Source: Serratia grimesii NBRC 13537 (GTDB lineage Bacteria > Pseudomonadota > Gammaproteobacteria > Enterobacterales > Enterobacteriaceae). From it: a DNA stretch of 64,000 nucleotides. A program made the position numbers and the translations under genes. The notes under the pieces are model-generated. The model saw only the letters and a program-made list of their open reading frames with translations. It had not been told where the DNA came from and made no database searches. The stretch spans positions 124,001 to 188,000 of the forward strand of contig NZ_BCTT01000001.1 in the NCBI RefSeq assembly GCF_001590905.1, written 5' to 3'. Position 1 is the first letter of the stretch. Each line of letters begins with the position of its first letter. This document shows, in pieces, positions 1-64,000 of the stretch.

Positions 1-849
1 GGTGCTGCTGCGGGGTTGGCGTGGTGCCTGCTCGCGGGTTATGCACGCAGGATGGTAGTGCCGCATCTGCAAGGAAAAGCCATGGCGGTAGCGATGGTCG
101 GCACCCCCATTGCCTTATCACTGGGGGTGCCCTTGGGAACCTGGTTGGGGGCGGTTGTGGGTTGGCGCACAGCCTTTGGTGTGATGTCAGTTATGACGCT
201 GGTGCTCATGGTTTGGGTGCAGGTAAAAGTGCCTGATTACCCTGGCCAAGTTGGGCCACAGCGGATGCCGCTGTATAAGGTATTGATCACACCTGGCGTC
301 AGGTCAGTGCTGGGTGTCGTTATGCTGTGGATGTTTGCGCATAATATTCTCTACACCTATGTTGCTCCGTTGGTGACACCCGCAGGCCTGGTTAATCAGG
401 TTGATGTGGTACTGCTTATTTTTGGCCTGTCGGCGTTGGTCGGGATCTGGCTCACCGGCCGGGTGGTCGACGGCCATTTGAGGAAAACGGTGCTGGCTAG
501 CTTGGCATTATTCGCGGTGACGACGCTGTTGTTGGGGATTGGCATTCACTCTGCGGTCGTGGTGTATGGTGGAATGCTGCTGTGGGGCTTGAGTTTCGGT
601 GGTGCCGCAACATTATTGCAGACCGCGTTGGCAGATACCGCCGGTGAAGGTGCGGACGCTGCGCTGGCAATGAACGTCGTTATTTGGAACAGCGCTATTG
701 CCGTCGGCGGTTTCTTTGGCGGTATCTTGCTTGATCGCTTCGGGGCCGAGTCATTCCCTTGGGCATCGTTGATCTTAATATTGGGCGGTTTGGCGCTGGT
801 GCTGGCGGCCAAACGCCATGGTTTCTCTGCTGAGGCACGCCAAAGCTAA
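1..849 (+). CDS. MFS efflux transporter, C-terminal part (5' end outside window)
   Basis: The reading frame is open from the first base of the window, so the true start lies upstream. About 282 residues are visible, with seven or so hydrophobic segments typical of the second two-thirds of a 12-helix major facilitator protein. The segment around residues 35-60 (GTPIALSLGVPLGTWLG) resembles the motif C region of drug and sugar efflux MFS proteins such as the SotB/AraJ group. The protein should sit in the inner membrane and export small molecules by proton antiport. The substrate cannot be read from the sequence. No further gene follows on this strand; the next genes are on the opposite strand. 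Confidence 0.85.
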   Translation, partial: GAAAGLAWCLLAGYARRMVVPHLQGKAMAVAMVGTPIALSLGVPLGTWLGAVVGWRTAFGVMSVMTLVLMVWVQVKVPDYPGQVGPQRMPLYKVLITPGVRSVLGVVMLWMFAHNILYTYVAPLVTPAGLVNQVDVVLLIFGLSALVGIWLTGRVVDGHLRKTVLASLALFAVTTLLLGIGIHSAVVVYGGMLLWGLSFGGAATLLQTALADTAGEGADAALAMNVVIWNSAIAVGGFFGGILLDRFGAESFPWASLILILGGLALVLAAKRHGFSAEARQS

Positions 850-896
850 TTGCGGCAGGCATTTCAGATGGCGCTAACCGGGCGCGCCATCTGATC

Positions 897-1091
897 TCAG
901 ACGTTATCCACTCGTGGGTTAGAGTGGGTCGGTTGGCTAGGATACTCAACCTGGTGCTTATGCAGATAGTCGCGTATGAGCTGACGGATCACCTGAGAAG
1001 GGGTGACGTCTTGTTGCAGACACAACTCTTCCAACGCTTTTTTCTTATCCGGATCAATGAGTACGGTCAAACGCGCCGTTTTCTTTTCCAT
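897..1091 (-). CDS. Small ribbon-helix-helix (CopG-like) DNA-binding protein
   Basis: A 64-residue protein. The N-terminal stretch TARLTVLIDPDKKKALEELC followed by a turn (QDVTPSQVIR) and a second helix (QLIRDYLHKHQ) fits the beta-strand/helix/helix layout of the MetJ/Arc/CopG fold, with alternating residues of the first strand expected to contact DNA. A GGAG lies 8 nt before the ATG, supporting this start. It is the last gene of a leftward set after the FabZ-like and methyltransferase genes, 56 bp beyond the latter. It may repress its own operon; the palindrome at 2492-2513 would be a natural target, but that is inference. The C-terminal 20 residues look unstructured. Confidence 0.75.
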   Translation of the reverse strand: MEKKTARLTVLIDPDKKKALEELCLQQDVTPSQVIRQLIRDYLHKHQVEYPSQPTHSNPRVDNV

Positions 1092-1147
1092 GAGGGTGAC
1101 TCCAGAGAATGATAATCAAAGGGTAATAACAAGCGCGCCGAGTTGCC

Positions 1148-1936
1148 TCAGCTAAAATGCAACCGCTCAATCTTGCGTGACAGATAACCAAGATCGCAAT
1201 TGAAGCTCGGTCCAATCTCGGCAGAAAGGCGGCGCAGTAAGCTTAGCGGTGTTTCGACATCGGCAGGTGATGCATAGATAATCACATTGCCACTTGGCGC
1301 GACACAGTACAAAACAGTGTTAAATACGCGGTGTAAACTGTGGTACAGCAATGAGTCCTCATCGGGGACTTCATGGTAATTCAGCACCAGCCAACCCTGT
1401 GGTGAAAGCCGCGCGGCACATTGTTCGAGAAAGTGCTGGGTACCCTGTTGAGGATCCATCGTAAAGGCGCTGTAGAGGTCAGAAAAAATCAAATCATAAT
1501 ACCGCGTTGCGGCAGCCTGCAAAAAATCGGCGGCATCCGCGACGTGCAAAATCACCGTTTGGTCCGCAGGTAGCGTGAAATACTGACGAGCAACAGACAC
1601 GACTGCCTGACGCAGCTCTACCACTTCCAGCAGCATATTGGCGTCATAGGCGTGCAGTGCACGTACCAAACCGCCACCTCCCAGCCCCAGAATTAGCGCA
1701 GCAGAAGGCGGTTGCCAGGCCACAGCCATCAGCATGGTTTTAATGTAATTGTGAACCGGCACCTGTGGTGCGCTGATACACATTTTGCTCTGCTCGCAGA
1801 TGCCGTCAAAACGCAGGGTCCGGTAGCCTTTATGGTCGGACACAATAATTTCACCACAGTGGTCTTGTTCCCGGGCGATCACCTGACCGCGAGGAGTGAA
1901 ATCCAGGGTATTAAGCAATTTATCAACCAAAGACAT
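1148..1936 (-). CDS. Spermidine-synthase-like SAM-binding methyltransferase-fold protein
   Basis: About 262 residues. The core has a Rossmann nucleotide-binding motif (LILGLGGGGLVRALHAY, near residue 85), an acidic residue closing the next strand (EVVELR) and DLIFSDLYSAF at the position where SpeE has its catalytic aspartate region. The GGGDGG signature of true spermidine synthases is replaced by GLGGGG, and the polyamine-binding motif is absent. A general SAM-dependent fold with unknown substrate is therefore safer than polyamine synthesis. The start is uncertain: ATG 1936 begins with MSLVDK and has GGAGG 14 nt upstream, while ATG 1957 and TTG 1969 are also in frame. It follows the FabZ-like gene after about 35 bp, probably co-transcribed and perhaps translationally coupled. 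Confidence 0.7.
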   Translation of the reverse strand: MSLVDKLLNTLDFTPRGQVIAREQDHCGEIIVSDHKGYRTLRFDGICEQSKMCISAPQVPVHNYIKTMLMAVAWQPPSAALILGLGGGGLVRALHAYDANMLLEVVELRQAVVSVARQYFTLPADQTVILHVADAADFLQAAATRYYDLIFSDLYSAFTMDPQQGTQHFLEQCAARLSPQGWLVLNYHEVPDEDSLLYHSLHRVFNTVLYCVAPSGNVIIYASPADVETPLSLLRRLSAEIGPSFNCDLGYLSRKIERLHFS

Positions 1937-1971
1937 AACGTTTCGTTGAGCCTCCATCAGAAAAAACAACC

Positions 1972-2427
1972 TTACTTACGGGCACACATAAATTCGGCAG
2001 TACAGATACGACGGCCATTGACCGTGGCGCGGCCAGTAAAGCGTGCAAGGCCCGAACGTTGTCGAACAAAAGCGACGTCCATACGAAGTTGGTCACCGGG
2101 GCGGGCAGAACGGTAGAAGCGGGCATGATGAATGGCCGCAAAGTAATAATGTTCACCGGGGAGCAGCGGCTTTAGAAAGTAGTGTGCCAGCAGCCCTGTA
2201 CTCTGCGCCAAAGCCTCCACCATTAATATGCCGGGGAAGACGGTTGTTTGGTGATGACCAGTCCAAAATGTGGGTTCATTGGCGGTAATGTTTTTGATGG
2301 CGCTTAGACGACCCTCCGAAATAGAGGTGCCGTCAGCCAGAATACGATCGACCAGCAGACAGGGAAATCGGTGTGGCAGGATGGATTGAACGTCCTGGTA
2401 CTGTAGTGGATTACCATTCAGCGGCAT
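1972..2427 (-). CDS. FabZ-like hotdog-fold hydroxyacyl-ACP dehydratase paralogue
   Basis: A 151-residue single-hotdog protein, the usual FabZ length. It has the ILPHRFPCLLVDRI opening, the GHH segment containing the catalytic His, FPG and the VEALAQSTG helix carrying the catalytic Glu. In E. coli FabZ the active-site stretch reads GHFPxxPxFPG. Here it is GHHQTTVFPG, one residue shorter and without the PxxP, so catalytic geometry or substrate may differ. It is not next to lpxD/lpxA, where housekeeping fabZ lives, so it is a second copy. It heads a leftward set with a SpeE-like protein and a ribbon-helix-helix protein, suggesting a specialised role on an acyl-thioester. The substrate is unknown. 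Confidence 0.8.
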   Translation of the reverse strand: MPLNGNPLQYQDVQSILPHRFPCLLVDRILADGTSISEGRLSAIKNITANEPTFWTGHHQTTVFPGILMVEALAQSTGLLAHYFLKPLLPGEHYYFAAIHHARFYRSARPGDQLRMDVAFVRQRSGLARFTGRATVNGRRICTAEFMCARK

Positions 2428-2491
2428 GATTGATCTAGGTCCTGTCAGCGGAAGAGTTCAGCTTGCGCCAGACTCTGCGCTTGTCGAAGTG

Positions 2492-2513
2492 TAATAACAT
2501 TATAATGTTATTA
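2492..2513. promoter_or_regulatory. 22-bp perfect palindrome upstream of FabZ-like operon
   Basis: The half-site TAATAACATTA is followed directly by its exact reverse complement, giving 22 bp of perfect symmetry 65 bp before the FabZ-like start codon. A second, shorter inverted repeat GTGAC-GGC-GTCAC lies at 2566-2578. The region has no gene. Position and symmetry fit an operator for a dimeric repressor. As RNA the palindrome would also fold, but it has no T-run beside it to make a terminator. Confidence 0.5.
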
Positions 2514-2683
2514 TCATTAGATGGCACTAAGTGAAATTCGAAAAGTGATAGCGATGCACCTTTAGGTGACGGCGTCACTTTAAGTAGGCGATAAAGTACA
2601 TATTCAATGAATTGATTTTTAATGTTTTATTTTAACAAAAGGCAGAGAGGTAGCCGCCATTGGGACATGGCGGCTGAAGAGGA

Positions 2684-3193
<510 letters not shown>

Positions 3194-3468
3194 TTACAAA
3201 AAGTGGGGCGTAGTATAACGCAAGAGGCCTGGAAAAAGGCAAGTTGCCGTGGCTCGATTGAGGGGGCCATCCCTGGAGATGAATACGTCCCGGCGCCATT
3301 GAGTTATTCACCCTAATAATAAGATATTAAAAAGATGATTACTCCATCATAAATTATTTCATCAAAATATATTGAGGTATCTGAAAATCATACTAGCATT
3401 TAAATGCTGCGATATGATGTTGCGGTAATTCTATATATCGAAATTTTATTTCTATATAACGGAAATGA

Positions 3469-4962
<1,494 letters not shown>

Positions 4963-4970
4963 CTCTTACA

Positions 4971-4992
4971 CGGTGGGTTATGCCCACCGTTT
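4971..4992 (+). terminator. Hairpin after serralysin gene
   Basis: Perfect 7-bp stem CGGTGGG/CCCACCG with a 5-nt loop, 9 nt after the serralysin stop codon, followed by only three Ts. A weak intrinsic terminator or 3' stabilising hairpin. Confidence 0.6.
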
Positions 4993-5138
4993 CCCTGTGG
5001 TTTATAATCGTCTAGTCTCGTAACATTCCTCTCCTACCCAGGTTCGTGCCGCCTTGTAAGAATGGCGTAAGCCACTGGGAATTACTCATTCTATTATTTC
5101 AATAATTCTGTGGCGATATTAGACGATCAAAATACGGT

Positions 5139-7097
5139 TCATGTACGTAACAGGCTTAAATCGATCCGCCACTTATTAATTTTGTTATACAGCGTGGTCC
5201 TCGATAGCCCGAGTAAACGGGCCGCCTGCCGCAGGTTACCACCGCTGGACTCAATCACCTGAATGATATGAGCACGTTCATTATCTTCGAGCCGGCTTGA
5301 AGGTGAGGCGTCCGGTTCTGGCGATATCCGCGTGATGTCTTCGGGCAGGTCGGCAACATCTATCAGTAATCCTTCACACAGGTTCACCATGCGTTCCACC
5401 AGATTTTCCAGCTCACGCACGTTGCCGGGCCAGTGCCAGGCATTCAGGTAAGCCATAGCGTGCGGTGAAACCTGTGGTGGAATCTTTTTCATCCGCGTGC
5501 TGAGCTTGTGAATAAAGCCATTGATCAACCCGGCAATGTCTTCCCGCCGTTCACGGAGTGGAGGAACCGGGATGGAGAGTACGTTCAACCGGTAATAAAG
5601 ATCGCGACGAAACGCGCCTTTCTCGACCGCTTGCACCAGATCACAATGGGTGGCCGCAATAATGCGCACATTCACTTTTACCGGATGCGCCGCACCTATG
5701 CGCAACACTTCACTCTCTTGTAGTACGCGTAATAGACTGGTTTGCGCATCTAATGGCATTTCGCCGATTTCATCGAGCAACAAAGTTCCGCCGTCTGCCA
5801 GCTCGAACTTGCCCGCAGAACCCCCACGTCGCGAGCCGGTAAATGCCCCATCGACATAGCCAAACAGTTCACTCTGTACCAGGTCGCGGGGTAAGGCACC
5901 GCAGTTGACCGCAACAAAGGGTTCATTACTGCGCGAACCACCGTTGTGGATCGCTTGGGCAAACAGCTCCTTGCCGGTGCCGCTTTCGCCGGTGAGCAGC
6001 ACCGTGCTGTCACTGCGGCTACAGGTTCGCGCCTGCATGATTGCTTCGCGCATGCGGCTGGCATGACCGTAAATCATCTCGAAGGTATAACTGGCACTGA
6101 CCCCCATTACGCGGCGGGTAATGGCACGGATACGTTGATTTTCACGCACTGAAAGCACGCGCCCGTCATCCGGCGCGGGCATCAATGAAATCACACAGGA
6201 AAGAGCGGGTTTACCGGCTGGCATAAACACCATTTCACGATCGTTACAAAATGGCATGGTCAGCAGCGATCCCGATTGTGGGCACAACAGTGCGTCAATG
6301 GGGATATTGCCCGGTTCCAGGCCACCGAAAATTTGGCGGGCATACCGGTTGACGGTTTTCAGTCTGCCATGGCGATCACAGACCATGACACCCTCATTCA
6401 GCGTTTCCAGAATGGATTGTTGTTCTGCCAACAGTCTGTGCAGTTTTAGCTGCTGGCCAACGGCTTCTGCCGCGGCCTGCACAGTCCCCAGAGTATGGGC
6501 ATTGAAATTGTCCGGTGTGGCGGTGAGTGTTAACACACCAATCATGACTCCCTCGGCGTTACGCACAGGTGCTGCGGCACACTGCCTATGGCGTTGGCGC
6601 AGGCCAATCTTCCAATTCTCACCGCTGAGTACATACACCAAACGCTGTTCCAGCAGGCAGCGTGCGGTGCAGTTGGTGCCCTGAACCTCTTCACGCAGGA
6701 TACTGCCGACCGGTGTCATGTCTGCACCGCAGTAGTGGAGGGTGACACCATTAGCATCGGTCAGATTGATGTGACCATCGGGGTTATAAGCCAACAGGTT
6801 CTCCATGATGCTGCGCGCCACGGTAATAAGCTCGGCATTGTGCGACAGAATGGCCTGCAGTTGGTCTGCCGGTGGCGCGTGATAGACAAATTCATCGGGA
6901 TCGATGCCGTATTCACGTGAGCGCCGCCAGGATTGTAGTATGGACTTGCGTATCCAACCTGGTTGCCCGCCATCGTTAAATGCCTGCCAGCCTTGCCAAA
7001 ACAGGCTGTCCCATTCGCTGGCTTCCGGTCCTTCCGGCAGACTGAAAATCGGATCGCTTTCATCTTTGATTGGCCTCAGGCCTGCGGCGGTATGCAT
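5139..7097 (-). CDS. Sigma-54-dependent transcriptional activator (AcoR/DhaR type)
   Basis: A 652-residue enhancer-binding protein. The N-terminal third is a GAF-type sensor, followed by a PAS-like segment (about residues 220-290). The AAA+ domain has Walker A GESGTGKE near residue 370, the sigma-54 contact loop GAFTGS near 417 and Walker B LLLDEIGEM. A Fis-type helix-turn-helix (LRQAARLLGLSRTTLYNKI) closes the protein. GGAG lies 6 nt before ATG 7097 and directly abuts ATG 7103, so 7097 is preferred. It is transcribed away from the dehydrogenase/isomerase genes, which have a -24/-12 promoter facing them, so it very probably activates that operon in response to a small ligand. The ligand cannot be told from sequence. 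Confidence 0.93.
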   Translation of the reverse strand: MHTAAGLRPIKDESDPIFSLPEGPEASEWDSLFWQGWQAFNDGGQPGWIRKSILQSWRRSREYGIDPDEFVYHAPPADQLQAILSHNAELITVARSIMENLLAYNPDGHINLTDANGVTLHYCGADMTPVGSILREEVQGTNCTARCLLEQRLVYVLSGENWKIGLRQRHRQCAAAPVRNAEGVMIGVLTLTATPDNFNAHTLGTVQAAAEAVGQQLKLHRLLAEQQSILETLNEGVMVCDRHGRLKTVNRYARQIFGGLEPGNIPIDALLCPQSGSLLTMPFCNDREMVFMPAGKPALSCVISLMPAPDDGRVLSVRENQRIRAITRRVMGVSASYTFEMIYGHASRMREAIMQARTCSRSDSTVLLTGESGTGKELFAQAIHNGGSRSNEPFVAVNCGALPRDLVQSELFGYVDGAFTGSRRGGSAGKFELADGGTLLLDEIGEMPLDAQTSLLRVLQESEVLRIGAAHPVKVNVRIIAATHCDLVQAVEKGAFRRDLYYRLNVLSIPVPPLRERREDIAGLINGFIHKLSTRMKKIPPQVSPHAMAYLNAWHWPGNVRELENLVERMVNLCEGLLIDVADLPEDITRISPEPDASPSSRLEDNERAHIIQVIESSGGNLRQAARLLGLSRTTLYNKINKWRIDLSLLRT

Positions 7098-7131
7098 TGG
7101 CATCTCCGAATCGGAATGTAATGTTCATTTT

Positions 7132-7160
7132 ATTGACATGTGAAATTGACATGTCAATTT
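7132..7160. promoter_or_regulatory. Candidate enhancer (UAS) for the sigma-54 activator
   Basis: An 18-bp perfect palindrome AAATTGACATGTCAATTT (7143-7160) preceded 14 bp earlier by a second copy of its left half, ATTGACATGT (7132-7141). It lies about 60-75 bp upstream of the -24 element at 7220, a usual distance for enhancer-binding protein sites, and also just before the activator's own start, allowing autoregulation. Confidence 0.6.
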
Positions 7161-7219
7161 AGTTGTCACTTTGTTATAGCTATCTGTGCAACGCCTCACA
7201 AATTCCCCGCGTTTTAAGC

Positions 7220-7234
7220 TGGCATCCCCTTTGC
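7220..7234 (+). promoter_or_regulatory. Sigma-54 (-24/-12) promoter of sugar-catabolism genes
   Basis: TGGCATCCCCTTTGC matches the TGGCA-N7-TTGC layout with exact -24 GG to -12 GC spacing. Transcription would start near 7246, leaving a leader of about 46 nt before the ATG at 7292. A sigma-54 activator is encoded divergently. Confidence 0.75.
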
Positions 7235-7291
7235 AATACCCACAGTGCACTCCGTTGCCCAATAGGGCGCTACTTCACATAAGGAATCACT

Positions 7292-8308
7292 ATGAGTCAT
7301 TCATCCCAACCCCTGCGTGTTGGTCTGATCGGTGCCGGCAGAATGGGCACCTTCCATGCAGAATCGTTGGCACGACGCGTGCCGGGCGCAGTATTGGCAG
7401 CGGTGGCCGATCCTTTGCCGGGTACAGCGCAGCGGCTGGCAGAACGCTTGGGCGTGAAAGCCTACAGTGATTTGCAGGCAATGCTGGATGATCCTGCAAT
7501 TGATGCCGTAGTCATTGCTTCACCGGCACGCACACATGCGGAGTGGGTGATCGCTGCGGCTCAGGTGGGCAAGCATGTATTTTGTGAAAAGCCGATGGCC
7601 ATCACGCTAGATGAGGCGGACCGAGCTATTGCCGCAGCAAAAAGGGCGGGAGTGGTTCTCCAGGTGGGGTTTAACCGCCGTTTTGTCAGTGGGTTTGCTG
7701 CCGCCATCGCCACCGTGAAGTCGGGGGAAAATGGTACCACGCAGCTCTCTCGTTCGGTGACGCGAGACCCCTTGCTGCGCGATCCGGCGCCGATCCCGGC
7801 GTGGACCATCTTTCTGGAAACCTTAATCCATGACTTTGACACACTGTTGCATTTCAATCCGGGCGCCAGGCCGGTAGAAGTCTATGCCTTGGCGGATGCG
7901 TTGGTGCGCCCGGACTTCAAGGACAAGGGATTGCTGGATACGGCCGTGGTCACGATTCGCCTTGATAACGGAGCTATCGCCACTGCCGAAGCCAATTTCC
8001 AGGCGGTCTACGGTTACGACGTGCGTGGTGAAGTGTTCGGCAGCAAAGGGATGTTACAGGCGGGCAATATCAACCTGAATAACTGTGTGCGCTATCACGC
8101 TGGCGGTATCGCCATTGAGACATCGAGGCAGGATACCGACTTGCTGCACGACGCCTACGTGGCAGAACTGACCGAATTCGCGCACTGTATTCAGCAGGGG
8201 CAAAGCCCACGCGCGACCGGTCAGGATGCACGTAATGCGTTGGAGATCGCACTTGCCTGTATTGAGTCGGTACAACAGGGCAAACCCGTCACACTTAGGG
8301 GGCAATGA
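7292..8308 (+). CDS. Gfo/Idh/MocA family dehydrogenase (inositol 2-dehydrogenase-like)
   Basis: A 338-residue NAD(P)-dependent oxidoreductase. The Rossmann motif GLIGAGRMGTFHAESLA is at residues 11-27, and CEKPMAI near residue 95 supplies the conserved Lys of the family. The C-terminal half is the usual beta-sheet substrate domain, with HDFDTLLHF containing the conserved metal/substrate Asp-His region. IolG-like enzymes oxidise the C2 hydroxyl of myo-inositol or related polyols to a ketose. The start has AAGGA 7 nt upstream. The stop overlaps the next gene's start (ATGA), so the two are translationally coupled. It is the first gene after the sigma-54 promoter. Confidence 0.88.
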   Translation: MSHSSQPLRVGLIGAGRMGTFHAESLARRVPGAVLAAVADPLPGTAQRLAERLGVKAYSDLQAMLDDPAIDAVVIASPARTHAEWVIAAAQVGKHVFCEKPMAITLDEADRAIAAAKRAGVVLQVGFNRRFVSGFAAAIATVKSGENGTTQLSRSVTRDPLLRDPAPIPAWTIFLETLIHDFDTLLHFNPGARPVEVYALADALVRPDFKDKGLLDTAVVTIRLDNGAIATAEANFQAVYGYDVRGEVFGSKGMLQAGNINLNNCVRYHAGGIAIETSRQDTDLLHDAYVAELTEFAHCIQQGQSPRATGQDARNALEIALACIESVQQGKPVTLRGQ

Positions 8309-9087
8309 TGGCGCGTTATCAATTGTCCGTTTGTGCCGAGATGGTGTTTCTCGATCTGCCCTTTGTTGAACGTGTGGCACGTATTGATGCACTTGGCTTC
8401 GGTGTTGAAATCTGGAATTGGGCCAACAAAGACATCGATGCGTTGGTCGCTACCGGCGCGCGCTTCACGTCAATGACCGGCTATCTCACCGGCAACCTGA
8501 CCGATGACGAAGAAATTGCCCAACTGCTACAAACCGCGGAACAGTCGCTGGCGATAGCACAGCGCCTGAACTGCCAAAACCTGAACCTGCACGGAACCGG
8601 TTTAGATCCGCAGGGGTTACCGGTAAAACCGGTGGGGACAGTGACTGGCGCAATGTGGTTGAAAGCAGCCGATACCCTGAGCGGCTTAGCGCAGATGGCG
8701 GAGCGCGCCGGGAAAGTATTTACGTTGGAAAACCTCAACTTACCACGGGATCACCCAGGTACGCCTTTCGCCAAAGCCTGCGACACCCTGACTCTGGTGG
8801 AGGCAGTTAACCGCCCGGGGCTGAAAATGAACCTCGATCTTTACCATGCCCAAATTGGCGAGGGTAACCTCATTGAACTGATTCGCCGCTGTGGCCCAGC
8901 CATCGGCGAGATCCAGGTGGCTGACGTACCGGGGAGGCAGCAGCCCGGCACCGGTGAGATCAACTACCGTGCAATAGCGCGCACTCTGGAGGAGATGGGT
9001 TACCAGGGCGTGGTGGCGTTGGAAGGATGGGCCTCCGGCGACAGCACTGAAGCATTGCAACAGTTTCGTGACCATTTCACTCGTTGA
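8305..9087 (+). CDS. Hydroxypyruvate isomerase-like TIM-barrel sugar isomerase
   Basis: About 260 residues, the standard length for Hyi/IolE-type xylose-isomerase-like TIM barrels. Metal-binding positions are visible: Glu in LENLNLP, Asp-x-x-His in LDLYHAQ, and the final Glu in VALEGW. It would interconvert ketose/aldose forms of the product made by the preceding dehydrogenase. Two adjacent ATGs (8305, 8308) are possible starts behind a GGGGG run, and the first overlaps the previous stop. Co-transcription with the dehydrogenase from the sigma-54 promoter is near certain. The precise substrate is not determined. Confidence 0.85.
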   Translation: MMARYQLSVCAEMVFLDLPFVERVARIDALGFGVEIWNWANKDIDALVATGARFTSMTGYLTGNLTDDEEIAQLLQTAEQSLAIAQRLNCQNLNLHGTGLDPQGLPVKPVGTVTGAMWLKAADTLSGLAQMAERAGKVFTLENLNLPRDHPGTPFAKACDTLTLVEAVNRPGLKMNLDLYHAQIGEGNLIELIRRCGPAIGEIQVADVPGRQQPGTGEINYRAIARTLEEMGYQGVVALEGWASGDSTEALQQFRDHFTR

Positions 9088-9180
9088 TCCAAATAAAACC
9101 GGGTATTGGCCTGTTGCCCGGTACAGGCAGTGATGCGTTGATTTTAATAATAAATAAACCTCAACCTACAGGATGTCATC

Positions 9181-10104
9181 ATGAAAACGAAAACGTTACT
9201 TTTGATACTGCTGAGCATGGTTATGGCTTTCAGCGCCCAGGCGAAAACCTATAAAGTCGGCGTAGCGCTGGCTAATTTCGATCTTAACTTTGTCTCTATT
9301 TTACGTTCGCAAATGGCGAGTGAACTTAAGCAACTGAATATGGATAGTCAGTTTGCCGACGCGAAAGGGGATGTGGCGCTACAGGTGCAACAGGTGGATG
9401 ACTTTATCAACCTTGGGGTGGATGCCATCATCCTTAATCCTGTTGATACACAGGGCGTAAAGCCGATGATGGACGCTGCTGAGCGCGCCAATATTCCGCT
9501 GATTTTTGTCAACCGCAAGCCGGAAGTGAAGTTGGGTAAGGATATGGCCTATGTGGGTTCAGACTCGGCGGCAGGCGGTGAAATGCAAATGGAAGCGTTG
9601 GCCAAGAAAATGAATTATCGCGGCAACGTGGCAATCCTGATGGGGGCGTTATCGAACGAAGAGGCGCGCGAGCGCACCCGTGCCGTAGAAGCGGTGATCG
9701 CCAAATACAAAGACATGAAGGTATTGGAAAAACAGACTGCCAAATGGCAGCGCAATGAGGCGGTGGACGTGGTGTCCGGCTGGTTACTGAATGGTCGCCC
9801 GATTGACGCTATCGCGGCCAACAACGACGAAATGGCCATTGGTGCCATCATGGCGCTGAATCAGGCCAAAAATAAAAGCATCCTGGTGGCGGGGATCGAC
9901 GGCACGCCGGACGGTCAACAGTTTATTAAAAATGGCGGCATGACGTTAACCATTTTCCAGGACGCCAAAGGGCAGGCCATTGGTGCCGTGCAGGTAGCCA
10001 AGGCGCTGTTGGAAAAACACAAGGTCGAGCCGTATAACTGGGTACCTTACAAAACGATCACTCAAGATAATGTGGCGTCGTTCGTGGCGGATAATCAGAA
10101 GTAG
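9181..10104 (+). CDS. Periplasmic sugar-binding protein (RbsB/IbpA-like)
   Basis: A 307-residue type I periplasmic binding protein. It has a Sec signal peptide (MKTKTLLLILLSMVMAFSAQA, cleavage after AQA near residue 21) and then the typical strand YKVGVALANFDLNF. Features of sugar binders include DAIILNPVD (near residue 82) and IDAIAANNDEMAIGA (near residue 205). It follows the isomerase after about 90 bp, in which an ACCGGG/CCCGGT hairpin (9098-9122) without a T-run may reduce read-through. No permease or ATPase gene follows, so it must work with a transporter encoded elsewhere or serve as a chemoreceptor ligand carrier. Confidence 0.88.
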   Translation: MKTKTLLLILLSMVMAFSAQAKTYKVGVALANFDLNFVSILRSQMASELKQLNMDSQFADAKGDVALQVQQVDDFINLGVDAIILNPVDTQGVKPMMDAAERANIPLIFVNRKPEVKLGKDMAYVGSDSAAGGEMQMEALAKKMNYRGNVAILMGALSNEEARERTRAVEAVIAKYKDMKVLEKQTAKWQRNEAVDVVSGWLLNGRPIDAIAANNDEMAIGAIMALNQAKNKSILVAGIDGTPDGQQFIKNGGMTLTIFQDAKGQAIGAVQVAKALLEKHKVEPYNWVPYKTITQDNVASFVADNQK

Positions 10105-10120
10105 ATGGTGTTATTGCAGT

Positions 10121-10160
10121 GGTCGGCAGATTGAATAAGAATTACTTTCATTTGCCGACC
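10121..10160. repeat. Inverted repeat GGTCGGCA...TGCCGACC
   Basis: Eight-base arms at 10121-10128 and 10153-10160 flank a 24-base AT-rich spacer. It lies between the binding-protein stop and the AraC regulator start. It may be a 3' hairpin of the upstream gene or an operator for the AraC gene. The AT-rich spacer loosely resembles a Fur site but does not match well enough to call one. Confidence 0.4.
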
Positions 10161-10211
10161 GTTATGCCATAGTGAAAGCCCTGTTGCCCGCTATCTGAAC
10201 ACGCGTACACC

Positions 10212-11105
10212 ATGACAACCATGCCGTCTTTCGCAGTACAACATCAGCCCATCATCACGCCAGTTCCGCATCCCGAACGCCTAAAATTTACACCGCACAT
10301 CCTATTGCATAGTGGTACCTTGCTGGAACAGCAGTCTACCTGGGAGGATGATCCGTTGATCAACGGTATCAAGTTGGCGCTCGTGCACAGTGGCGAGATG
10401 CAATGCCGGGTTACAGGGCAGGCTGAACGGCATATCGCCGAACCTTCACTTTGTGCATTCAGTAACCTTGGCGACTTCGCTGTGACACACCGTTTTAAAC
10501 GGGATACCCCTCTGCGCTACACCATTTTGCAATTGGAGAGCGACGGCCAGGATCAACATGCCGAATTGTTTCCCGCAGCATTAACGTCTCGGGCAGGGCA
10601 GCCGCCGAAAATGGTTATCGGTCCGGCCCCCAAACTGTTATTGGCGTTGTCCACACAGATTGCCACTTGCCCGTTGCAAGGGGCCACGCGCGATCTGTAT
10701 TTGGCGGGCAAGGCGATGGAACTCATCGCGATGAGCCTGCAACACCTGTCCGATGTCCCGTCAAAGGCAGTCGATCTACGGCTCACTCGCTCGGATATTG
10801 AACGCCTCCACGCCGCGCGCGATCTGTTGATTGCCAACCTGCCACATCCTCCGGGGTTGGATCGTTTGGCAGCACTGGTGGGGATTAACACCCGCAAACT
10901 CACCAACGGCTTCCGTCAGATCTTTGGCAACAGCGTGTTTGGATGGTTACAAGAGTATCGTCTGCAACAAGCCCACAGCATGCTCAGTACCGAAGAGACC
11001 AATGTGGCCACCATCGCCTATCGTGTGGGTTACAGCCCAGCACATTTATCCATCGCATTCCGCAAGCGCTTTGGCATTTCCCCTCGAGCGGTGATGGCGC
11101 GCTAA
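10212..11105 (+). CDS. AraC family regulator (PchR/YbtA-like)
   Basis: A 297-residue protein with a variable N-terminal sensing domain and a C-terminal double helix-turn-helix of AraC type (LAALVGINTRKLTNGF, then VATIAYRVGYSPAHLSIAFRKRFG, about residues 215-290). The architecture and its place directly before two fused ABC proteins parallel ybtA-ybtPQ and pchR in siderophore loci. It probably senses a ferric siderophore and activates the two transporter genes. This role is inferred from context. The 100-bp gap after it contains no terminator, so it could also be co-transcribed with them. No strong ribosome site precedes the chosen ATG. Confidence 0.85.
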   Translation: MTTMPSFAVQHQPIITPVPHPERLKFTPHILLHSGTLLEQQSTWEDDPLINGIKLALVHSGEMQCRVTGQAERHIAEPSLCAFSNLGDFAVTHRFKRDTPLRYTILQLESDGQDQHAELFPAALTSRAGQPPKMVIGPAPKLLLALSTQIATCPLQGATRDLYLAGKAMELIAMSLQHLSDVPSKAVDLRLTRSDIERLHAARDLLIANLPHPPGLDRLAALVGINTRKLTNGFRQIFGNSVFGWLQEYRLQQAHSMLSTEETNVATIAYRVGYSPAHLSIAFRKRFGISPRAVMAR

Positions 11106-11206
11106 CCGGCGGGCTAAATAAAAAGTCCCGCTGGCAAAAGTATCCCCACCTGAGCTCACCTGATTTTCCGCTATCGTAAGGTATGGAATTTTAAGGAGAG
11201 ATCACG

Positions 11207-12904
11207 ATGAAAGGGGCATTACATCGCCTGTTACGGCCGTATTATCGGTCTTTGGCGGCGGCCATATTTTTGCAGGCGTTGGCAGGCATATGTTCATTGA
11301 TACCTTGGATCTTGCTGGGATATATCGCAGCAGAAACTCAACCTGTTGCTGAAATTCGCTGGCTGTGGCCTATCACCGTCAGCGGTTTGGTGTGGTTGTT
11401 CGGTCAAACATTGGCGTTGTATCTGACGCACAGCGTGGATGCCGGGCTTTGCCATCAACTGCGCTTAGCCCTGGCGGAAAAGTTGCAGCGTTTGCCGCTG
11501 AACTGGTTTGTACATCAGGGCCAGGATGGCGTAGCCCGTTACGTTGAGCAGGACGTAAGAGCACTGCATCAGCTGATCGCACACGCACCGACGGATTTGG
11601 TGAATTTGCTGATTGTCCCGTTGGTGGCCTTTGGCTATTTGTTTTCCCTGAATATGTCGCTGGCGTTGTTTGCGCTATTGCCTCTTTGCGCTGCAATCGG
11701 GGTGTTCCTGGCGATGCGAGCCTCTCGGTTTCGTGCCGATGTCGAACAACGCGACCGTACGATGGAGGAGATGCTGGAAAGCTACGGTACGTTGGCCAGT
11801 CATCCGGTGGCAGTGCGGCAATATCCGCAGGCCGGGGTACAAGCTCAGGCACAGGTGGCAACCGATCTTTTTGTTACGGCATTCAGCCATTGGGTACAGC
11901 GTATCGGCCGTTTGAGCGCAGGTATGCAACTGTTGCTGGGAGCGCCACTGCTTGGCGTTTGGGTCATCGCTGGCGCGTTGGGCTTGGGTGCGACGCCATT
12001 GCCGGTCGCTCAGTTGTGCGTATTTTTGTTGTTGGTTAAGGCAATTGCCGCGCCGCTGCAGGCGATGGGCCACGGCGGTGATGCATTGCGCAGTGCCCGA
12101 CTGGCGGCGGAGCGGTTGAATGCGTTGCTGGCTACGCCAGACATGGTGAACGGAACACAACAGCCTGATCTGAACGCCCCAGCCGATATCGAAGTACAGG
12201 CGCTGAGTTTCCATTACGATAATCAACCAGCTCTACAGAACATCACTTTTTCGCTGCCAGCCGGCAGTGTCACCGCGATTGTTGGGCCATCGGGGGCAGG
12301 GAAAAGCAGCTTGCTGTTGCTATTGGCACGGTTTATGGACCCGGACTGCGGGCAAATTCGGGTCAGCGGTCACCCTTTGGCGAGTTTGTCTTCTGCTGGT
12401 CGTTTCCAATTAATCACCCCGGTATTGCAACAGGGATGTGCGCTGGCACGACCGTTGGATCAAAACATTGCGCTCTATCGTCCAGATGCCGATCAGGCCA
12501 CCATCCATGCCGCGGCAAAGGCTGCCTGTCTGCATGAGGACATTATGGCACGGCCGCTTGGTTACCAAAGCATACCGGGCCAAGACTTACAGCTTTCAGG
12601 CGGTGAACTGCAACGCCTGTCTATTGCGCGCGCCTTGCTGTCACCAGCGCCAATTTTGCTGCTGGATGAACCCACGTCGGCGCTTGATCCGCAAACCGCC
12701 GCAGCCTTATTAGGTCGCCTACGTCAGCGATCTGGCACCACGGTGATCGTCAGTCACCGATTGGCCGATGTCATGGATGCCGACTGTATTTTAGTGCTGG
12801 AACGTGGGCAGTTGGTCGCCAGTGGCAACCACCGGCAATTATTAGCCGCCGGGGGGCTTTATCGCCGGCTTTGGGACAGTCAGGGAGACATTTATGGCTA
12901 TTAA
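11207..12904 (+). CDS. Fused permease-ATPase ABC transporter, YbtP-like
   Basis: A 565-residue half-transporter: six transmembrane helices (about residues 10-290), then a nucleotide-binding domain with Walker A GPSGAGKS near 359, signature LSGGE near 463 and Walker B ILLLDEPTSALD. In Yersinia, YbtP and YbtQ form a heterodimer that moves ferric-yersiniabactin into the cytoplasm although it has an exporter fold. AAGGAGAG before the start is a strong ribosome site. The 3' end overlaps the next gene by 11 bp, as expected of subunits of one complex. No siderophore synthase or receptor gene is nearby, so a xenosiderophore is possible. An exporter role cannot be excluded. Confidence 0.87.
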   Translation: MKGALHRLLRPYYRSLAAAIFLQALAGICSLIPWILLGYIAAETQPVAEIRWLWPITVSGLVWLFGQTLALYLTHSVDAGLCHQLRLALAEKLQRLPLNWFVHQGQDGVARYVEQDVRALHQLIAHAPTDLVNLLIVPLVAFGYLFSLNMSLALFALLPLCAAIGVFLAMRASRFRADVEQRDRTMEEMLESYGTLASHPVAVRQYPQAGVQAQAQVATDLFVTAFSHWVQRIGRLSAGMQLLLGAPLLGVWVIAGALGLGATPLPVAQLCVFLLLVKAIAAPLQAMGHGGDALRSARLAAERLNALLATPDMVNGTQQPDLNAPADIEVQALSFHYDNQPALQNITFSLPAGSVTAIVGPSGAGKSSLLLLLARFMDPDCGQIRVSGHPLASLSSAGRFQLITPVLQQGCALARPLDQNIALYRPDADQATIHAAAKAACLHEDIMARPLGYQSIPGQDLQLSGGELQRLSIARALLSPAPILLLDEPTSALDPQTAAALLGRLRQRSGTTVIVSHRLADVMDADCILVLERGQLVASGNHRQLLAAGGLYRRLWDSQGDIYGY

Positions 12905-14603
12905 TATGGCGTGCTTGAGATCTTTGGCTCCGCGGGATCGGGCTTCGCTGATGAAAACACTGCTGTGGATGACGGCGTGCGCCATGCTGGACGGTGTCGC
13001 TGGTCTGATGCTAGTGCCACTGATTGTTGCCTGGTTTAGTGGTGATATCGCGCAAATTTGGCTGGCATTGTGGGGCTTGCTGGCGACCACGGCGGTATAT
13101 GGTGGCGTGATGTTTTGGGCGACGCTGAAAGGGTATTTGGCCGGATGCACGGTAGTACGGATGTTGATCGGTGCCTTGATCCTGCATATCCCGCGAATTC
13201 CCGCTAACCTGCTTGGCCGGGTGCACTTGCCGAGTTTGGTACGTGGGCCGGTGTTGACGACCATGGCAATCCCGGCGCATTTGTTGGCTCCGCTGATTAC
13301 GGCGGTAGTGACCCCTGCAACGGTTATTATTGGATTGGCGTTTATCGATTTTCCACTGGCCTGTTGCCTGTTGATCGCCGCTGTATTGTTAGGTGCGTGG
13401 TTACGCTGGGGAGGGCGACGGACGCTAACCCTGGAAGATCAGCTGCATCAGGCTGAGCACGACAGCGCCACACAGTTGGCTGAGTTTGGACAACAGCAAG
13501 CGTTACTGCGTACCACGGGACTGAATCAACAGGCAGGACAGCGGTTGGTACAGGCACTGACCGCCCAATACCAGAAAGTGGCGCATCTCCAACGACGCTC
13601 ATTACCCATCACGTTGGTCTTTGCGGGTGCGGTACAGGCGGTATTCTTGCTGGTGTTAGTACTGGGGGCCTGGCGTGTCGGTATTGGTGCGCTGACAACC
13701 CCACTGTGGATCGCCGAAATGGTGCTGTTAGTCCGATTTATCGAACCCTTGGCGGCAATGACGCAGCTCGCCCAGTCGCTACGTAATGCCTGGCAGGCGC
13801 TAATGCAGGTATTCATGGTGTTGGAAACACCCGCGCTTCAATTTGCGCAGTCTGGCGACATACCGGCGGACAGCCATGTGATTGCGCGACAGGTCGGCTA
13901 TCGCTTGCCGGACGGTACAGCACTGCTTAGCAACATTGACCTTGATATTCCACCCGGCAAATTACTGGCCATCGTCGGTCCATCTGGCGCCGGCAAAAGC
14001 ACCTTGCTGGGTATACTGGCACGTAACACCGACGTGACAGACGGACAGGTGACTATTGGCGGAGTGGATATTCGTCAGCTTGACGCCCCAACATTGGCAG
14101 GGTGTCGCAATGTGTTGTTGCAGGATACGCCGCTGTTCCGGGGAAGTGTTCGCTGGAACCTCCAATTAGCTAACCCTGCGCTAAAAGAACATGAAATGCA
14201 GGAGGCACTGTCGGCGGTAGGTTTGCAGCAGGAGATCGCCCGTTTACCGCAGGGGCTAGACAGCGAGGTTGGCGTGGGGGGCGCTGCATTGTCCGGCGGG
14301 CAGCGGCTGCGCCTGTGTCTGGCACGAAGCTTGTGTGCCAGGACACCAATACTTTTGCTGGATGAACCGACCGCAAGCCTTGACTCACTCAGCGTTAACC
14401 GCGTGATGGCATTGCTGGCACGTCAGCGTGGACGAACAAGCTGTATTTATGTCACGCATAACCCCCGATTGGCGGCTCTGGCAGAGGATATTGTCATTGT
14501 GGCAGCAGGACGGTTACGTCGCAGGGGTAGCCATACTCAGTTGTTAGCCGAAGATAGCTGGTATCGTGAGTTTTGTGCCGAAAACAGCCAAGAGGCAGAG
14601 TAA
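12894..14603 (+). CDS. Fused permease-ATPase ABC transporter, YbtQ-like
   Basis: A 569-residue partner of the preceding protein. Six hydrophobic segments in the first 300 residues are followed by an ATPase domain with Walker A GPSGAGKS near 361, canonical LSGGQ near 465 and LLLDEPTASLD. Its start lies inside the end of the previous gene, so translation is coupled and a heterodimeric inner-membrane transporter is the natural reading. It is followed within 15 bp by a strong terminator, ending the operon AraC-P-Q. Confidence 0.87.
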   Translation: MAINMACLRSLAPRDRASLMKTLLWMTACAMLDGVAGLMLVPLIVAWFSGDIAQIWLALWGLLATTAVYGGVMFWATLKGYLAGCTVVRMLIGALILHIPRIPANLLGRVHLPSLVRGPVLTTMAIPAHLLAPLITAVVTPATVIIGLAFIDFPLACCLLIAAVLLGAWLRWGGRRTLTLEDQLHQAEHDSATQLAEFGQQQALLRTTGLNQQAGQRLVQALTAQYQKVAHLQRRSLPITLVFAGAVQAVFLLVLVLGAWRVGIGALTTPLWIAEMVLLVRFIEPLAAMTQLAQSLRNAWQALMQVFMVLETPALQFAQSGDIPADSHVIARQVGYRLPDGTALLSNIDLDIPPGKLLAIVGPSGAGKSTLLGILARNTDVTDGQVTIGGVDIRQLDAPTLAGCRNVLLQDTPLFRGSVRWNLQLANPALKEHEMQEALSAVGLQQEIARLPQGLDSEVGVGGAALSGGQRLRLCLARSLCARTPILLLDEPTASLDSLSVNRVMALLARQRGRTSCIYVTHNPRLAALAEDIVIVAAGRLRRRGSHTQLLAEDSWYREFCAENSQEAE

Positions 14604-14614
14604 CGTTAAAATAC

Positions 14615-14643
14615 AATAGCCGCAGACGTTGCGGCTATTTTTT
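14615..14643 (+). terminator. Intrinsic terminator after YbtQ-like gene
   Basis: Perfect 10-bp stem AATAGCCGCA/TGCGGCTATT, 5-nt loop, then a T-run that continues the stem. It separates the rightward ABC genes from the convergent MFS gene. Confidence 0.88.
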
Positions 14644-14657
14644 GACGTTCGACACCA

Positions 14658-15869
14658 TCAGGCTGCGGCTCGCGAGGGGGTCTTGGCCAACATCCGTAGC
14701 ACTAATCCTCCTGTCGCCACCACTGTTGCTAATGCGATCACGCCAGTCCAACCGGCACTTTCCAGAATCTTGCTCCCTAAAGCAGCACCGCTCGCCATGC
14801 CAATAAACACCAGAGTAAACATGATGGCATTAAGGCGACTGCGGGCGGCCGGATTAATGGCGTAAATAATCGTCTGATGCGCCACCAGTGTAGCCTGTAT
14901 CCCGAGATCAAAACCTACCGCGCTCAAGGCGATCAGAGCCAACTGTGCGGGTACTGACAGTAATGGCAGCAGAAACATCAGGGCAAATGAACACACCACC
15001 ATGGCTGCGCCGATTTTAGTGACGTAATCAGGGCCATGACGATCGGCCAGTGCGCCTGCCAAGGGAGCAGCCAGTGCACCTGCCGCGCCCGCCAATCCAA
15101 AAGCACCGGCTACTGCGCTACCTAACTGATACCGCTCTGCCAGCATTACTGCCAGTGTTGACCAGAAAGCACTGAACGCAACTGACAACAAACCTTGCGC
15201 CAGGGCTGCACGCCGCAATTCCGGGTACTCTGCCCACAGCTTGCCTAATGAACGCAGCAGCGCCGGGTAGCTCAACGTGGTGTTGGGTTTAAAGCGCGGT
15301 AATACAGCCCCAATCGCGAAGGTAATAATCAACACGCCAACTGCCGCCAGGAAGTAAACGCTGCGCCAGCCAAAATATTCCGCGACAACACCGCTGAAGA
15401 CACGCGACAGCAAAATGCCAGCTAACAGCCCGGTCATTACTGTCCCCACAGTTTTGCCTCGGTTGGCGTCAGAAGCGAGCGTAGCGGCTGCCGGTATGAT
15501 GTCTTGCGCTACCGTAGCGGCTAAACCGATCGCCAGACTGCTGAGTAGCAGCAACGGGAATGAAGAGGAAAAACCACAAAGCAGCAAGGTCAGCGCCAAC
15601 AGTACGCCTTTAACCCGGATGATCTGCCGACGATCGTGACGATCCCCCAGCGGGGCCAATAATAAGATTCCCAGCGCGTAGCCGACTTGTGTCAGTGTCG
15701 GTACCAAGCCGGTATCACTCACCCCGGCGTGGAATGCATCCCCCATAATGCCCAGCATAGGTTGGCTGTAGTAGATGGATGCCACACTCAGACCAGCGCC
15801 CGCCGCCAGCAGAAAGACAACGTTGGGGGAAAGCGTGGTGGTGTTATTGGTTGATGAAAGTAGGCTCAT
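14658..15869 (-). CDS. MFS transporter (multidrug/metabolite efflux type)
   Basis: A 403-residue, 12-helix major facilitator protein. The cytoplasmic motif A appears between helices 2 and 3 (GDRHDRRQIIRVKG) and a motif-C-like helix in the first half. The start at ATG 15869 (MSLLSS) has AGGA about 8 nt upstream; an upstream in-frame extension has no such support. It is divergent from a LysR regulator with under 100 bp between them, the classic layout of a LysR-controlled exporter gene. The substrate is unknown. Confidence 0.85.
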   Translation of the reverse strand: MSLLSSTNNTTTLSPNVVFLLAAGAGLSVASIYYSQPMLGIMGDAFHAGVSDTGLVPTLTQVGYALGILLLAPLGDRHDRRQIIRVKGVLLALTLLLCGFSSSFPLLLLSSLAIGLAATVAQDIIPAAATLASDANRGKTVGTVMTGLLAGILLSRVFSGVVAEYFGWRSVYFLAAVGVLIITFAIGAVLPRFKPNTTLSYPALLRSLGKLWAEYPELRRAALAQGLLSVAFSAFWSTLAVMLAERYQLGSAVAGAFGLAGAAGALAAPLAGALADRHGPDYVTKIGAAMVVCSFALMFLLPLLSVPAQLALIALSAVGFDLGIQATLVAHQTIIYAINPAARSRLNAIMFTLVFIGMASGAALGSKILESAGWTGVIALATVVATGGLVLRMLAKTPSRAAA

Positions 15870-15952
15870 GTTGGTTATCCTGAACTCGTAAAGTGCGGCT
15901 ATTTTTGCCGGTCTTCGCCGCAAACTGTAGCCCCCGTACAGGTAAAACTGTT

Positions 15953-15967
15953 ATACGTATTACGTAT
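15953..15967. promoter_or_regulatory. LysR-type box (ATAC-N7-GTAT)
   Basis: ATACGTATTACGTAT is a dyad ATACGT-ATT-ACGTAT that also fulfils the T-N11-A rule. It overlaps the ATG at 15966 of the LysR gene and lies between it and the divergent MFS gene, so it could serve both autoregulation and control of the exporter. Confidence 0.55.
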
Positions 15968-16904
15968 GAATAAAAACTCATTTCCGAATGGCGACCGCAT
16001 AGCCATGTTGCAAACGCTGGTACGTATTGTTGACAGCGGCAGCCTCTCAGCTGCGGCGGCGCAAATGCACACGTCACAGCCCACTGTCAGCCGGCGCCTA
16101 CAGGTGCTGGAACAACTGCTGGGCGTTAAGTTAATCCAGCGCACGACACACACCATGAAGCTGACGGATGACGGCGAACGGTGTTATCAGCATGCGCGTA
16201 AGCTGATTGAACAGTGGCACATCATGGAAGATGAGCTACGTGGTACACGCGATGAACCGGTCGGCATATTGCGGGTGAGGGCGCCGCATGCCTTTGGTCA
16301 GGATCAACTGATTGGGCCGCTGGGCGATTATTTACAACGTTATCGTCAGACCAGTGTGGAATGGACGCTCAATGATCACTCGCCAGACTTCATTCCTGAA
16401 GGCGTGGACTGCGCGATCCACGTCGGTGCAGTGACCGATCCGTCGGTGGTTGCCGTATTATTGGCGGAAGTGCCGCGCATCGTGGTGGCGTCACCTGAGT
16501 TATTAGCAGGTAATGCGCCACTGAGCCAGATAGGCGATTTAGCGCAACTGCCTTGGCTGGCGCTAAACAGTTTTTATCGCAATGAAGTCACGTTAACCCA
16601 TCACGACAGCGGTAAGTCCTGCCGTTTTGACATCGCGCCAAGGTTAAGCACTGACAGTCTCTACGCAGTGCGTAAAGCCGCGTTAAACGGCGTTGGGGTC
16701 GCAATGTTGTCATCCTGGGTGGTTAAACAGGATCTGGAACAGGGCCGACTTATCGCATTGATGCCGGACTGGCGGGCAGCCCCATTACCGATATATTTGC
16801 TTTATCCGTACGCCAGTTACTATCCGGCACGCCTGCGTAAATTCCTGGCGTTAATGAAAGAGGTGATGCCGCGTATCACAGGTGCGCAGCCGCCTGTTCC
16901 GTGA
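15966..16904 (+). CDS. LysR family transcriptional regulator
   Basis: A 312-residue protein. An N-terminal winged helix-turn-helix (SGSLSAAAAQMHTSQPTVSR and the wing, about residues 25-75) is followed by a periplasmic-binding-like effector domain. It diverges from the MFS exporter gene and probably controls it. The ATG at 15966 has no clear ribosome site and overlaps a LysR box. ATG 16005 (MLQTLVRIVDSG) is an alternative closer to where many LysR proteins begin. The effector is unknown. Confidence 0.88.
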   Translation: MNKNSFPNGDRIAMLQTLVRIVDSGSLSAAAAQMHTSQPTVSRRLQVLEQLLGVKLIQRTTHTMKLTDDGERCYQHARKLIEQWHIMEDELRGTRDEPVGILRVRAPHAFGQDQLIGPLGDYLQRYRQTSVEWTLNDHSPDFIPEGVDCAIHVGAVTDPSVVAVLLAEVPRIVVASPELLAGNAPLSQIGDLAQLPWLALNSFYRNEVTLTHHDSGKSCRFDIAPRLSTDSLYAVRKAALNGVGVAMLSSWVVKQDLEQGRLIALMPDWRAAPLPIYLLYPYASYYPARLRKFLALMKEVMPRITGAQPPVP

Positions 16905-17052
16905 AAAGGGCGCACAGCGGAATTGGTCGTTATCGAAGGAATAAACAGCGCAAATGTAGAGTAGCAGTGGGTGGATTCAACCTGATTAGCAGCGGTATCT
17001 GTTTGATAATCGAAACAACAGTGACCGTCCTTTCCAATAGAGAGAATCGCCC

Positions 17053-17814
17053 ATGCACTTTACCCAAGCCATTGCCAGACTCCCTGCTGATAGCTGCGCC
17101 AGCGGCCAAACCACGGCCCAATTGGGCGCGCCGGATATTGTCACCACGGGCCAGCAGTTTTTGGCCTACGTGGACACCTTGCTCCGACTGGGGTTAAAAG
17201 TGACAGTGTTACCTGCTGCACCGGTATTTCCTGACGCACACTTTGTTGAAGATACGGCAGTCGTGATGCCTGAACTGGCGGTGATCACCCATCCCGGTGC
17301 ACCAAGTCGCCAGGGCGAAGTTGACACTATTGCCCCCTTGTTTGACGGTGAGCGGCCAGTGGTGCGGATGAGCGCACGCGGTCATCTTGATGGTGGTGAT
17401 GTGCTGTTGGTCGATCGTCAGTTTTTTGTCGGTCTGACGTCACGTACGGACGAAGTCGGTATTGGCGAATTTGCCGCAGCGGTGGAACCCCATGGTTACC
17501 GAGTGACTGCGATTGAGGTGAGCGCCGGGCTGCACCTGAAATCGATAGTCAACTATGTTGGCCGCAATACCCTGTTGCTGACAGAAGCTTACCAGCACCA
17601 TCCAGCCTTTAGCGCTTTCAACAGCATCGTCATTCCAGAAGCGGAGTCCTACGCCGGAAACACACTTTGGATCAACGATACGTTGATTACCCCCAAGGGC
17701 TATCCACAGACCTTGGCGCAAATCGAAAAGTTAGGGATGCCGATCGTTCAGCTCGACACCAGTGAATTCAAAAAAATGGACGGCGGCCTGACCTGCCTGT
17801 CACTTCGTTTCTAG
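17053..17814 (+). CDS. Dimethylargininase (DDAH)
   Basis: A 253-residue member of the amidinotransferase/pentein superfamily. It hydrolyses N-omega-methylated arginines to citrulline and a methylamine. Diagnostic segments are FVEDTAVV (near residue 58), GHLDGGDVL (near 115), the catalytic His in GLHLKS (near 160) and the catalytic Cys in GGLTCLSLRF at the extreme C terminus. GAGAG precedes the ATG. It is followed after 27 bp by a cationic amino-acid-type binding protein and two permeases, suggesting uptake and breakdown of arginine derivatives as one unit. Arginine deiminase is less likely because the protein is far shorter. Confidence 0.9.
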   Translation: MHFTQAIARLPADSCASGQTTAQLGAPDIVTTGQQFLAYVDTLLRLGLKVTVLPAAPVFPDAHFVEDTAVVMPELAVITHPGAPSRQGEVDTIAPLFDGERPVVRMSARGHLDGGDVLLVDRQFFVGLTSRTDEVGIGEFAAAVEPHGYRVTAIEVSAGLHLKSIVNYVGRNTLLLTEAYQHHPAFSAFNSIVIPEAESYAGNTLWINDTLITPKGYPQTLAQIEKLGMPIVQLDTSEFKKMDGGLTCLSLRF

Positions 17815-17841
17815 TATTTTCTTTCACCGGGGATCTCAGCC

Positions 17842-18615
17842 ATGAAAAAAACATTAGCCGTTTTATTGACTAGCCTGGCACTGGGCGGCCCAGCAGCGGC
17901 CCAGACTTTTGACACCATCAGTTTTGGCGTTGACGGCGGTTATCCACCCTTTGATGTGCTTGCGCCCAATGGTGAGATCACCGGTTTCGATATTGATATT
18001 GCCAACGCGCTGTGTACCCAACTGCATGCCAAATGTGTGTTCGTCAAACAACCTTTTGAAAGTATGATCGCCGCGCTTAACGCACATAAGTTCGATGCGA
18101 TTATTGCTTCGCTGACTATTACTGATGAGCGTAAGAAGGAAGTGGACTTCACCGATCGTTATTACCGCAGTTCTGCCCAGTTAGTGGCACGCAAGGGCAG
18201 CGATTTATTGCCAGACGTCGCCAGCCTGAAAGGTAAAACGGTTGGCGTACAGACCGGCTCAATCCATGAAGCCTATGCGAAACAGCATTGGGCCGGAAAG
18301 GGCGTAAAAATTGTCTCTTATGCCAATCAGGATAATGTCTATCTGGATCTGATGTCCGGGCGTATTAATGCGTCGTTACAGGATAACACTCAGGCTGCCA
18401 GCAGCTTTATCGACACGCCTCGCGGACAAAAGTTTGCCTTCGCCGGTCCGGTGATCAAAGACAGCAGTATTTCCTCCGACGTGGGCATCGCCGTAGGCAA
18501 AGATAACCCAGCTCTACGAGATGCGCTTAACGGTGCGATCAAAGCCATTCGCGCCGACGGCACCTATGCGGCCATCCAGAAAAAATATTTCAGCTTCGAT
18601 ATTTACGGTGACTAA
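17842..18615 (+). CDS. Periplasmic amino-acid-binding protein (ArtJ/HisJ-like)
   Basis: 257 residues with a signal peptide (cleavage after AAAQ, near residue 21) and the family-3 solute-binding signature GFDIDIANALCTQL (about residues 50-63). DAIIASLTITDERKKEVDFTD near residue 95 is typical of lysine/arginine/ornithine and octopine binders. It sits between dimethylargininase and two permease genes, so a methylated or otherwise modified arginine is a reasonable ligand. That specificity is inferred from neighbours, not read from binding residues. Confidence 0.9.
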   Translation: MKKTLAVLLTSLALGGPAAAQTFDTISFGVDGGYPPFDVLAPNGEITGFDIDIANALCTQLHAKCVFVKQPFESMIAALNAHKFDAIIASLTITDERKKEVDFTDRYYRSSAQLVARKGSDLLPDVASLKGKTVGVQTGSIHEAYAKQHWAGKGVKIVSYANQDNVYLDLMSGRINASLQDNTQAASSFIDTPRGQKFAFAGPVIKDSSISSDVGIAVGKDNPALRDALNGAIKAIRADGTYAAIQKKYFSFDIYGD

Positions 18616-18671
18616 GCCGGCTCCGCTAACGCCGGCTGACCCGGCATTCAGTCAAATATGGGAGGCCGGGA

Positions 18672-19364
18672 ATGGTCGTAGAGTATTTACCGTTGCTGGT
18701 ACAGGGTGCGGCGTTGTCGTTGTGCGTGATGCTGGTTTCACTCGCCGTTGCCTTGGCGCTTGGGCTGATTAATGCAGTGATCAAACTGTTCGGTCCGCGT
18801 TGGTTGCGTTGGGTTTCAACGGGCTATACCACACTGGTGCGTGGCATTCCTGAACTGGTGATCATGCTGCTGTTGTTCTTTGGCGGCGAGATGCTGGTTA
18901 ACGGTGCGCTTGGTCTGTTGGGGCTGGGGCCACTGCATTTCAATACTTTTATCTCCGGTGTACTGGCAATAGGCTTCGTGTTTGGCGCCTACTACACCGA
19001 AACTTTCCGTGGCGCATTTCTCACCGTGGAGCGCGGTCAACTCGAGGCGGCGATGGCGTATGGCATGAGCCCCGGCCAAGTGTTTCGACGCGTGCTGCTA
19101 CCGCAAATGCTGAGTTTCGCCATTCCCGGCATTAATAATAACTGGCTTGGGTTGATGAAGGCCTCGGCGTTGGTGTCGATCCTCGGGCTGGAAGACATGG
19201 TGTGGTTGGCGGAGCAAGCGGGGCGCGCAACGCAAAAACCTTTCCTGTTCTATTTCCTGGTGGCGCTGATTTATATGGTGATCACCGCGATCTCCAGTTG
19301 GGGATTTAGCCGGCTATCGCGGCGTTATGCGCTGGCGTCGTCGAATTCGGCGGGAGTACGCTGA
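18672..19364 (+). CDS. Amino-acid ABC transporter permease (HisQ/ArtQ-like)
   Basis: A 230-residue inner-membrane permease with five hydrophobic segments. It has the EAA loop (EAAMAYGMSPGQVFRRVLLPQ, about residues 117-137) that contacts the ATPase, and the opening RGIPELVIMLLLFFGG typical of polar amino-acid permeases. GGGAGG precedes the start. Its stop overlaps the next gene's start (TGATG). Confidence 0.9.
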   Translation: MVVEYLPLLVQGAALSLCVMLVSLAVALALGLINAVIKLFGPRWLRWVSTGYTTLVRGIPELVIMLLLFFGGEMLVNGALGLLGLGPLHFNTFISGVLAIGFVFGAYYTETFRGAFLTVERGQLEAAMAYGMSPGQVFRRVLLPQMLSFAIPGINNNWLGLMKASALVSILGLEDMVWLAEQAGRATQKPFLFYFLVALIYMVITAISSWGFSRLSRRYALASSNSAGVR

Positions 19365-20086
19365 TGAACCTGCAAAACATGCTGGAAGCCGTGCCGAGCT
19401 TTTTGTGGAGTGATGGCTCTGATGTGACCGGACTGGCAATGACCGCCAGGTTATTTTTGCTGTCGGTTGTACCCGGTTTATTGTTGGCGATGCTAATGGC
19501 GATCGGCCAGGTTTATGGCCCACGCCCCGTGGCTTGGCTCATCCGCAGCATCACCTATTTTTTTCGCAGTACGCCGCTCTACCTACAGTTAATGCTGATT
19601 TACTATGGCCTGTCGCAGTTTGATGTGGTGCAGTTGGGCTGGCAGAACGATCAGCCATTCTGGTTGCTGTTTCGTGATGCGACGTTCTGCGCCACGCTGG
19701 CGCTGGTGCTCAATACCAGCGCCTACGTCGCACAGTTGCTGGCCGGCATGATGGAAACCTTCCCGCGCCAGGAGTGGATTGCCGGCGAAGCCTATGGCAT
19801 GAGCCAGTGGCAGATCATTCGCAGGCTGGTCCTGCCTGCAACGCTGCGACGTGGCATTCCTGCACTCAATAACGAAATGGTCTTCTTGCTGCATGCCACA
19901 TCGCTGGCCAGTACCGTTACGCTGTTGGATATCACCGGTGTGGCGCGCGCGCTTTATGCCGCAACGTATTCGCCTTTTGTTCCGTTCCTGATGGCAGCAG
20001 CGCTGTATCTGCTGTGCACCTTCCTGCTGATTTTCCTGTTTTCACGAGCAGAACGCCGCTGGCTGGCGTTTATCCGCCGTGATTGA
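19364..20086 (+). CDS. Amino-acid ABC transporter permease (HisM/ArtM-like)
   Basis: A 240-residue second permease subunit. It has the HisM-type motif FFRSTPLYLQLMLIYYG near residue 65 and an EAA loop (GEAYGMSQWQIIRRLVLPA, near 143). It starts within the stop codon of the previous permease. The cassette then ends: no ATP-binding subunit gene is present here, so the transporter must borrow an ATPase such as HisP or ArtP or one encoded elsewhere. A convergent Lrp-family gene follows after 6 bp. Confidence 0.9.
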   Translation: MNLQNMLEAVPSFLWSDGSDVTGLAMTARLFLLSVVPGLLLAMLMAIGQVYGPRPVAWLIRSITYFFRSTPLYLQLMLIYYGLSQFDVVQLGWQNDQPFWLLFRDATFCATLALVLNTSAYVAQLLAGMMETFPRQEWIAGEAYGMSQWQIIRRLVLPATLRRGIPALNNEMVFLLHATSLASTVTLLDITGVARALYAATYSPFVPFLMAAALYLLCTFLLIFLFSRAERRWLAFIRRD

Positions 20087-20092
20087 TCCGGC

Positions 20093-20548
20093 TCAGGAAC
20101 GTTTAATGGATTGTAATTCGGTCAGCGTCACGATTTTATCCACCCGAAACTTTTTGCTGGTTAGCCAGGTATCGGCCAGTAGCCGGTAGTTTTCCATGCT
20201 GCGACACCCGATACGCACCAGAAAATCGAAATTGCCGCTGACCAGCCAGCAGTCCAGCACTTCCGGCGTATTGCGCATTTCCTGCTCGAACGCCGGTTGG
20301 GAATGGCCATGGTCGGCCAGCGCAATCTGCGCCTGAATGACAAACGCATGTTCCGGCTCAGGCAATTCGATAATGGCGCTGTAGCCACGAATAATGCCGT
20401 CACGCTCTAACCCACGAACCCGCTCCTGGCAAGGGCGAGCGGTCAAATTGACCTGCTCGGACAGCTTTTGATAGGAAATGCGGCCATCCCGGCACAGTAT
20501 TTCAAGGATCTTTTTGTCGATGCGATCAAGCCGGGCTTTTTTTTCCAC
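20093..20548 (-). CDS. Lrp/AsnC family transcriptional regulator
   Basis: About 151 residues. An N-terminal helix-turn-helix (ISYQKLSEQVNLTARPCQERVRGLERDG, about residues 25-50) precedes a RAM ligand-binding domain. Lrp-family proteins form octamers and respond to amino acids. It lies between a cationic amino-acid transporter and a deacylase of amino-acid type and probably regulates one or both. The start is uncertain: GTG 20548 gives MEKKARLDRIDKKI, the usual family opening, while TTG 20563 would start exactly opposite the ATG of the next, divergent gene. Confidence 0.85.
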   Translation of the reverse strand: MEKKARLDRIDKKILEILCRDGRISYQKLSEQVNLTARPCQERVRGLERDGIIRGYSAIIELPEPEHAFVIQAQIALADHGHSQPAFEQEMRNTPEVLDCWLVSGNFDFLVRIGCRSMENYRLLADTWLTSKKFRVDKIVTLTELQSIKRS

Positions 20549-20562
20549 AGATAGGGCGTCCA

Positions 20563-21669
20563 ATGAAAAGTAAACATCATAAGTTACCTGAACATGCCTT
20601 GGGTGGGCAGCGCCAATTTACCAGTTTTCATTTCGGCGAGTCGGGTAAAGGTGAAAAGATCTACCTGCAAGCCGGTTTACATGCCGATGAACTGCCCGGC
20701 ATGCTGGTGTTGCATTATCTTAAAAGATTACTCAGCCAGGCGGAACGGCGCGGGGAACTGCAAAGTGAAATAATCATTGTCCCGGTCGCCAACCCGCCGG
20801 GATTGGCTCAGGTGCTGCTCAATGGCGGCGTGGGGCGATTCGACCTGGTCAGTGGTCGTAATTTCAACCGAGACTTTCCCGACGTAACCCAGTTGTTACT
20901 CAACCACGCGTTCAGTATTGATGAATCCTTACATCAGCAGGTTCGTGCCGCAATGCGTGAAGCTTTACTGTCAGCACACGACACCAGCGAAGTCACGGCA
21001 CTACGTCGCCAACTGTTGCTGTTGGCCTGTGATGCTGATGTGGTACTGGATCTGCACTGCGATGACCGAGCGATCTTGCATATGTATGCCGATCCGGCCT
21101 GGAGTGAACAGGCTGAAGTATTGGCGTGCTTTATGGATATTGGCGCAGTGCTGCTTTCACAAGACAACGGTGGCGGATCCTTTGATGAGGCTTGCGGCCT
21201 GCCTTGGCACCGTTTGGCGACACAACATTTTGCGCTAAAAGACCTGACACCCGGCTGCATGGCGGTCACGCTGGAGCTGCGTGGGCAACGGGATATTAGC
21301 CACGAACTGGCCAGTGTTGACGCTGAACGTCTCTATCGTTATTTACAACACCGGGGTGCCGTTGCCGGTGAGTCACCCGAGATCCCCCAGCGAGACGTGG
21401 CAATGCTACCGTTCGCCGCCGGAGAGATCGTGACAGCACCTGCCAGCGGTATTCTGTTGTTGCTACGTCAGCCGGGGGAGTGGGTAGAGGCGGATGAGGC
21501 CGTGGCCGAAATTGTCGACCCGATCACCGATACGGTAAAAGCGGTGCGCGCCAAGGCTGGCGGGCTCATCTACGCCTGCCGGCAAGCTCCTTTTGTCACC
21601 TTGGGGGCCGAAGTCATGAAGATTGCCGGTAAGACGCCATACCCAGGTGGCGGCGGGTTGGCGTCTTGA
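20563..21669 (+). CDS. Succinylglutamate desuccinylase/aspartoacylase family protein
   Basis: A 368-residue zinc-dependent deacylase of the AstE/AspA group. Zinc ligands are in LHADELPG (His and Glu, near residue 37) and in VLDLHCDDR (His, near 164). RNFNRDFP supplies the substrate-binding Arg/Asn pair. The C-terminal part has the beta-barrel region with the VxAPxxG-like stretch (EIVTAPASGILLLLRQPGEWV). Such enzymes remove an acyl group from an amino acid. With dimethylargininase and an arginine-type transporter nearby, an N-acylated basic amino acid is plausible. Its ATG lies 14 bp from the start of the divergent Lrp gene, so its promoter must lie within that coding region. Confidence 0.85.
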   Translation: MKSKHHKLPEHALGGQRQFTSFHFGESGKGEKIYLQAGLHADELPGMLVLHYLKRLLSQAERRGELQSEIIIVPVANPPGLAQVLLNGGVGRFDLVSGRNFNRDFPDVTQLLLNHAFSIDESLHQQVRAAMREALLSAHDTSEVTALRRQLLLLACDADVVLDLHCDDRAILHMYADPAWSEQAEVLACFMDIGAVLLSQDNGGGSFDEACGLPWHRLATQHFALKDLTPGCMAVTLELRGQRDISHELASVDAERLYRYLQHRGAVAGESPEIPQRDVAMLPFAAGEIVTAPASGILLLLRQPGEWVEADEAVAEIVDPITDTVKAVRAKAGGLIYACRQAPFVTLGAEVMKIAGKTPYPGGGGLAS

Positions 21670-21690
21670 TAGGGCTCCAACAGCCGATAT

Positions 21691-22611
21691 TTATCGCACC
21701 AGCACTCGGCTAATTTCCGGGCCATAGCCGGTAATTGATAGCTTATCGCCGTCCAGCTCAACCACGGCGAACGGCAGCAGATCGTCGCCATCGACCATGC
21801 CCTTTAGGGTGATGAAATCGGTATTCCCCACGCGAACATAATCACCCAAATGATAATGACCGGCAAAGTAAGCGCGTACCTGATAGCGGCACAGCAGATC
21901 CACCAGCGCATTGCAGTTCCACAGGTTATGTTCATTGGCCGGTGCTAATGGGTAGTGCCCAAACACCACAACGGTTTCCCCTTTGCTTTGTGCGTCCGCC
22001 AGGCTGCACTCCAGCCAACGCAGTTGTTCATCACCGACGGCGCCGTTCCAGCTTTGCGCTTGCGGTTGATGCTCGGCACGGATACGGGCCAGCAACTGCT
22101 GTGCTTGTGCGTGTTCATCACCGTTGGCTTGATTGCAATACAGGCTGAGGTCATTACCGTCAATCACGATAAAGCGATAACCGTTCAGGCTGAACTGGTA
22201 ATAGTGTTTGGGCAGCGCCAGCACAGGGGATTGCGCTGCCAGATGGCGGGATATCACATCGGCATCATGGTTGCCCATAATCACCGCATGCGGATGACGT
22301 AACTGCTGGTACACCGGCAACAGTTCGGCGTAACTGCTCCAGTTATCATCTACCAAATCCCCGAGGGTGGCGACAAAGGCCAGCGGCAAGTCATTAAGCT
22401 GAGTAATGGCCTGGGTCAGTTTACGCAGGCTGTTACGGTAGTAGCGGTTATATTCCAGATTGGGATCGGCATTGGCATATTGTGGATCGGCGATTAAGCC
22501 AAAGCGCAGGGCGCCCGACGCCATGGGCTCACCCGAGAATTGGGGTTGCTGGTAAAGAGAGCTAACCTGACCCAGGGCCAGAGACTGTGCTTCGGTGAGG
22601 TGTGAAGTCAT
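21691..22611 (-). CDS. Metallophosphoesterase, ADP-ribose/CDP-alcohol diphosphatase-like
   Basis: A 306-residue calcineurin-type phosphoesterase with all five metal motifs: D in GLIADPQY (near residue 38), GDLVDD (near 84), GNHD (near 111), GHYPL (near 217) and GHYH (near 254). The opening ADPQY followed by NRYYRNSLRKL closely resembles the manganese-dependent ADP-ribose/CDP-alcohol diphosphatase family, which cleaves CDP-choline, CDP-glycerol and ADP-ribose. It is cytoplasmic (no signal peptide). As last gene of a Ugp-like import operon it would hydrolyse the imported phosphodiester or pyrophosphate, the role UgpQ plays in E. coli. GGTAAC lies just before the ATG. Confidence 0.85.
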   Translation of the reverse strand: MTSHLTEAQSLALGQVSSLYQQPQFSGEPMASGALRFGLIADPQYANADPNLEYNRYYRNSLRKLTQAITQLNDLPLAFVATLGDLVDDNWSSYAELLPVYQQLRHPHAVIMGNHDADVISRHLAAQSPVLALPKHYYQFSLNGYRFIVIDGNDLSLYCNQANGDEHAQAQQLLARIRAEHQPQAQSWNGAVGDEQLRWLECSLADAQSKGETVVVFGHYPLAPANEHNLWNCNALVDLLCRYQVRAYFAGHYHLGDYVRVGNTDFITLKGMVDGDDLLPFAVVELDGDKLSITGYGPEISRVLVR

Positions 22612-22628
22612 GGGTTACCTGCTCAGCG

Positions 22629-23471
22629 CTAGCGAATGCCGGCGCGCATAAAGGATTGAACAAATTGACGCTGAAACACTAAAAACAACACGAGTAACGG
22701 CACAGAGGTCATCAGCGTCGCGGCCCCTATTAAGGCCCATTGCACGCCTTGCTCCGGTGCTGAAAATAGCTGTAGCCCCACTGTCAGCGGCCGTACGTTA
22801 ACCGAGTCGGTAATGACCAGCGGCCAGAGAAAATCATTCCAGTGAAAGCTGATTGAGACCAAGGCAAATGCGACATACACCGGTTTCGCCAGCGGGATAT
22901 AAATACGGCGTAATATGTAAAACCGGCTGGCACCTTCGACAATTGCCGCTTCTTCCAGTACCAATGGGATGCTTTTAAACGTCTGTCGCAACAGGAAAAT
23001 AGCGAATGCTGAGGCAAAATAAGGCAGGGCAATCCCCAAAAGAGTATCGCGCAACCCCAAGGCGCCAATGGTCTGGTAGTTATTCAGGATCAGCACGTCA
23101 GGGCTGATCATCAACTGCAAGAGCACCAGAGCAAACAGTATGCCTGCGCCTTTGAGCCGGAACCGTACCAGGGCATAGGCTGCCATGGTAGCCAGTATCA
23201 GCTGAAAGAAAACAATCAGCAGTACCAGCGAGATGGTGTTGAGGAAATAGCGTCCAAAAGGGGCGGCATGCCAGGCATTGATAAAGTTTTGGGCGGTTAA
23301 AGGGGAGAAAAGGGAAAAACCGCCTTGATCGGCGGCGGGATGAATCGCTACCCAGGTCGCGACCAGGATCGGGAAGATCCACAGTAAAGCGGCCCCCCAG
23401 GTAAGTAAGTTCCAGCCAATACGGCGTAACGACACGGATTGTGTCGGCGCAGCGGTGAGGGAAAGGCTCAT
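22629..23471 (-). CDS. ABC sugar/glycerophosphodiester permease (UgpE/MalG-like)
   Basis: 280 residues, six transmembrane helices, with the EAA loop (LEEAAIVEGASRFYILRRIYIP, about residues 180-201). It fits the MalG/UgpE branch of carbohydrate permeases. Its start overlaps the end of the next upstream gene by 4 bp. It is the inner-membrane partner of the following permease in a complete importer of order ATPase, binding protein, permease, permease, phosphoesterase. Confidence 0.9.
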   Translation of the reverse strand: MSLSLTAAPTQSVSLRRIGWNLLTWGAALLWIFPILVATWVAIHPAADQGGFSLFSPLTAQNFINAWHAAPFGRYFLNTISLVLLIVFFQLILATMAAYALVRFRLKGAGILFALVLLQLMISPDVLILNNYQTIGALGLRDTLLGIALPYFASAFAIFLLRQTFKSIPLVLEEAAIVEGASRFYILRRIYIPLAKPVYVAFALVSISFHWNDFLWPLVITDSVNVRPLTVGLQLFSAPEQGVQWALIGAATLMTSVPLLVLFLVFQRQFVQSFMRAGIR

Positions 23472-24379
23472 TGATAGTGGGCTCGCTTATCCAGCAAATT
23501 GAATTTAATTAACGCAATTGACGCCAAAATGACCAGCAACACGGTGGTCATTGCTGAGGCGTAAGGCAGATCCCAATAGCTGAACGCCGTACGGTAGATA
23601 TAGAACAGCAGCAGGCTAGTGCTGTTGTCCGGTCCCCCGTTGGTCATGGCGATCACTTGGTCGACAATGCGGAAAGCATTCATCGACGCGTTGATCAGGA
23701 TAAACAGTGTGGTTGGCATCAGCAGTGGCCATTGGATCCGTCTAAAGAAGTAGCCGCGTGACGCCCCTTCGATCTCGGCAGCTTCAGCCAGTTTGGGGTC
23801 AATCTGCTGCAGCGCGGCCAGATAAAAAATCATGAAGAAACCGGCTTCACGCCACACCGACACGGCCATCAGGCAATACAGCGCAGAGTCCGGATCGCCC
23901 AGCCAGTTCACTGCTGGCAGCGAAAACATCGCCAACAATTGATTCAATAACCCCACTTGAGGGGTATAGAAGAACAACCACAGATTGGCGATTGCTACCA
24001 TCGGTAGCAGTGACGGAATAAAGAAGGCGGCGCGGGCAAATGCGGTACCGCGCATGCGCCGGTTTACCGCCAAGGCCATCAACAACGCTAATCCAACAGC
24101 CAGCGGAATGGTGATTGCCGCATACAGCAGGTTATTGCGTAAGGCCAGAATGAAGGTTTCGTCGTCCAGCAATGCACGGTAGTTTTCCAGCCCAACGAAT
24201 TGGGCCGGTCGGTTATTGTGCGCTGCGCTGAAGACGCTTTCCCACACCGTAGCCAGCGCCGGATAATGGGTAAAGGTAATCAGAAAAACCAATGCCGGCA
24301 GAACCAACAAATAGCCATAAAGCTGTAAAGAGAAACGCTTATGGCGGGCGGCGGGCAAAGCAGAGTGCGATATGGTCAT
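23468..24379 (-). CDS. ABC sugar/glycerophosphodiester permease (UgpA/MalF-like)
   Basis: 303 residues with six transmembrane helices and the EAA motif (LAEAAEIEGASRGYFFRRIQWP, about residues 196-217). WESVFSAAH...FVGLENY is the typical periplasmic opening of UgpA-type permeases. It lies 11 bp downstream of the binding-protein gene and overlaps the next permease by 4 bp, so all are expressed from one leftward transcript. Confidence 0.9.
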   Translation of the reverse strand: MTISHSALPAARHKRFSLQLYGYLLVLPALVFLITFTHYPALATVWESVFSAAHNNRPAQFVGLENYRALLDDETFILALRNNLLYAAITIPLAVGLALLMALAVNRRMRGTAFARAAFFIPSLLPMVAIANLWLFFYTPQVGLLNQLLAMFSLPAVNWLGDPDSALYCLMAVSVWREAGFFMIFYLAALQQIDPKLAEAAEIEGASRGYFFRRIQWPLLMPTTLFILINASMNAFRIVDQVIAMTNGGPDNSTSLLLFYIYRTAFSYWDLPYASAMTTVLLVILASIALIKFNLLDKRAHYQ

Positions 24380-24390
24380 GCCGGCCCCGG

Positions 24391-25674
24391 TTATTGGTAA
24401 CGTTGCAACAGGCGATCAGCCTGCTTTTGCGCGCTTTCTAACGCCTGCGCCGGGGTTTTGCCTTGTGTCACAGCCGCCTCTACGGCGCGGTTCAGCAACT
24501 CCTGAATCTGCACGCTGTTATAGGTTGAGAGCTCCGGTTGCGAATAGGCTAACTGCTCACGCGCGACAGTCGCTTGCGGGACATTGACCGCATATTCTTT
24601 CATGGTTGCGGTTTCCCATGCGGCCGGTGAGGTGGCGACATAGCCCGTGGCGATGCTCCAGCGAGCGGCTTGTTCTGGCGCTGAAAGCCAGCGCATAAAG
24701 GTCACGGCGGCTTTTTGTTGTGCCGGACTTGTCCCTTTGAACAAATACAAGTTGCCGCCGCCGGTTGGGCTACCGCGCTGCGTTTTCTCTGGCAGCATGG
24801 CGACCCCAAATGGGAACTTGGCGTTTTCACGTACGGTGGTCAGGTTACCGGTTGTGGTAACCATCATGGCGGTTTTGCCGTCGATAAAGTCCTGCGGCGT
24901 GGTACTCCAGGTAATGGCACCCTTTGGTGATACTTGATATTTCTGTGCCAGATCGGTCAGCCAGGTCAGTGCTTCAACGTTAGCAGGGGTATTAAAAGTC
25001 ACGGCCGTTCCCTTGCCGTTATCCAAATGACTGCCATTGGTGGCTGCAATCCCCTGGAAGGTCCAGTAGCCAATCGGGGTGGAAGGGATCTCAATCCCCC
25101 ATTGCTTAACCTCGTTGCCATTGCGCACTACCAATTTTTGACCAAAATCAACCACCTGTTGCCAGTTGGCTGGTGGGGTTTCGCCATTTAACCCCGCTTG
25201 CTGAAATGCCTGTTTATTCCAATACAGCACCACGGTAGAGCGCTGGAAAGGAATGCTCCAAACCTTGCCCTGGATTTTGCGAATAAATGCCGGGTAGAAA
25301 CCGTCGATCCAGGCTTTACCAGCCTCATCATTAGCCAAATCACTGACCGGTAAAATGGCACCCGCGTCAATCAATGAATAGGCTTCGATATCGCCAATCA
25401 CGGCAATTTGTGGGGCATTGCCGCCGCGGAAGGCGGTTAATGCTTTGGTCACTGTGGTGGCGTAGTCACCGGTATAAACGGGTTGAATACTGATATCTGG
25501 GTGCAGTTTCTCGAAATCAGCCACTAACCCTTCAACGGTATGGCTAATTTTCCCGCCGACGGCAATCGGATAGTACATTTGCAGCTTCACGGCATCCGCT
25601 GCCAGGGCAGAAACAGAAACGCCAAACAACAGCACGGCAGCGCTTAATGTAGATAAACGGATAGAGACGGACAT
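24391..25674 (-). CDS. Periplasmic binding protein of Ugp-like ABC importer
   Basis: A 427-residue family-1 extracellular solute-binding protein. The signal peptide runs to the ALAADA region (cleavage near residue 26). The mature part has FEKLHPDISIQPVYTGDYATTVTKALTAFRGG-type features of UgpB homologues. AGGGGA lies 7 nt before ATG 25674 and decides the start over an upstream in-frame extension. Close similarity in layout to UgpB (sn-glycerol-3-phosphate/glycerophosphodiesters) and the co-encoded phosphoesterase suggest a phosphate-containing ligand, but the binding residues were not checked. Confidence 0.88.
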   Translation of the reverse strand: MSVSIRLSTLSAAVLLFGVSVSALAADAVKLQMYYPIAVGGKISHTVEGLVADFEKLHPDISIQPVYTGDYATTVTKALTAFRGGNAPQIAVIGDIEAYSLIDAGAILPVSDLANDEAGKAWIDGFYPAFIRKIQGKVWSIPFQRSTVVLYWNKQAFQQAGLNGETPPANWQQVVDFGQKLVVRNGNEVKQWGIEIPSTPIGYWTFQGIAATNGSHLDNGKGTAVTFNTPANVEALTWLTDLAQKYQVSPKGAITWSTTPQDFIDGKTAMMVTTTGNLTTVRENAKFPFGVAMLPEKTQRGSPTGGGNLYLFKGTSPAQQKAAVTFMRWLSAPEQAARWSIATGYVATSPAAWETATMKEYAVNVPQATVAREQLAYSQPELSTYNSVQIQELLNRAVEAAVTQGKTPAQALESAQKQADRLLQRYQ

Positions 25675-25706
25675 GGTTTTCCCCTGAAGTAAAATAGTGC
25701 TTTTGA

Positions 25707-26813
25707 TTATTGAACTGCGTATTGATACGTCACTGTCTGAAAGGCGTGTTCCAGGTGGTGGCAACGCTCACCACTGCTGGTTGAAAATAGGTACTGCGCC
25801 GCTGCTGCCCATTGCAGGCCAACCAGGCTACCCTCGGTAAAATGTTGCATGCCGGGTATTTTGACTGTGATCTGCCCCGGAACCGCAGGCAGATGGCATA
25901 CGGCGAGCGTATCGGCGCCCATGTATTCCGCACTGAGGATCTGGCCGGTGAGGTTGCCACTGCCAGGAGCGCAGAGACGAATGTCTTCGGCGCGGATACC
26001 TAAACTCAGAGCCGTCTCCTGATGGCCAGGAACGACGGGCAGCGGTGCGTTACCGATATGGTATCCGCCGCCTTTGCGAGTTAGGGGGATGATGTTCATC
26101 GGGGGTGCGCCAATAAACTGTGCGGCAAAAATGCTGGCCGGGTTGTTATATAAATTGTCTGGGGTATCGTGCTGCTCAATGCGGCCATCGTTCAGCAGAA
26201 TGATCTTGTCCGCCATACTCATGGCTTCAGTTTGATCATGGGTGACATACAACATGGTCAAACCCAGTTTGCGTTGCAGCGCACGGATTTCTCGGCGCAT
26301 GCTCTGACGCAGTTTGGCGTCCAGGTTGGATAAGGGTTCGTCCATCAGACACAGTTTGTTTTGGGCTATCACCGCACGGCCTAATGCCACACGCTGTTGC
26401 TGTCCACCGGAAAGCTGTGCCGGCAGGCGATCCAGCAGCGGTTCTAACTCCATCAGCTTACTGATCTCCGCCAACCGAGCGGCAAAATGCTGCTTGTCTT
26501 CGCCCCGAGCTCGCAGGCCAAACAGCAGGTTCTCACGCACGCTGAGGTGCGGGAATAACGCATAAGACTGGAAAACCATAGACAGCTTACGTTGGGAAGG
26601 CGGCAGGGCCGTCACGTCACGTTGCTGGATCTGAATCATGCCGCTGTCGGCGTTCTCTAACCCGGCCAAAGTTCGCAGCAGGGTTGATTTTCCACAGCCG
26701 GAAGGGCCCAGAAGTGCAACAAAGTCACCTTCCTGCACGTCAAAGCTGACGTCATCCAGCGCGGTTTTGTCGCCCCAGGTTTTTTTGATGTTATTGAGTG
26801 ATAAATAGCTCAT
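25707..26813 (-). CDS. ABC importer ATPase (UgpC/MalK-like)
   Basis: A 368-residue ATPase: Walker A GPSGCGKST near residue 38, signature LSGGQQQRVALGRA near 136, Walker B LCLMDEPLSNLD, and a C-terminal regulatory OB domain of the MalK/UgpC type (about residues 240-368). ATG 26813 gives the family start MSYLSLNNIKKTW; an upstream in-frame extension lacks family similarity. It is first in the five-gene leftward operon. In E. coli ugp, the ATPase and phosphodiesterase genes come last, so gene order here differs. Confidence 0.92.
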   Translation of the reverse strand: MSYLSLNNIKKTWGDKTALDDVSFDVQEGDFVALLGPSGCGKSTLLRTLAGLENADSGMIQIQQRDVTALPPSQRKLSMVFQSYALFPHLSVRENLLFGLRARGEDKQHFAARLAEISKLMELEPLLDRLPAQLSGGQQQRVALGRAVIAQNKLCLMDEPLSNLDAKLRQSMRREIRALQRKLGLTMLYVTHDQTEAMSMADKIILLNDGRIEQHDTPDNLYNNPASIFAAQFIGAPPMNIIPLTRKGGGYHIGNAPLPVVPGHQETALSLGIRAEDIRLCAPGSGNLTGQILSAEYMGADTLAVCHLPAVPGQITVKIPGMQHFTEGSLVGLQWAAAAQYLFSTSSGERCHHLEHAFQTVTYQYAVQ

Positions 26814-26999
26814 GGCGCTTCTTAAAGTGGCGTGTTCTAGCCACCCTAGCCGCAGCATATTTATCTGGTATGAATAATTAATGACAGTTGTATGTCGCCC
26901 GGTGTAAACACCCAGGCAGGAAAGATGGCTTGCCGACCGTCGTCCATGTTAAATTTAACACCGAGACTCCGTAGCCCCTGATGACAAAGAGAATTTAAC

Positions 27000-27110
27000 A
27001 TGAAGAACGGCTATTTATGTTCCATTGCGATGGGCGTTTCAGTCGGGTGCATGCTGACCAGGATGTGTGACGTGGCTATGCCACTACGGGCGGTTGAATA
27101 TCATCGATAA
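27000..27110 (+). CDS. Possible small ORF, 36 residues
   Basis: ATG at 27000 preceded by AAAGAGAA; the product would have a hydrophobic stretch (YLCSIAMGVSVGCML) that could be a single membrane segment or signal. It overlaps the next candidate in another frame. No homologue is recognised. The 180 bp upstream (26814-26999) show no gene and may hold the promoters of this and of the leftward ABC operon. Confidence 0.25.
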   Translation: MKNGYLCSIAMGVSVGCMLTRMCDVAMPLRAVEYHR

Positions 27111-27339
27111 TCACGCTGAGTCTGAGCCGTCAGTGACTAAGCGCACAGCCAAACCACGCCGCCCGCACGGACGGTGGGTCTACTATATTCTGCATGAAGA
27201 TATTCTGTGGCCCTGCCCGGTAAAGTGGGAGTGGGAAAGCAGTTACCATGCCTGGCTGCCTTTTTACTATTCACCGACGCTGGAGTTTGTGGCCGGCAAC
27301 CCTGCCAAAGCGACAAAAATTACGAAAACCAAGCGTTAA
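27067..27339 (+). CDS. Hypothetical protein, 90 residues, aromatic-rich
   Basis: GTG-started frame of 90 residues with a basic N-terminal half (KRTAKPRRPHGRW) and an unusual density of Trp/Tyr in the middle (WVYYILHEDILWPCPVKWEW). No domain recognised and no clear ribosome site. The composition is not that of random sequence, but coding is unproven. Confidence 0.4.
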   Translation: MTWLCHYGRLNIIDNHAESEPSVTKRTAKPRRPHGRWVYYILHEDILWPCPVKWEWESSYHAWLPFYYSPTLEFVAGNPAKATKITKTKR

Positions 27340-27494
27340 TCTTTATTCTCGCTTATAAGCCCTGTTTGTCTCACTTGCTAACCATATTGTTTAACTCCCT
27401 GTTTTTAAACAAAACAGCGCCCACCTTGCCCTCAGCAATTACAGTAACTACATTAACAACTGGACTTTCAACGTAACCTGAGAGGATATGCCCT

Positions 27495-28508
27495 ATGAAA
27501 GCTGCCGTAGTCACCAAAAACCACAGTGTAGATATTCAGGAAAAGCAGCTTCGCCCATTGCAGCACGGCGAAGCGGCACTCAAGATGGAGTGTTGTGGGG
27601 TATGTCATACCGATCTTCATGTCAAAAATGGGGATTTCGGCGAGGTACCCGGTATCACCTTGGGCCATGAAGGGGTCGGGGTTGTCACTTCGGTTGGCGA
27701 AGGCGTGACCTCGTTAAAAGTGGGGGACCGTGCCAGTGTTGCCTGGTTCTACCAGGGCTGCGGCCACTGTGAATATTGCGTCAATGGCAACGAAACCCTG
27801 TGCCGTTCGGTCAAAAATGCCGGTTACAGCGTTGATGGCGGCATGGCAGAGGAATGCATCGTAGTGGCAGATTACGCCGTCAAGGTGCCTGATGGCCTGG
27901 ACTCTTTTGCTGCCAGCAGCATTACCTGCGCTGGGGTCACCACCTATAAAGCGGTAAAGATTTCCGACATTAAACCTGGGCAGTGGATCGCAATTTATGG
28001 TTTGGGCGGTTTGGGTAACCTGGCTTTGCAGTACGCCAAAAATGTGTTTAACGCCAAAGTGATCGCCATTGACGTTAACCAAGGGCAGTTGGATTTCGCA
28101 AAAGAGATTGGTGCGGACCTTGTGATCAACTCTAAAACTGAAAACGCCGAAGAGATTATTCAGCAAAAAGTCGGAGGTGCCCATGCTGCCGTGGTCACCG
28201 CCGTGGCGCGCTCTGCCTTTAACTCTGCCGTGAATGCCGTCCGTGCCGGGGGCAAAGTGGTTGCCGTGGGGCTGCCGCCGGAGAGTATGGATCTGAGTAT
28301 TCCGCGCCTGGTGTTGGATGGTATTCAGGTGGTGGGCTCGCTGGTAGGGACTCGGGAAGACCTTAAAGAGGCTTTCCAGTTTGCCGCTGAAGGCAAAGTG
28401 ACGCCGAAAGTGACTAAAAGGCCGCTGGGAGATATCAACGCGATCTTCGAAGAGATGAAGTCAGGTACCATTCGTGGCCGTATGGTCATCGATCTTTCCG
28501 CGTCTTAA
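27495..28508 (+). CDS. adhP: Zinc-dependent alcohol dehydrogenase AdhP
   Basis: A 337-residue medium-chain NAD-dependent alcohol dehydrogenase, same length and sequence style as enteric AdhP (ethanol/propanol preferring). Catalytic zinc ligands are in CGVCHTD (near residue 36) and GHEGVG (near 58). The structural zinc site is [16 protein letters not shown] (near residues 92-107), and the coenzyme-binding motif GLGGLG lies near 172. AGAGGA precedes the start. Acting on ethanol, it would supply acetaldehyde to the aldehyde dehydrogenase encoded about 2 kb away, though other genes intervene. Confidence 0.95.
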
Positions 28509-28529
28509 TGTAATAAGCAAACGGCAGGG

Positions 28530-28566
28530 GTAATGCTTGTCGGTTACGGCGGGCAAGCATTACTTT
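28530..28566 (+). terminator. Hairpin after adhP
   Basis: Perfect 10-bp arms GTAATGCTTG/CAAGCATTAC, 14-nt loop, then TTT. Lies 21 nt after the adhP stop; probable intrinsic terminator. Confidence 0.65.
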
Positions 28567-28652
28567 AAACAGGGTCTACCTTGGGAGCAGCCGGTTCCGC
28601 TGTTCTCAATCACTCGGGCGCGCCAGTATTGATAGCGCGACGCGCAACCCGA

Positions 28653-28853
28653 TCAATCATGCGATGAGCAACCCGCGTCACGATTGTCAAAGCGAATCAC
28701 ACGATAGCCTTTTGCCACCAGACTTTCACAAAATAACACCGGCCAGCGGATCATCTGCGTGCCAAGACCGGAGATTAAAAGAAGGGGCTCGGCATGATTA
28801 TCGCCGAAGCTGTCACAACTCAGATTGATGCCATTTACGTTGAACGTCTTCAT
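28653..28853 (-). pseudogene. Truncated alpha/beta hydrolase remnant
   Basis: 66 residues corresponding only to the N-terminal quarter of a typical 280-residue alpha/beta hydrolase: PLLLISGLGTQMIRWP (the oxyanion-loop strand) and VIRFDNRDAGCSS. The frame then stops. The nucleophile elbow, acid and catalytic His are all missing, and no continuation is seen in the next 150 bp. Most likely the left-over of a deletion. Confidence 0.75.
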
Positions 28854-28927
28854 TTACCCGTCCGATTCGATACTTCAGGACACATGCACACAGTATTTAC
28901 GGTGCAGACATCAATAAGCGCCTTGCT

Positions 28928-29533
28928 TCATACCTGATCGTAGGCCGCTAAACTCATTGCGTAATTGCGAATGTCAGTAGGCCATTTGGCAGTAAGTTGG
29001 ATGAATTTTTCTGAGTCCCCCGCGAACAATGCTCGTGAACTTTCTTCGAAGCCGGGCATATTGCCCGCCATTGTCGACATGAACTGGTAAGCACGTTCCT
29101 GCGTCCTGCGCTTATAATCACGGTCCACGGTGTTGCGCCTGGCCTCTTCAACGAGTTTGCGTAAGGCGACAGAGGCCCCTCCCGGCTGCGTCGACAACCA
29201 ATCCCAATGGCGAGGAAGTAGCGTGACCTCGCGTGGGATCACGCCGAGCTTTGGTCTGCCACGGCCACGTGGCTGAAGTGAGGATTGAGCGCTATCGATG
29301 GATTCAGATGCTTCTATAGGGTCTTTGGCTAACCGAGCGATCGCTTCAGCGTCTGTTCCACGAATATCGACCTCTTGGACTCGGCCTGTACGGTCATCAA
29401 AGATCAATACCGGTTCAGTGGAACCTGACGCTATAGCCCGCTTTACAGCCAGTACGTTGGTTTCCAAGTTGCCACAGGCAATGCGTTTTACACCGTCAAA
29501 GCTGGTGAAGGAGGGGGTATCTACAGTTTTCAT
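28928..29533 (-). CDS. DUF2239 family protein
   Basis: 201 residues matching the DUF2239 pattern: an N-terminal FDGVKRIACG and VLIFDDRTGRVQEVDIRG, a low-complexity linker, then GRGRPKLGVIPREVTLLPRHW near residue 90 and an arginine-rich helix (ALRKLVEEARRN). The family is cytoplasmic and of unknown function. GRGRPKLGV is an AT-hook-like basic motif, so nucleic-acid contact is conceivable. It is transcribed leftward behind two tandem operator-like boxes at 29569-29611, suggesting tight repression by an unidentified regulator. Confidence 0.8.
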   Translation of the reverse strand: MKTVDTPSFTSFDGVKRIACGNLETNVLAVKRAIASGSTEPVLIFDDRTGRVQEVDIRGTDAEAIARLAKDPIEASESIDSAQSSLQPRGRGRPKLGVIPREVTLLPRHWDWLSTQPGGASVALRKLVEEARRNTVDRDYKRRTQERAYQFMSTMAGNMPGFEESSRALFAGDSEKFIQLTAKWPTDIRNYAMSLAAYDQV

Positions 29534-29568
29534 GGCGATATCGTCAGAGTTCCAATGTTGTATAATTA

Positions 29569-29611
29569 TATCCGGGTAAAATTAAACATCAATTAATACC
29601 CGGATAAAATT
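29569..29611. promoter_or_regulatory. Two tandem near-palindromic operator-like boxes
   Basis: TATCCGGGTAAAATT (29569-29583) and TACCCGGATAAAATT (29597-29611) share a TAYCCGGRTA core that is itself nearly symmetric, and the two cores are reverse complements of each other. They lie 36-78 bp upstream of the DUF2239 start codon, where promoter and operator belong. No regulator gene is adjacent. Confidence 0.55.
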
Positions 29612-29785
29612 CAAAATCGGCTTTGTTACTGACGATGTTGAGCGCCCCTGAAAGCATCAAACGCAGCGGAGATACAGAGGTGTGGGTTGCAAGGGACCCT
29701 GTTTTGGGTCCCTTGCCAGGTAGAGGTGTTATAGCTGAGGTCTAGAGACTAACGAACAGGCATTTGGCCTTATCCCGACAACAAA

Positions 29786-31306
29786 TTAAAACAGCCCGAG
29801 TGGTTTTGCGTCGTAACTGACTAACAGATTCTTCACCTGTTGGTAATGCGACAACGCCACTTTGTGGGTTTCGCGGCCGACGCCAGAGTTTTTATACCCG
29901 CCGAAAGCAGCATGCGCAGGGTAGAGATGATAACAGTTAGTCCATACACGCCCGGCCTTAATGGCACGTCCCATACGGTAGGCACGGTTGACATCACGGG
30001 TCCACAGGCCGGCACCCAGCCCGAACTCACTGTCGTTTGCCAGTGCCAGAGCTTCGGCTTCATCTTTGAACGTGGTTACACCGATCACCGGCCCAAAGAT
30101 CTCCTCACGGAAGAAACGCATGCTGTTATTACCGGTAATCAGCGTCGGCTGAAGATAGAAACCGCTCTGCAATGTTTGTTCATGGCTGGCGCGTTCACCA
30201 CCGGCAATGATTTTCCCACCTTCATTTTTGGCGATCTCAATATAAGAGAGGATCTTGTCGAACTGCTGTTGAGACGCTTGTGCACCAATCATGGTGTCGG
30301 TATCAAAGGGGTCGCCCTGGCGAATGGTAGTGATACGCGCCAATACTTTCTCCATAAATTGCGGGTAGATCGACTCCTGGATCAGTGCGCGTGAAGGACA
30401 GGTACAGACTTCACCCTGGTTAAAGAAGCCGAGGATCAGCCCTTCAACGGCTTTGTCGATAAACTCCGGTTCGGCCTGCATAATGTCTTCAAAGAAGATA
30501 TTAGGCGACTTGCCGCCCAGCTCCACGGTGCTGGGGATAATGTTTTCAGCCGCACAGGCGAGAATGTGTCGGCCCACCGGCGTTGAACCGGTAAAGGCGA
30601 TTTTGTCGATGCGTTTGCTGGTCGCCAGCGCCTCACCGGCTTCTTTACCAAAGCCCTGAACCACGTTGAGAACCCCTGGTGGCAGCAGATCGCCAATCAT
30701 TTCCAGCAGCACACAGATGCTGAGTGGCGTTTGTTCTGCGGGTTTGAGTACGACGCAGTTGCCAGCTGCCAGCGCCGGGGCCAGTTTCCAGGCGGCCATC
30801 AACAGCGGGAAGTTCCAGGGAATAATCTGTCCAACCACGCCCAGGGGCTCATAAATATGGTAGGCCACGGTATTTTGGTCGATCTCAGCGGCAGTACCTT
30901 CTTGCGCGCGCAGGCAACCGGCAAAATAGCGGAAATGGTCAATCGCCAGAGGGATATCAGCATTGAGCGTTTCGCGGATCGGTTTACCGTTATCCCAGCT
31001 TTCAGTCAGCGCCAGCAATTCTAGCTGCGACGCCATGCGATCGGCGATTGCCAGTAACACGTTGGAACGTTCTTGTACGCTGGCTTTGCCCCAGGTTTCT
31101 GCTGCGGCATGTGCGGCATCCAGCGCCAGTTCAATATCTTTTGCATCTGAGCGCGGAAACTCTGCGACTGTTTGACCTGTCATTGGGGAGGTGTCAGTGA
31201 AGTAGTTGCCTGAAACGGGTTCGACAAATTTGCCACCAATATAATTGCCATAGCGTTTTTTGAAAGACACCAACGAGCCAGGTAAACCGGGATGAACGTA
31301 TTTCAT
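29786..31306 (-). CDS. NAD-dependent acetaldehyde dehydrogenase (AldB/ExaC-like)
   Basis: 506 residues, the length of the AldB/ExaC/AcoD branch. Catalytic Glu lies in VELGGKSPN (near residue 264) and catalytic Cys in [10 protein letters not shown] (near 303). The NAD-binding GSTPVG and the IPWNFPLLM motif are present. It oxidises acetaldehyde and similar short aldehydes to acids. AGAGGT lies 7 nt before ATG 31306, and an in-frame upstream extension would run through the -24/-12 promoter, so this start is clear. It is expressed from a sigma-54 promoter and faces an AcoR-type activator gene. Confidence 0.93.
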
Positions 31307-31379
31307 GTAAACACCTCTCATGGGAACTGACACTGTAGGGTTGACGCCTGAATGCACGACGCCATCGCAGAAACCATAA

Positions 31380-31394
31380 GCATTACCTATGCCA
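31380..31394 (-). promoter_or_regulatory. Sigma-54 (-24/-12) promoter of aldehyde dehydrogenase
   Basis: On the minus strand, TGGCATAGGTAATGC has TGGCA at -24 and TGC at -12 with exact spacing. Transcription would start near 31368, about 60 nt before the dehydrogenase ATG. The activator gene lies divergently. Confidence 0.72.
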
Positions 31395-31513
31395 CATTGT
31401 GATGACACAGTACTCCATAAAAACAAAAGCATTTAATATCAAAAAGTTAATTTTATAAAATACCTGCTCGTGACAATAAAACCGTTGTCTTATTATTCAT
31501 TTCTATTATTTTT

Positions 31514-31543
31514 TGTGTCCCATGTCGCAACGCATGAGACACA
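31514..31543. promoter_or_regulatory. Inverted repeat, candidate AcoR-type enhancer site
   Basis: TGTGTCCCATG (31514-31524) and CATGAGACACA (31533-31543) match at 10 of 11 positions as an inverted repeat with an 8-bp spacer. It lies about 120-150 bp upstream of the -24 element on the minus strand and about 45 bp before the activator's own start. Good position for an enhancer and autoregulatory site. Confidence 0.6.
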
Positions 31544-31587
31544 TCTATGATACAAAAATGCAACACTTTATTTGGCGGGAGTTGGGT

Positions 31588-33387
31588 ATGTTGCATAAAG
31601 ACCAGACCACCCAGACCGGGTTTTCCTCTGATAGCGATAATCTGTCACTCCCCAGTACACTCTCAGAATCCTGGTTACGTAGCCAACACTATGGCTTGAA
31701 CCGAGCTGACGATCTGGTGCCTTTTGTACGGCCTGCTTTGCTCAATGAAGTGCGTGGTCAAAACGGTTGGGTTGCGCAATTGGCACAGCCGCTGATTGCG
31801 CGTTTAGGCAACGAAATTAACCGCCAGCCCTCCATTGTGGTGGTCTCTGATGCCTGTGGATTGGTGTTGGAGACCTGCGGGAATACTGACTTTCTACATA
31901 AAGCGTCGCGCATCTCTCTGGCTCCAGGCAACTTGTGGGGGGAACAAGAGCGTGGCACTAACGCCATAGGTACTGCGCTGGCGTTGGGGAGCCTGTGCGA
32001 AGTCAACGGTGATGAACACTTCCTTAATCAGAATACAGGGCTTTATTGTTCGGCAGCGCCGATTTACCGGCCCAACGGCGTGATTGCTGGGGTGCTGGAT
32101 ATCTCTACACCGGCGCAGCGCCCTTATAATAATGCGCGCTCACTGATATTACAGGCGGTCAGGCATATTGAGCATCAGTGGGTGATGAGTGGCGTGACTG
32201 CTCAGCATTGGACGCTGCGGCTGCACAGTGATGCGCGTATGCTCGGCAGCGCACACGAGCTGGTACTGGTGTTCCAGGACGATGTCCTTACCGCAGCCAA
32301 TCGGCTGGCGATGCAAGAGTTTAATCTCTCGGTGGCTTCTTTTGGCACGCTAGACTTTGCCTCACTGTTCCCGGATATGTCACGACAGGCGATGAATGCG
32401 CCACGCCAGACGCTGGCGATCAATAATCGCCACTATTACTCACTGTTGCAGATGCCGGAAAGGCATTCGCAAGTCGTTAAGCCGCTGGCACCGCCTTTTG
32501 ATCGTGATGGCGCTGACAGGCAGAAAGCATTACGTATTCTAAATGCCGGTCTGGCGCTCTGTATTCGCGGGGAAACCGGCTGCGGCAAGGAGTATTTTAG
32601 CCAAAGGTTATTTGAGGAAAGTCGGCGTCGGCAGGGAAGTTTTGTGGCGATCAACTGTGCGGCACTGCCTGAAAGCCTGATTGAATCCGAACTCTTTGGC
32701 TATGCGCCAGGGGCGTTTACCGGTGCTAATCCCAAAGGGTACATGGGCAAAATCAGAGAAGCCGACGGTGGCGTATTGTTCCTGGATGAAATTGGCGATA
32801 TGCCGCTGGGCTTACAAACCCGACTGCTGCGTGTGCTTCAGGAAAAAACGGTTACGCCGCTCGGCAGCCACATCTCCTACGCGGTAGATTTTTCGCTGAT
32901 CTGCGCTACCCATCAGGATCTGGATCAGCAGGTTGCCGCAGGAGCCTTCCGCGAAGATTTACTGTACCGTATCCAGGAATTCAATCTGCGTATATTGCCG
33001 CTGCGTGAACGGGCACACGTGGATCGTTTTATTCTTAATCTTTGGCGTGAACTGGGGGGCGAGCAGCGTGGTATCAAGCTGGGGCCTGATGCCGTCGCGG
33101 CGTTGGTGCGTTATCCGTGGCCAGGGAATGTGCGGCAGTTGTTGAGCACGCTCAAGGTGTTGTTGGCTCTGACCGATGATGGCAATCTGATCACGCTTGA
33201 CGATCTGCCTGAGCCGTTCAGCGCAGTCTCGTCATCTAGCACAGAGACCCTGACGGCACCGCAAGACATGATTGATGCCATCAGACATGCCAACGGTAAT
33301 ATCAGCCAGGCGGCGAAACGGCTGGGGGTATCACGCAGTACGCTTTACCGCAAAATGGAGAAAAGCAGGGGACGTGTGGCGGACTGA
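31588..33387 (+). CDS. Sigma-54-dependent activator, AcoR type
   Basis: About 599 residues. The GAF-like sensor spans residues 40-180, the AAA+ domain has GETGCGKEY near 327 and the sigma-54 contact loop GAFTGA near 374, and VLFLDEIGDMPLG is Walker B. The C terminus has a Fis-like helix-turn-helix (ISQAAKRLGVSRSTLYRKM). GGGAG 9 nt before ATG 31588 decides the start; frames further upstream would translate through the inverted repeat. AcoR proteins activate acetoin or alcohol/aldehyde catabolic genes. Here the only neighbour with a sigma-54 promoter is the aldehyde dehydrogenase, so it is the likely target. Confidence 0.92.
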   Translation: MLHKDQTTQTGFSSDSDNLSLPSTLSESWLRSQHYGLNRADDLVPFVRPALLNEVRGQNGWVAQLAQPLIARLGNEINRQPSIVVVSDACGLVLETCGNTDFLHKASRISLAPGNLWGEQERGTNAIGTALALGSLCEVNGDEHFLNQNTGLYCSAAPIYRPNGVIAGVLDISTPAQRPYNNARSLILQAVRHIEHQWVMSGVTAQHWTLRLHSDARMLGSAHELVLVFQDDVLTAANRLAMQEFNLSVASFGTLDFASLFPDMSRQAMNAPRQTLAINNRHYYSLLQMPERHSQVVKPLAPPFDRDGADRQKALRILNAGLALCIRGETGCGKEYFSQRLFEESRRRQGSFVAINCAALPESLIESELFGYAPGAFTGANPKGYMGKIREADGGVLFLDEIGDMPLGLQTRLLRVLQEKTVTPLGSHISYAVDFSLICATHQDLDQQVAAGAFREDLLYRIQEFNLRILPLRERAHVDRFILNLWRELGGEQRGIKLGPDAVAALVRYPWPGNVRQLLSTLKVLLALTDDGNLITLDDLPEPFSAVSSSSTETLTAPQDMIDAIRHANGNISQAAKRLGVSRSTLYRKMEKSRGRVAD

Positions 33388-33393
33388 CGGTAA

Positions 33394-33418
33394 CCAAGGC
33401 CCACGCGTTGGGCCTTGG
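33394..33418. terminator. Symmetric hairpin between convergent genes
   Basis: Perfect 10-bp stem CCAAGGCCCA/TGGGCCTTGG with a 5-nt loop between the activator gene and a convergent gene. No T-run follows on either strand, so termination may be weak. Confidence 0.5.
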
Positions 33419-33426
33419 CGTTAGAA

Positions 33427-34353
33427 TTACTTATCTCCCAATCCCAAAGGGTTAATTTCAGAATGTTCGATTTTCTCGTCGCTTTCTGCCCAACGATCCA
33501 ACACTTTCAGGTAACTGCCATTGGCAATTGCACTATTGAGTGAAGCTTGCACGGCATCAACCAACCCATTGCCTTTTTTTACCGTGACCGCAATGTTAGC
33601 ACTGCGTGGCCACCCGCCAGGCACGATGCCAACCAGCGTCGTTTTGCCGTTTAACTTCGCCTGATAAGCGCCGGACACGTTTGGACCAAAGGTCGCATCC
33701 GCCCGACCAGACTGGATGGCCAGCGTCGCGGCAGCCTTATCAGTGACGTAAATCGGCTGAAGGGCTGGTAAACCTTTCGCCTGGTTCTCCTTATCCCAGG
33801 CAAGCAGCACGGCCTCCTGATTAGTGCCGGAATCCACGATGATCTTTTTACCGGCAATATCCGGTGCCGATTTTATCGAAGTGATTTTACTGCCGGTCTT
33901 CACATAGAAACCCAGCGTATCCTGGCGATAGGTAGCAAAGTCGAATTTGGTTTTACGTTCCTGAGTCACGGTAATGTTATAAATCGCCGCGTCGTATTTC
34001 CCAGAGGTGACACCCAGTGGCCAATCTTCCCATGAGGTTGGTACCAGCTTGAGTTTCAGTCCCAGTCCATCGGCAACCAGCCGCGCAATATCCGACTCAC
34101 TGCCAATCACCGTTTTATTATCACGGGCGTATAACCCAAATGGCGGGCCGCTGCCCAAAATTGACACCGCTACGGTTAAGGTATTGGGTTCGACGAATTT
34201 AAACCCTGCCGGAATTTTGGCCACAGCCTCGGCGCTTTTCACCGTATTAATGGGTGTTTCGTTAGCGACCAGATCAATGCCCGGCGCAGCATTAGCCAGA
34301 GAGGAAAGGCTCAAGAGTGCCGCCGCTGCGGTGAGTTTTGCGCTATACATCAT
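33427..34353 (-). CDS. Periplasmic solute-binding protein, amino-acid ABC type (orphan)
   Basis: About 308 residues, with a signal peptide ending at LANA (near residue 22) and family-3 binding features (TVAVSILGSGPPFGLY near 60, YDAAIYNITVTQERKTKFDF near 125, GSESDIARLVADGLGL). AGG lies 8 nt before ATG 34353. The mature protein has an unusual 35-residue N-terminal extension before the first lobe. No permease or ATPase lies beside it. The ligand is not predictable; a polar amino acid or opine is the family norm. Confidence 0.85.
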   Translation of the reverse strand: MMYSAKLTAAAALLSLSSLANAAPGIDLVANETPINTVKSAEAVAKIPAGFKFVEPNTLTVAVSILGSGPPFGLYARDNKTVIGSESDIARLVADGLGLKLKLVPTSWEDWPLGVTSGKYDAAIYNITVTQERKTKFDFATYRQDTLGFYVKTGSKITSIKSAPDIAGKKIIVDSGTNQEAVLLAWDKENQAKGLPALQPIYVTDKAAATLAIQSGRADATFGPNVSGAYQAKLNGKTTLVGIVPGGWPRSANIAVTVKKGNGLVDAVQASLNSAIANGSYLKVLDRWAESDEKIEHSEINPLGLGDK

Positions 34354-34521
34354 TATGATTACCTGCATTATTATGTTGTTGGGGCGGTCAAGGCACTATC
34401 CTTCAAGCCGTTAAATCTGTGAACGAACAAAATTGGCTAACTAATTTTAGAAATGTCACGTTGTGCCCGCGTTGCGGCGCAGAGTGGGCTTGTGACCCTT
34501 AACTGAAAAAGAGAATGCGAC

Positions 34522-35724
34522 ATGAGAACTATTGCCATTGTAGGCGCGGGGCAATCTGGCCTGCAGTTGGCGCTTAGCCTGTTGGCTGAAGGCTATCCGG
34601 TTACGTTGATGACCAACCGTGATGCGGGACAAGTGCGTGGCGGCAGAGTCATGTCCAGTCAATGTATGTTTCACGACGCACTTGAGGCTGAGCGGGACCG
34701 GCAACTAAACTTTTGGGAGGAAGATGCTCCGTGTATTGAGGGGATTAGCCTGACACTTGCTGAGCCTCAATATGCGGAGCTGCCGATATTGCATTGGCGC
34801 GGCGACCTGGATCAATACGCGCAATCTGTGGATCAACGGTTGAAAATGGCCGGCTGGATGGAAGAGTTTGAACGGCTCGGCGGCAAGTTAGTGATTGCTG
34901 ACGTCGGGGGCGAGGCCTTAGAACGGTTGACGGCCAGTCATGACTTAGTGCTGTTAGCTGCGGGCAAAGGTGACATTGTTAACCAGTTTGCGTTGGATAC
35001 GCAGCGCAGTCGGTTTGATCGACCACAGCGTGCGCTGGCGCTGACCTATATTCATGGTATGCGTCCAATGGAGAGCGGGGATCAAATTAACTTTAACCTG
35101 ATTCCTGGCGTGGGAGAGTACTTTACCTTTCCAGCGTACAGCCTGAGCGGCGTTTGCGACATCATGGTGTTTGAAGGGATTCCAGGTGGCCCAATGGACT
35201 GCTGGGACGGAGCTCATACGGCGGAACAACATCTGCACACAAGCCGGGATATCCTCAAACGCTGGTTACCATGGGAGGCGGAGCGCTGCAAAGACATCGA
35301 ACTGACCGATGCGCAAGGCTTTATGGCGGGGCGTTTCACCCCTTGTGTACGCCAGCCAATACTGACATTGCCTTCCGGTCGTCAGGTCTTGGGTATGGCG
35401 GATGCATTGGTATTAAACGATCCTATAACCGGTCAGGGGTCTAACAGCGCAGCCAAATGTGCACGCCTTTATCTGGCACAGATTATCGCCCGCAGCGACG
35501 CGGCGTTTGATGCGGATTGGATGGAGCACACCTTTGAGCTTTATTGGGATTATGCCCGCCACGTCGTCAACTGGACCAACAGCATGCTATTACCGCCGCC
35601 ACCGCATGTGATGGAGTTGATGTTTAATGCAGCTCATTCGGATGTGCTGGCGGACAAAATTGTCAATGGGTTCAACGATCCTACCCAATTTGAGCCCTGG
35701 TGGTTCTCGCCAGAGCGGGTATAG
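34522..35724 (+). CDS. StyA-like FAD-dependent monooxygenase
   Basis: A 400-residue group E flavoprotein monooxygenase. The N-terminal FAD motif is GAGQSGLQLALSLL (residues 8-21), GGRVMSSQCMFHDALE near residue 42 is distinctive of StyA/indole monooxygenases, and NDPITGQGSNSAAKCA near 298 is the second FAD-contact segment. Such enzymes epoxidise styrene or indole using reduced FAD supplied by a separate reductase (StyB). No StyB-like gene is nearby, so the reductase must come from elsewhere or the true substrate differs. The gene stands alone, divergent from the orphan binding protein and ended by a strong hairpin. Confidence 0.82.
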   Translation: MRTIAIVGAGQSGLQLALSLLAEGYPVTLMTNRDAGQVRGGRVMSSQCMFHDALEAERDRQLNFWEEDAPCIEGISLTLAEPQYAELPILHWRGDLDQYAQSVDQRLKMAGWMEEFERLGGKLVIADVGGEALERLTASHDLVLLAAGKGDIVNQFALDTQRSRFDRPQRALALTYIHGMRPMESGDQINFNLIPGVGEYFTFPAYSLSGVCDIMVFEGIPGGPMDCWDGAHTAEQHLHTSRDILKRWLPWEAERCKDIELTDAQGFMAGRFTPCVRQPILTLPSGRQVLGMADALVLNDPITGQGSNSAAKCARLYLAQIIARSDAAFDADWMEHTFELYWDYARHVVNWTNSMLLPPPPHVMELMFNAAHSDVLADKIVNGFNDPTQFEPWWFSPERV

Positions 35725-35780
35725 ACTGCTATCTGAGTGACTCGACAGTAATACCGACCCTATTTTCGACCTTAAACGCA

Positions 35781-35802
35781 AAAGGAGGCCAAGGCCTCCT
35801 TT
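35781..35802. terminator. Bidirectional hairpin terminator
   Basis: AAAGGAGGCC and GGCCTCCTTT form a perfect 10-bp inverted repeat 2 nt apart, with A-run on one side and TTT on the other. It lies between the convergent StyA-like and AidA/PixA genes. Confidence 0.75.
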
Positions 35803-35834
35803 CAACAACATCATCGTTGATGTGCCTGAGTTAC

Positions 35835-36470
35835 TCAGGAAATAACGTTGATGTATGGGTCAAACCAGAAATAGCCTTTGCAACTGCCATCTACATATAG
35901 CGTGAACTCAAGCCCGTAATTCAGAAGCCCGATAGAATCCCCGATATCAAATGTCACGTAAGGGTGGAAGGTGCGCGGCGTCGAGGAGGTGCCGTCCTGC
36001 CCAGCCATCACGCCGCCATCCCGCCAGTATGTGGTGAATGGTGCGTTATCATCGGCCCACTGAGGCTGCGTGGGCGCGTAATCAAAACTATATTCATCGT
36101 TGTGTCTTTCCATGAATGCAGGCAGGTCGAGCGGTTTGTCTTCCCCGAGTATATTAATCTGTGTATTAGGATCGGTAGGCGTACCGGTCACGAAGGTCTT
36201 AGGCGTTTCATTTCCCACTTTCCAGGAATGCGCGACGAAACGCACTGGCGCAATAATGATGTTTGGTTGACGGTTCAGATCCTCCAACCAGATCTGGATC
36301 TGCTCTTCCTGAGAGACCGGCACCGGATAATCACCGTCGAAATTCTGCGGGGTGGCTTTATCTTGGCTGACGAGCATTTTGGGATGATCAACCGCCACGG
36401 GGTTATCGAAGGTACCACCTTTAGCCGGAAGCGTACCCGTATCAACAGTAAAAATAATCTGTGTTCTCAT
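35835..36470 (-). CDS. AidA/PixA family inclusion-body protein
   Basis: 211 residues with the family layout: MRTQIIFTVDTGTL opening, HPKMLVSQDKAT near residue 30, VRFVAHSWKVGN near 75 and a C-terminal YVTFDIGDSIGLLNYGL...FYWDPYI-like segment (residues 165-208). PixA forms methionine-rich cytoplasmic crystalline inclusions in Xenorhabdus. AidA is a quorum-regulated virulence-linked protein in Ralstonia and Burkholderia. Their molecular function is unknown. Only about six Met are visible here, so it is not Met-rich. It stands alone with about 1 kb of AT-rich noncoding DNA upstream. Confidence 0.88.
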   Translation of the reverse strand: MRTQIIFTVDTGTLPAKGGTFDNPVAVDHPKMLVSQDKATPQNFDGDYPVPVSQEEQIQIWLEDLNRQPNIIIAPVRFVAHSWKVGNETPKTFVTGTPTDPNTQINILGEDKPLDLPAFMERHNDEYSFDYAPTQPQWADDNAPFTTYWRDGGVMAGQDGTSSTPRTFHPYVTFDIGDSIGLLNYGLEFTLYVDGSCKGYFWFDPYINVIS

Positions 36471-37494
36471 TTATCACGATATGAACGCATCCCGTTCGCA
36501 AGATTTCTGGCGTATTGACATTATGAGGGTAGTTAACGCTCATCTGTTATTGTCATTACTCAGACGGTCTTGCAAACTTTCAACATTCACCCTTTTACAA
36601 AATAGTTAATATTTATCAGCACATATCGCTTATAACGATATGAAGCTGACGTATTTTTTCGCATGCTTGAACACGAACTACTGTGAAAGGCATTTTTCGG
36701 TATCATTACCACGTGATTTAAATAAGAATAATCAACGGGTAGTCCCGAAAGATATTCTCGATCAGTGATTCATTAATGGTAGTAAGTTATCTCTCACAAT
36801 AATATGTGAGGGAGTTGCCATCATGAGTAAAATGATGGTTATTGAAAGATAGAATAGGCACGATTGAATATCAATGGCGAAAAGTAAATATAATTGATTA
36901 ACGCAGGTGTGAAATGATTAAAATGGAACAAATAATGACGATATTAATCTCATAATGAATGATTTGCATGCCTGCCTGGTTAATTAACAATCTAACAAAC
37001 CTTGTCAGAGTCTAGTGAAATTGTATGAATAAAATTGTAGTTATCTGTTTTTTAATTTATTTTTACATTAAGTAGAGTTCGGGGCAACACGGTTATTGGC
37101 CGTTTTTACTTAGGTAACATTTACTCCAGCATGTTGTTTTACGCGAACATTTTTCAGTTGAGCAGTGGCTTTTCTTAATGTGAAAATCCATTTCTTGGGT
37201 CGGGAATCATTAATGAATTGAATAAAAACATGCTGTTAAATAGCCTTGCTAAGGATGTTTGGTATTACGCACCCATCAATTTTATATATCATTTTTTAAA
37301 CTCATGAGTATAGATAATAACTTTTTATCATTGACTTGTTATATTTTTAGATTGAGTGTGGTTGTGACTTTTTGTGTTAAATAAGTGACATTGCAAGAGA
37401 GGTGATTACCTTATTCTAAAAAGTATCGGTATTATAATATCCTGCGTGGTGATAGGGGCTGCCCGGTATTACTGTCCGGGCTATGTTTATTCGC
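36471..37494. other. AT-rich intergenic region without a convincing gene
   Basis: About 1 kb, markedly AT-richer than its neighbours. It should hold the AidA/PixA promoter near 36480-36620. A CTCACA/TGTGAG hairpin (36793-36810) is followed by GGGAG and a nine-codon frame starting near 36823, too short to call. GCCCGG/CCGGGC arms at 37461-37481 may end the PAS-GGDEF-EAL transcript, without a T-run. Nothing else could be supported. Confidence 0.5.
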
Positions 37495-39582
37495 TCACAG
37501 GTTTAAAGTGACATTTTGTCGCAGCATGTTAAGCACTTTTGGCGCTTCAACGGCCTGACTAAAAAGAAATCCCTGCCCAAGGTGATAGCCTGAATCACAC
37601 AACGTCTGGCGTTGCTGTTCGGTCTCAATGCCTTCTGCAATGATATCAATCGACAACTTTTGCCCCAGGATCCCCATGCTTTCCACAATGCCCAGAATGG
37701 CCGGCTCGTGATTCATACGCCGGATGAAGTCGCGGTCCAGCTTAATGCAGTCCAGAGGGTAGTCCATGAGATGTGTAAAGGATGAATGCCCGGTACCAAA
37801 GTCATCAAGTGCTATTCTGATCCCCATTTCCTTGAGCATCTGCAACGCGCGCAGCACATACTTCGAACCATGTTTGTTGAACGCATGCTCGGTGACTTCC
37901 AGCTCAATCAGGTGATGCGGAATGTGGAACATCTGCAAACGTCTCAGGAACGTTTCAGCGTAGTTATCACGTAAAAACTCGATGGGGGACGCGTTTAACG
38001 ATACCGGCAAAACTTCGATACCGGCGGCTAACCAGCCAGAAATATCGGTAAAAACCTTCATCTGCATGGTTTCGCTGAGTTTTGTGGCTAATTCGTAATC
38101 GTTAAACGCCTCACTGACCGTATCAGGCATCTGCATCCCCTTTAACGGACAATACCACCGCAGCAGGGCTTCAAAACCAATGATTGCGCCATTGTTCAAG
38201 CTGACCTTGGGCTGATAACTGGGGCGGATCAGATTATTACGGACAATTTGGCGCGCGTGATTAAGTTGTGCAGCACGTTCCTTTGCCTTATCCATCATTT
38301 GCGGATTAAACATATAAACGCCACCGCGGCCGCCGTCTTTGAGTTCGTACAGGGCGGTATCGGCGCATTTCATCAGTTCTGATGCATCACGGGCATCTTG
38401 AGGGTAGATCGCACCACCGATGCTCATACCACAATGCAGCGCCTTACCCCCATATGTGATCGGTGATTCAAGCTGCATCAAAAAGGCATTGGCGATCTTG
38501 AAAATATCTTGTTCGTTTTCGACGTCGCTAATCACTATCGCAAATTCATCGCCTCCTAAGCGGGAGACGAAGGAGTTGTTGTTCAGGTATGCCGTTAATC
38601 GGCGGGCTAAGACGCGTAACAGATGGTCACCTGCGGCGTGCCCAAGGGTATCGTTAACCAGCTTAAAGTGATCAAGATCCAGCAAAATCAGCCCCAGGGA
38701 CGTATTGTTGCTCAAGGCTTGTTTCATTTCTTGTTTTAATTTCTTCTTAAATAAACGTCGATTGGGTAAGCCGGTCAATTCGTCATATTCACTGGCGATC
38801 AATAACCGCTTTTCAGCTATTCGCTGAGAGGTCACATCGCGGGAAACACACAATATATTTTGTATCTGTTCATCTTTGTCAAAAACGGGGCTAAGGATAT
38901 TATCCCAATGTTGAAGCGTGCCCGTTGGTGAGGCACTGAGACCAGCGAAGCGGGCATTTTTCCCTTTTAATACTTTGCGCAGCGCCTTCCTGCCACTGTT
39001 GCGGACTTCGGGTTGCAGCAGCCCCAGCCAAGGCATGCCAAATTGTTGTTGGTTCTCATCCAAGCCCAAAGCAATGCTGCCTGCTTTGTTCATGTGCAGT
39101 ACCGAACCGTCATTATTAATGACTTTGATGCAATCGACGCTGGCGTCGAGCATATTTTTCTGCGCTGCCAATGTTTCTGCCGTTAATTGCTTTTTCAGCA
39201 TTTTTTCATGGATATCGGCACAGCTAAGATACCAATGCACTAGCGTAGAGCCCTGATCTTTTTTTGCGCCGAACGACAGTAAAAACCAACGATACTCACC
39301 GCTGCAATGGCGCAGCCTGGCTTCCTGAACGAACGAATCGGCGCTGAGCATAGACTGTTGCTGCAACATGGTAATGTGGGCATATTCGTCGGAGTGTAGG
39401 GCTTCTAACCAACCGACGTCATTGTGATCAAATGAAGAAAGACCGGTATATTCACACCACAATGTATTGAAATGTCCTCCGAGTCCCTTACCAACGCCAA
39501 TGAGATTTGGTAAACCATTGAAAATTTCATTAGCGATATCAACAGGATGATTTTCATCGCTGTGCTCGGGTAAAACATTCAT
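37495..39582 (-). CDS. PAS-GGDEF-EAL cyclic-di-GMP enzyme
   Basis: 695 residues. Two PAS-like sensor domains occupy about residues 10-260. The GGDEF domain has an intact active site (RLGGDEFAIV, near 343). The EAL domain has FEALLRW near 470 and the downstream catalytic motifs DDFGTGHSSF and IAEGIET. Both synthesis and hydrolysis of c-di-GMP are therefore possible. No transmembrane segments are apparent, so it is a cytosolic sensor. It stands alone and leftward. The ligand of the PAS domains is unknown. Confidence 0.93.
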   Translation of the reverse strand: MNVLPEHSDENHPVDIANEIFNGLPNLIGVGKGLGGHFNTLWCEYTGLSSFDHNDVGWLEALHSDEYAHITMLQQQSMLSADSFVQEARLRHCSGEYRWFLLSFGAKKDQGSTLVHWYLSCADIHEKMLKKQLTAETLAAQKNMLDASVDCIKVINNDGSVLHMNKAGSIALGLDENQQQFGMPWLGLLQPEVRNSGRKALRKVLKGKNARFAGLSASPTGTLQHWDNILSPVFDKDEQIQNILCVSRDVTSQRIAEKRLLIASEYDELTGLPNRRLFKKKLKQEMKQALSNNTSLGLILLDLDHFKLVNDTLGHAAGDHLLRVLARRLTAYLNNNSFVSRLGGDEFAIVISDVENEQDIFKIANAFLMQLESPITYGGKALHCGMSIGGAIYPQDARDASELMKCADTALYELKDGGRGGVYMFNPQMMDKAKERAAQLNHARQIVRNNLIRPSYQPKVSLNNGAIIGFEALLRWYCPLKGMQMPDTVSEAFNDYELATKLSETMQMKVFTDISGWLAAGIEVLPVSLNASPIEFLRDNYAETFLRRLQMFHIPHHLIELEVTEHAFNKHGSKYVLRALQMLKEMGIRIALDDFGTGHSSFTHLMDYPLDCIKLDRDFIRRMNHEPAILGIVESMGILGQKLSIDIIAEGIETEQQRQTLCDSGYHLGQGFLFSQAVEAPKVLNMLRQNVTLNL

Positions 39583-39820
39583 CTGTCATTTCCTCTGAGA
39601 ACCGTCCGACATTTACGCTAAAAGAAACCATTTTAATAATATTATAGTCAGCGGCAAATCGTTCTATAGCCTAGTCTGTGCGATAAAAAGCCGCCAGAGA
39701 GAATGAAATATAATTCCGAGCAACACATTAGGAATACTCTCGTATTTAAGCGTTAAATTACTTCCATTGATTGCGTCTCGTTTATGATTAAATATCACAA
39801 ATGCGTAGGGGACTGGATAT

Positions 39821-39845
39821 AAAAAAAAACCCGCGGTTAGGCGGG
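39821..39845 (-). terminator. Intrinsic terminator of gcd
   Basis: On the minus strand, CCCGC-CTAACC-GCGGG is followed by nine Ts, 29 nt after the gcd stop codon. Clear rho-independent terminator. Confidence 0.88.
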
Positions 39846-39873
39846 GGCGGGAGATTTTCATGCGCGTTGAGAT

Positions 39874-42309
39874 TTACTTATCAAGTGCATAGGCAATGAC
39901 GTAGTCGCCACGATCGGGTGACTGACGTGCGCCACCGGCTGAAATTACAATGTATTGCTTACCTGTGGTCGGTGAAATATAGCTCATTGGTGTACCGCCA
40001 CTGCCAACGGGCAGGCGCGCTTTCCACACTTCTTCACCTGTCGAAGAGTCAAATGCTCGCAGATAGTAATCTTGAGTACCGGCAATGAAGACCAGGCCGC
40101 CCTGGGTCGCCAGAGTACCACCCAGTGTTGGCATACCCACGGGCATTTGTGCCCGCATCTTGATACCAAACGGACCGGTATCCTGCACGGTTCCGGCCGG
40201 GACTTGCCACACCACTTTTTGCGTTTTCAGATCGATTGCCGACAGGGTACCAAATGGTGGTTTCTGGCACGGGATGCCCAATGGGGACATAAAGCGGTTT
40301 TTGTTCACGCCGTAGGGTGTGCCTTTCAATGGAACGGCACCCATACCTGTGTTGACTGACTCACCACCATTGCTGGCCGGTGTATTGGCATCGGTTTTCT
40401 GTGGGATCATCTGTACCCACAGGCCCAATCGCATATCGTTGGCGAAGATATAATGGTTGTTAGGATCGGTCGACAGACCTCCCCAGTTCATGCCGCCCAA
40501 CGAACCGGGGAAACTGAGTGAAATGTCGGTGTCTGGTGCGGTGAACAACCCATCGTAGCGCATCGATTTAAAACTGATACGGCACATCAGTTGATCGAAC
40601 GGCGTTGCGCCCCACATGTCCGATTCAGTTAGCTTTTCATTGCCAATCTGCGGCATGCCGACTGAGAACGGTTGAGTGGCTGAGTATTGTTCACCGGGAA
40701 TGGTGCGCGTTTTCACTGGCAGCTCTTTGACTTCTGTCAGTGGTTTGCCGGTGTGGCGATCCAAAACAAAAATCTGCCCGGTTTTCGCACCAATCACGAC
40801 GGCGGGTTTGGTGGTGCCATCTTTCATTGGGAAGTCGATCAGGCTAGGCTGCATCGGCAGGTCGAAGTCCCACAGGTCATTATGAACCGTCTGATAAACC
40901 CATTTTTCTTTGCCGGTAGTGGCATCAAGCGCCAGGATAGAGGCACCGTATTTGTGATCCAATGCGTTTCGGTTCGCGCCCCACAGGTCAACTGAAGAGC
41001 TCCCCATTGGCAGAAATACGGTATTCATCGCCGGATCATAGGACATAGGTGCCCAAGAGTTCGGCGTACTGCGCACAAAGGTCTGACCCGGCTTCAATAC
41101 CGAGTTTGGATCTTTATTGCCTGGATCGAACGCCCAGCGCATTTCACCCGTGATCACGTCGAAACCACGCAATACGCCACCAGGCATATCAGTTTGCACG
41201 TTATCGGCCACGCGACCACCAACCACAATGGTCGTGCCGGCTAGCGTTGGCGCAGAGGTGAGTTGGTATTTTGGATCGGCGGCATCGCCCAGACCCGCTT
41301 TCAGATCGACCACGCCTTGCTTGCCAAAGTGTTGGCAGAACTCGCCGTTATCAGCATTGATTGCCACTAAACGCGCGTCGATAGTGTTCATCAGAATACG
41401 ACGCTGACAGCTGTCACCGGCGGCTAAAATTGCCGGTGTCGCAGGCGTTGAACCTGGAACTGTTGGCTGTTGCAGTGGTTTTGTGGCATCAAAATAGGCC
41501 AATCCACGACAACGGTTCCAGACCTGGGATTTCGCATTGACTTCACGCTGCCAGATTTCTTTGCCGCTGTCAGCATCGACGGCAATCACGTTGTTGTGCG
41601 GTGTGCACAGGAAAATGCGGTTGCCAATTTGCAGCGGCGTTTGTTGATCTTCTGCGCCGTTGCCGTCTGGACTTAGCGGAATGTCACCCGTATGGAAGGT
41701 CCAGGCAACCTTCAATTCTTTCACGTTGTCGCGGGTGATTTGGTCCAGCGCCACGAAACGACTGCCGCCTGGCGTGTTGCCGTAGTTGTCCCAGTCTTTC
41801 TGTTGTTTGGCTTTATCCACGGGGATTAACGGCAGCTGTTTGCCACTGAAAGCGACGGTAGGGTGTGGCTGGAACATCTGTACGAATGTGCCGACCATGC
41901 CAACTGCCAGTACGGCGCTGAACAGGTAGGACAGTGTCGCCAGTGGGGCTTTACCTTCTGATTTACGCAGCGCAGGCCAGCTAAGGAAGGCCAGTAGCAT
42001 TAAACCGGTAGGCACCATAAGCCGTGATACTAATGGCCAGAAATCAAACCCGGCATCGCACACTGACCAAATCAGTGTGCCAATGAAAACCAGCAAAAAC
42101 AGTATTACTGCCGAAGATTTACGACGGAAGAATTGCACAGCTGAAAGCAGGGTGACAATACCTGCGATCAGGAAGTAGCTACTGCCGCCCAATGAGACTA
42201 ATTTGCCACCGGCAATGGCAAAGAACAGACCGACGACAGTAAGGATTATCCCTAATAAACAACATGATAATGTAAGTTTTATACCCGGCCGGGTATTTGA
42301 TTCAGGCAT
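39874..42309 (-). CDS. gcd: Membrane-bound PQQ-dependent glucose dehydrogenase
   Basis: An 811-residue quinoprotein, near the usual 796. Five transmembrane helices fill the first 145 residues and anchor it in the inner membrane. The periplasmic eight-bladed propeller carries tryptophan-docking repeats (DSGKEIWQREV, TGKEKWVYQT, SSTGEEVWKARL). It oxidises glucose to gluconolactone in the periplasm, passing electrons to ubiquinone, and needs PQQ; no pqq genes are in this window. It stands alone, closed by a strong terminator. The preceding gap of about 800 bp holds its promoter. Confidence 0.95.
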   Translation of the reverse strand: MPESNTRPGIKLTLSCCLLGIILTVVGLFFAIAGGKLVSLGGSSYFLIAGIVTLLSAVQFFRRKSSAVILFLLVFIGTLIWSVCDAGFDFWPLVSRLMVPTGLMLLAFLSWPALRKSEGKAPLATLSYLFSAVLAVGMVGTFVQMFQPHPTVAFSGKQLPLIPVDKAKQQKDWDNYGNTPGGSRFVALDQITRDNVKELKVAWTFHTGDIPLSPDGNGAEDQQTPLQIGNRIFLCTPHNNVIAVDADSGKEIWQREVNAKSQVWNRCRGLAYFDATKPLQQPTVPGSTPATPAILAAGDSCQRRILMNTIDARLVAINADNGEFCQHFGKQGVVDLKAGLGDAADPKYQLTSAPTLAGTTIVVGGRVADNVQTDMPGGVLRGFDVITGEMRWAFDPGNKDPNSVLKPGQTFVRSTPNSWAPMSYDPAMNTVFLPMGSSSVDLWGANRNALDHKYGASILALDATTGKEKWVYQTVHNDLWDFDLPMQPSLIDFPMKDGTTKPAVVIGAKTGQIFVLDRHTGKPLTEVKELPVKTRTIPGEQYSATQPFSVGMPQIGNEKLTESDMWGATPFDQLMCRISFKSMRYDGLFTAPDTDISLSFPGSLGGMNWGGLSTDPNNHYIFANDMRLGLWVQMIPQKTDANTPASNGGESVNTGMGAVPLKGTPYGVNKNRFMSPLGIPCQKPPFGTLSAIDLKTQKVVWQVPAGTVQDTGPFGIKMRAQMPVGMPTLGGTLATQGGLVFIAGTQDYYLRAFDSSTGEEVWKARLPVGSGGTPMSYISPTTGKQYIVISAGGARQSPDRGDYVIAYALDK

Positions 42310-42647
42310 AGCGAAAAGACTCCAAGATAATGTTTTTCTTCATGTTTACCCCGAGTGTTTACGGTCATACATTCCCTGGTTGGGTGAAGACTTTGAACGT
42401 AAATCAAACGATGGAATTTCAGGATTGTACCATTTGATTCATTATAAAGTTAAGGATATGTTGCTTTTTGAGCGGGATTGTTAGACCTGCCTGCGAGCAG
42501 AGATGACAGCGGCGACGTTATTGACGTTATTAAAGGGGCAATGTTGTTTGTGCCACGACTAACATGCTGTATTCACCCGAAATATCACCATTATTATTTG
42601 TTGCACGACGTTATAATTAGACTAACCCTTATGAGGTATATCAAGTG

Positions 42648-42782
42648 ATGGGGAAAGCATTTAATCGTCCATTAATTACCTTTGAAGAAAATTGGCATAC
42701 CATCTTGTTTTCTGGATTAAACCAGTTTGCTGGTGAAGAGGTTAATGATTACTTCCTAAGCCCTGATGAAATCAGGGGGTAA
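42648..42782 (+). CDS. Possible small protein, 44 residues
   Basis: ATG (with an in-frame GTG just before) followed by 44 codons; GAGG lies 11 nt upstream. The product is acidic near its end (GEEVNDYFLSPDEIRG), with no recognised relatives. The last codons form a perfect hairpin CCCTGAT-GAA-ATCAGGG (42761-42777) without a T-run. It could be a fragment of a decayed gene. The rest of the gap 42310-43120 holds only the inverted repeat at 42933-42989 and AT-rich sequence. Confidence 0.35.
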   Translation: MGKAFNRPLITFEENWHTILFSGLNQFAGEEVNDYFLSPDEIRG

Positions 42783-42932
42783 TAAGGATGCCAGCCTCTA
42801 TGTGCAGGTAATATACAAAACATCGCTTATATTTTGTGTCATGGATAACTGTGGTGGATTATTTATTCTCTTTTCAGTTTCTTTAGTTACATAAGGTTAG
42901 AAAATTGAGTTCATTACGTTAATATTAGTATT

Positions 42933-42989
42933 CCACTATGCAGTGCTTCGATTGATTGGGCGTCATCGTTTTACTGTACTGCATAGTGG
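42933..42989. repeat. 57-bp inverted repeat with 12-bp perfect arms
   Basis: CCACTATGCAGT (42933-42944) and ACTGCATAGTGG (42978-42989) are exact reverse complements separated by 33 bp, in an otherwise gene-free stretch. It may be a stem-loop RNA, a tiny mobile-element remnant, or paired regulator sites. Confidence 0.6.
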
Positions 42990-43120
42990 TCACTCGTAGT
43001 TTAAGATTTATTTTTCAGAAAAAAATCAACACCCCTCTCTGCGCATAAATAATCGCCATTTAACTTCTTCTTCATTAATTTAATAATACCGTCGCCGATG
43101 ACATATTTGCGTCTATCTCT

Positions 43121-44062
43121 TCAGATATTTATCACCGAAAAACGTTGTTTAACAACACTCAATACAAATTGCCTCAACCAACGATGAGCGGGATCTGCCT
43201 CTAAACGGGGGTGCCACATCTGTGACACGGTAATTCCTCGGGTTTTTACCGGCAACTCAAAAACATAGAGTGTGGCGCCAGGCTGACCACCCGTGGGGTG
43301 ATTTAACAGGAAGGAGGCGGGAACCAGTGCAACCAAGTCGGACGCCTGAGCTACCGCCAGCGCGGCGGGAAAGCCAGGCACCACGGCGGCAATCTTCCGT
43401 TCCAAACCTAATGCAGCCAGCGCTTCATCTACTGGCCCGGTTAATAAACCACGACGCGAGGCAACGACATGACCACAAGCGGCGTACTGTTGGGCGGTAA
43501 TCTCGGGTTCTTGCTCAAATGGGTGTCCTTTTCTGACGACAGCAACAAAGCGGTCACGAAATAACGTCTGTAATCGAATTTCTGGCCCCATGTCTCCCAA
43601 CACGCCAATCTCAAGATCGACCAATCCTTCGCGCAAATGTCGTGAACTCTTTTCTGGCTTAGGAGCAAAACACAGGCGCACCAAAGGGGCGACTTGTGCA
43701 GCCGCGGCGATCAGCGCTGCACCAAATGCCTCGACAAATCCTTCATTGGCACGCAGGGTGAAGGTGCGATCCAACGCGGCTAAATTCAATTCCGTTGCCG
43801 AAGGGCGAAGGACCGCGCGAGCCTCAAATACTGCGTTTTGCGTACGCTCACGTATTTCCTCAGCATAAGGAGTTAACACCATATGGCGACCCGCTCGGAC
43901 CAGTAAAGGATCGCCAGTGACTGCACGCAGGCGGCTAAGTGTGCGGCTCATTGCTGAGGCGCTTAGTTTAAGGCGGCGTGCAGCACCCGCCACACTGCCC
44001 AGGGTAAGAAGCGCATCGAGAGCAATCAGTAAGTTGAGATCGGGTTCTGTCATGTCTGGCAT
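43121..44062 (-). CDS. LysR family transcriptional regulator
   Basis: 313 residues. The helix-turn-helix is GSVAGAARRLKLSASAMSRTLSRL (about residues 18-41), followed by the effector domain. The opening LNLLIALDALL is typical of the NodD/LinR-type LysR branch. It diverges from a short-chain dehydrogenase gene with 128 bp between, and probably controls it in response to an unknown compound. Confidence 0.9.
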   Translation of the reverse strand: MPDMTEPDLNLLIALDALLTLGSVAGAARRLKLSASAMSRTLSRLRAVTGDPLLVRAGRHMVLTPYAEEIRERTQNAVFEARAVLRPSATELNLAALDRTFTLRANEGFVEAFGAALIAAAAQVAPLVRLCFAPKPEKSSRHLREGLVDLEIGVLGDMGPEIRLQTLFRDRFVAVVRKGHPFEQEPEITAQQYAACGHVVASRRGLLTGPVDEALAALGLERKIAAVVPGFPAALAVAQASDLVALVPASFLLNHPTGGQPGATLYVFELPVKTRGITVSQMWHPRLEADPAHRWLRQFVLSVVKQRFSVINI

Positions 44063-44190
44063 CCTGAGCTATAAATGAATGTAGGCGTCTGGTGCATGTT
44101 ATAAGTGCAAATGCTGCGTCTTCCGCAATCTACTCCGCATAGTTATATTTTCTACACGACAAAACAACAGAAATGCAGAGGAACTGAACA

Positions 44191-44898
44191 ATGGCAACAC
44201 CGTCTTCACAACAAAAAACTGTCCTGCTTATCGGTGCTTCCCGTGGTCTGGGGTTTGCCATGGTGGAAGAGTGCTTAAAACGTGGTAACAAAGTGATCGC
44301 CACTGGGCGTGCATCGTCTAAAGACGCTCTTTACCGTTTGGCTGAAAAGCACCCTGAAAATCTTGAGGTAGAGACCACGGATATCACGGAGCCTGAGCAG
44401 GTGAGTGCCTTACATGAACGACTCCGCGATCGGCATGTTGACCTGTTGTTTGTTAATGCAGGCGTTAAAAATGACGATCGTGAAACAATCGCAGACGTCT
44501 CGACCGAAGAGTTCACTCGGGTAATGGTGACCAATGCACTGAGCCCCATGCGTGTCATCGAAACCTTTAAGGACGTGGTCGTTCCTACAGGCACGATTGG
44601 CGTAATGTCCTCTGGTCAAGGGAGCCTAACGAATAACACCAATGGCAAGTTTGAAGTCTATCGGGCCAGCAAATCCGCACTAAATATGCTGATGCGCAGC
44701 TATGCGGCACGTAACAGTGACGATCCTCGGACTCTGCTGTTGATGGCACCCGGCTGGGTGCGTACTGAATTAGGTGGGTCAGAAGGGCGTCTGAGCATCG
44801 AAGAAAGCATTCCGAATTTGCTCAATACTATCGAAGCGTATCACGGGCGTTCAGGGCTGCATTACCTCGACTATCTGGGCAAAGTTGTGCCTTGGTGA
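44191..44898 (+). CDS. Short-chain dehydrogenase/reductase
   Basis: 235 residues, the standard SDR length. The cofactor motif GASRGLG is at residues 17-23, NAG near 90, the catalytic Ser within VMSSGQG and YRASK (Tyr and Lys) near 156. NADPH or NADH is the cofactor. Substrate unknown. GAGGA precedes the start. It is the only gene opposite the adjacent LysR regulator, whose target it probably is. Confidence 0.88.
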   Translation: MATPSSQQKTVLLIGASRGLGFAMVEECLKRGNKVIATGRASSKDALYRLAEKHPENLEVETTDITEPEQVSALHERLRDRHVDLLFVNAGVKNDDRETIADVSTEEFTRVMVTNALSPMRVIETFKDVVVPTGTIGVMSSGQGSLTNNTNGKFEVYRASKSALNMLMRSYAARNSDDPRTLLLMAPGWVRTELGGSEGRLSIEESIPNLLNTIEAYHGRSGLHYLDYLGKVVPW

Positions 44899-44959
44899 TA
44901 GGGAAGCGTCAGCCCGCCGCCTCGACGTGTGGGGCACGGGTTTATGGGGGCTGGAAAGT

Positions 44960-45847
44960 CTACGGCTGCAGCTCGTTGATAAGAAAGTCGATAAAAACCC
45001 TTGTTTTTGCAGGTAAATGTAATCGTGAGGTATAGACCATATTGACGGCCAGTTTGGGGAGTTCCCAGTCGCTTAAGACGGGGATTAAGCGACCTGATTG
45101 CAGATCCTCATGAATGACATAGGTGGGTTGGGCCAAAATACCCAGATTTTGCAGTGCGGCACGACGAATAAGAAAACCATCATTGGCTTCAACATAAGGC
45201 GTGAGAAATGTGGTGACTGACTCGTCGCCCCGTTGAAAAACCATTTTATAAGGATCGTTAGCGTAGGAATATAGCAGTAGTTGATGCTCAGCCAGTTCTA
45301 ACGGGTGATTAGGGTAACCGTGGTGTTTTAAATATTCAGGTGTTGCGGCTAAAACGCGTTTTGTTTCCGTTAATCTTCGCACAATCAGACTTGTGTCGGG
45401 TTCATTTTCTCTGGTGCGAATAGCGATGTCGATATTATCGTCAATAATGTCGTAATAACGGTTCTCTGCAACGATATCTAAGCGGACATCGGGATAGAGT
45501 TGTTTGAACTTAGGTATTAAAGGGAAAATTAACTGAAGGCAAAGTGATAATGATCCCGTCACGCGTAACACCCCAGCGGGTTGATCTTTACTCGCGGTAA
45601 CGGCGTCGGTTGCATTTTGCATTGCGCTGAGCGCAACTTTGGCATTCTCGTAAAACTGCCTACCGACCTCAGTAACAAATAGCCTACGGGTGCTCCGTTC
45701 TATCAATCTTACGCCGAGTCTATCCTCCAATGCCACCAGGTGGCGGCTTGCTGCCGCGTTCGACAAACTCAGCGCTTCTGCCGCTTTACTGATGCTACCC
45801 AACTCGGCAGTTTTCACAAAAAGCTCATACTCTGTCCAGCGGTCCAT
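44960..45847 (-). CDS. LysR family transcriptional regulator
   Basis: 295 residues. ATG 45847 gives the family opening MDRWTEYELFVKTAELGS and has AAAGG upstream; a longer in-frame version to 45979 would overlap the divergent gene. The helix-turn-helix is SISKAAEALSLSNAAASRHL (about residues 18-37). Its target is probably the divergent SnoaL-like gene, whose start lies 130 bp away. Confidence 0.88.
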   Translation of the reverse strand: MDRWTEYELFVKTAELGSISKAAEALSLSNAAASRHLVALEDRLGVRLIERSTRRLFVTEVGRQFYENAKVALSAMQNATDAVTASKDQPAGVLRVTGSLSLCLQLIFPLIPKFKQLYPDVRLDIVAENRYYDIIDDNIDIAIRTRENEPDTSLIVRRLTETKRVLAATPEYLKHHGYPNHPLELAEHQLLLYSYANDPYKMVFQRGDESVTTFLTPYVEANDGFLIRRAALQNLGILAQPTYVIHEDLQSGRLIPVLSDWELPKLAVNMVYTSRLHLPAKTRVFIDFLINELQP

Positions 45848-45977
45848 TAGCCTTTTTCCATTGGTGGAAATGTGATTTCCAGAATAAGACTTTTTCAATG
45901 CGATTGGAATTGACACTATACCTGCAGCCTTATAGCGAAGGTTATCGACGCTGAAGATCACGAATATGGAGCTATAC

Positions 45978-46400
45978 ATGACGGATATTTTACGTGTTGT
46001 AAAAGACTATTTTTCAATATGTGTTGATGGCAAGAATGTAGAACGGGTTTCCGACTTCTTTGCAGATAATGTCGTTATTCACAGACCTGACTGCGCCGCG
46101 CCTGTTGTCGGTTTGGCGCCTTTCAAAACAGCATTGCGCGCGAATGTCACCGATCGCTATGAATCCATTCATACGACGTTTCAAAAGGAAGTTGTCACCT
46201 CCGACACTGTTGTCGTGGCATTAACTCATGTGGCAAAAGGATCTAATAGTTGGCACGGCTTTGATGTCACTGGCAAAGATGTGACCTGGACATCGTTAAC
46301 TTATTTTCGGTTTGGTGACGATGGGAAAATTATTGAGGAAATTGTTGAGCGCAATGAGTTGTTTATGGCAAAGCAATTAGGGATTATCGATTACGAATAA
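45978..46400 (+). CDS. SnoaL-like/NTF2-fold protein
   Basis: About 140 residues of the NTF2-like fold: a first helix (ILRVVKDYFSICVDGK), the cone-floor FFADNVVIHRP and a closing strand pattern (VTWTSLTYFRFGDDGKIIEEIVER). Members include polyketide cyclases, ketosteroid isomerases and many uncharacterised binders. GGAG 6 nt before ATG 45978 favours it over ATG 45966. It is divergent from a LysR gene and ends at a strong terminator. Substrate unknown. Confidence 0.8.
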   Translation: MTDILRVVKDYFSICVDGKNVERVSDFFADNVVIHRPDCAAPVVGLAPFKTALRANVTDRYESIHTTFQKEVVTSDTVVVALTHVAKGSNSWHGFDVTGKDVTWTSLTYFRFGDDGKIIEEIVERNELFMAKQLGIIDYE

Positions 46401-46422
46401 GGCAGCTTTAGTAATAAAAAAA

Positions 46423-46449
46423 CCGATAACGGGAATGTTATCGGCTTTT
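46423..46449. terminator. Bidirectional intrinsic terminator
   Basis: Perfect 8-bp stem CCGATAAC/GTTATCGG with a 6-nt loop, followed by CTTTT on the plus strand and by seven Ts on the minus strand. Ends both the SnoaL-like gene and the convergent ddc gene. Confidence 0.9.
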
Positions 46450-46468
46450 CACTGCGGGTTAGGGCAGA

Positions 46469-47950
46469 TTAGGCGGCAGGCAACTGCTGTGCAGTTTTAT
46501 CCACTAGCGCCAGCAGGACTTTGATATCGTCCAGGCTGACCGTTGGGTTTAACAAGGTCATTTTCAGGCAGGTAACGCCATTAAATTCGGTCACCCCAAC
46601 GTTGGCACGGCCTGACTCCAGCAACGCATCACCAATCCGCTGGTTCATCAACGCGACTGCTGCGTCGCCGCGCGCAGCCAATGTTTCAGGACGGTAGCGG
46701 AACAGTACGCTGGCCAATTGTGGTTGCATCACCAGTTCCAGCGCCGGTTGGTCACCGATATAGTGTGCAACTTGCTGTGCCAGCGTCACGCCGTGATCGA
46801 TGATCGCTGCGTATTGCTGTTGTCCCAATGCCTCTAATCCCATCCACAGTTTTAAGGCATCAAAACGGCGGGTGGTCTGCAAGGATTTAGAGACCAGGTT
46901 AGGCACGCCCTGAGCTTCGTCAAACTCGGAGTTCAGGTAAGCCGCCTGATAACGCATCAGTTCATAGTGACGGGCCTCTTTCAACAAGAAAGCGCCGCAA
47001 CTGATGGTTTGGAAGAATTGTTTATGGAAGTCCAGAGTAATGGAATCCACCAATTCAATACCATCCAGGTAATCACGGTACTTCTCGGAAAGCAGTAACG
47101 CACCGCCCCAGGCTGCATCAACATGCACCCAAATCTGGTGCTCCGCAGCCAATTCTGCAATACCGCGCAGTGGGTCGATCGCCCCGGCATCAGTCGTGCC
47201 CGCAGTGGCAACAATCGCCAGGATCTGCTCGTCATTGGCCTTGGCTTGCGCCAGTTTTTCGGCCAAATCGTTCAGATCCATTCGGGCGAATTGATCGGTT
47301 TTCACCAGCGTGACGGATTGATAACCCAGACCGAGCAACGCCATGTTCTTTTGCACAGAGAAATGGGCATTCTCAGAACATAAAACTTTAATCTTACGCA
47401 GATTACCCACCAAGCCATCCTGTTGCACAGAATGGCCTTGTTTGGCGAAGAAAGCATCGCGTGCCAGCATCAGACCCATCAGATTGCTCTGAGTGCCACC
47501 ACTGGTGAACACGCCTGCATCGCCAGGCTGATAACCTACCTGGGTGCGCAACCATTCAATCAGCTTCATCTCGATGATGGTGGCTGACGGGCTTTGATCC
47601 CAGGAATCCATGCTTTGGTTGGTGGCGTTAATCAACACCTCAGCAGCTTGGCTAATCACCAGGCTTGGGCAATGCAAATGCGCGACGCACTGTGGGTGAT
47701 GCACCGACAGGCTGTCTTTTAAAAAGTACTCAATCGCACGTTCGATTGCCGCCTGGTTACCCAGGCCCTGAGGATTAAAATCAAGCGTAATGCGTTCACG
47801 CAGTTCGGCAACGGTTTTCCCTTGGTACATCTCGGGTTGTTGCAGCCACTGCACTACCGCCTGGCTACTTTGCTCGATCGCTTGCTGGTATGCGTCGGTG
47901 CTTTGCGCCGAGGCTGCCAGAATCGGGTTTAACCGGGACATCGAATTCAC
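46469..47950 (-). CDS. ddc: L-2,4-diaminobutyrate decarboxylase
   Basis: 493 residues, a group II PLP-dependent decarboxylase. The PLP Lys is in LDFHKQFF (near residue 308), preceded by [12 protein letters not shown], where the Asp contacts the PLP ring. It converts L-2,4-diaminobutyrate to 1,3-diaminopropane. Its start overlaps the end of dat by 4 bp, so both enzymes are made from one transcript as in other gammaproteobacteria. The product is a polyamine needed for growth or surface behaviour in several genera. Confidence 0.95.
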
Positions 47951-49341
47951 TCCATACCTACAGGCTTAACGCCAGCGGCTAACAGGGCCTGTTCAAATTT
48001 GTCCAGGAAAATGCCCAGTTCATCGTTAGAGATCAGCAGGGAAGGTAACAGACGCAGTACGTTACCGTTACGGCCACCACGCTCCAGGATCAAGCCTGCA
48101 TCGAAGCATTTTTTCTGCAGCAGAGCAGACAACTGACCGTCAGCCGGGTAGCAACCCATATGATCCTGCGCTTCGTTTGGTTTAACGATTTCCATGCCAA
48201 TCATTAAGCCCAGACCACGCACGTGACCAATCACCGGGTAACGTTTTTGCAGCTCGGCCAGTTTAGCTTTCAGCCATTCACCTTGTGCGGCAACCTTATC
48301 CGCAACGTGGTTATCTTTAAGATGCTGCAGGGTGGTCAGGCCAGTGGCCATCGCCAACTGGTTACCACGGAAGGTGCCGGTATGGTGGCCAGGCTCCCAG
48401 GCGTCAAACTCTTTCTTGATACCCAATACTGCCAGTGGCAAACCGCCGCCAACGGCTTTGGACATCACAATGATGTCTGGCTCAATGCCTGCGTGTTCGA
48501 AAGCGAAGAATTTACCCGTGCGGGCAAAACCAGCCTGAACCTCGTCGATGATCAACAGAATGCCGTGTTCCTGAGTGACTTTGCGAATACGTTGCAACCA
48601 CTCTACAGGGGCCGGGTTAACGCCACCTTCACCCTGAACGGCTTCCAGAATAACGGCCGCAGGTTTGCGCACGCCGCTTTCGACGTCGTTAATCAGATTT
48701 TCGAAATAGTAAGTCAGTGCTTTAACGCCAGCTTCGCCGCCGATGCCCAGCGGGCAACGGTACTCATGCGGGTAAGGCATAAACTGGACTTCCGGCATCA
48801 TGCCGTTGATCGCTTCTTTCGGCGACAGGTTACCTGTTACCGCCAGCGCACCGTGCGTCATGCCGTGATAGCCACCGGAGAAGCTGATCACACCAGAACG
48901 GCCGGTGTATTTTTTTGCCAGTTTCAGTGCGGCTTCTACCGCATCTGCGCCCGATGGGCCACAGAACTGCAGACAATATTCCTGACCCTGTCCTGGCAAT
49001 AAAGAGAGTAAATAAGCTGAGAACTCATCTTTCAACGGTGTTGTCAGATCGAGTGTATGTAACGGCAAGCCGCTGGTAATGACATTTTGGATGCTTTGGA
49101 GGACGTCAGGATGGTTATGACCCAGAGCCAGCGTACCCGCACCAGCCAGGCAATCAAGATATTGATTATTCTCAACATCCGTGATCCACACGCCTTGGGC
49201 TTTCGCAATTGCTAACGGCAATTTGCGGGGGTAACTCCTGACATTCGATTCAAATTCAGCTTGCCTCGCTAAATATGTTTCGTTGTTTACATTTTTTGAA
49301 CTCACACCTAAATTATCAATACGGACTTTATCCGTCATCAT
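47947..49341 (-). CDS. dat: Diaminobutyrate-2-oxoglutarate aminotransferase
   Basis: 464 residues, class III PLP aminotransferase. The PLP Lys is in [11 protein letters not shown] (near residue 293), [17 protein letters not shown] near 262 holds the PLP-ring Asp, and [15 protein letters not shown] near 125 is the phosphate loop. It makes L-2,4-diaminobutyrate from aspartate semialdehyde with glutamate as donor. GGAGAG precedes two adjacent ATGs (49341, 49338). First gene of dat-ddc. The leader contains a 12-bp palindrome and a large hairpin. Confidence 0.95.
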
Positions 49342-49359
49342 ATCTCTCCTACAACTGGG

Positions 49360-49371
49360 GGTATCGATACC
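49360..49371. promoter_or_regulatory. 12-bp palindrome just upstream of dat
   Basis: GGTATCGATACC, perfectly symmetric, ends 18 nt before the dat start codon. A possible operator or leader structure; no regulator gene is adjacent. Confidence 0.35.
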
Positions 49372-49438
49372 GCCCGAGTTGAATTATTGAATGCAACAAT
49401 TAACTACCGTGAGAAAAACGCGCCCAATATATGGCTTT

Positions 49439-49488
49439 TTACCCCCCGGCTCAATAGTTATTTAGCCGGGGGGTAATTATTGTTTTTT
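49439..49488 (+). terminator. Strong plus-strand terminator with no upstream plus-strand gene
   Basis: Perfect 13-bp stem TTACCCCCCGGCT/AGCCGGGGGGTAA with a 12-nt loop, then TTATTG and six Ts. The only gene to its left is on the opposite strand, so it either ends an unannotated small RNA or blocks read-through antisense to dat. The remaining gap to 49946 holds no convincing gene; a 51-codon frame at 49527 lacks a ribosome site. Confidence 0.75.
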
Positions 49489-49946
49489 CGATAAAAATCA
49501 ATAAATTGGTGCTTTATTAGCCAATAATGCCACCGTATGGACGTAACGGGAAAGTTGACAAGGCACGTATTGCGCCCGCAATAAAAGTAGGGGTACTAAC
49601 CCAATGCACTTATTTTGCTGACAATTTTCTGATCGTAGCCAGGTTTACGCTTGGGTGTTTTTTAAGCAATAACTTATTATAAATAAATCGTTGCTTAGAA
49701 ATTAAGCGAATTTAGGATGGCATAACCATAGTAAACGGGTGGTTATTGTCGTTAAATCTAAAATATAGGGGGTTTTATTGATGTTTTGTCTGCATGATTA
49801 ATTCTTCTCCTGAGTCAGTAAAACCAGCAGAACCGTCTAAGCTGAATGAAATAAGTCAGTTACGGTGCGGTGTTAAGCCATTAAGGGTAACGGCTAGCCA
49901 TGCAGGTTGTGAATCAGCATCGCCCAGTAATAAGCCGGAGTAACCT

Positions 49947-51821
49947 ATGTACGAACCCTGTTTTCCAGAAAATGAAACCGAACGGCTATCGGTTCTGCAT
50001 TCACTGAACATACTGGACACGAATTCAGTAGAGAAATTAGACCGGCTCACGCGCCTGGCCGCCAAATATTTTGGCGTCAGTATTGCCCTGATTTCGTTAA
50101 TCGATCGCGAGCGCCAATGGTTCCTTTCTCGCTCGGGCCTGGAGGCACGGGAAACCCCACGCAATATTTCGTTTTGCGGTCACGCCATTTTGCAGCGTGA
50201 CGCGTTGGTGGTGCCGGATACTGCGGTTGACCCGCGTTTCTTTGACAACCCCTTGGTCACCGGCGGGCCCAAGATCGGTTTTTATGCCGGGCAACCCTTG
50301 TTGTCACTGGACGGTCTGCCGTTAGGCACCTTATGCATTATCGACGGTCACCCACAGGCGTTCTCCTCAGAGATGGTGCATGATTTACGCGATTTTGCCG
50401 CCGTTATCGAAGAGTATTTGCACAGTATTGAGCGTGATATCTATACCGAGAGTCTGAAATCAAACCTGCAACGTACCGAAGCCCTGTTTGAGCAGACCTT
50501 TGCACAGGCGGCAGTGGGCATGGCTCTGGTCTCGCTGGAGGGATATTGGCTACGGGTGAACCCGCGGATCTGTGAAATGCTGGGATATTCTGAGAGAGAA
50601 TTGCTGGATCGCACCTTCCAAGACATCACCTATCGCGAAGACCTGCACACTGATCTCGGGCTGTTGAAACAACTGTTAGCCAATGAAATAGACACCTATT
50701 CGATGGAAAAGCGCTATATCCGCGCTGATGGTTCAACAATTTGGGTTCAACTAACGGTGTCGCTCAATCGTTTGCCGAATGGAGAGCCTCATCATTTTAT
50801 CTCGGTCATTGTCGATATCAGCGAGCGTAAAGCGGCCGAGGCCGACCTCTATGCACTGCAACATGAGCTGGAAGACAGGGTAGTGACACGTACCCGTGAG
50901 TTGAATTTTGCCGTCAATAAACTCAATCATGAGATTGCCAATCGGGCACTCACCGAGCTGCAACTGAGTAGTGAGAAAGAACGCCTGCGGGCCATTACCG
51001 ATAATATGCCGGCCTTGATCAGTCAGATTGACGTCAATGAGCGTTATCTGTTCGCCAACAGTGCTTACAAAAGCTGGTTTGGTCTGGATGAATCTCAGCT
51101 CAACACGATGACCGTACAGGCATTTATGGGCGACGAGGCTTATGCCGTAGCCAGACCGATGATCGAGCGGGCGTTACAGGGGGAAACCGTCAGCTTTGAG
51201 AATGAGCTGCAAACGCGCCAGGGGACAGCGATCATTCATACCACCCTGGTACCCAGTGAAACCCAGGGCTTCTATATTCTGTCCATGGATATTACCGAGC
51301 TTAAACGTTTGCAGCGGCGGTTAGAATACGACGTCTCTCATGACATGCTGACCGGGCTAACCAATCGGCGGGCTTTCCTGCTCCGGTTAGGCGCAACGCT
51401 GCAGGCTTGTTGCCCACAGCAGCAGATGGCGTTGTTGTTTATCGATCTTGATGGTTTCAAAATGCTTAACGACAGCTTTGGCCATGATTTCGGCGATCTT
51501 ATTCTGAAAACCTTTGCAGAATTGCTCAATGCCTGTGCCGGGCCTCATCACAGCGTTTCACGCCTCGCCGGTGATGAGTTTACGGTTATCCTCTGGCCTT
51601 TGGCACACCCACAACTGCAGGTCAGTGCCTTTTGCGAAAGTGTACTGGTCAAGCTGGCGGCAATGGAAAGAGTCGGCAATCAAAAAGTGAATCTCTCCGC
51701 CAGTATCGGTGCAGCCATTACTTCTGGCGGTGATATTACCGCCGAGGCCCTGCTGACCAAAGCGGACGATGCCATGTATCGAGCAAAATCCGCAGGTAAG
51801 GGGACCTATATTATCCGTTAA
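49947..51821 (+). CDS. GAF-PAS-PAS diguanylate cyclase (AGDEF)
   Basis: 624 residues: GAF domain (about 15-155), two PAS domains (about 180-300 and 345-455) joined by a coiled-coil stretch, and a C-terminal GGDEF domain. The active-site motif reads AGDEF (RLAGDEFTVI, near residue 540) instead of GGDEF. This change is tolerated in some active cyclases. FIDLDGFKMLNDSFGHDFGD, the metal-binding region, is intact. It should make cyclic-di-GMP in response to a cytosolic signal. GGAG lies before the start. Alone and rightward. Confidence 0.92.
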   Translation: MYEPCFPENETERLSVLHSLNILDTNSVEKLDRLTRLAAKYFGVSIALISLIDRERQWFLSRSGLEARETPRNISFCGHAILQRDALVVPDTAVDPRFFDNPLVTGGPKIGFYAGQPLLSLDGLPLGTLCIIDGHPQAFSSEMVHDLRDFAAVIEEYLHSIERDIYTESLKSNLQRTEALFEQTFAQAAVGMALVSLEGYWLRVNPRICEMLGYSERELLDRTFQDITYREDLHTDLGLLKQLLANEIDTYSMEKRYIRADGSTIWVQLTVSLNRLPNGEPHHFISVIVDISERKAAEADLYALQHELEDRVVTRTRELNFAVNKLNHEIANRALTELQLSSEKERLRAITDNMPALISQIDVNERYLFANSAYKSWFGLDESQLNTMTVQAFMGDEAYAVARPMIERALQGETVSFENELQTRQGTAIIHTTLVPSETQGFYILSMDITELKRLQRRLEYDVSHDMLTGLTNRRAFLLRLGATLQACCPQQQMALLFIDLDGFKMLNDSFGHDFGDLILKTFAELLNACAGPHHSVSRLAGDEFTVILWPLAHPQLQVSAFCESVLVKLAAMERVGNQKVNLSASIGAAITSGGDITAEALLTKADDAMYRAKSAGKGTYIIR

Positions 51822-51838
51822 TCAGAGTCCACGCTGGT

Positions 51839-51868
51839 GGCAGCCCAAACCAGGATAGTTGGGCTGCC
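51839..51868. terminator. Hairpin between convergent genes
   Basis: Perfect 10-bp arms GGCAGCCCAA/TTGGGCTGCC with a 10-nt loop, between the diguanylate cyclase and the convergent nickel transporter genes. No T-run, so efficiency is uncertain. Confidence 0.5.
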
Positions 51869-51879
51869 GATAATGGGGA

Positions 51880-52911
51880 CTAAAAGGTCAGCGAATCATA
51901 GTTTTTGCGCCGGTAATTCAGCGCGGACAATGCCCACAGCAACACAAACAGCACAATAGCGGCGTAACCGACGCTGCCCATATGGTCATTGAGAATCTCA
52001 ACACCGTGCCAAAGGCCGCCTTGTAACCCCAGTTTGTCGGCCAACAAACCTAAACCTTCCAGGCCCCCAATCACCAAAGCAATCACCACGCTGGTGCCGG
52101 TAATGGTCATATTGTAATACAGCTTGCGGATCGGTTTATTGAAGGCCCAACCATAAGCGCCGACCATCACAAAGTTATCCAGTGAGTCGATCAGCGCCAT
52201 GCCGCTGGCAAACAGCAACGGGAACAGCATAATCGACCAGACCGACAGGCCGGACGTGGCGCCTGCCGCGGAGATACCCAACAGACCGACTTCGGTGGCG
52301 GTGTCAAAACCCAGACCAAACAAAAAACCGACCAGATACATATGCCAGCTTTTATTCACCAGATTAAAAGCAAAGCGATACAGGCGTGTCATCACACCGC
52401 CGCTACCGTTAACCAGCAGAGCCACATCTTGTTCCACCAATTTTTCTCCGCGTTTCGCCTGACGGAAAATGCGGTAAACATCGCGAAAAATCAGCCAGTT
52501 CAATAGCGCCATGGCCAGCAGGAACAGTGACGAGATGAGCGTGCCCAGTGTCGCACCATACTGATGCAGCCAGCCAATGCGGTCGCCAAAGGCCAATGAA
52601 GTGGCGGCAATGGCAATGCAGGCCAGGATCACGATGCTGGAGTGGCCCAAAGAGAAGAATGCGCCGACGGAAACCGGGCGCTGGCCTTGCTGCATCAGTT
52701 TGCGCGTAACGTTATCGATAGCGGCGATATGGTCAGCATCCACCGCATGACGCAGCCCATAGCCATAAGCGAGCAAAGCGGCGGCGATTAACGCCGGGTA
52801 GCGATGGAAGGCGGCAAAAGCGGCCCCCCAGGCCAACAGATTTAGCGCCACCAGCGCCAGTAATAACCAAAAGGCGCGGGTATGGGTGTGGAAAAACTCG
52901 CGGTTTAACAT
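51880..52911 (-). CDS. NiCoT family nickel/cobalt permease (HoxN/NixA-like)
   Basis: 343 residues with eight hydrophobic segments. The family signature HAVDADHIAAIDN (HX4DH, near residue 50) in the second helix, and the second motif FGLGFDTATEVGLL (near 193), define the substrate path for Ni2+ or Co2+. AGGA lies before ATG 52911, one base past the hypF stop, so it is translationally linked to hypF. Nickel supply for the hydrogenase encoded next door is the obvious role. Confidence 0.93.
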   Translation of the reverse strand: MLNREFFHTHTRAFWLLLALVALNLLAWGAAFAAFHRYPALIAAALLAYGYGLRHAVDADHIAAIDNVTRKLMQQGQRPVSVGAFFSLGHSSIVILACIAIAATSLAFGDRIGWLHQYGATLGTLISSLFLLAMALLNWLIFRDVYRIFRQAKRGEKLVEQDVALLVNGSGGVMTRLYRFAFNLVNKSWHMYLVGFLFGLGFDTATEVGLLGISAAGATSGLSVWSIMLFPLLFASGMALIDSLDNFVMVGAYGWAFNKPIRKLYYNMTITGTSVVIALVIGGLEGLGLLADKLGLQGGLWHGVEILNDHMGSVGYAAIVLFVLLWALSALNYRRKNYDSLTF

Positions 52912-52912
52912 A

Positions 52913-55210
52913 TCAGGTCCTGTCAAAGGTAGAAGAAGAAGCCGGAGAGTGTTGGGCGCAGGCGACCAGCGCCTGACCCAGCGCCAGCCCGCCATCACCC
53001 GCCGGCAATTGCTGTGGCAGCAGTATTTGCAAAGGGGCCAGATGGTGCTGCAGAAGTTGACGCAGAAGACGGTTGTGCAAAACACCACCGCCTACCGCCA
53101 CATGCTCAATGCCATGATGAGCAGCAAAATGTTTGGCCATATTCGCAAACCCTTGCGCCAACGCATCATGGAACGCCCAAGCCTGTTGCGCGGCAGGGGC
53201 CTGCCAGCCCAACCATTGCTGCCAGAACACGGATAAATCCAGCTGATTACCGCGAAGCGGTAACGTAACAGGGTGAGGGCAAGGCTCACTTTGATGGGCA
53301 AGAGCTTCAAAAATGCTGGCTGCTTCTCCCTCCCAACTTTGCTGTGCAGGGGCATAACCCAGCGCCGCTGCTGCGGCATCAAACAAACGACCGCATGAAG
53401 AGGCTAACGGCGCATTAATACCGGCGTTAATTGCGTGTAGCAGCGGTTGCCATGGGGTTTGCAGCAACGGTTTAGCCTGTGGATAGCGTTGCCAGTCCGG
53501 TACGAAACGTGCAAAGTGCGCGAGCTGATTACGCCAAGGTTGTTGTGCGGCACGATCGCCGCCGGGCAGCGCGACTGCCGGCAGGCCACCCAGATGGCGG
53601 CAACGACGGTAATCAAATAACAGGCATTCTCCACCCCACAAAGCACCGTTCTGCCCATAACCGAGACCGTCTAACGCGAGGCCGATCACGGCACCGCCGT
53701 CCAGCGGCCAGTGATGCTCAGCCAGACAAGCGGCCAAATGTGCATGATGGTGCAACACGGGTGTCACCGGCAGCGATTGCAGCGCAGCCCACTGGTGGCT
53801 GACATAACCGGGATGAGCGTCGCTTGCCAGCCGCTGCGGTTGGCAATGGTATAAGCCGATGAAATGCTGCATTGCCTGTTGCCACTGTTGCTGGATATCC
53901 TCCCGTTCTAAATCACCAAAATGCGCGCTGAGCAGGGCGTTATCTCCTGCGATCAGGCAAAAAGTATTTTTACGATCGCCACCCACGGCCAACAACGGTT
54001 GCTGAGCAGGAAAGCCTGGCGGTAGCGGCAGGGCGTCAGGCACGAATCCACGCGCCCGGCGTAGCATTTCATGGCCATTCGGCAGCAAACGAACGAGAGA
54101 ATCGTCCGCACGTTGTACGATCTCGCGATTGTGCATGAGCCACAGATCGGCAATTCCGGTCAGCTCAGTTAACGCCTGGTCATTCGTTAATACTGGCCGC
54201 AGGCCTGCAGCATTGCCAGAGGTCATCACCAACGGCCGTTGTATTTCTTGCATCAAGAGATGCTGAATTGGGTTAGCGGGCAACATTAAGCCCACTTCAT
54301 TCAATTGTGGGGCAATAGCCTCGGACAACGGTGACTCGGCAGACAGTGCCGTCAGGACGATAGGTGCAGCAGGCGACGTCAATAATGCCTGTAACCGCGG
54401 CAGGTCAACGTCAGCGGAACAGCGCTCCAGCCAACGGGTATCCGGTAACATCACCGCCAGCGGTTTGCTCGGTCTCCGTTTCCGTAGGCGAAGGCGATCG
54501 ACGGCCTGGGTATTGGTGGCGTCACAAGCCAGGTGAAAACCGCCCAGACCCTTGATTGCCACAATGTGTCCGGCAGCCAAGGCAACGGCAGCCTGTTGCA
54601 ACGCCGCTTCGCCTTGATACTGGGCCTCTCCTGGCGCGCCACAGCAGAACAGCTGTGGCCCACATTCGCTACAGGCCACGGGTTGTGCATGAAAGCGTCG
54701 GTCTTGCGGGGCGTGATACTCCCGATCGCAGCGCGGGCAGAGAATGAATGGCGCCATGCTGGTTGCCGGACGATCATAAGGCATCGTGCGAATAAGGGTA
54801 AAACGGGGGCCACAATGCGTGCAGTTGATAAAGGGATAACGGTAACGCCGATCCTGCGGATCATTCATTTCCTGTAGGCATTGCGGGCAGGTCGCCGCGT
54901 CCGGGACGATGTGCGTAGCCATAGCGCCGGACTGACTGGGGCGGATGCTGAAATCATTGGGGGCGTGCAGCCAGGTAAAGGGCCATTGCTGAATGCGATC
55001 GATCTGCGCCAACGGAGGCGCCTGTTGATGCAATACATGCAGGAACAACTCAAGTTCGACGGGCTGTACCAGACGAATCTCCACACCAGCACTGTCGTTC
55101 CAGACTTCGCCACGCAGGTTGAGCTGTTCGGCCAGTTGCCAGACAAAAGGCCGGAAGCCGACGCCCTGTACTTTGCCGCTGATGCGCAGCAGTAATCCTG
55201 AATGGGACAT
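52913..55210 (-). CDS. hypF: Carbamoyltransferase HypF, hydrogenase maturation
   Basis: 765 residues with all HypF domains in order: acylphosphatase ([13 protein letters not shown], residues 12-25), two zinc-finger modules (CPQC...CTHCG and CPRC...CSECG, about 108-185), a YrdC-like domain (about 205-385) and a Kae1-like domain with [13 protein letters not shown] (near 485). It makes carbamoyl-AMP from carbamoyl phosphate and passes the group to HypE, giving the cyanide ligands of the NiFe centre. Separated from fdhF by an 86-bp folded repeat, but probably still part of the hydN transcript. hypABCDE are not in this window. Confidence 0.96.
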
Positions 55211-55231
55211 AGTTAATTACCTTCTGCGGGT

Positions 55232-55317
55232 TTTGTAGGGGCGCTGCATGGCTGCGCCCGGGGTAATCGGTTCGACGGCGACCGGGTTATCGGGGCGAAT
55301 TATTCGCCCCCTACAAA
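55232..55317. repeat. 86-bp MITE-like palindromic intergenic repeat
   Basis: Terminal inverted repeats TTTGTAGGGGCG (55232-55243) and CGCCCCCTACAAA (55305-55317, one extra C) enclose two hairpins, GGGGCGC/GCGCCCC-like near 55238-55262 and GGGGCGAAT/ATTCGCCCC at 55292-55310. It fits between the fdhF stop and hypF start. The structure is that of a small dispersed intergenic element with clover-leaf folding; this is the only copy noticed in the window. Confidence 0.7.
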
Positions 55318-55332
55318 GTTGACGGTGCCGCT

Positions 55333-57489
55333 TTAGAACACATCTTCTGCTGCGCGACGCAGGCGGGCCTTCATGTCGCTGTAGCTCTGCTGGGCATAAT
55401 TTTCCGCCCAGTTCTGATCGCTAATTGCCGCCAGTTTTACCGCGCAGTACTTGGTTTCTGGCGTTTTGGAGACTGGGTCCAGATTTTCTTGGGTCAGTTC
55501 GTTACAGGCCCCAATCCACCACTGGTAGGTCATATATACCGCCCCCAGATTGATGCGTTCGTTATAGTTGGCGCGACTGATGACCTTGCCGCGGCGCGAG
55601 CTGACCCACACCAGTTGCTGATCGGCAATACCCAGCGCTTCGGCATCCTGTGGATTGATCTGCACGAAACCGGGTTCATCAGCCAGAGTTTGCAACGCGG
55701 CACAGTTACCGGTCATCGAACGGCATGAGTAATGGCCGACCTCACGCACGGTACAGAGCACCAGCGGGTAGTCTGCATCCGGGATTTCCGCTGGCGCACG
55801 CCAGGTGGTGGCAAATAATTGGCCCTTACCGGACGGCGTGGTGAACTGATTGCCCTGATACAGATAAGGCGTTCCCTGGCTTTCCAGCGTGGTACAAGGC
55901 CATTGAACATGGCCAAGTTCGCCCATTTTTTCGTAAGTGGCACCGTAAAACAGCGGGCAGAGTTCGCGCATTTCGTCCCAGATCTGCTGGTTATCGTCGT
56001 AATGCATCGGATAGCCCATCTCGGTCGCCAACAGACTGATGATTTCCCAATCGCGTTTGACGTTGTACTGCGGCTCAATGGCTTTTTCGAAACGTTGGAA
56101 CCCGCGATCGGCACAGGAGAATACGCCACCATGCTCACCCCAGGAGGTGGCAGGCAGGATCACATCGGCCTGTTCGGCGGTTTTGGTCATAAAGATGTCT
56201 TGCACTATCACAAAGTCCAATGCGTCGAACGCGCCGCGCACCAGGCTCAGATCGGCTTCGGTCTGTAACGGATCTTCCCCCATGATGTAATAGGCCTTCA
56301 CTTTACCTTCGTGCACCAAATGTGGGATCTCGGTAATGCGGTAACCGACGTTGGGATCCATCTTGCTGGCATCAATACCCCAGGCCGCAGCGAATTTGGC
56401 GCGGACGCCAGCGTCGGTGACGGCCTGATAACCTGGGAACTCATTGGGCAGGACGCCCATATCACAGGCACCCTGAACGTTGTTCTGCCCACGTACCGGG
56501 CCAACCCCCACATTAGCGCGTCCCAGATTGCCGGTAAGCAGCGCCAGACTGGCAAGGCCTTTGACCACATCGACAGCCTGACCGAATTGAGTCACGCCCA
56601 TGCCCCACATGATGGTGGCGGAAGGCGCACTGGCGTAGGTGCGCATCGCCTGGCGAATTTGCTGGGCGCTAACGCCGGTCAGATGTTCCACGGCTTCTGG
56701 CGCATAATCCGCTAACTGTAGGCGGTAAGCCTCGAAACCTTCCGTGTATTTCGCCACGTAATCGCGGTCATACAGGTTTTCTTCAATCAGCGTATAGGCA
56801 AAGGCATTCACCAGCGCCATGTTACAGCCGTTTTTGATCTGCAAATGTTGGTCGGCAATACGTGCGGTTTCGATACGGCGCGGGTCACAGACGATAATTT
56901 GCGCGCCTTTCTCTTTGGCCTTCAGCACCCGGCGAGCCACGATAGGGTGCGAATCGGCACAGTTGTAACCGATGACCAGCAGGCATTTAGAGTTTTCGAT
57001 ATCGCCAATCGAGTTGCTCATTGCGCCGTTGCCCAATGTGGCCTGCAAACCTGCCACCGACGGGCCATGACAGACACGGGCGCAGCAGTCAACGTTGTTG
57101 GTCCCAATCACCGCACGCGCGAACTTCTGCATAACGTAGTTGGTTTCATTACCGGTGCCACGTGATGAGCCGGTATGCATGATCGCGCTGGCACCGTGTT
57201 TATCTTTGATCTGTTGTAAGCGTTGCGCGGTATAACGAATCGCTTCATCCCAGCTGACCGCTTCAAACTTGCCGCCTTTCTCACGGCGAATAAGCGGCTG
57301 GCTCAGGCGCGGGGTCAAGAGTTTGGTATCGTTTAGAAAGTCCCAGCCGTAATAACCTTTCAGGCACAGCTCGCCCTGATTGGTCACGCCATCAGCCGCC
57401 TCGGCACGGATGATTTTCCCGTTGTCGACCACCAGTTTCATTTTGCAGCCTGCACCGCAGTAAGGGCAGACGGTTGTGATTTTTTTCAT
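55333..57489 (-). CDS. fdhF: Formate dehydrogenase H, cysteine (selenium-independent) form
   Basis: 718 residues, colinear with E. coli FdhF (715). The N-terminal 4Fe-4S site is CPYCGAGC...C (residues 8 onward). Lys in CLKGYYG, His141 in CHGPSV and Arg in PVRGQNN match the known catalytic and electron-path residues. Residue 140, selenocysteine (UGA) in E. coli, is Cys encoded by TGT at 57070-57072. There is no in-frame TGA, so the reading frame is continuous. It oxidises formate to CO2 using bis-MGD molybdenum and passes electrons to HycB/HydN-type ferredoxin subunits. It lies 11 bp after hydN. Cys forms are expected to turn over more slowly but need no selenium. Confidence 0.96.
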   Translation of the reverse strand: MKKITTVCPYCGAGCKMKLVVDNGKIIRAEAADGVTNQGELCLKGYYGWDFLNDTKLLTPRLSQPLIRREKGGKFEAVSWDEAIRYTAQRLQQIKDKHGASAIMHTGSSRGTGNETNYVMQKFARAVIGTNNVDCCARVCHGPSVAGLQATLGNGAMSNSIGDIENSKCLLVIGYNCADSHPIVARRVLKAKEKGAQIIVCDPRRIETARIADQHLQIKNGCNMALVNAFAYTLIEENLYDRDYVAKYTEGFEAYRLQLADYAPEAVEHLTGVSAQQIRQAMRTYASAPSATIMWGMGVTQFGQAVDVVKGLASLALLTGNLGRANVGVGPVRGQNNVQGACDMGVLPNEFPGYQAVTDAGVRAKFAAAWGIDASKMDPNVGYRITEIPHLVHEGKVKAYYIMGEDPLQTEADLSLVRGAFDALDFVIVQDIFMTKTAEQADVILPATSWGEHGGVFSCADRGFQRFEKAIEPQYNVKRDWEIISLLATEMGYPMHYDDNQQIWDEMRELCPLFYGATYEKMGELGHVQWPCTTLESQGTPYLYQGNQFTTPSGKGQLFATTWRAPAEIPDADYPLVLCTVREVGHYSCRSMTGNCAALQTLADEPGFVQINPQDAEALGIADQQLVWVSSRRGKVISRANYNERINLGAVYMTYQWWIGACNELTQENLDPVSKTPETKYCAVKLAAISDQNWAENYAQQSYSDMKARLRRAAEDVF

Positions 57490-57500
57490 CGGTTCAGTTC

Positions 57501-58043
57501 CTAAAACAGTGACGACAGGGTGTCGAGCGCGGCGCGACGACGTTTCTCGGCATTCATTTCTTGCAGCATATTGCGGTCAACGCAGTGCAGTGCATTAGTT
57601 GGGCAGGTTTCCATGCAGGCGGGGCCGCTATCACGACCGATACACAGGTCGCATTTGTGGGCTTCAGCTTTCTCGGTGGTGGCACTCATCACAGCGCCGT
57701 TCTGGCGGACAACCGGGCGGGTGATCACTTCCATCGCGCCGTAAGGGCAAGCGACGACACAGGTTTTGCAGCCGATGCAGCGTTCTTGCATCACCAGCAC
57801 CATGCCGTTGGTGCGACTGATCGCACCGTTGGGGCACACATTGGAACAAGGTGCGTCTTCACACTGGCGGCACAGTACGGCGGTACTGACGTTAACGCCT
57901 TTGATCACATGCAGTCGCGGGGCGAAGCTGGCGGGATTTAGCGCTGAAATTTCCTGGCTTTCACTGTGTGCCATCACACAGGCGATCTCACAGGTACGGC
58001 AGCCGATGCATTTTTTGGGATCGGCGATGATAAACCGGTTCAT
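57501..58043 (-). CDS. hydN: HydN, 4Fe-4S electron carrier for formate dehydrogenase H
   Basis: 180 residues with four 4Fe-4S cluster motifs: CIGCRTCEIAC near residue 13, CRQCEDAPCSNVC near 58, CIGCKTCVVAC near 89 and CDLCIGRDSGPACMETC near 132. GGAG lies 6 nt before ATG 58043; a TTG one codon earlier is less likely. It supports FdhF maturation or electron transfer, and in E. coli is co-transcribed with hypF from a sigma-54 promoter. Here fdhF is inserted between hydN and hypF. A -24/-12 element lies about 60 bp upstream. Confidence 0.93.
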   Translation of the reverse strand: MNRFIIADPKKCIGCRTCEIACVMAHSESQEISALNPASFAPRLHVIKGVNVSTAVLCRQCEDAPCSNVCPNGAISRTNGMVLVMQERCIGCKTCVVACPYGAMEVITRPVVRQNGAVMSATTEKAEAHKCDLCIGRDSGPACMETCPTNALHCVDRNMLQEMNAEKRRRAALDTLSSLF

Positions 58044-58105
58044 CAATAACTCCTGGGTTACCCTTCAGCAGGGTATGGCAGTAGAAACGTTGTGACTTCT
58101 TTTAG

Positions 58106-58120
58106 GCATAAAGCATGCCA
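58106..58120 (-). promoter_or_regulatory. Sigma-54 (-24/-12) promoter of hydN-fdhF-hypF
   Basis: Minus-strand TGGCATGCTTTATGC has TGGCA and TGC with exact -24/-12 spacing. Transcription would start near 58094, about 50 nt before hydN. FhlA-dependent control by formate is expected by analogy with E. coli. Confidence 0.78.
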
Positions 58121-58180
58121 ATTATTAAAATTCATTAAAAACATAGGATTAGTGAGGGTGTGACGATATGACCGACCACG

Positions 58181-58200
58181 CATCGACATAATTGACGATG
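58181..58200. promoter_or_regulatory. Candidate FhlA enhancer site
   Basis: CATCGACATAATTGACGATG pairs at 7 of 10 positions around its centre and lies about 60-80 bp upstream of the -24 element, just after the hycI stop. Position fits an activator site; sequence match to the E. coli FhlA consensus is only partial. Confidence 0.35.
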
Positions 58201-58205
58201 CCGCG

Positions 58206-58679
58206 TCAGACATTCGTCACCACCAGTTGTGGGTAGCCGCCCTGGTGCGGCCAGTCATGCAGCCGCTGATGCAGGGTGGTTACTGCCTGCCTTACCGCCG
58301 CGCCGATCGGGTAGTAAAACGCCACCACCTCCGGCTGAATGCCGATAAAAGTAATATCCGGCACCGTTTCGCGCAGTTGGTCGATCAGGAAGTTGAGCGG
58401 CAGGTTATGGGTAGTCATGATGAACATGTCGGCAATGTCTTTTTCATCGATCACCCGGGTTTCTCCCGCGGCCAGCCCCATGTCGGTGGCATCGACAATC
58501 ACCAGCCGTGAAGGGTGCAGCTCGCGGATATGGCCAATGTCGTTTTCCGGTGCGGCGCCGCCGTCAATCACCGTCCAGCCGTCGGGGGGATTGCCGGCAC
58601 AGAGTTCTGCCAGCAGCGGTCCGGCACCGTCATCACCCATCATGCAGTTGCCTACACACAATAGAACGTCAGTCATCAT
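58206..58679 (-). CDS. hycI: HycI, hydrogenase 3 maturation protease
   Basis: 157 residues. GNCMMGDDGAGPLLAE at the start carries the nickel-sensing Asp, and DATDMG near residue 62 and THNLPLN near 90 provide the other metal ligands. It clips the C-terminal extension of HycE after nickel insertion. Overlaps hycH by 11 bp. Two adjacent ATGs (58679, 58676) follow GGAGG. Confidence 0.95.
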   Translation of the reverse strand: MMTDVLLCVGNCMMGDDGAGPLLAELCAGNPPDGWTVIDGGAAPENDIGHIRELHPSRLVIVDATDMGLAAGETRVIDEKDIADMFIMTTHNLPLNFLIDQLRETVPDITFIGIQPEVVAFYYPIGAAVRQAVTTLHQRLHDWPHQGGYPQLVVTNV

Positions 58680-59085
58680 GCCTCCGGACCATCAGATAAA
58701 TGGCAGGTTCGTTTTCAATCGATTGCAGCAGGGCGATCAGCTGCTGGCTCCAGTCTTGCTGTTCCACGGTCATCTGCGGCGCTGCGGTACTCAAGGCAGT
58801 GGCTAACAAGTGGGTATGGCTGCTGTCGATACAAATTTCCCCAAAGCGATCGACCCCTTCAAGCTTGCGCCGGGCGGTGCTGCCTACGGGCAGGTGGGCC
58901 ACCCATGCGTGGAACCCGGTCAGTGGGCAACTGAGTTTGGCCTCCAGGCAGTCGATAACACCCAGATGGTGGCCGATAGCCAGGCTGTAATAGATCACCT
59001 CCTGGGCTTTGGGTGGGGCCTTTTTCTCTTGCACGAACTTACGGCTTAGGGAGTAAAACACCACTTGAGCCTGGGAACCGGTCAT
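58669..59085 (-). CDS. hycH: HycH, formate hydrogenlyase assembly protein
   Basis: 138 residues, the usual HycH size, with the family start [24 protein letters not shown]-like segment and [15 protein letters not shown] near residue 35. It is a maturation factor for HycE, not a final subunit. Overlaps hycG by 4 bp and hycI by 11 bp. Confidence 0.93.
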
Positions 59086-59879
59086 AGTCGCAACTCCCCA
59101 CGCAGTACCCGCTGATAGATACCTTGCAGGTTGCCGACAATCTCGCTCAGACGTAGATCGTCTTGTTGTTGCAGGTAAGCGCTAATGCGTTGTTCGACGG
59201 GGAGTGCACTGTCTGCTGCCAGCAATTGCATGAACTGGTCGGCGATTTGGCGACCATAGCGGTAGCCGGCCATCCGCCTGGCTTCCCGATCCAGTAATAC
59301 CCGTAACGGTTGGGGGAGTTCAGGGTGCAGCAAATGTGCCGCTTCACCCTGGGTTTCATCATGCTGGCGGCCTTTGATTTTCTGATCCAACAGACCGAGC
59401 GCCATGGCGAAACCGTAAATGGTCGCGGCGGGCGTTGGCGGGCAACCGGGGATATAGACATCGACCGGTACGATGCGATCGGTGCCGCCCCATACACAGT
59501 AGAGATCGTGGAAAATGCCGCCGCTGTTGCCGCAGGCACCGTAAGAGATGCTGATTTTCGGATCGGGTGAGGCTTGCCAGGCACGGATCGCCGGGATACG
59601 CATGGCGCGGGTGACTGCCCCGGTAAACAGCAAAATATCGGCGTGACGGGGTGAGGGAACCACTTTAATACCGAAGCGTTCGGCATCGAACAGCGGCGAA
59701 ATGGCGGCAAAAATCTCTATTTCACAACCATTGCAACCGCCGCAGTCTACCCGGTAAACATAGGCCGAACGGCGGATATCCTTCAGCAGGGTAGTTTTCA
59801 GCTTGGCGATGCTGTCGTCGAGGGTGATCGGCACCGGCAGGCCATTTTCATCGCGTGGGCCAATCAGTGGCGGATTCAT
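59082..59879 (-). CDS. hycG: HycG, small subunit of hydrogenase 3
   Basis: 265 residues. The cluster-N2-like 4Fe-4S site is formed by [12 protein letters not shown] (near residue 47), the Cys in YGACGNSGG (near 113) and IPGCPPTP (near 147). It transfers electrons to HycE and is homologous to NuoB. Slightly longer than the 255 residues of E. coli. Its start overlaps hycF by 4 bp. Confidence 0.95.
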
Positions 59880-60421
59880 GAGATGACCTCCCGGGTCAAA
59901 TGACGGCCAATGTCAATGCGATCGGCCTGGGTCAGGTTTTGCTGTTGTTTACAGGCAGGACAGGTTTCAAACTGCGGACGGCGGGCGGCCATTTCTGCAC
60001 TGCTCAGTCCAAGCAGCGCAATCGCATAATCTATTTCTTTTTGCGACGCATAGGCTTTACCGCATTGCCGGCAATGGCAAATGGCGAAATCGGCGTGTTC
60101 ATACAGATCCTCTTTGCGCCACACCGCCAGCTCGAATGCCTGTGAAAGTCGGATGGCGGTGGTTGGGCAGACCTCTTCACAGCGCGCACAGAAGATGCAG
60201 CGACCAAGAAAAAACTGCCAACGTATTGTGCCGGTGGTCATGTCGGTCGACATGGACAACGCATTAGACGGACAGGCGTTAGCACAAGCCCCACAGGCAA
60301 TGCATTGCTGCGGGTTATATTCGGGTTTGCCGCGAAAATTCGGGTCAATGACCAATGGTTTGGCTGGATAGGCCACGGTGGCAGGCCCGGTGTTCAGCAC
60401 TTTTTTAATCAGTTTCAGCAT
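59876..60421 (-). CDS. hycF: HycF, 4Fe-4S subunit of formate hydrogenlyase
   Basis: 181 residues with two 4Fe-4S motifs, [16 protein letters not shown] (near residue 41) and [16 protein letters not shown] (near 75), homologous to NuoI. A C-terminal [10 protein letters not shown] plus CPACKQQ pair forms a possible extra metal site. Co-transcribed in hycCDEFGHI order. Confidence 0.95.
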
Positions 60422-60433
60422 GATGGGCTCCGG

Positions 60434-62137
60434 TTAGAACGGTTTGTTTTTCCGTTCGATGCCATAACGCTCAATTTCTTTGTACGGCACGATGATGGAT
60501 TGGCGCTTACGCACGTCGACGATGGTCATCCTGTCGGTACAGGAATAGCAGGGATCCAGGCTGCCAATGATCAGCGGGGCGTCAGAAACGGTATTGCCGC
60601 GCAGCATGTAGCGCAGTGTTGGCCAATTGGCATAGGTTGCGGCACGGCAGCGCCAACGGAACAGTTTCTGGTTGTCGCCGGTCATGCTCCAGTGGATATC
60701 ATCGCCACGCGGCGCTTCGGCGAAGCCCAGGGCAAAGCGGTGTGGAATGTAGGTGAATCCCTCCACGGCCAGCGGCCCAGTTGGCAAGGTTTGCAGACCA
60801 AACTCGATAATGCCAAGCGAGTTGAACACTTCGTGAATACGTACTTTAAGCCGGGAGTAGACGTCACAACCGTCCTCAACGCACAATTCCACCGGCAGTT
60901 TGGCGTAGCCGGCAAACGGATGATCGAGACGAGTATCACGTCGGTGGCCGCTGCCACGGATCATCGGCCCCACGTTGCTGTAGTCACGAGCCACTTGAGG
61001 ATCAAGACGGCCAACGCCTCGGCTACGTTGTTCGGTATTCGGCGTACTGAGCAAGATATCGACCAGATCCACCAGCTCACTGCGCATTTGTGCCGCCAGC
61101 CGTAGGGTTTGCAACATGTCGTCTTTTAAAATATCGCGCCGGATGCCACCAATCAGGTTCAAACCGTAGGTTTTACGCGCGCCGGTCAGTATCTCAGCCA
61201 TCTTCATCGACTGTTCACGCACCCGGAAGAACTGCATAAAACCGGAGTCAAAACCGACGAAATGGCAGGCCAACCCCAAGTTCAGCAGATGGCTGTGCAG
61301 GCGTTCCACTTCCAGCAGGATCGAGCGGATCATTTGGGCACGTTCTGGTACCTGAATACCCATCGCGTTCTCTACCGAACTGGTGTACGCCACACTATGC
61401 GTAAAACCGCAAATGCCGCACACGCGATCCGACAAGAAGGTCACTTCGTTGTAACCCATGCGGGTTTCGGCCAGTTTCTCCATCCCACGGTGTACGTAGA
61501 ACAGCCGGTAGTCGGCATCGATGATGTCTTCACCGTCCACGAACAACCGGAAATGCCCCGGTTCATCTGATGTAATATGCAATGGGCCAATAGGCACCAC
61601 GTTGGCTTTGCTACCGGCCAGGCTCTGGAACGGATAGGTTTCCACGTCGGTGGTTGGTGCGGGGCGTTGACGATAGTCCATGGCGTCTTTACGCAACGGG
61701 TAGAGATCGTCCGGCCAGTCGTCCGGCAGCACCAGTCGGCGTTCATCTGGCAAACCCACCGGGCGCAGGCCATACATATCGCGCACTTCGCGTTCACCCC
61801 AAACGGCAGCGGGTACCCGTGGCGTCACGGAAGGGAACTCCAGGGTCTGGGCATCAACTTCGGCGCGTACCGTGATCCAGCATTTTGTGCCTTGCTCCAT
61901 CGACAGCACGTAATACAGCGCGTAATTGCCACACAGCGTGCGTTCGTCGTTACCAAACAGCACCGACAGCCAGCCGCCCTGTTGGTAATACAGCCATTCC
62001 ACCACTTCCGGCAGCGCGTTGAGTTTGACGGTCACCGTCAGTTGGTCGGCCGTTTGCCATTCCGCCGCCAGCATGGCAGCGGGGAATTGTTGCTGCAATG
62101 CCGCCAGATAGTGCTGGCCTTGATGTTCGTTAGTCAT
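60434..62137 (-). CDS. hycE: HycE, large subunit of hydrogenase 3
   Basis: 567 residues. The N-terminal part matches NuoC, the rest NuoD. The NiFe ligands are in RVCGICGFTHS (near residue 240) and DPCYSCTDRM (near 530). After the last motif comes a C-terminal tail of about 32 residues, removed by HycI. ATG 62137 has GAGG about 10 nt upstream; the longer in-frame version begins with TTG. It evolves H2 from electrons delivered by FdhF through HycB, F and G. Confidence 0.95.
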   Translation of the reverse strand: MTNEHQGQHYLAALQQQFPAAMLAAEWQTADQLTVTVKLNALPEVVEWLYYQQGGWLSVLFGNDERTLCGNYALYYVLSMEQGTKCWITVRAEVDAQTLEFPSVTPRVPAAVWGEREVRDMYGLRPVGLPDERRLVLPDDWPDDLYPLRKDAMDYRQRPAPTTDVETYPFQSLAGSKANVVPIGPLHITSDEPGHFRLFVDGEDIIDADYRLFYVHRGMEKLAETRMGYNEVTFLSDRVCGICGFTHSVAYTSSVENAMGIQVPERAQMIRSILLEVERLHSHLLNLGLACHFVGFDSGFMQFFRVREQSMKMAEILTGARKTYGLNLIGGIRRDILKDDMLQTLRLAAQMRSELVDLVDILLSTPNTEQRSRGVGRLDPQVARDYSNVGPMIRGSGHRRDTRLDHPFAGYAKLPVELCVEDGCDVYSRLKVRIHEVFNSLGIIEFGLQTLPTGPLAVEGFTYIPHRFALGFAEAPRGDDIHWSMTGDNQKLFRWRCRAATYANWPTLRYMLRGNTVSDAPLIIGSLDPCYSCTDRMTIVDVRKRQSIIVPYKEIERYGIERKNKPF

Positions 62138-62159
62138 TGTTGATTGCCTCAATCATTAT

Positions 62160-63095
62160 TCAGCCGACGACCAGCCAGGAAACCAGCGCCAGAAATGCCA
62201 GTCCAAAACCGGTCCAGGTGGTGTAAGCGGTTTTCAAGAAACGCAAACGCGCCACGCTGTTTTCGATAACCGCAATCAGTGCCACTGCACACAGCAGCTT
62301 GAACAGCGCCAGTACCAGTCCAACCAATAATTGCGGCGCGTTGAGTTCTGCCGCTTGCCCCCAGGGCAGGAAAACGCCGAGGAACAATTGCAACACCACC
62401 AGTTGTTTGAGGCTGATGCCCCATTTCAGAATGCCTAGCTCAGCCCCGGAATATTCCGTCAGCGGGCCTTCCTGTAGCTCTTGTTCCGCTTCAGCCATAT
62501 CGAACGGCAATTTGCCCATTTCGATGTAGGTGGCGAACGCACAGGCCAAGCCGGCCAACAGCAGCGGTAACCCGGCGTGGTGTGGCAACCCCAATACGCT
62601 TTGCACCATCGCGCTTAGTTGGGTGGAACCCGCAACCAATGCCGCTACCCACAAACCGAGTAGTAAAATGGGTTCAACCAAAATGCCCAACACGGCTTCG
62701 CGGCTGGCACCGATGGCGGTGAAGGGGCTGCCGGTATCCAATCCTGCGATAGCGAACACAAAGCGCACTACGGCGAACAGATAGATCAGTGTGATCACAT
62801 CACCGATGGCGGGCAGCGGTGAGGCGGTGGTCAGCATCGGTAGCGCACAGGCGATGGCCAGCAAGGTGCCGGTCAACAAATAAGGCATGGCACGAAAGGC
62901 CAGGCCGGAAGCGCCCGGTGCCACGCTTTGACGCTTGAGCAGTTTGGCGATATCTCGGTATTCCTGTAATACGCCAGGCCCGCGTCGGGTGTGGATGCTG
63001 GCTCGCAGCACCCGGCTGATCCCGGCAAACAGCGGGGCAACGGCCAGTAACAGCAGGGCCTGTACCAAGCCGAGTAATACATAGGGATAGGTCAT
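62160..63095 (-). CDS. hycD: HycD, membrane subunit of formate hydrogenlyase
   Basis: 311 residues, eight transmembrane segments, homologous to NuoH. FDMAEAEQELQEGPLTEYSG (near residue 200) is the conserved loop facing the hydrophilic arm. GAGGAG 6 nt before ATG 63095 sets the start. Anchors the hydrogenase to the inner membrane and may carry protons. Confidence 0.95.
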   Translation of the reverse strand: MTYPYVLLGLVQALLLLAVAPLFAGISRVLRASIHTRRGPGVLQEYRDIAKLLKRQSVAPGASGLAFRAMPYLLTGTLLAIACALPMLTTASPLPAIGDVITLIYLFAVVRFVFAIAGLDTGSPFTAIGASREAVLGILVEPILLLGLWVAALVAGSTQLSAMVQSVLGLPHHAGLPLLLAGLACAFATYIEMGKLPFDMAEAEQELQEGPLTEYSGAELGILKWGISLKQLVVLQLFLGVFLPWGQAAELNAPQLLVGLVLALFKLLCAVALIAVIENSVARLRFLKTAYTTWTGFGLAFLALVSWLVVG

Positions 63096-63105
63096 CGTTA
63101 TCTCC

Positions 63106-64000
63106 TCAGGCAAAAGCCACAACCAACAGCACCGCCAACTCTACGGCGGCCAGACCGCGGCAGAAGGTAACGAATACGTTACGGTGTAACCCATCACTGA
63201 CTTTCTCAGGCAGCCAGCGTCGCAGTTGATACAGCGGGGCAAACATTACTCGCAACGGCTGAGCAAAGCCGGTAGCGGTGATCACCATTGCGTCTTCATG
63301 CCCATAACCGCAGGCCCAGGCACTGCCTTGCACCCGATGAGGCTGGCGACGAGTTTGATAACGCGCCGCGATCAACAAAGGCAGCAGTGGCATCGCCAGC
63401 AATAAAATGGCGATCAGCGGAGTAGAAACCAGCGCATCAGTCACAGACAGGTTGTGTTCCGGCAGGGTGCCAATCAAGCGGGCAAACAGCGGGACGATCC
63501 AGGGGGCGCCCAGACCGCATAGCAAGCACAGTAATGCAGGCAGTACATGGCTGAGCGTCAGCCACAGGTTGGCCTGAACCGCATTCTTGGCAGCGGCGCT
63601 GCGCGGCGCGCCCAAGCAAGCGACACCAAATACCTTGCTGACGCACATCACCGCGAGTGCACCGGTCAAGGCTAAGGTCACTGCCAGCAACGGGCCAAAC
63701 AGATGCCCGATAAAGCTGGGTGCTGCGCTGAAACGGAAGAGTCCCTGATAGATTAGCCATTCACTGGCGAACCCATTTAAAGGAGGCAGTGCAGCCATCG
63801 ACACCAGACCAATCAACAGGGCAACCGCGGTCCAGGGCATCAGCCGCGCGAGTCCCCCCATTTTTTCCATGTCTTTCAGGCCGGTTTGTTGCTCAATGGC
63901 ACCCGCCGCCAGAAGCAGTGCGCTTTTGAACAGGCTATGATTCAACAAGTGGAACAGACCGCCGATCAGGGCGAATGCGGTCAATAGCGGCAGTTGTAGC
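63106..64000 (-). CDS. hycC: HycC, antiporter-like membrane subunit (C-terminal part)
   Basis: The frame is open to the right edge of the window, so the N-terminal half is missing. About 298 residues of a NuoL/Mrp-type protein are visible: HLLNHSLFKSALLLAAGAIEQ (the conserved His/Lys helix of antiporter-like subunits), GLPPLNGFASEWL-like PPLNGFASEW, and a hydrophobic C terminus. It is the first visible gene of the hyc set; hycA and hycB would lie beyond. Confidence 0.93.
   Translation of the reverse strand, partial: LQLPLLTAFALIGGLFHLLNHSLFKSALLLAAGAIEQQTGLKDMEKMGGLARLMPWTAVALLIGLVSMAALPPLNGFASEWLIYQGLFRFSAAPSFIGHLFGPLLAVTLALTGALAVMCVSKVFGVACLGAPRSAAAKNAVQANLWLTLSHVLPALLCLLCGLGAPWIVPLFARLIGTLPEHNLSVTDALVSTPLIAILLLAMPLLPLLIAARYQTRRQPHRVQGSAWACGYGHEDAMVITATGFAQPLRVMFAPLYQLRRWLPEKVSDGLHRNVFVTFCRGLAAVELAVLLVVAFA

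What the first reader, a model, noticed from the sequence alone, without database searches (positions are those of the whole stretch)
57070..57072. Formate dehydrogenase H with Cys in place of selenocysteine
FdhF is a textbook selenoprotein, yet here codon 140 is TGT (Cys) in the same VxHGPSV context where E. coli has UGA. The rest of the active site (Lys, His141, Arg) is intact and the gene sits in a complete-looking hyc/hydN/hypF locus, so this is a natural selenium-independent formate hydrogenlyase. I recall a selenium-independent FdhF in Pectobacterium, so it may be a lineage trait and not unique.
Basis: partly seen in the sequence, partly recalled or inferred. Interest (0 to 1): 0.72.

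Follow-up and report, generated by a model that had tools for sequence, protein, structure and literature searches.

The report
Cysteine-type formate dehydrogenase in Serratia
This bacterium's hydrogen-from-formate gene cluster carries an enzyme with cysteine where the textbook E. coli enzyme has selenocysteine; that is a shared trait of a large enzyme branch already known from relatives, and the newer point is that one twig of that branch appears to have gone back to selenocysteine.

Summary
Confirmed: window 57070-57072 (- strand) is TGT, codon 140 of a 718-aa FdhF, identical to E. coli FdhF at 473 of 713 aligned positions, checked active-site residues kept, in a formate hydrogenlyase-1 locus. 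No UGA-type fdhF was found in the genome. It keeps selA, selB, tRNA-Sec, selD and an fdoG with one in-frame UGA: the complex should need no selenium, but the organism still decodes selenocysteine. Pectobacterium, the functional precedent, lacks that machinery (PMC7384014).

The Cys codon is not a local replacement: the gene belongs to a supported clade of 108 unique genes, 104 Cys and 4 UGA. E. coli FdhF is another paralogue.

Unexpected: the 4 UGA genes (Shewanella) nest inside the Cys clade with the SECIS core. Cys monophyly is rejected on the full alignment (p-AU 0.00012), not on residues 60-260 alone (0.07). A one-way Sec-to-Cys model fits 8-10 log units worse. This suggests a Cys-to-Sec regain in a family where a 2006 survey counted none (PMC1794560).

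The parts
57070..57072 (-). codon 140 of fdhF, TGT (Cys); UGA (Sec) in E. coli fdhF
57025..57069 (-). 15 codons after codon 140, where a SECIS would lie; core reads GGTTTG, one base off GGTCTG; a weaker hairpin can still form (-4.3 against -5.9 kcal/mol in E. coli, 19 nt)
55333..57489 (-). fdhF, Cys-type formate dehydrogenase H, 718 aa; TIGR01591 902.5 bits; 473/713 identical to E. coli FdhF
57501..58046 (-). hydN, electron-transfer ferredoxin-like protein (NF007658, 316.5 bits for 57501-58028)
58106..58120 (-). sigma-54-like site TGGCATGCTTTATGC upstream of hydN-fdhF; motif alone is not rarer than chance in the window
58206..58679 (-). hycI, hydrogenase 3 maturation protease (TIGR00142)
58669..59085 (-). 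hycH
   Evidence: tblastn on L148, the same region
59082..59879 (-). hycG
59876..60421 (-). hycF
60434..62152 (-). hycE, [NiFe]-hydrogenase 3 large subunit (82% to E. coli HycE)
62160..63122 (-). hycD, membrane subunit
63106..64000 (-). hycC, membrane subunit, runs past the window end (full ORF in L034 607-2475)
52913..55210 (-). hypF, carbamoyltransferase for the NiFe cofactor (TIGR00143)
51880..53088 (-). NixA/HoxN-type nickel transporter (TIGR00802; 51880-52998 scored)

Best explanation
The gene is an intact FdhF of the Cys-type paralogue clade of the order. It is most likely the formate-oxidising subunit of a formate hydrogenlyase-1: the cysteine thiolate of residue 140 ligates Mo in place of selenolate, and electrons pass through ferredoxin-like subunits to HycE, which makes H2 (mechanism inferred from the E. 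coli and Pectobacterium enzymes). UGA decoding and selenium are then not needed for this complex, while the same cell still decodes Sec for FdoG. The Cys state is inherited from the ancestor of the clade, not a change made in Serratia. E. coli K-12 uses a different, Sec-type paralogue and has no fdhF between hydN and hypF. Shown: codon, paralogy, synteny, Sec machinery genes, no UGA fdhF found. Inferred: activity, pairing with Hyd-3, selenium independence in vivo.
For: Codon and active site. Window gene in a 48-representative clade (SH-aLRT 100), 45 Cys + 3 UGA; with cluster members 104 Cys + 4 UGA of 108 unique genes. The order hycA-I, hydN, fdhF(Cys), hypF recurs in Serratia, Ewingella, Rahnella, Yersinia ruckeri, Pantoea, Buttiauxella and Cedecea loci. 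No exact SECIS core in the window gene. Sec trait intact: SelA 604 bits and SelB 705 bits, tRNA-Sec 80.1 bits, SelD 447 bits; fdoG with exactly one TGA in 26 of 30 genus genomes including this one (of the other four, three have pieces or broken matches and one none). One FdhF at E <= 1e-200 in this genome. Pectobacterium: in-frame fdhF deletion cut H2 about 500-fold (PMC7384014 passages). Both TGT and TGC occur within the genus, as expected if Cys is kept by selection.
Against: No activity data. A Sec-to-Cys E. [quoted passage not shown] FHL is patchy in the genus: intact fdhF in 11 of 30 genus genomes and broken in one. Only sequence and synteny tie this FdhF to Hyd-3. hycB, hypA and hypC of this genome were not scored over a family cut-off.
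Confidence: 0.88

Rival explanations
1. A recent, local Sec-to-Cys conversion in Serratia of an E. coli-type fdhF.
For: Such conversions do occur: L123 (G078) and L137 (G062) have TGT inside the E. coli-type clade with the SECIS core still present. The window gene's core is one base off and a weaker hairpin can form there.
Against: The window gene is only 66% identical to E. coli FdhF and sits in a separate clade with 104 Cys genes of many genera; Hafnia, Silvania and Franconibacter loci hold both paralogues. A one-base-off core is found in 45 of the 104 Cys genes and a hairpin as stable in 16 of 104, so neither marks Serratia out.
Confidence: 0.03
2. The ancestor of the window's clade carried UGA, Shewanella kept it, and five groups lost it in parallel, so there was no Cys-to-Sec regain.
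For: Sec-to-Cys is common in this family: 5 maximal Cys groups outside the window clade in the 91-row tree, 7 events in the 2006 survey (PMC1794560 passages). A Sec ancestry of the wider enzyme family has been argued (PMC7331816 passages). p-AU for Cys monophyly is 0.0736 when residues 60-260 are used alone. One Cys gene of the clade, L102, has the exact core.
Against: Needs 5 independent losses in the clade against one gain; irreversible model lnL -33.48 against -25.02, and -21.90 against -11.75; p-AU 0.000121 on the full alignment. No excess of relic cores: GGTCTG in 1 of 104 Cys genes where their own codon use predicts 13.2, and in 0 of 45 representatives where 5.0 are predicted (related genes are not independent).
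Confidence: 0.17
3. The gene is decayed or silent and the strain makes no H2.
For: fdhF and hypF are in pieces in one genus member (G022, L144); 18 of 30 genus genomes have neither an intact nor a broken copy.
Against: Intact ORF, active-site residues kept, intact-looking neighbours, sigma-54-like sites before hydN, hycA and hypA.
Confidence: 0.06

Closest known systems
Pectobacterium atrosepticum Cys-type FdhF of FHL-2 (PMC7384014, passages read)
   Same: Cys at position 140, working in a formate hydrogenlyase; the authors state that >50% of species with FHL genes use a Cys-type enzyme
   Different: There the partner is Hyd-4 (FHL-2) and the genome lacks Sec machinery; here the locus is Hyd-3 (FHL-1) and Sec machinery plus a UGA fdoG are present
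E. coli formate dehydrogenase H (FdhF; PDB 1AA6, 1FDO, 2IV2, 7Z0T)
   Same: FeS ligands, Lys44, His141, Arg333; FHL-1 context
   Different: Sec at 140 with a SECIS; a different paralogue clade (66% identity); gene not in the hydN-hypF locus
Cys-type FdhA in Sec-decoding bacteria, e.g. Mannheimia (PMC1794560, passages read)
   Same: Cys version kept in a genome that decodes Sec; that survey counts 11 such cases among its 15 Sec-to-Cys events over all families
   Different: There inferred as conversion from Sec, some with SECIS remnants; here a whole old Cys clade with no exact core in the window gene
Paired Sec/Cys formate dehydrogenases of Treponema primitia and Methanococcus (recalled, not checked here)
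   Same: Cys and Sec versions of one enzyme in related or the same genomes
   Different: Other phyla; not formate hydrogenlyase-1

Membership tests
FDH-H / FdhF (TIGR01591 formate dehydrogenase alpha) | whole-protein score over the curated cut-off | tested here: met
   902.5 bits against 666.25
FDH-H / FdhF (TIGR01591 formate dehydrogenase alpha) | 4Fe-4S cysteines, Lys44, His141, Arg333 | tested here: met
FDH-H / FdhF (TIGR01591 formate dehydrogenase alpha) | formate oxidation | not testable with these tools
   needs an assay
Selenoprotein FdhF | in-frame UGA followed by SECIS | tested here: not met
   codon TGT, core GGTTTG; a weaker hairpin remains possible
Formate hydrogenlyase-1 | hyc operon with one HycC and one HycD and no hyfDEF | tested here: met
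   tblastn on the window part and reading of ORFs beyond it
Formate hydrogenlyase-1 | physical FdhF-Hyd-3 complex making H2 | not testable with these tools
   needs biochemistry
Sec-decoding organism | selA, selB, selC, selD and at least one UGA gene | tested here: met
Cys-to-Sec regain (Shewanella fdhF) | UGA genes nested in a Cys clade | tested here: met
   on residues 60-260 alone nested too, but p-AU 0.0736
Cys-to-Sec regain (Shewanella fdhF) | SECIS core after the UGA and tRNA-Sec in the genome | tested here: met
   core in 4 of 4 UGA genes of the clade; tRNA-Sec of 81-86 bits in the 5 genomes of this group that were checked, G333, G379, G441, G510, G507
Cys-to-Sec regain (Shewanella fdhF) | selenium actually inserted | not testable with these tools
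   needs 75Se labelling or mass spectrometry

The most novel reading that the evidence does not exclude
Within the window gene's own Cys clade, a Shewanella lineage regained selenocysteine: a Cys-type fdhF was duplicated near the hydrogenlyase operon and one copy acquired UGA and a SECIS core, its codons just downstream differing from its closest Cys sister (L172) mostly by silent changes. That would be a Cys-to-Sec gain in the formate dehydrogenase family, for which the 2006 survey counted seven Sec-to-Cys and no Cys-to-Sec events.
Probability: 0.75. Interest if true: 0.6.

Novelty: new member of a known kind. Interest (0 to 1): 0.42.

Why it matters
For the window gene: it joins Cys-type FdhF to an E. 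coli-like FHL-1 in a cell that could use Sec and appears to do so in FdoG, so Cys here is not explained by loss of the Sec trait; that makes it a natural comparison and a selenium-free part for H2 or CO2-to-formate work. For the clade: switches in both directions at one codon, with SECIS cores left behind in two converted genes and a likely regain, make the question of why some enzymes keep Sec testable with paired natural genes.

Tried and rejected
Sequencing error or pseudogene: rejected (intact ORF; TGT/TGC alternate in sister genomes). Second UGA fdhF in the genome: none found. Intact SECIS core in the window gene: no, but it is one base off and a weaker hairpin forms, so a remote relic is not excluded; 45 of 104 Cys genes of the clade are also one base off. 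Gene conversion of the Shewanella UGA region from an E. coli-type Sec gene: not supported. In the sliding comparison of L185 (8 rows compared) a Cys row is closest in every stretch, codon-140 region included, and a tree of residues 60-260 still nests the UGA genes, although the constraint test on that part alone does not reject the alternative (p-AU 0.0736). Relic of fdhF in the 152-bp hydN-hypF gap of E. coli: no convincing match. Members of this subfamily outside the order: of 369 sampled class genomes only the window's own matched at E <= 1e-200. Literature: all 10 searches used. I saw no listed title or abstract start reporting Cys-type FdhF in Serratia or a Cys-to-Sec change in Shewanella FdhF; five papers were opened, as passages only, so absence from print is not established.

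Rows dropped: 178 unique genes were reduced to 95 representatives at 93% identity. The 48-row tree left out 13 of the 48 clade representatives and kept 13 outside rows. The four distant rows were pruned for the state models. Genes fetched and read were not added to the trees; the new ones are two partial copies and five genes that read like the other UGA clade. Not all UGA genes listed were fetched. The first run of the constraint test did not finish; one search finished it.

Full report
CHECK. The codon is as described. Window 57070-57072 is ACA on +, TGT on -, codon 140 of the 718-aa ORF 57489..55333. E. coli K-12 fdhF reads TGA there. The protein scores 902.5 bits on TIGR01591, its best PDB hit is E. 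coli FDH-H, and 473 of 713 aligned residues are identical, with the four FeS cysteines, Lys44, His141 and Arg333 kept (their roles recalled).

SURROUNDINGS. On the - strand the order is hycC, hycD, hycE, hycF, hycG, hycH, hycI, hydN, fdhF, hypF, nickel transporter. Past the window end come the rest of hycC, a ferredoxin-like ORF in the place of hycB, and hycA; on the other strand hypA (by reading), hypB, hypD, hypE and fhlA. Sigma-54-like sites lie before hydN (58106-58120) and before hycA and hypA (L034 3702-3716 and 3848-3862). The motif counts are not clearly above chance (5 against 2.7 expected in the window; 3 against 0.9 in L034); only the positions are suggestive. By gene content this is an FHL-1 locus: one HycC, one HycD, no hyfDEF seen.

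SELENIUM. The genome has SelA and SelB (604 and 705 bits), an fdoG split by a stop nearby, tRNA-Sec at 80.1 bits and SelD at 447 bits. Read with UGA as Sec, fdoG is full length with one TGA in 26 of 30 genus genomes including this one. At E <= 1e-200 the genome has one FdhF match, the window gene. So the FHL should need no Sec, but the organism is a Sec user by gene content. In Pectobacterium, whose Cys-type FdhF drives H2 production, the Sec machinery is absent (PMC7384014; passages read; the same paper states that more than half of species with FHL genes have the Cys type). Read by hand: of 148 genomes (own included), 41 have an intact full-length FdhF of at least 60% identity. Twenty carry a UGA copy, and 20 of 20 have tRNA-Sec over 60 bits. 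Twenty-one have Cys copies only: 15 with tRNA-Sec (11 of them this genus) and 6 without. Nine have both kinds (counted in the twenty). One of the 15, G070, is unsure: it also has partial E. coli-like copies whose match lacks codon 140. G022 (broken) and G056 (fragments) were left out.

PARALOGY. The 80 nearest named loci carry Cys at the matched gene in 79; the exception is Shewanella fodinae L114, TGA. The nearest named record to the window gene is Serratia quinivorans, L042, 97.8%; that the window is a Serratia rests on this. Second, E. coli-type UGA copies lie in the same locus in Hafnia (L059), Silvania (L078, L084), Franconibacter (L081) and the unnamed G055 (L128). In E. coli K-12 hydN and hypF are neighbours 152 bp apart, and the gap shows no convincing relic of fdhF.

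TREE. From the fetched loci I took 178 unique FdhF genes (130 Cys, 48 UGA), 95 representatives at 93% identity, and left codon 140 out. The window gene is in a clade of 48 representatives (SH-aLRT 100): 45 Cys and 3 UGA; with cluster members 104 and 4. E. coli FdhF is in another clade. The least number of state changes is 7. Sec-to-Cys events are visible: L123 and L137 are TGT genes in the E. coli-type clade that still hold the SECIS core GGTCTG (that this is the core is recalled). Remnant SECIS after Cys codons, in an FdhA too, were already reported in 2006 (PMC1794560 passages). The core is present in 48 of 48 unique UGA genes and in 4 of 130 Cys genes; in the window's clade in 1 of 104 Cys genes, L102. 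From their own codon use 13.2 of the 104 would be expected to have it, so it is rarer than chance there, with the caution that the genes are related. The window gene itself is one base off, like 45 of the 104 (itself counted), and a weaker hairpin can form.

THE SHEWANELLA CASE. The clade's UGA genes (L114, L184, L185, L175) form one group. Of the five genomes with a UGA copy of this group, four (G333, G379, G510, G507) also hold a Cys copy 12-20 kb away, both copies of G507 being partial; G441 has the UGA copy only. In a 48-row careful tree the nesting has bootstrap 99, 100 and 99 at three successive forks. Holding all 45 Cys representatives together costs 84.2 log units, p-AU 0.000121. On residues 60-260 alone the nesting recurs, but p-AU is 0.0736, so that test does not reject. 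Reversible two-state models give P(Cys) of at least 0.9966 for the clade's ancestor. A model with Sec-to-Cys only fits worse: -33.48 against -25.02 on 91 rows and -21.90 against -11.75 on 48 rows. Without a gain, five parallel losses are needed in this clade. The five genomes of the group that were checked have tRNA-Sec of 81-86 bits; the two Cys-only sister-family genomes, G246 and G268, have none over the cut-off. The codons GCA GGT CTG CGC of the UGA genes face GCA GGG TTG CGC in the Cys sister L172: same amino acids, two silent differences; the other Cys sisters differ more. The 2006 survey (PMC1794560, passages) lists 7 Sec-to-Cys and no Cys-to-Sec events for FdhA; a 2026 review (PMC13188914, passages) says documented Sec-to-Cys cases are mainly in FdhA and SelD. 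The Shewanella genes look like a counter-example. The case rests on tree shape and a simple model, not on biochemistry, and I have not shown that it is unpublished.

VERDICT. Interest is modest for the gene itself and higher for the regain in its clade.

Noticed in passing
L116 10001-12130 / L025 (Intestinirhabdus alba): FdhF reads RVCCGPSV: His141, kept in 177 of 178 unique genes, is Cys here.
   Followed up: no
L144 (G022, same genus) 8069-10225: fdhF and hypF lie in several pieces in one genus member while the hyc matches look whole.
   Followed up: no
L123 (G078) 3848-5986; L137 (G062) 8030-10168: Cys-coding genes of the E. coli-type clade that still carry the SECIS core, in genomes that keep tRNA-Sec: look like fresh Sec-to-Cys conversions.
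   Followed up: partly
104 Cys genes of the window's clade, codons 147-148: The SECIS core GGTCTG is rarer than their codon use predicts (1 against 13.2; 0 against 5.0 in 45 representatives): shared ancestry or avoidance, not resolved.
   Followed up: partly
L141, L142, L143: A further Cys FdhF group with two HydN-like genes beside it and no hyc/hyf structural genes matched in the fetched stretch.
   Followed up: no
G389 C1:5120549 and C1:2061692: Two different tRNA-Sec matches (78.6 and 65.5 bits) in one genome of the Shewanella-coded genus.
   Followed up: no
L198 (G418), L199 and L200 (G435): Cys and UGA FdhF copies in one genome outside the window's family, the Cys copy beside hyf/hyc-like genes.
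   Followed up: partly
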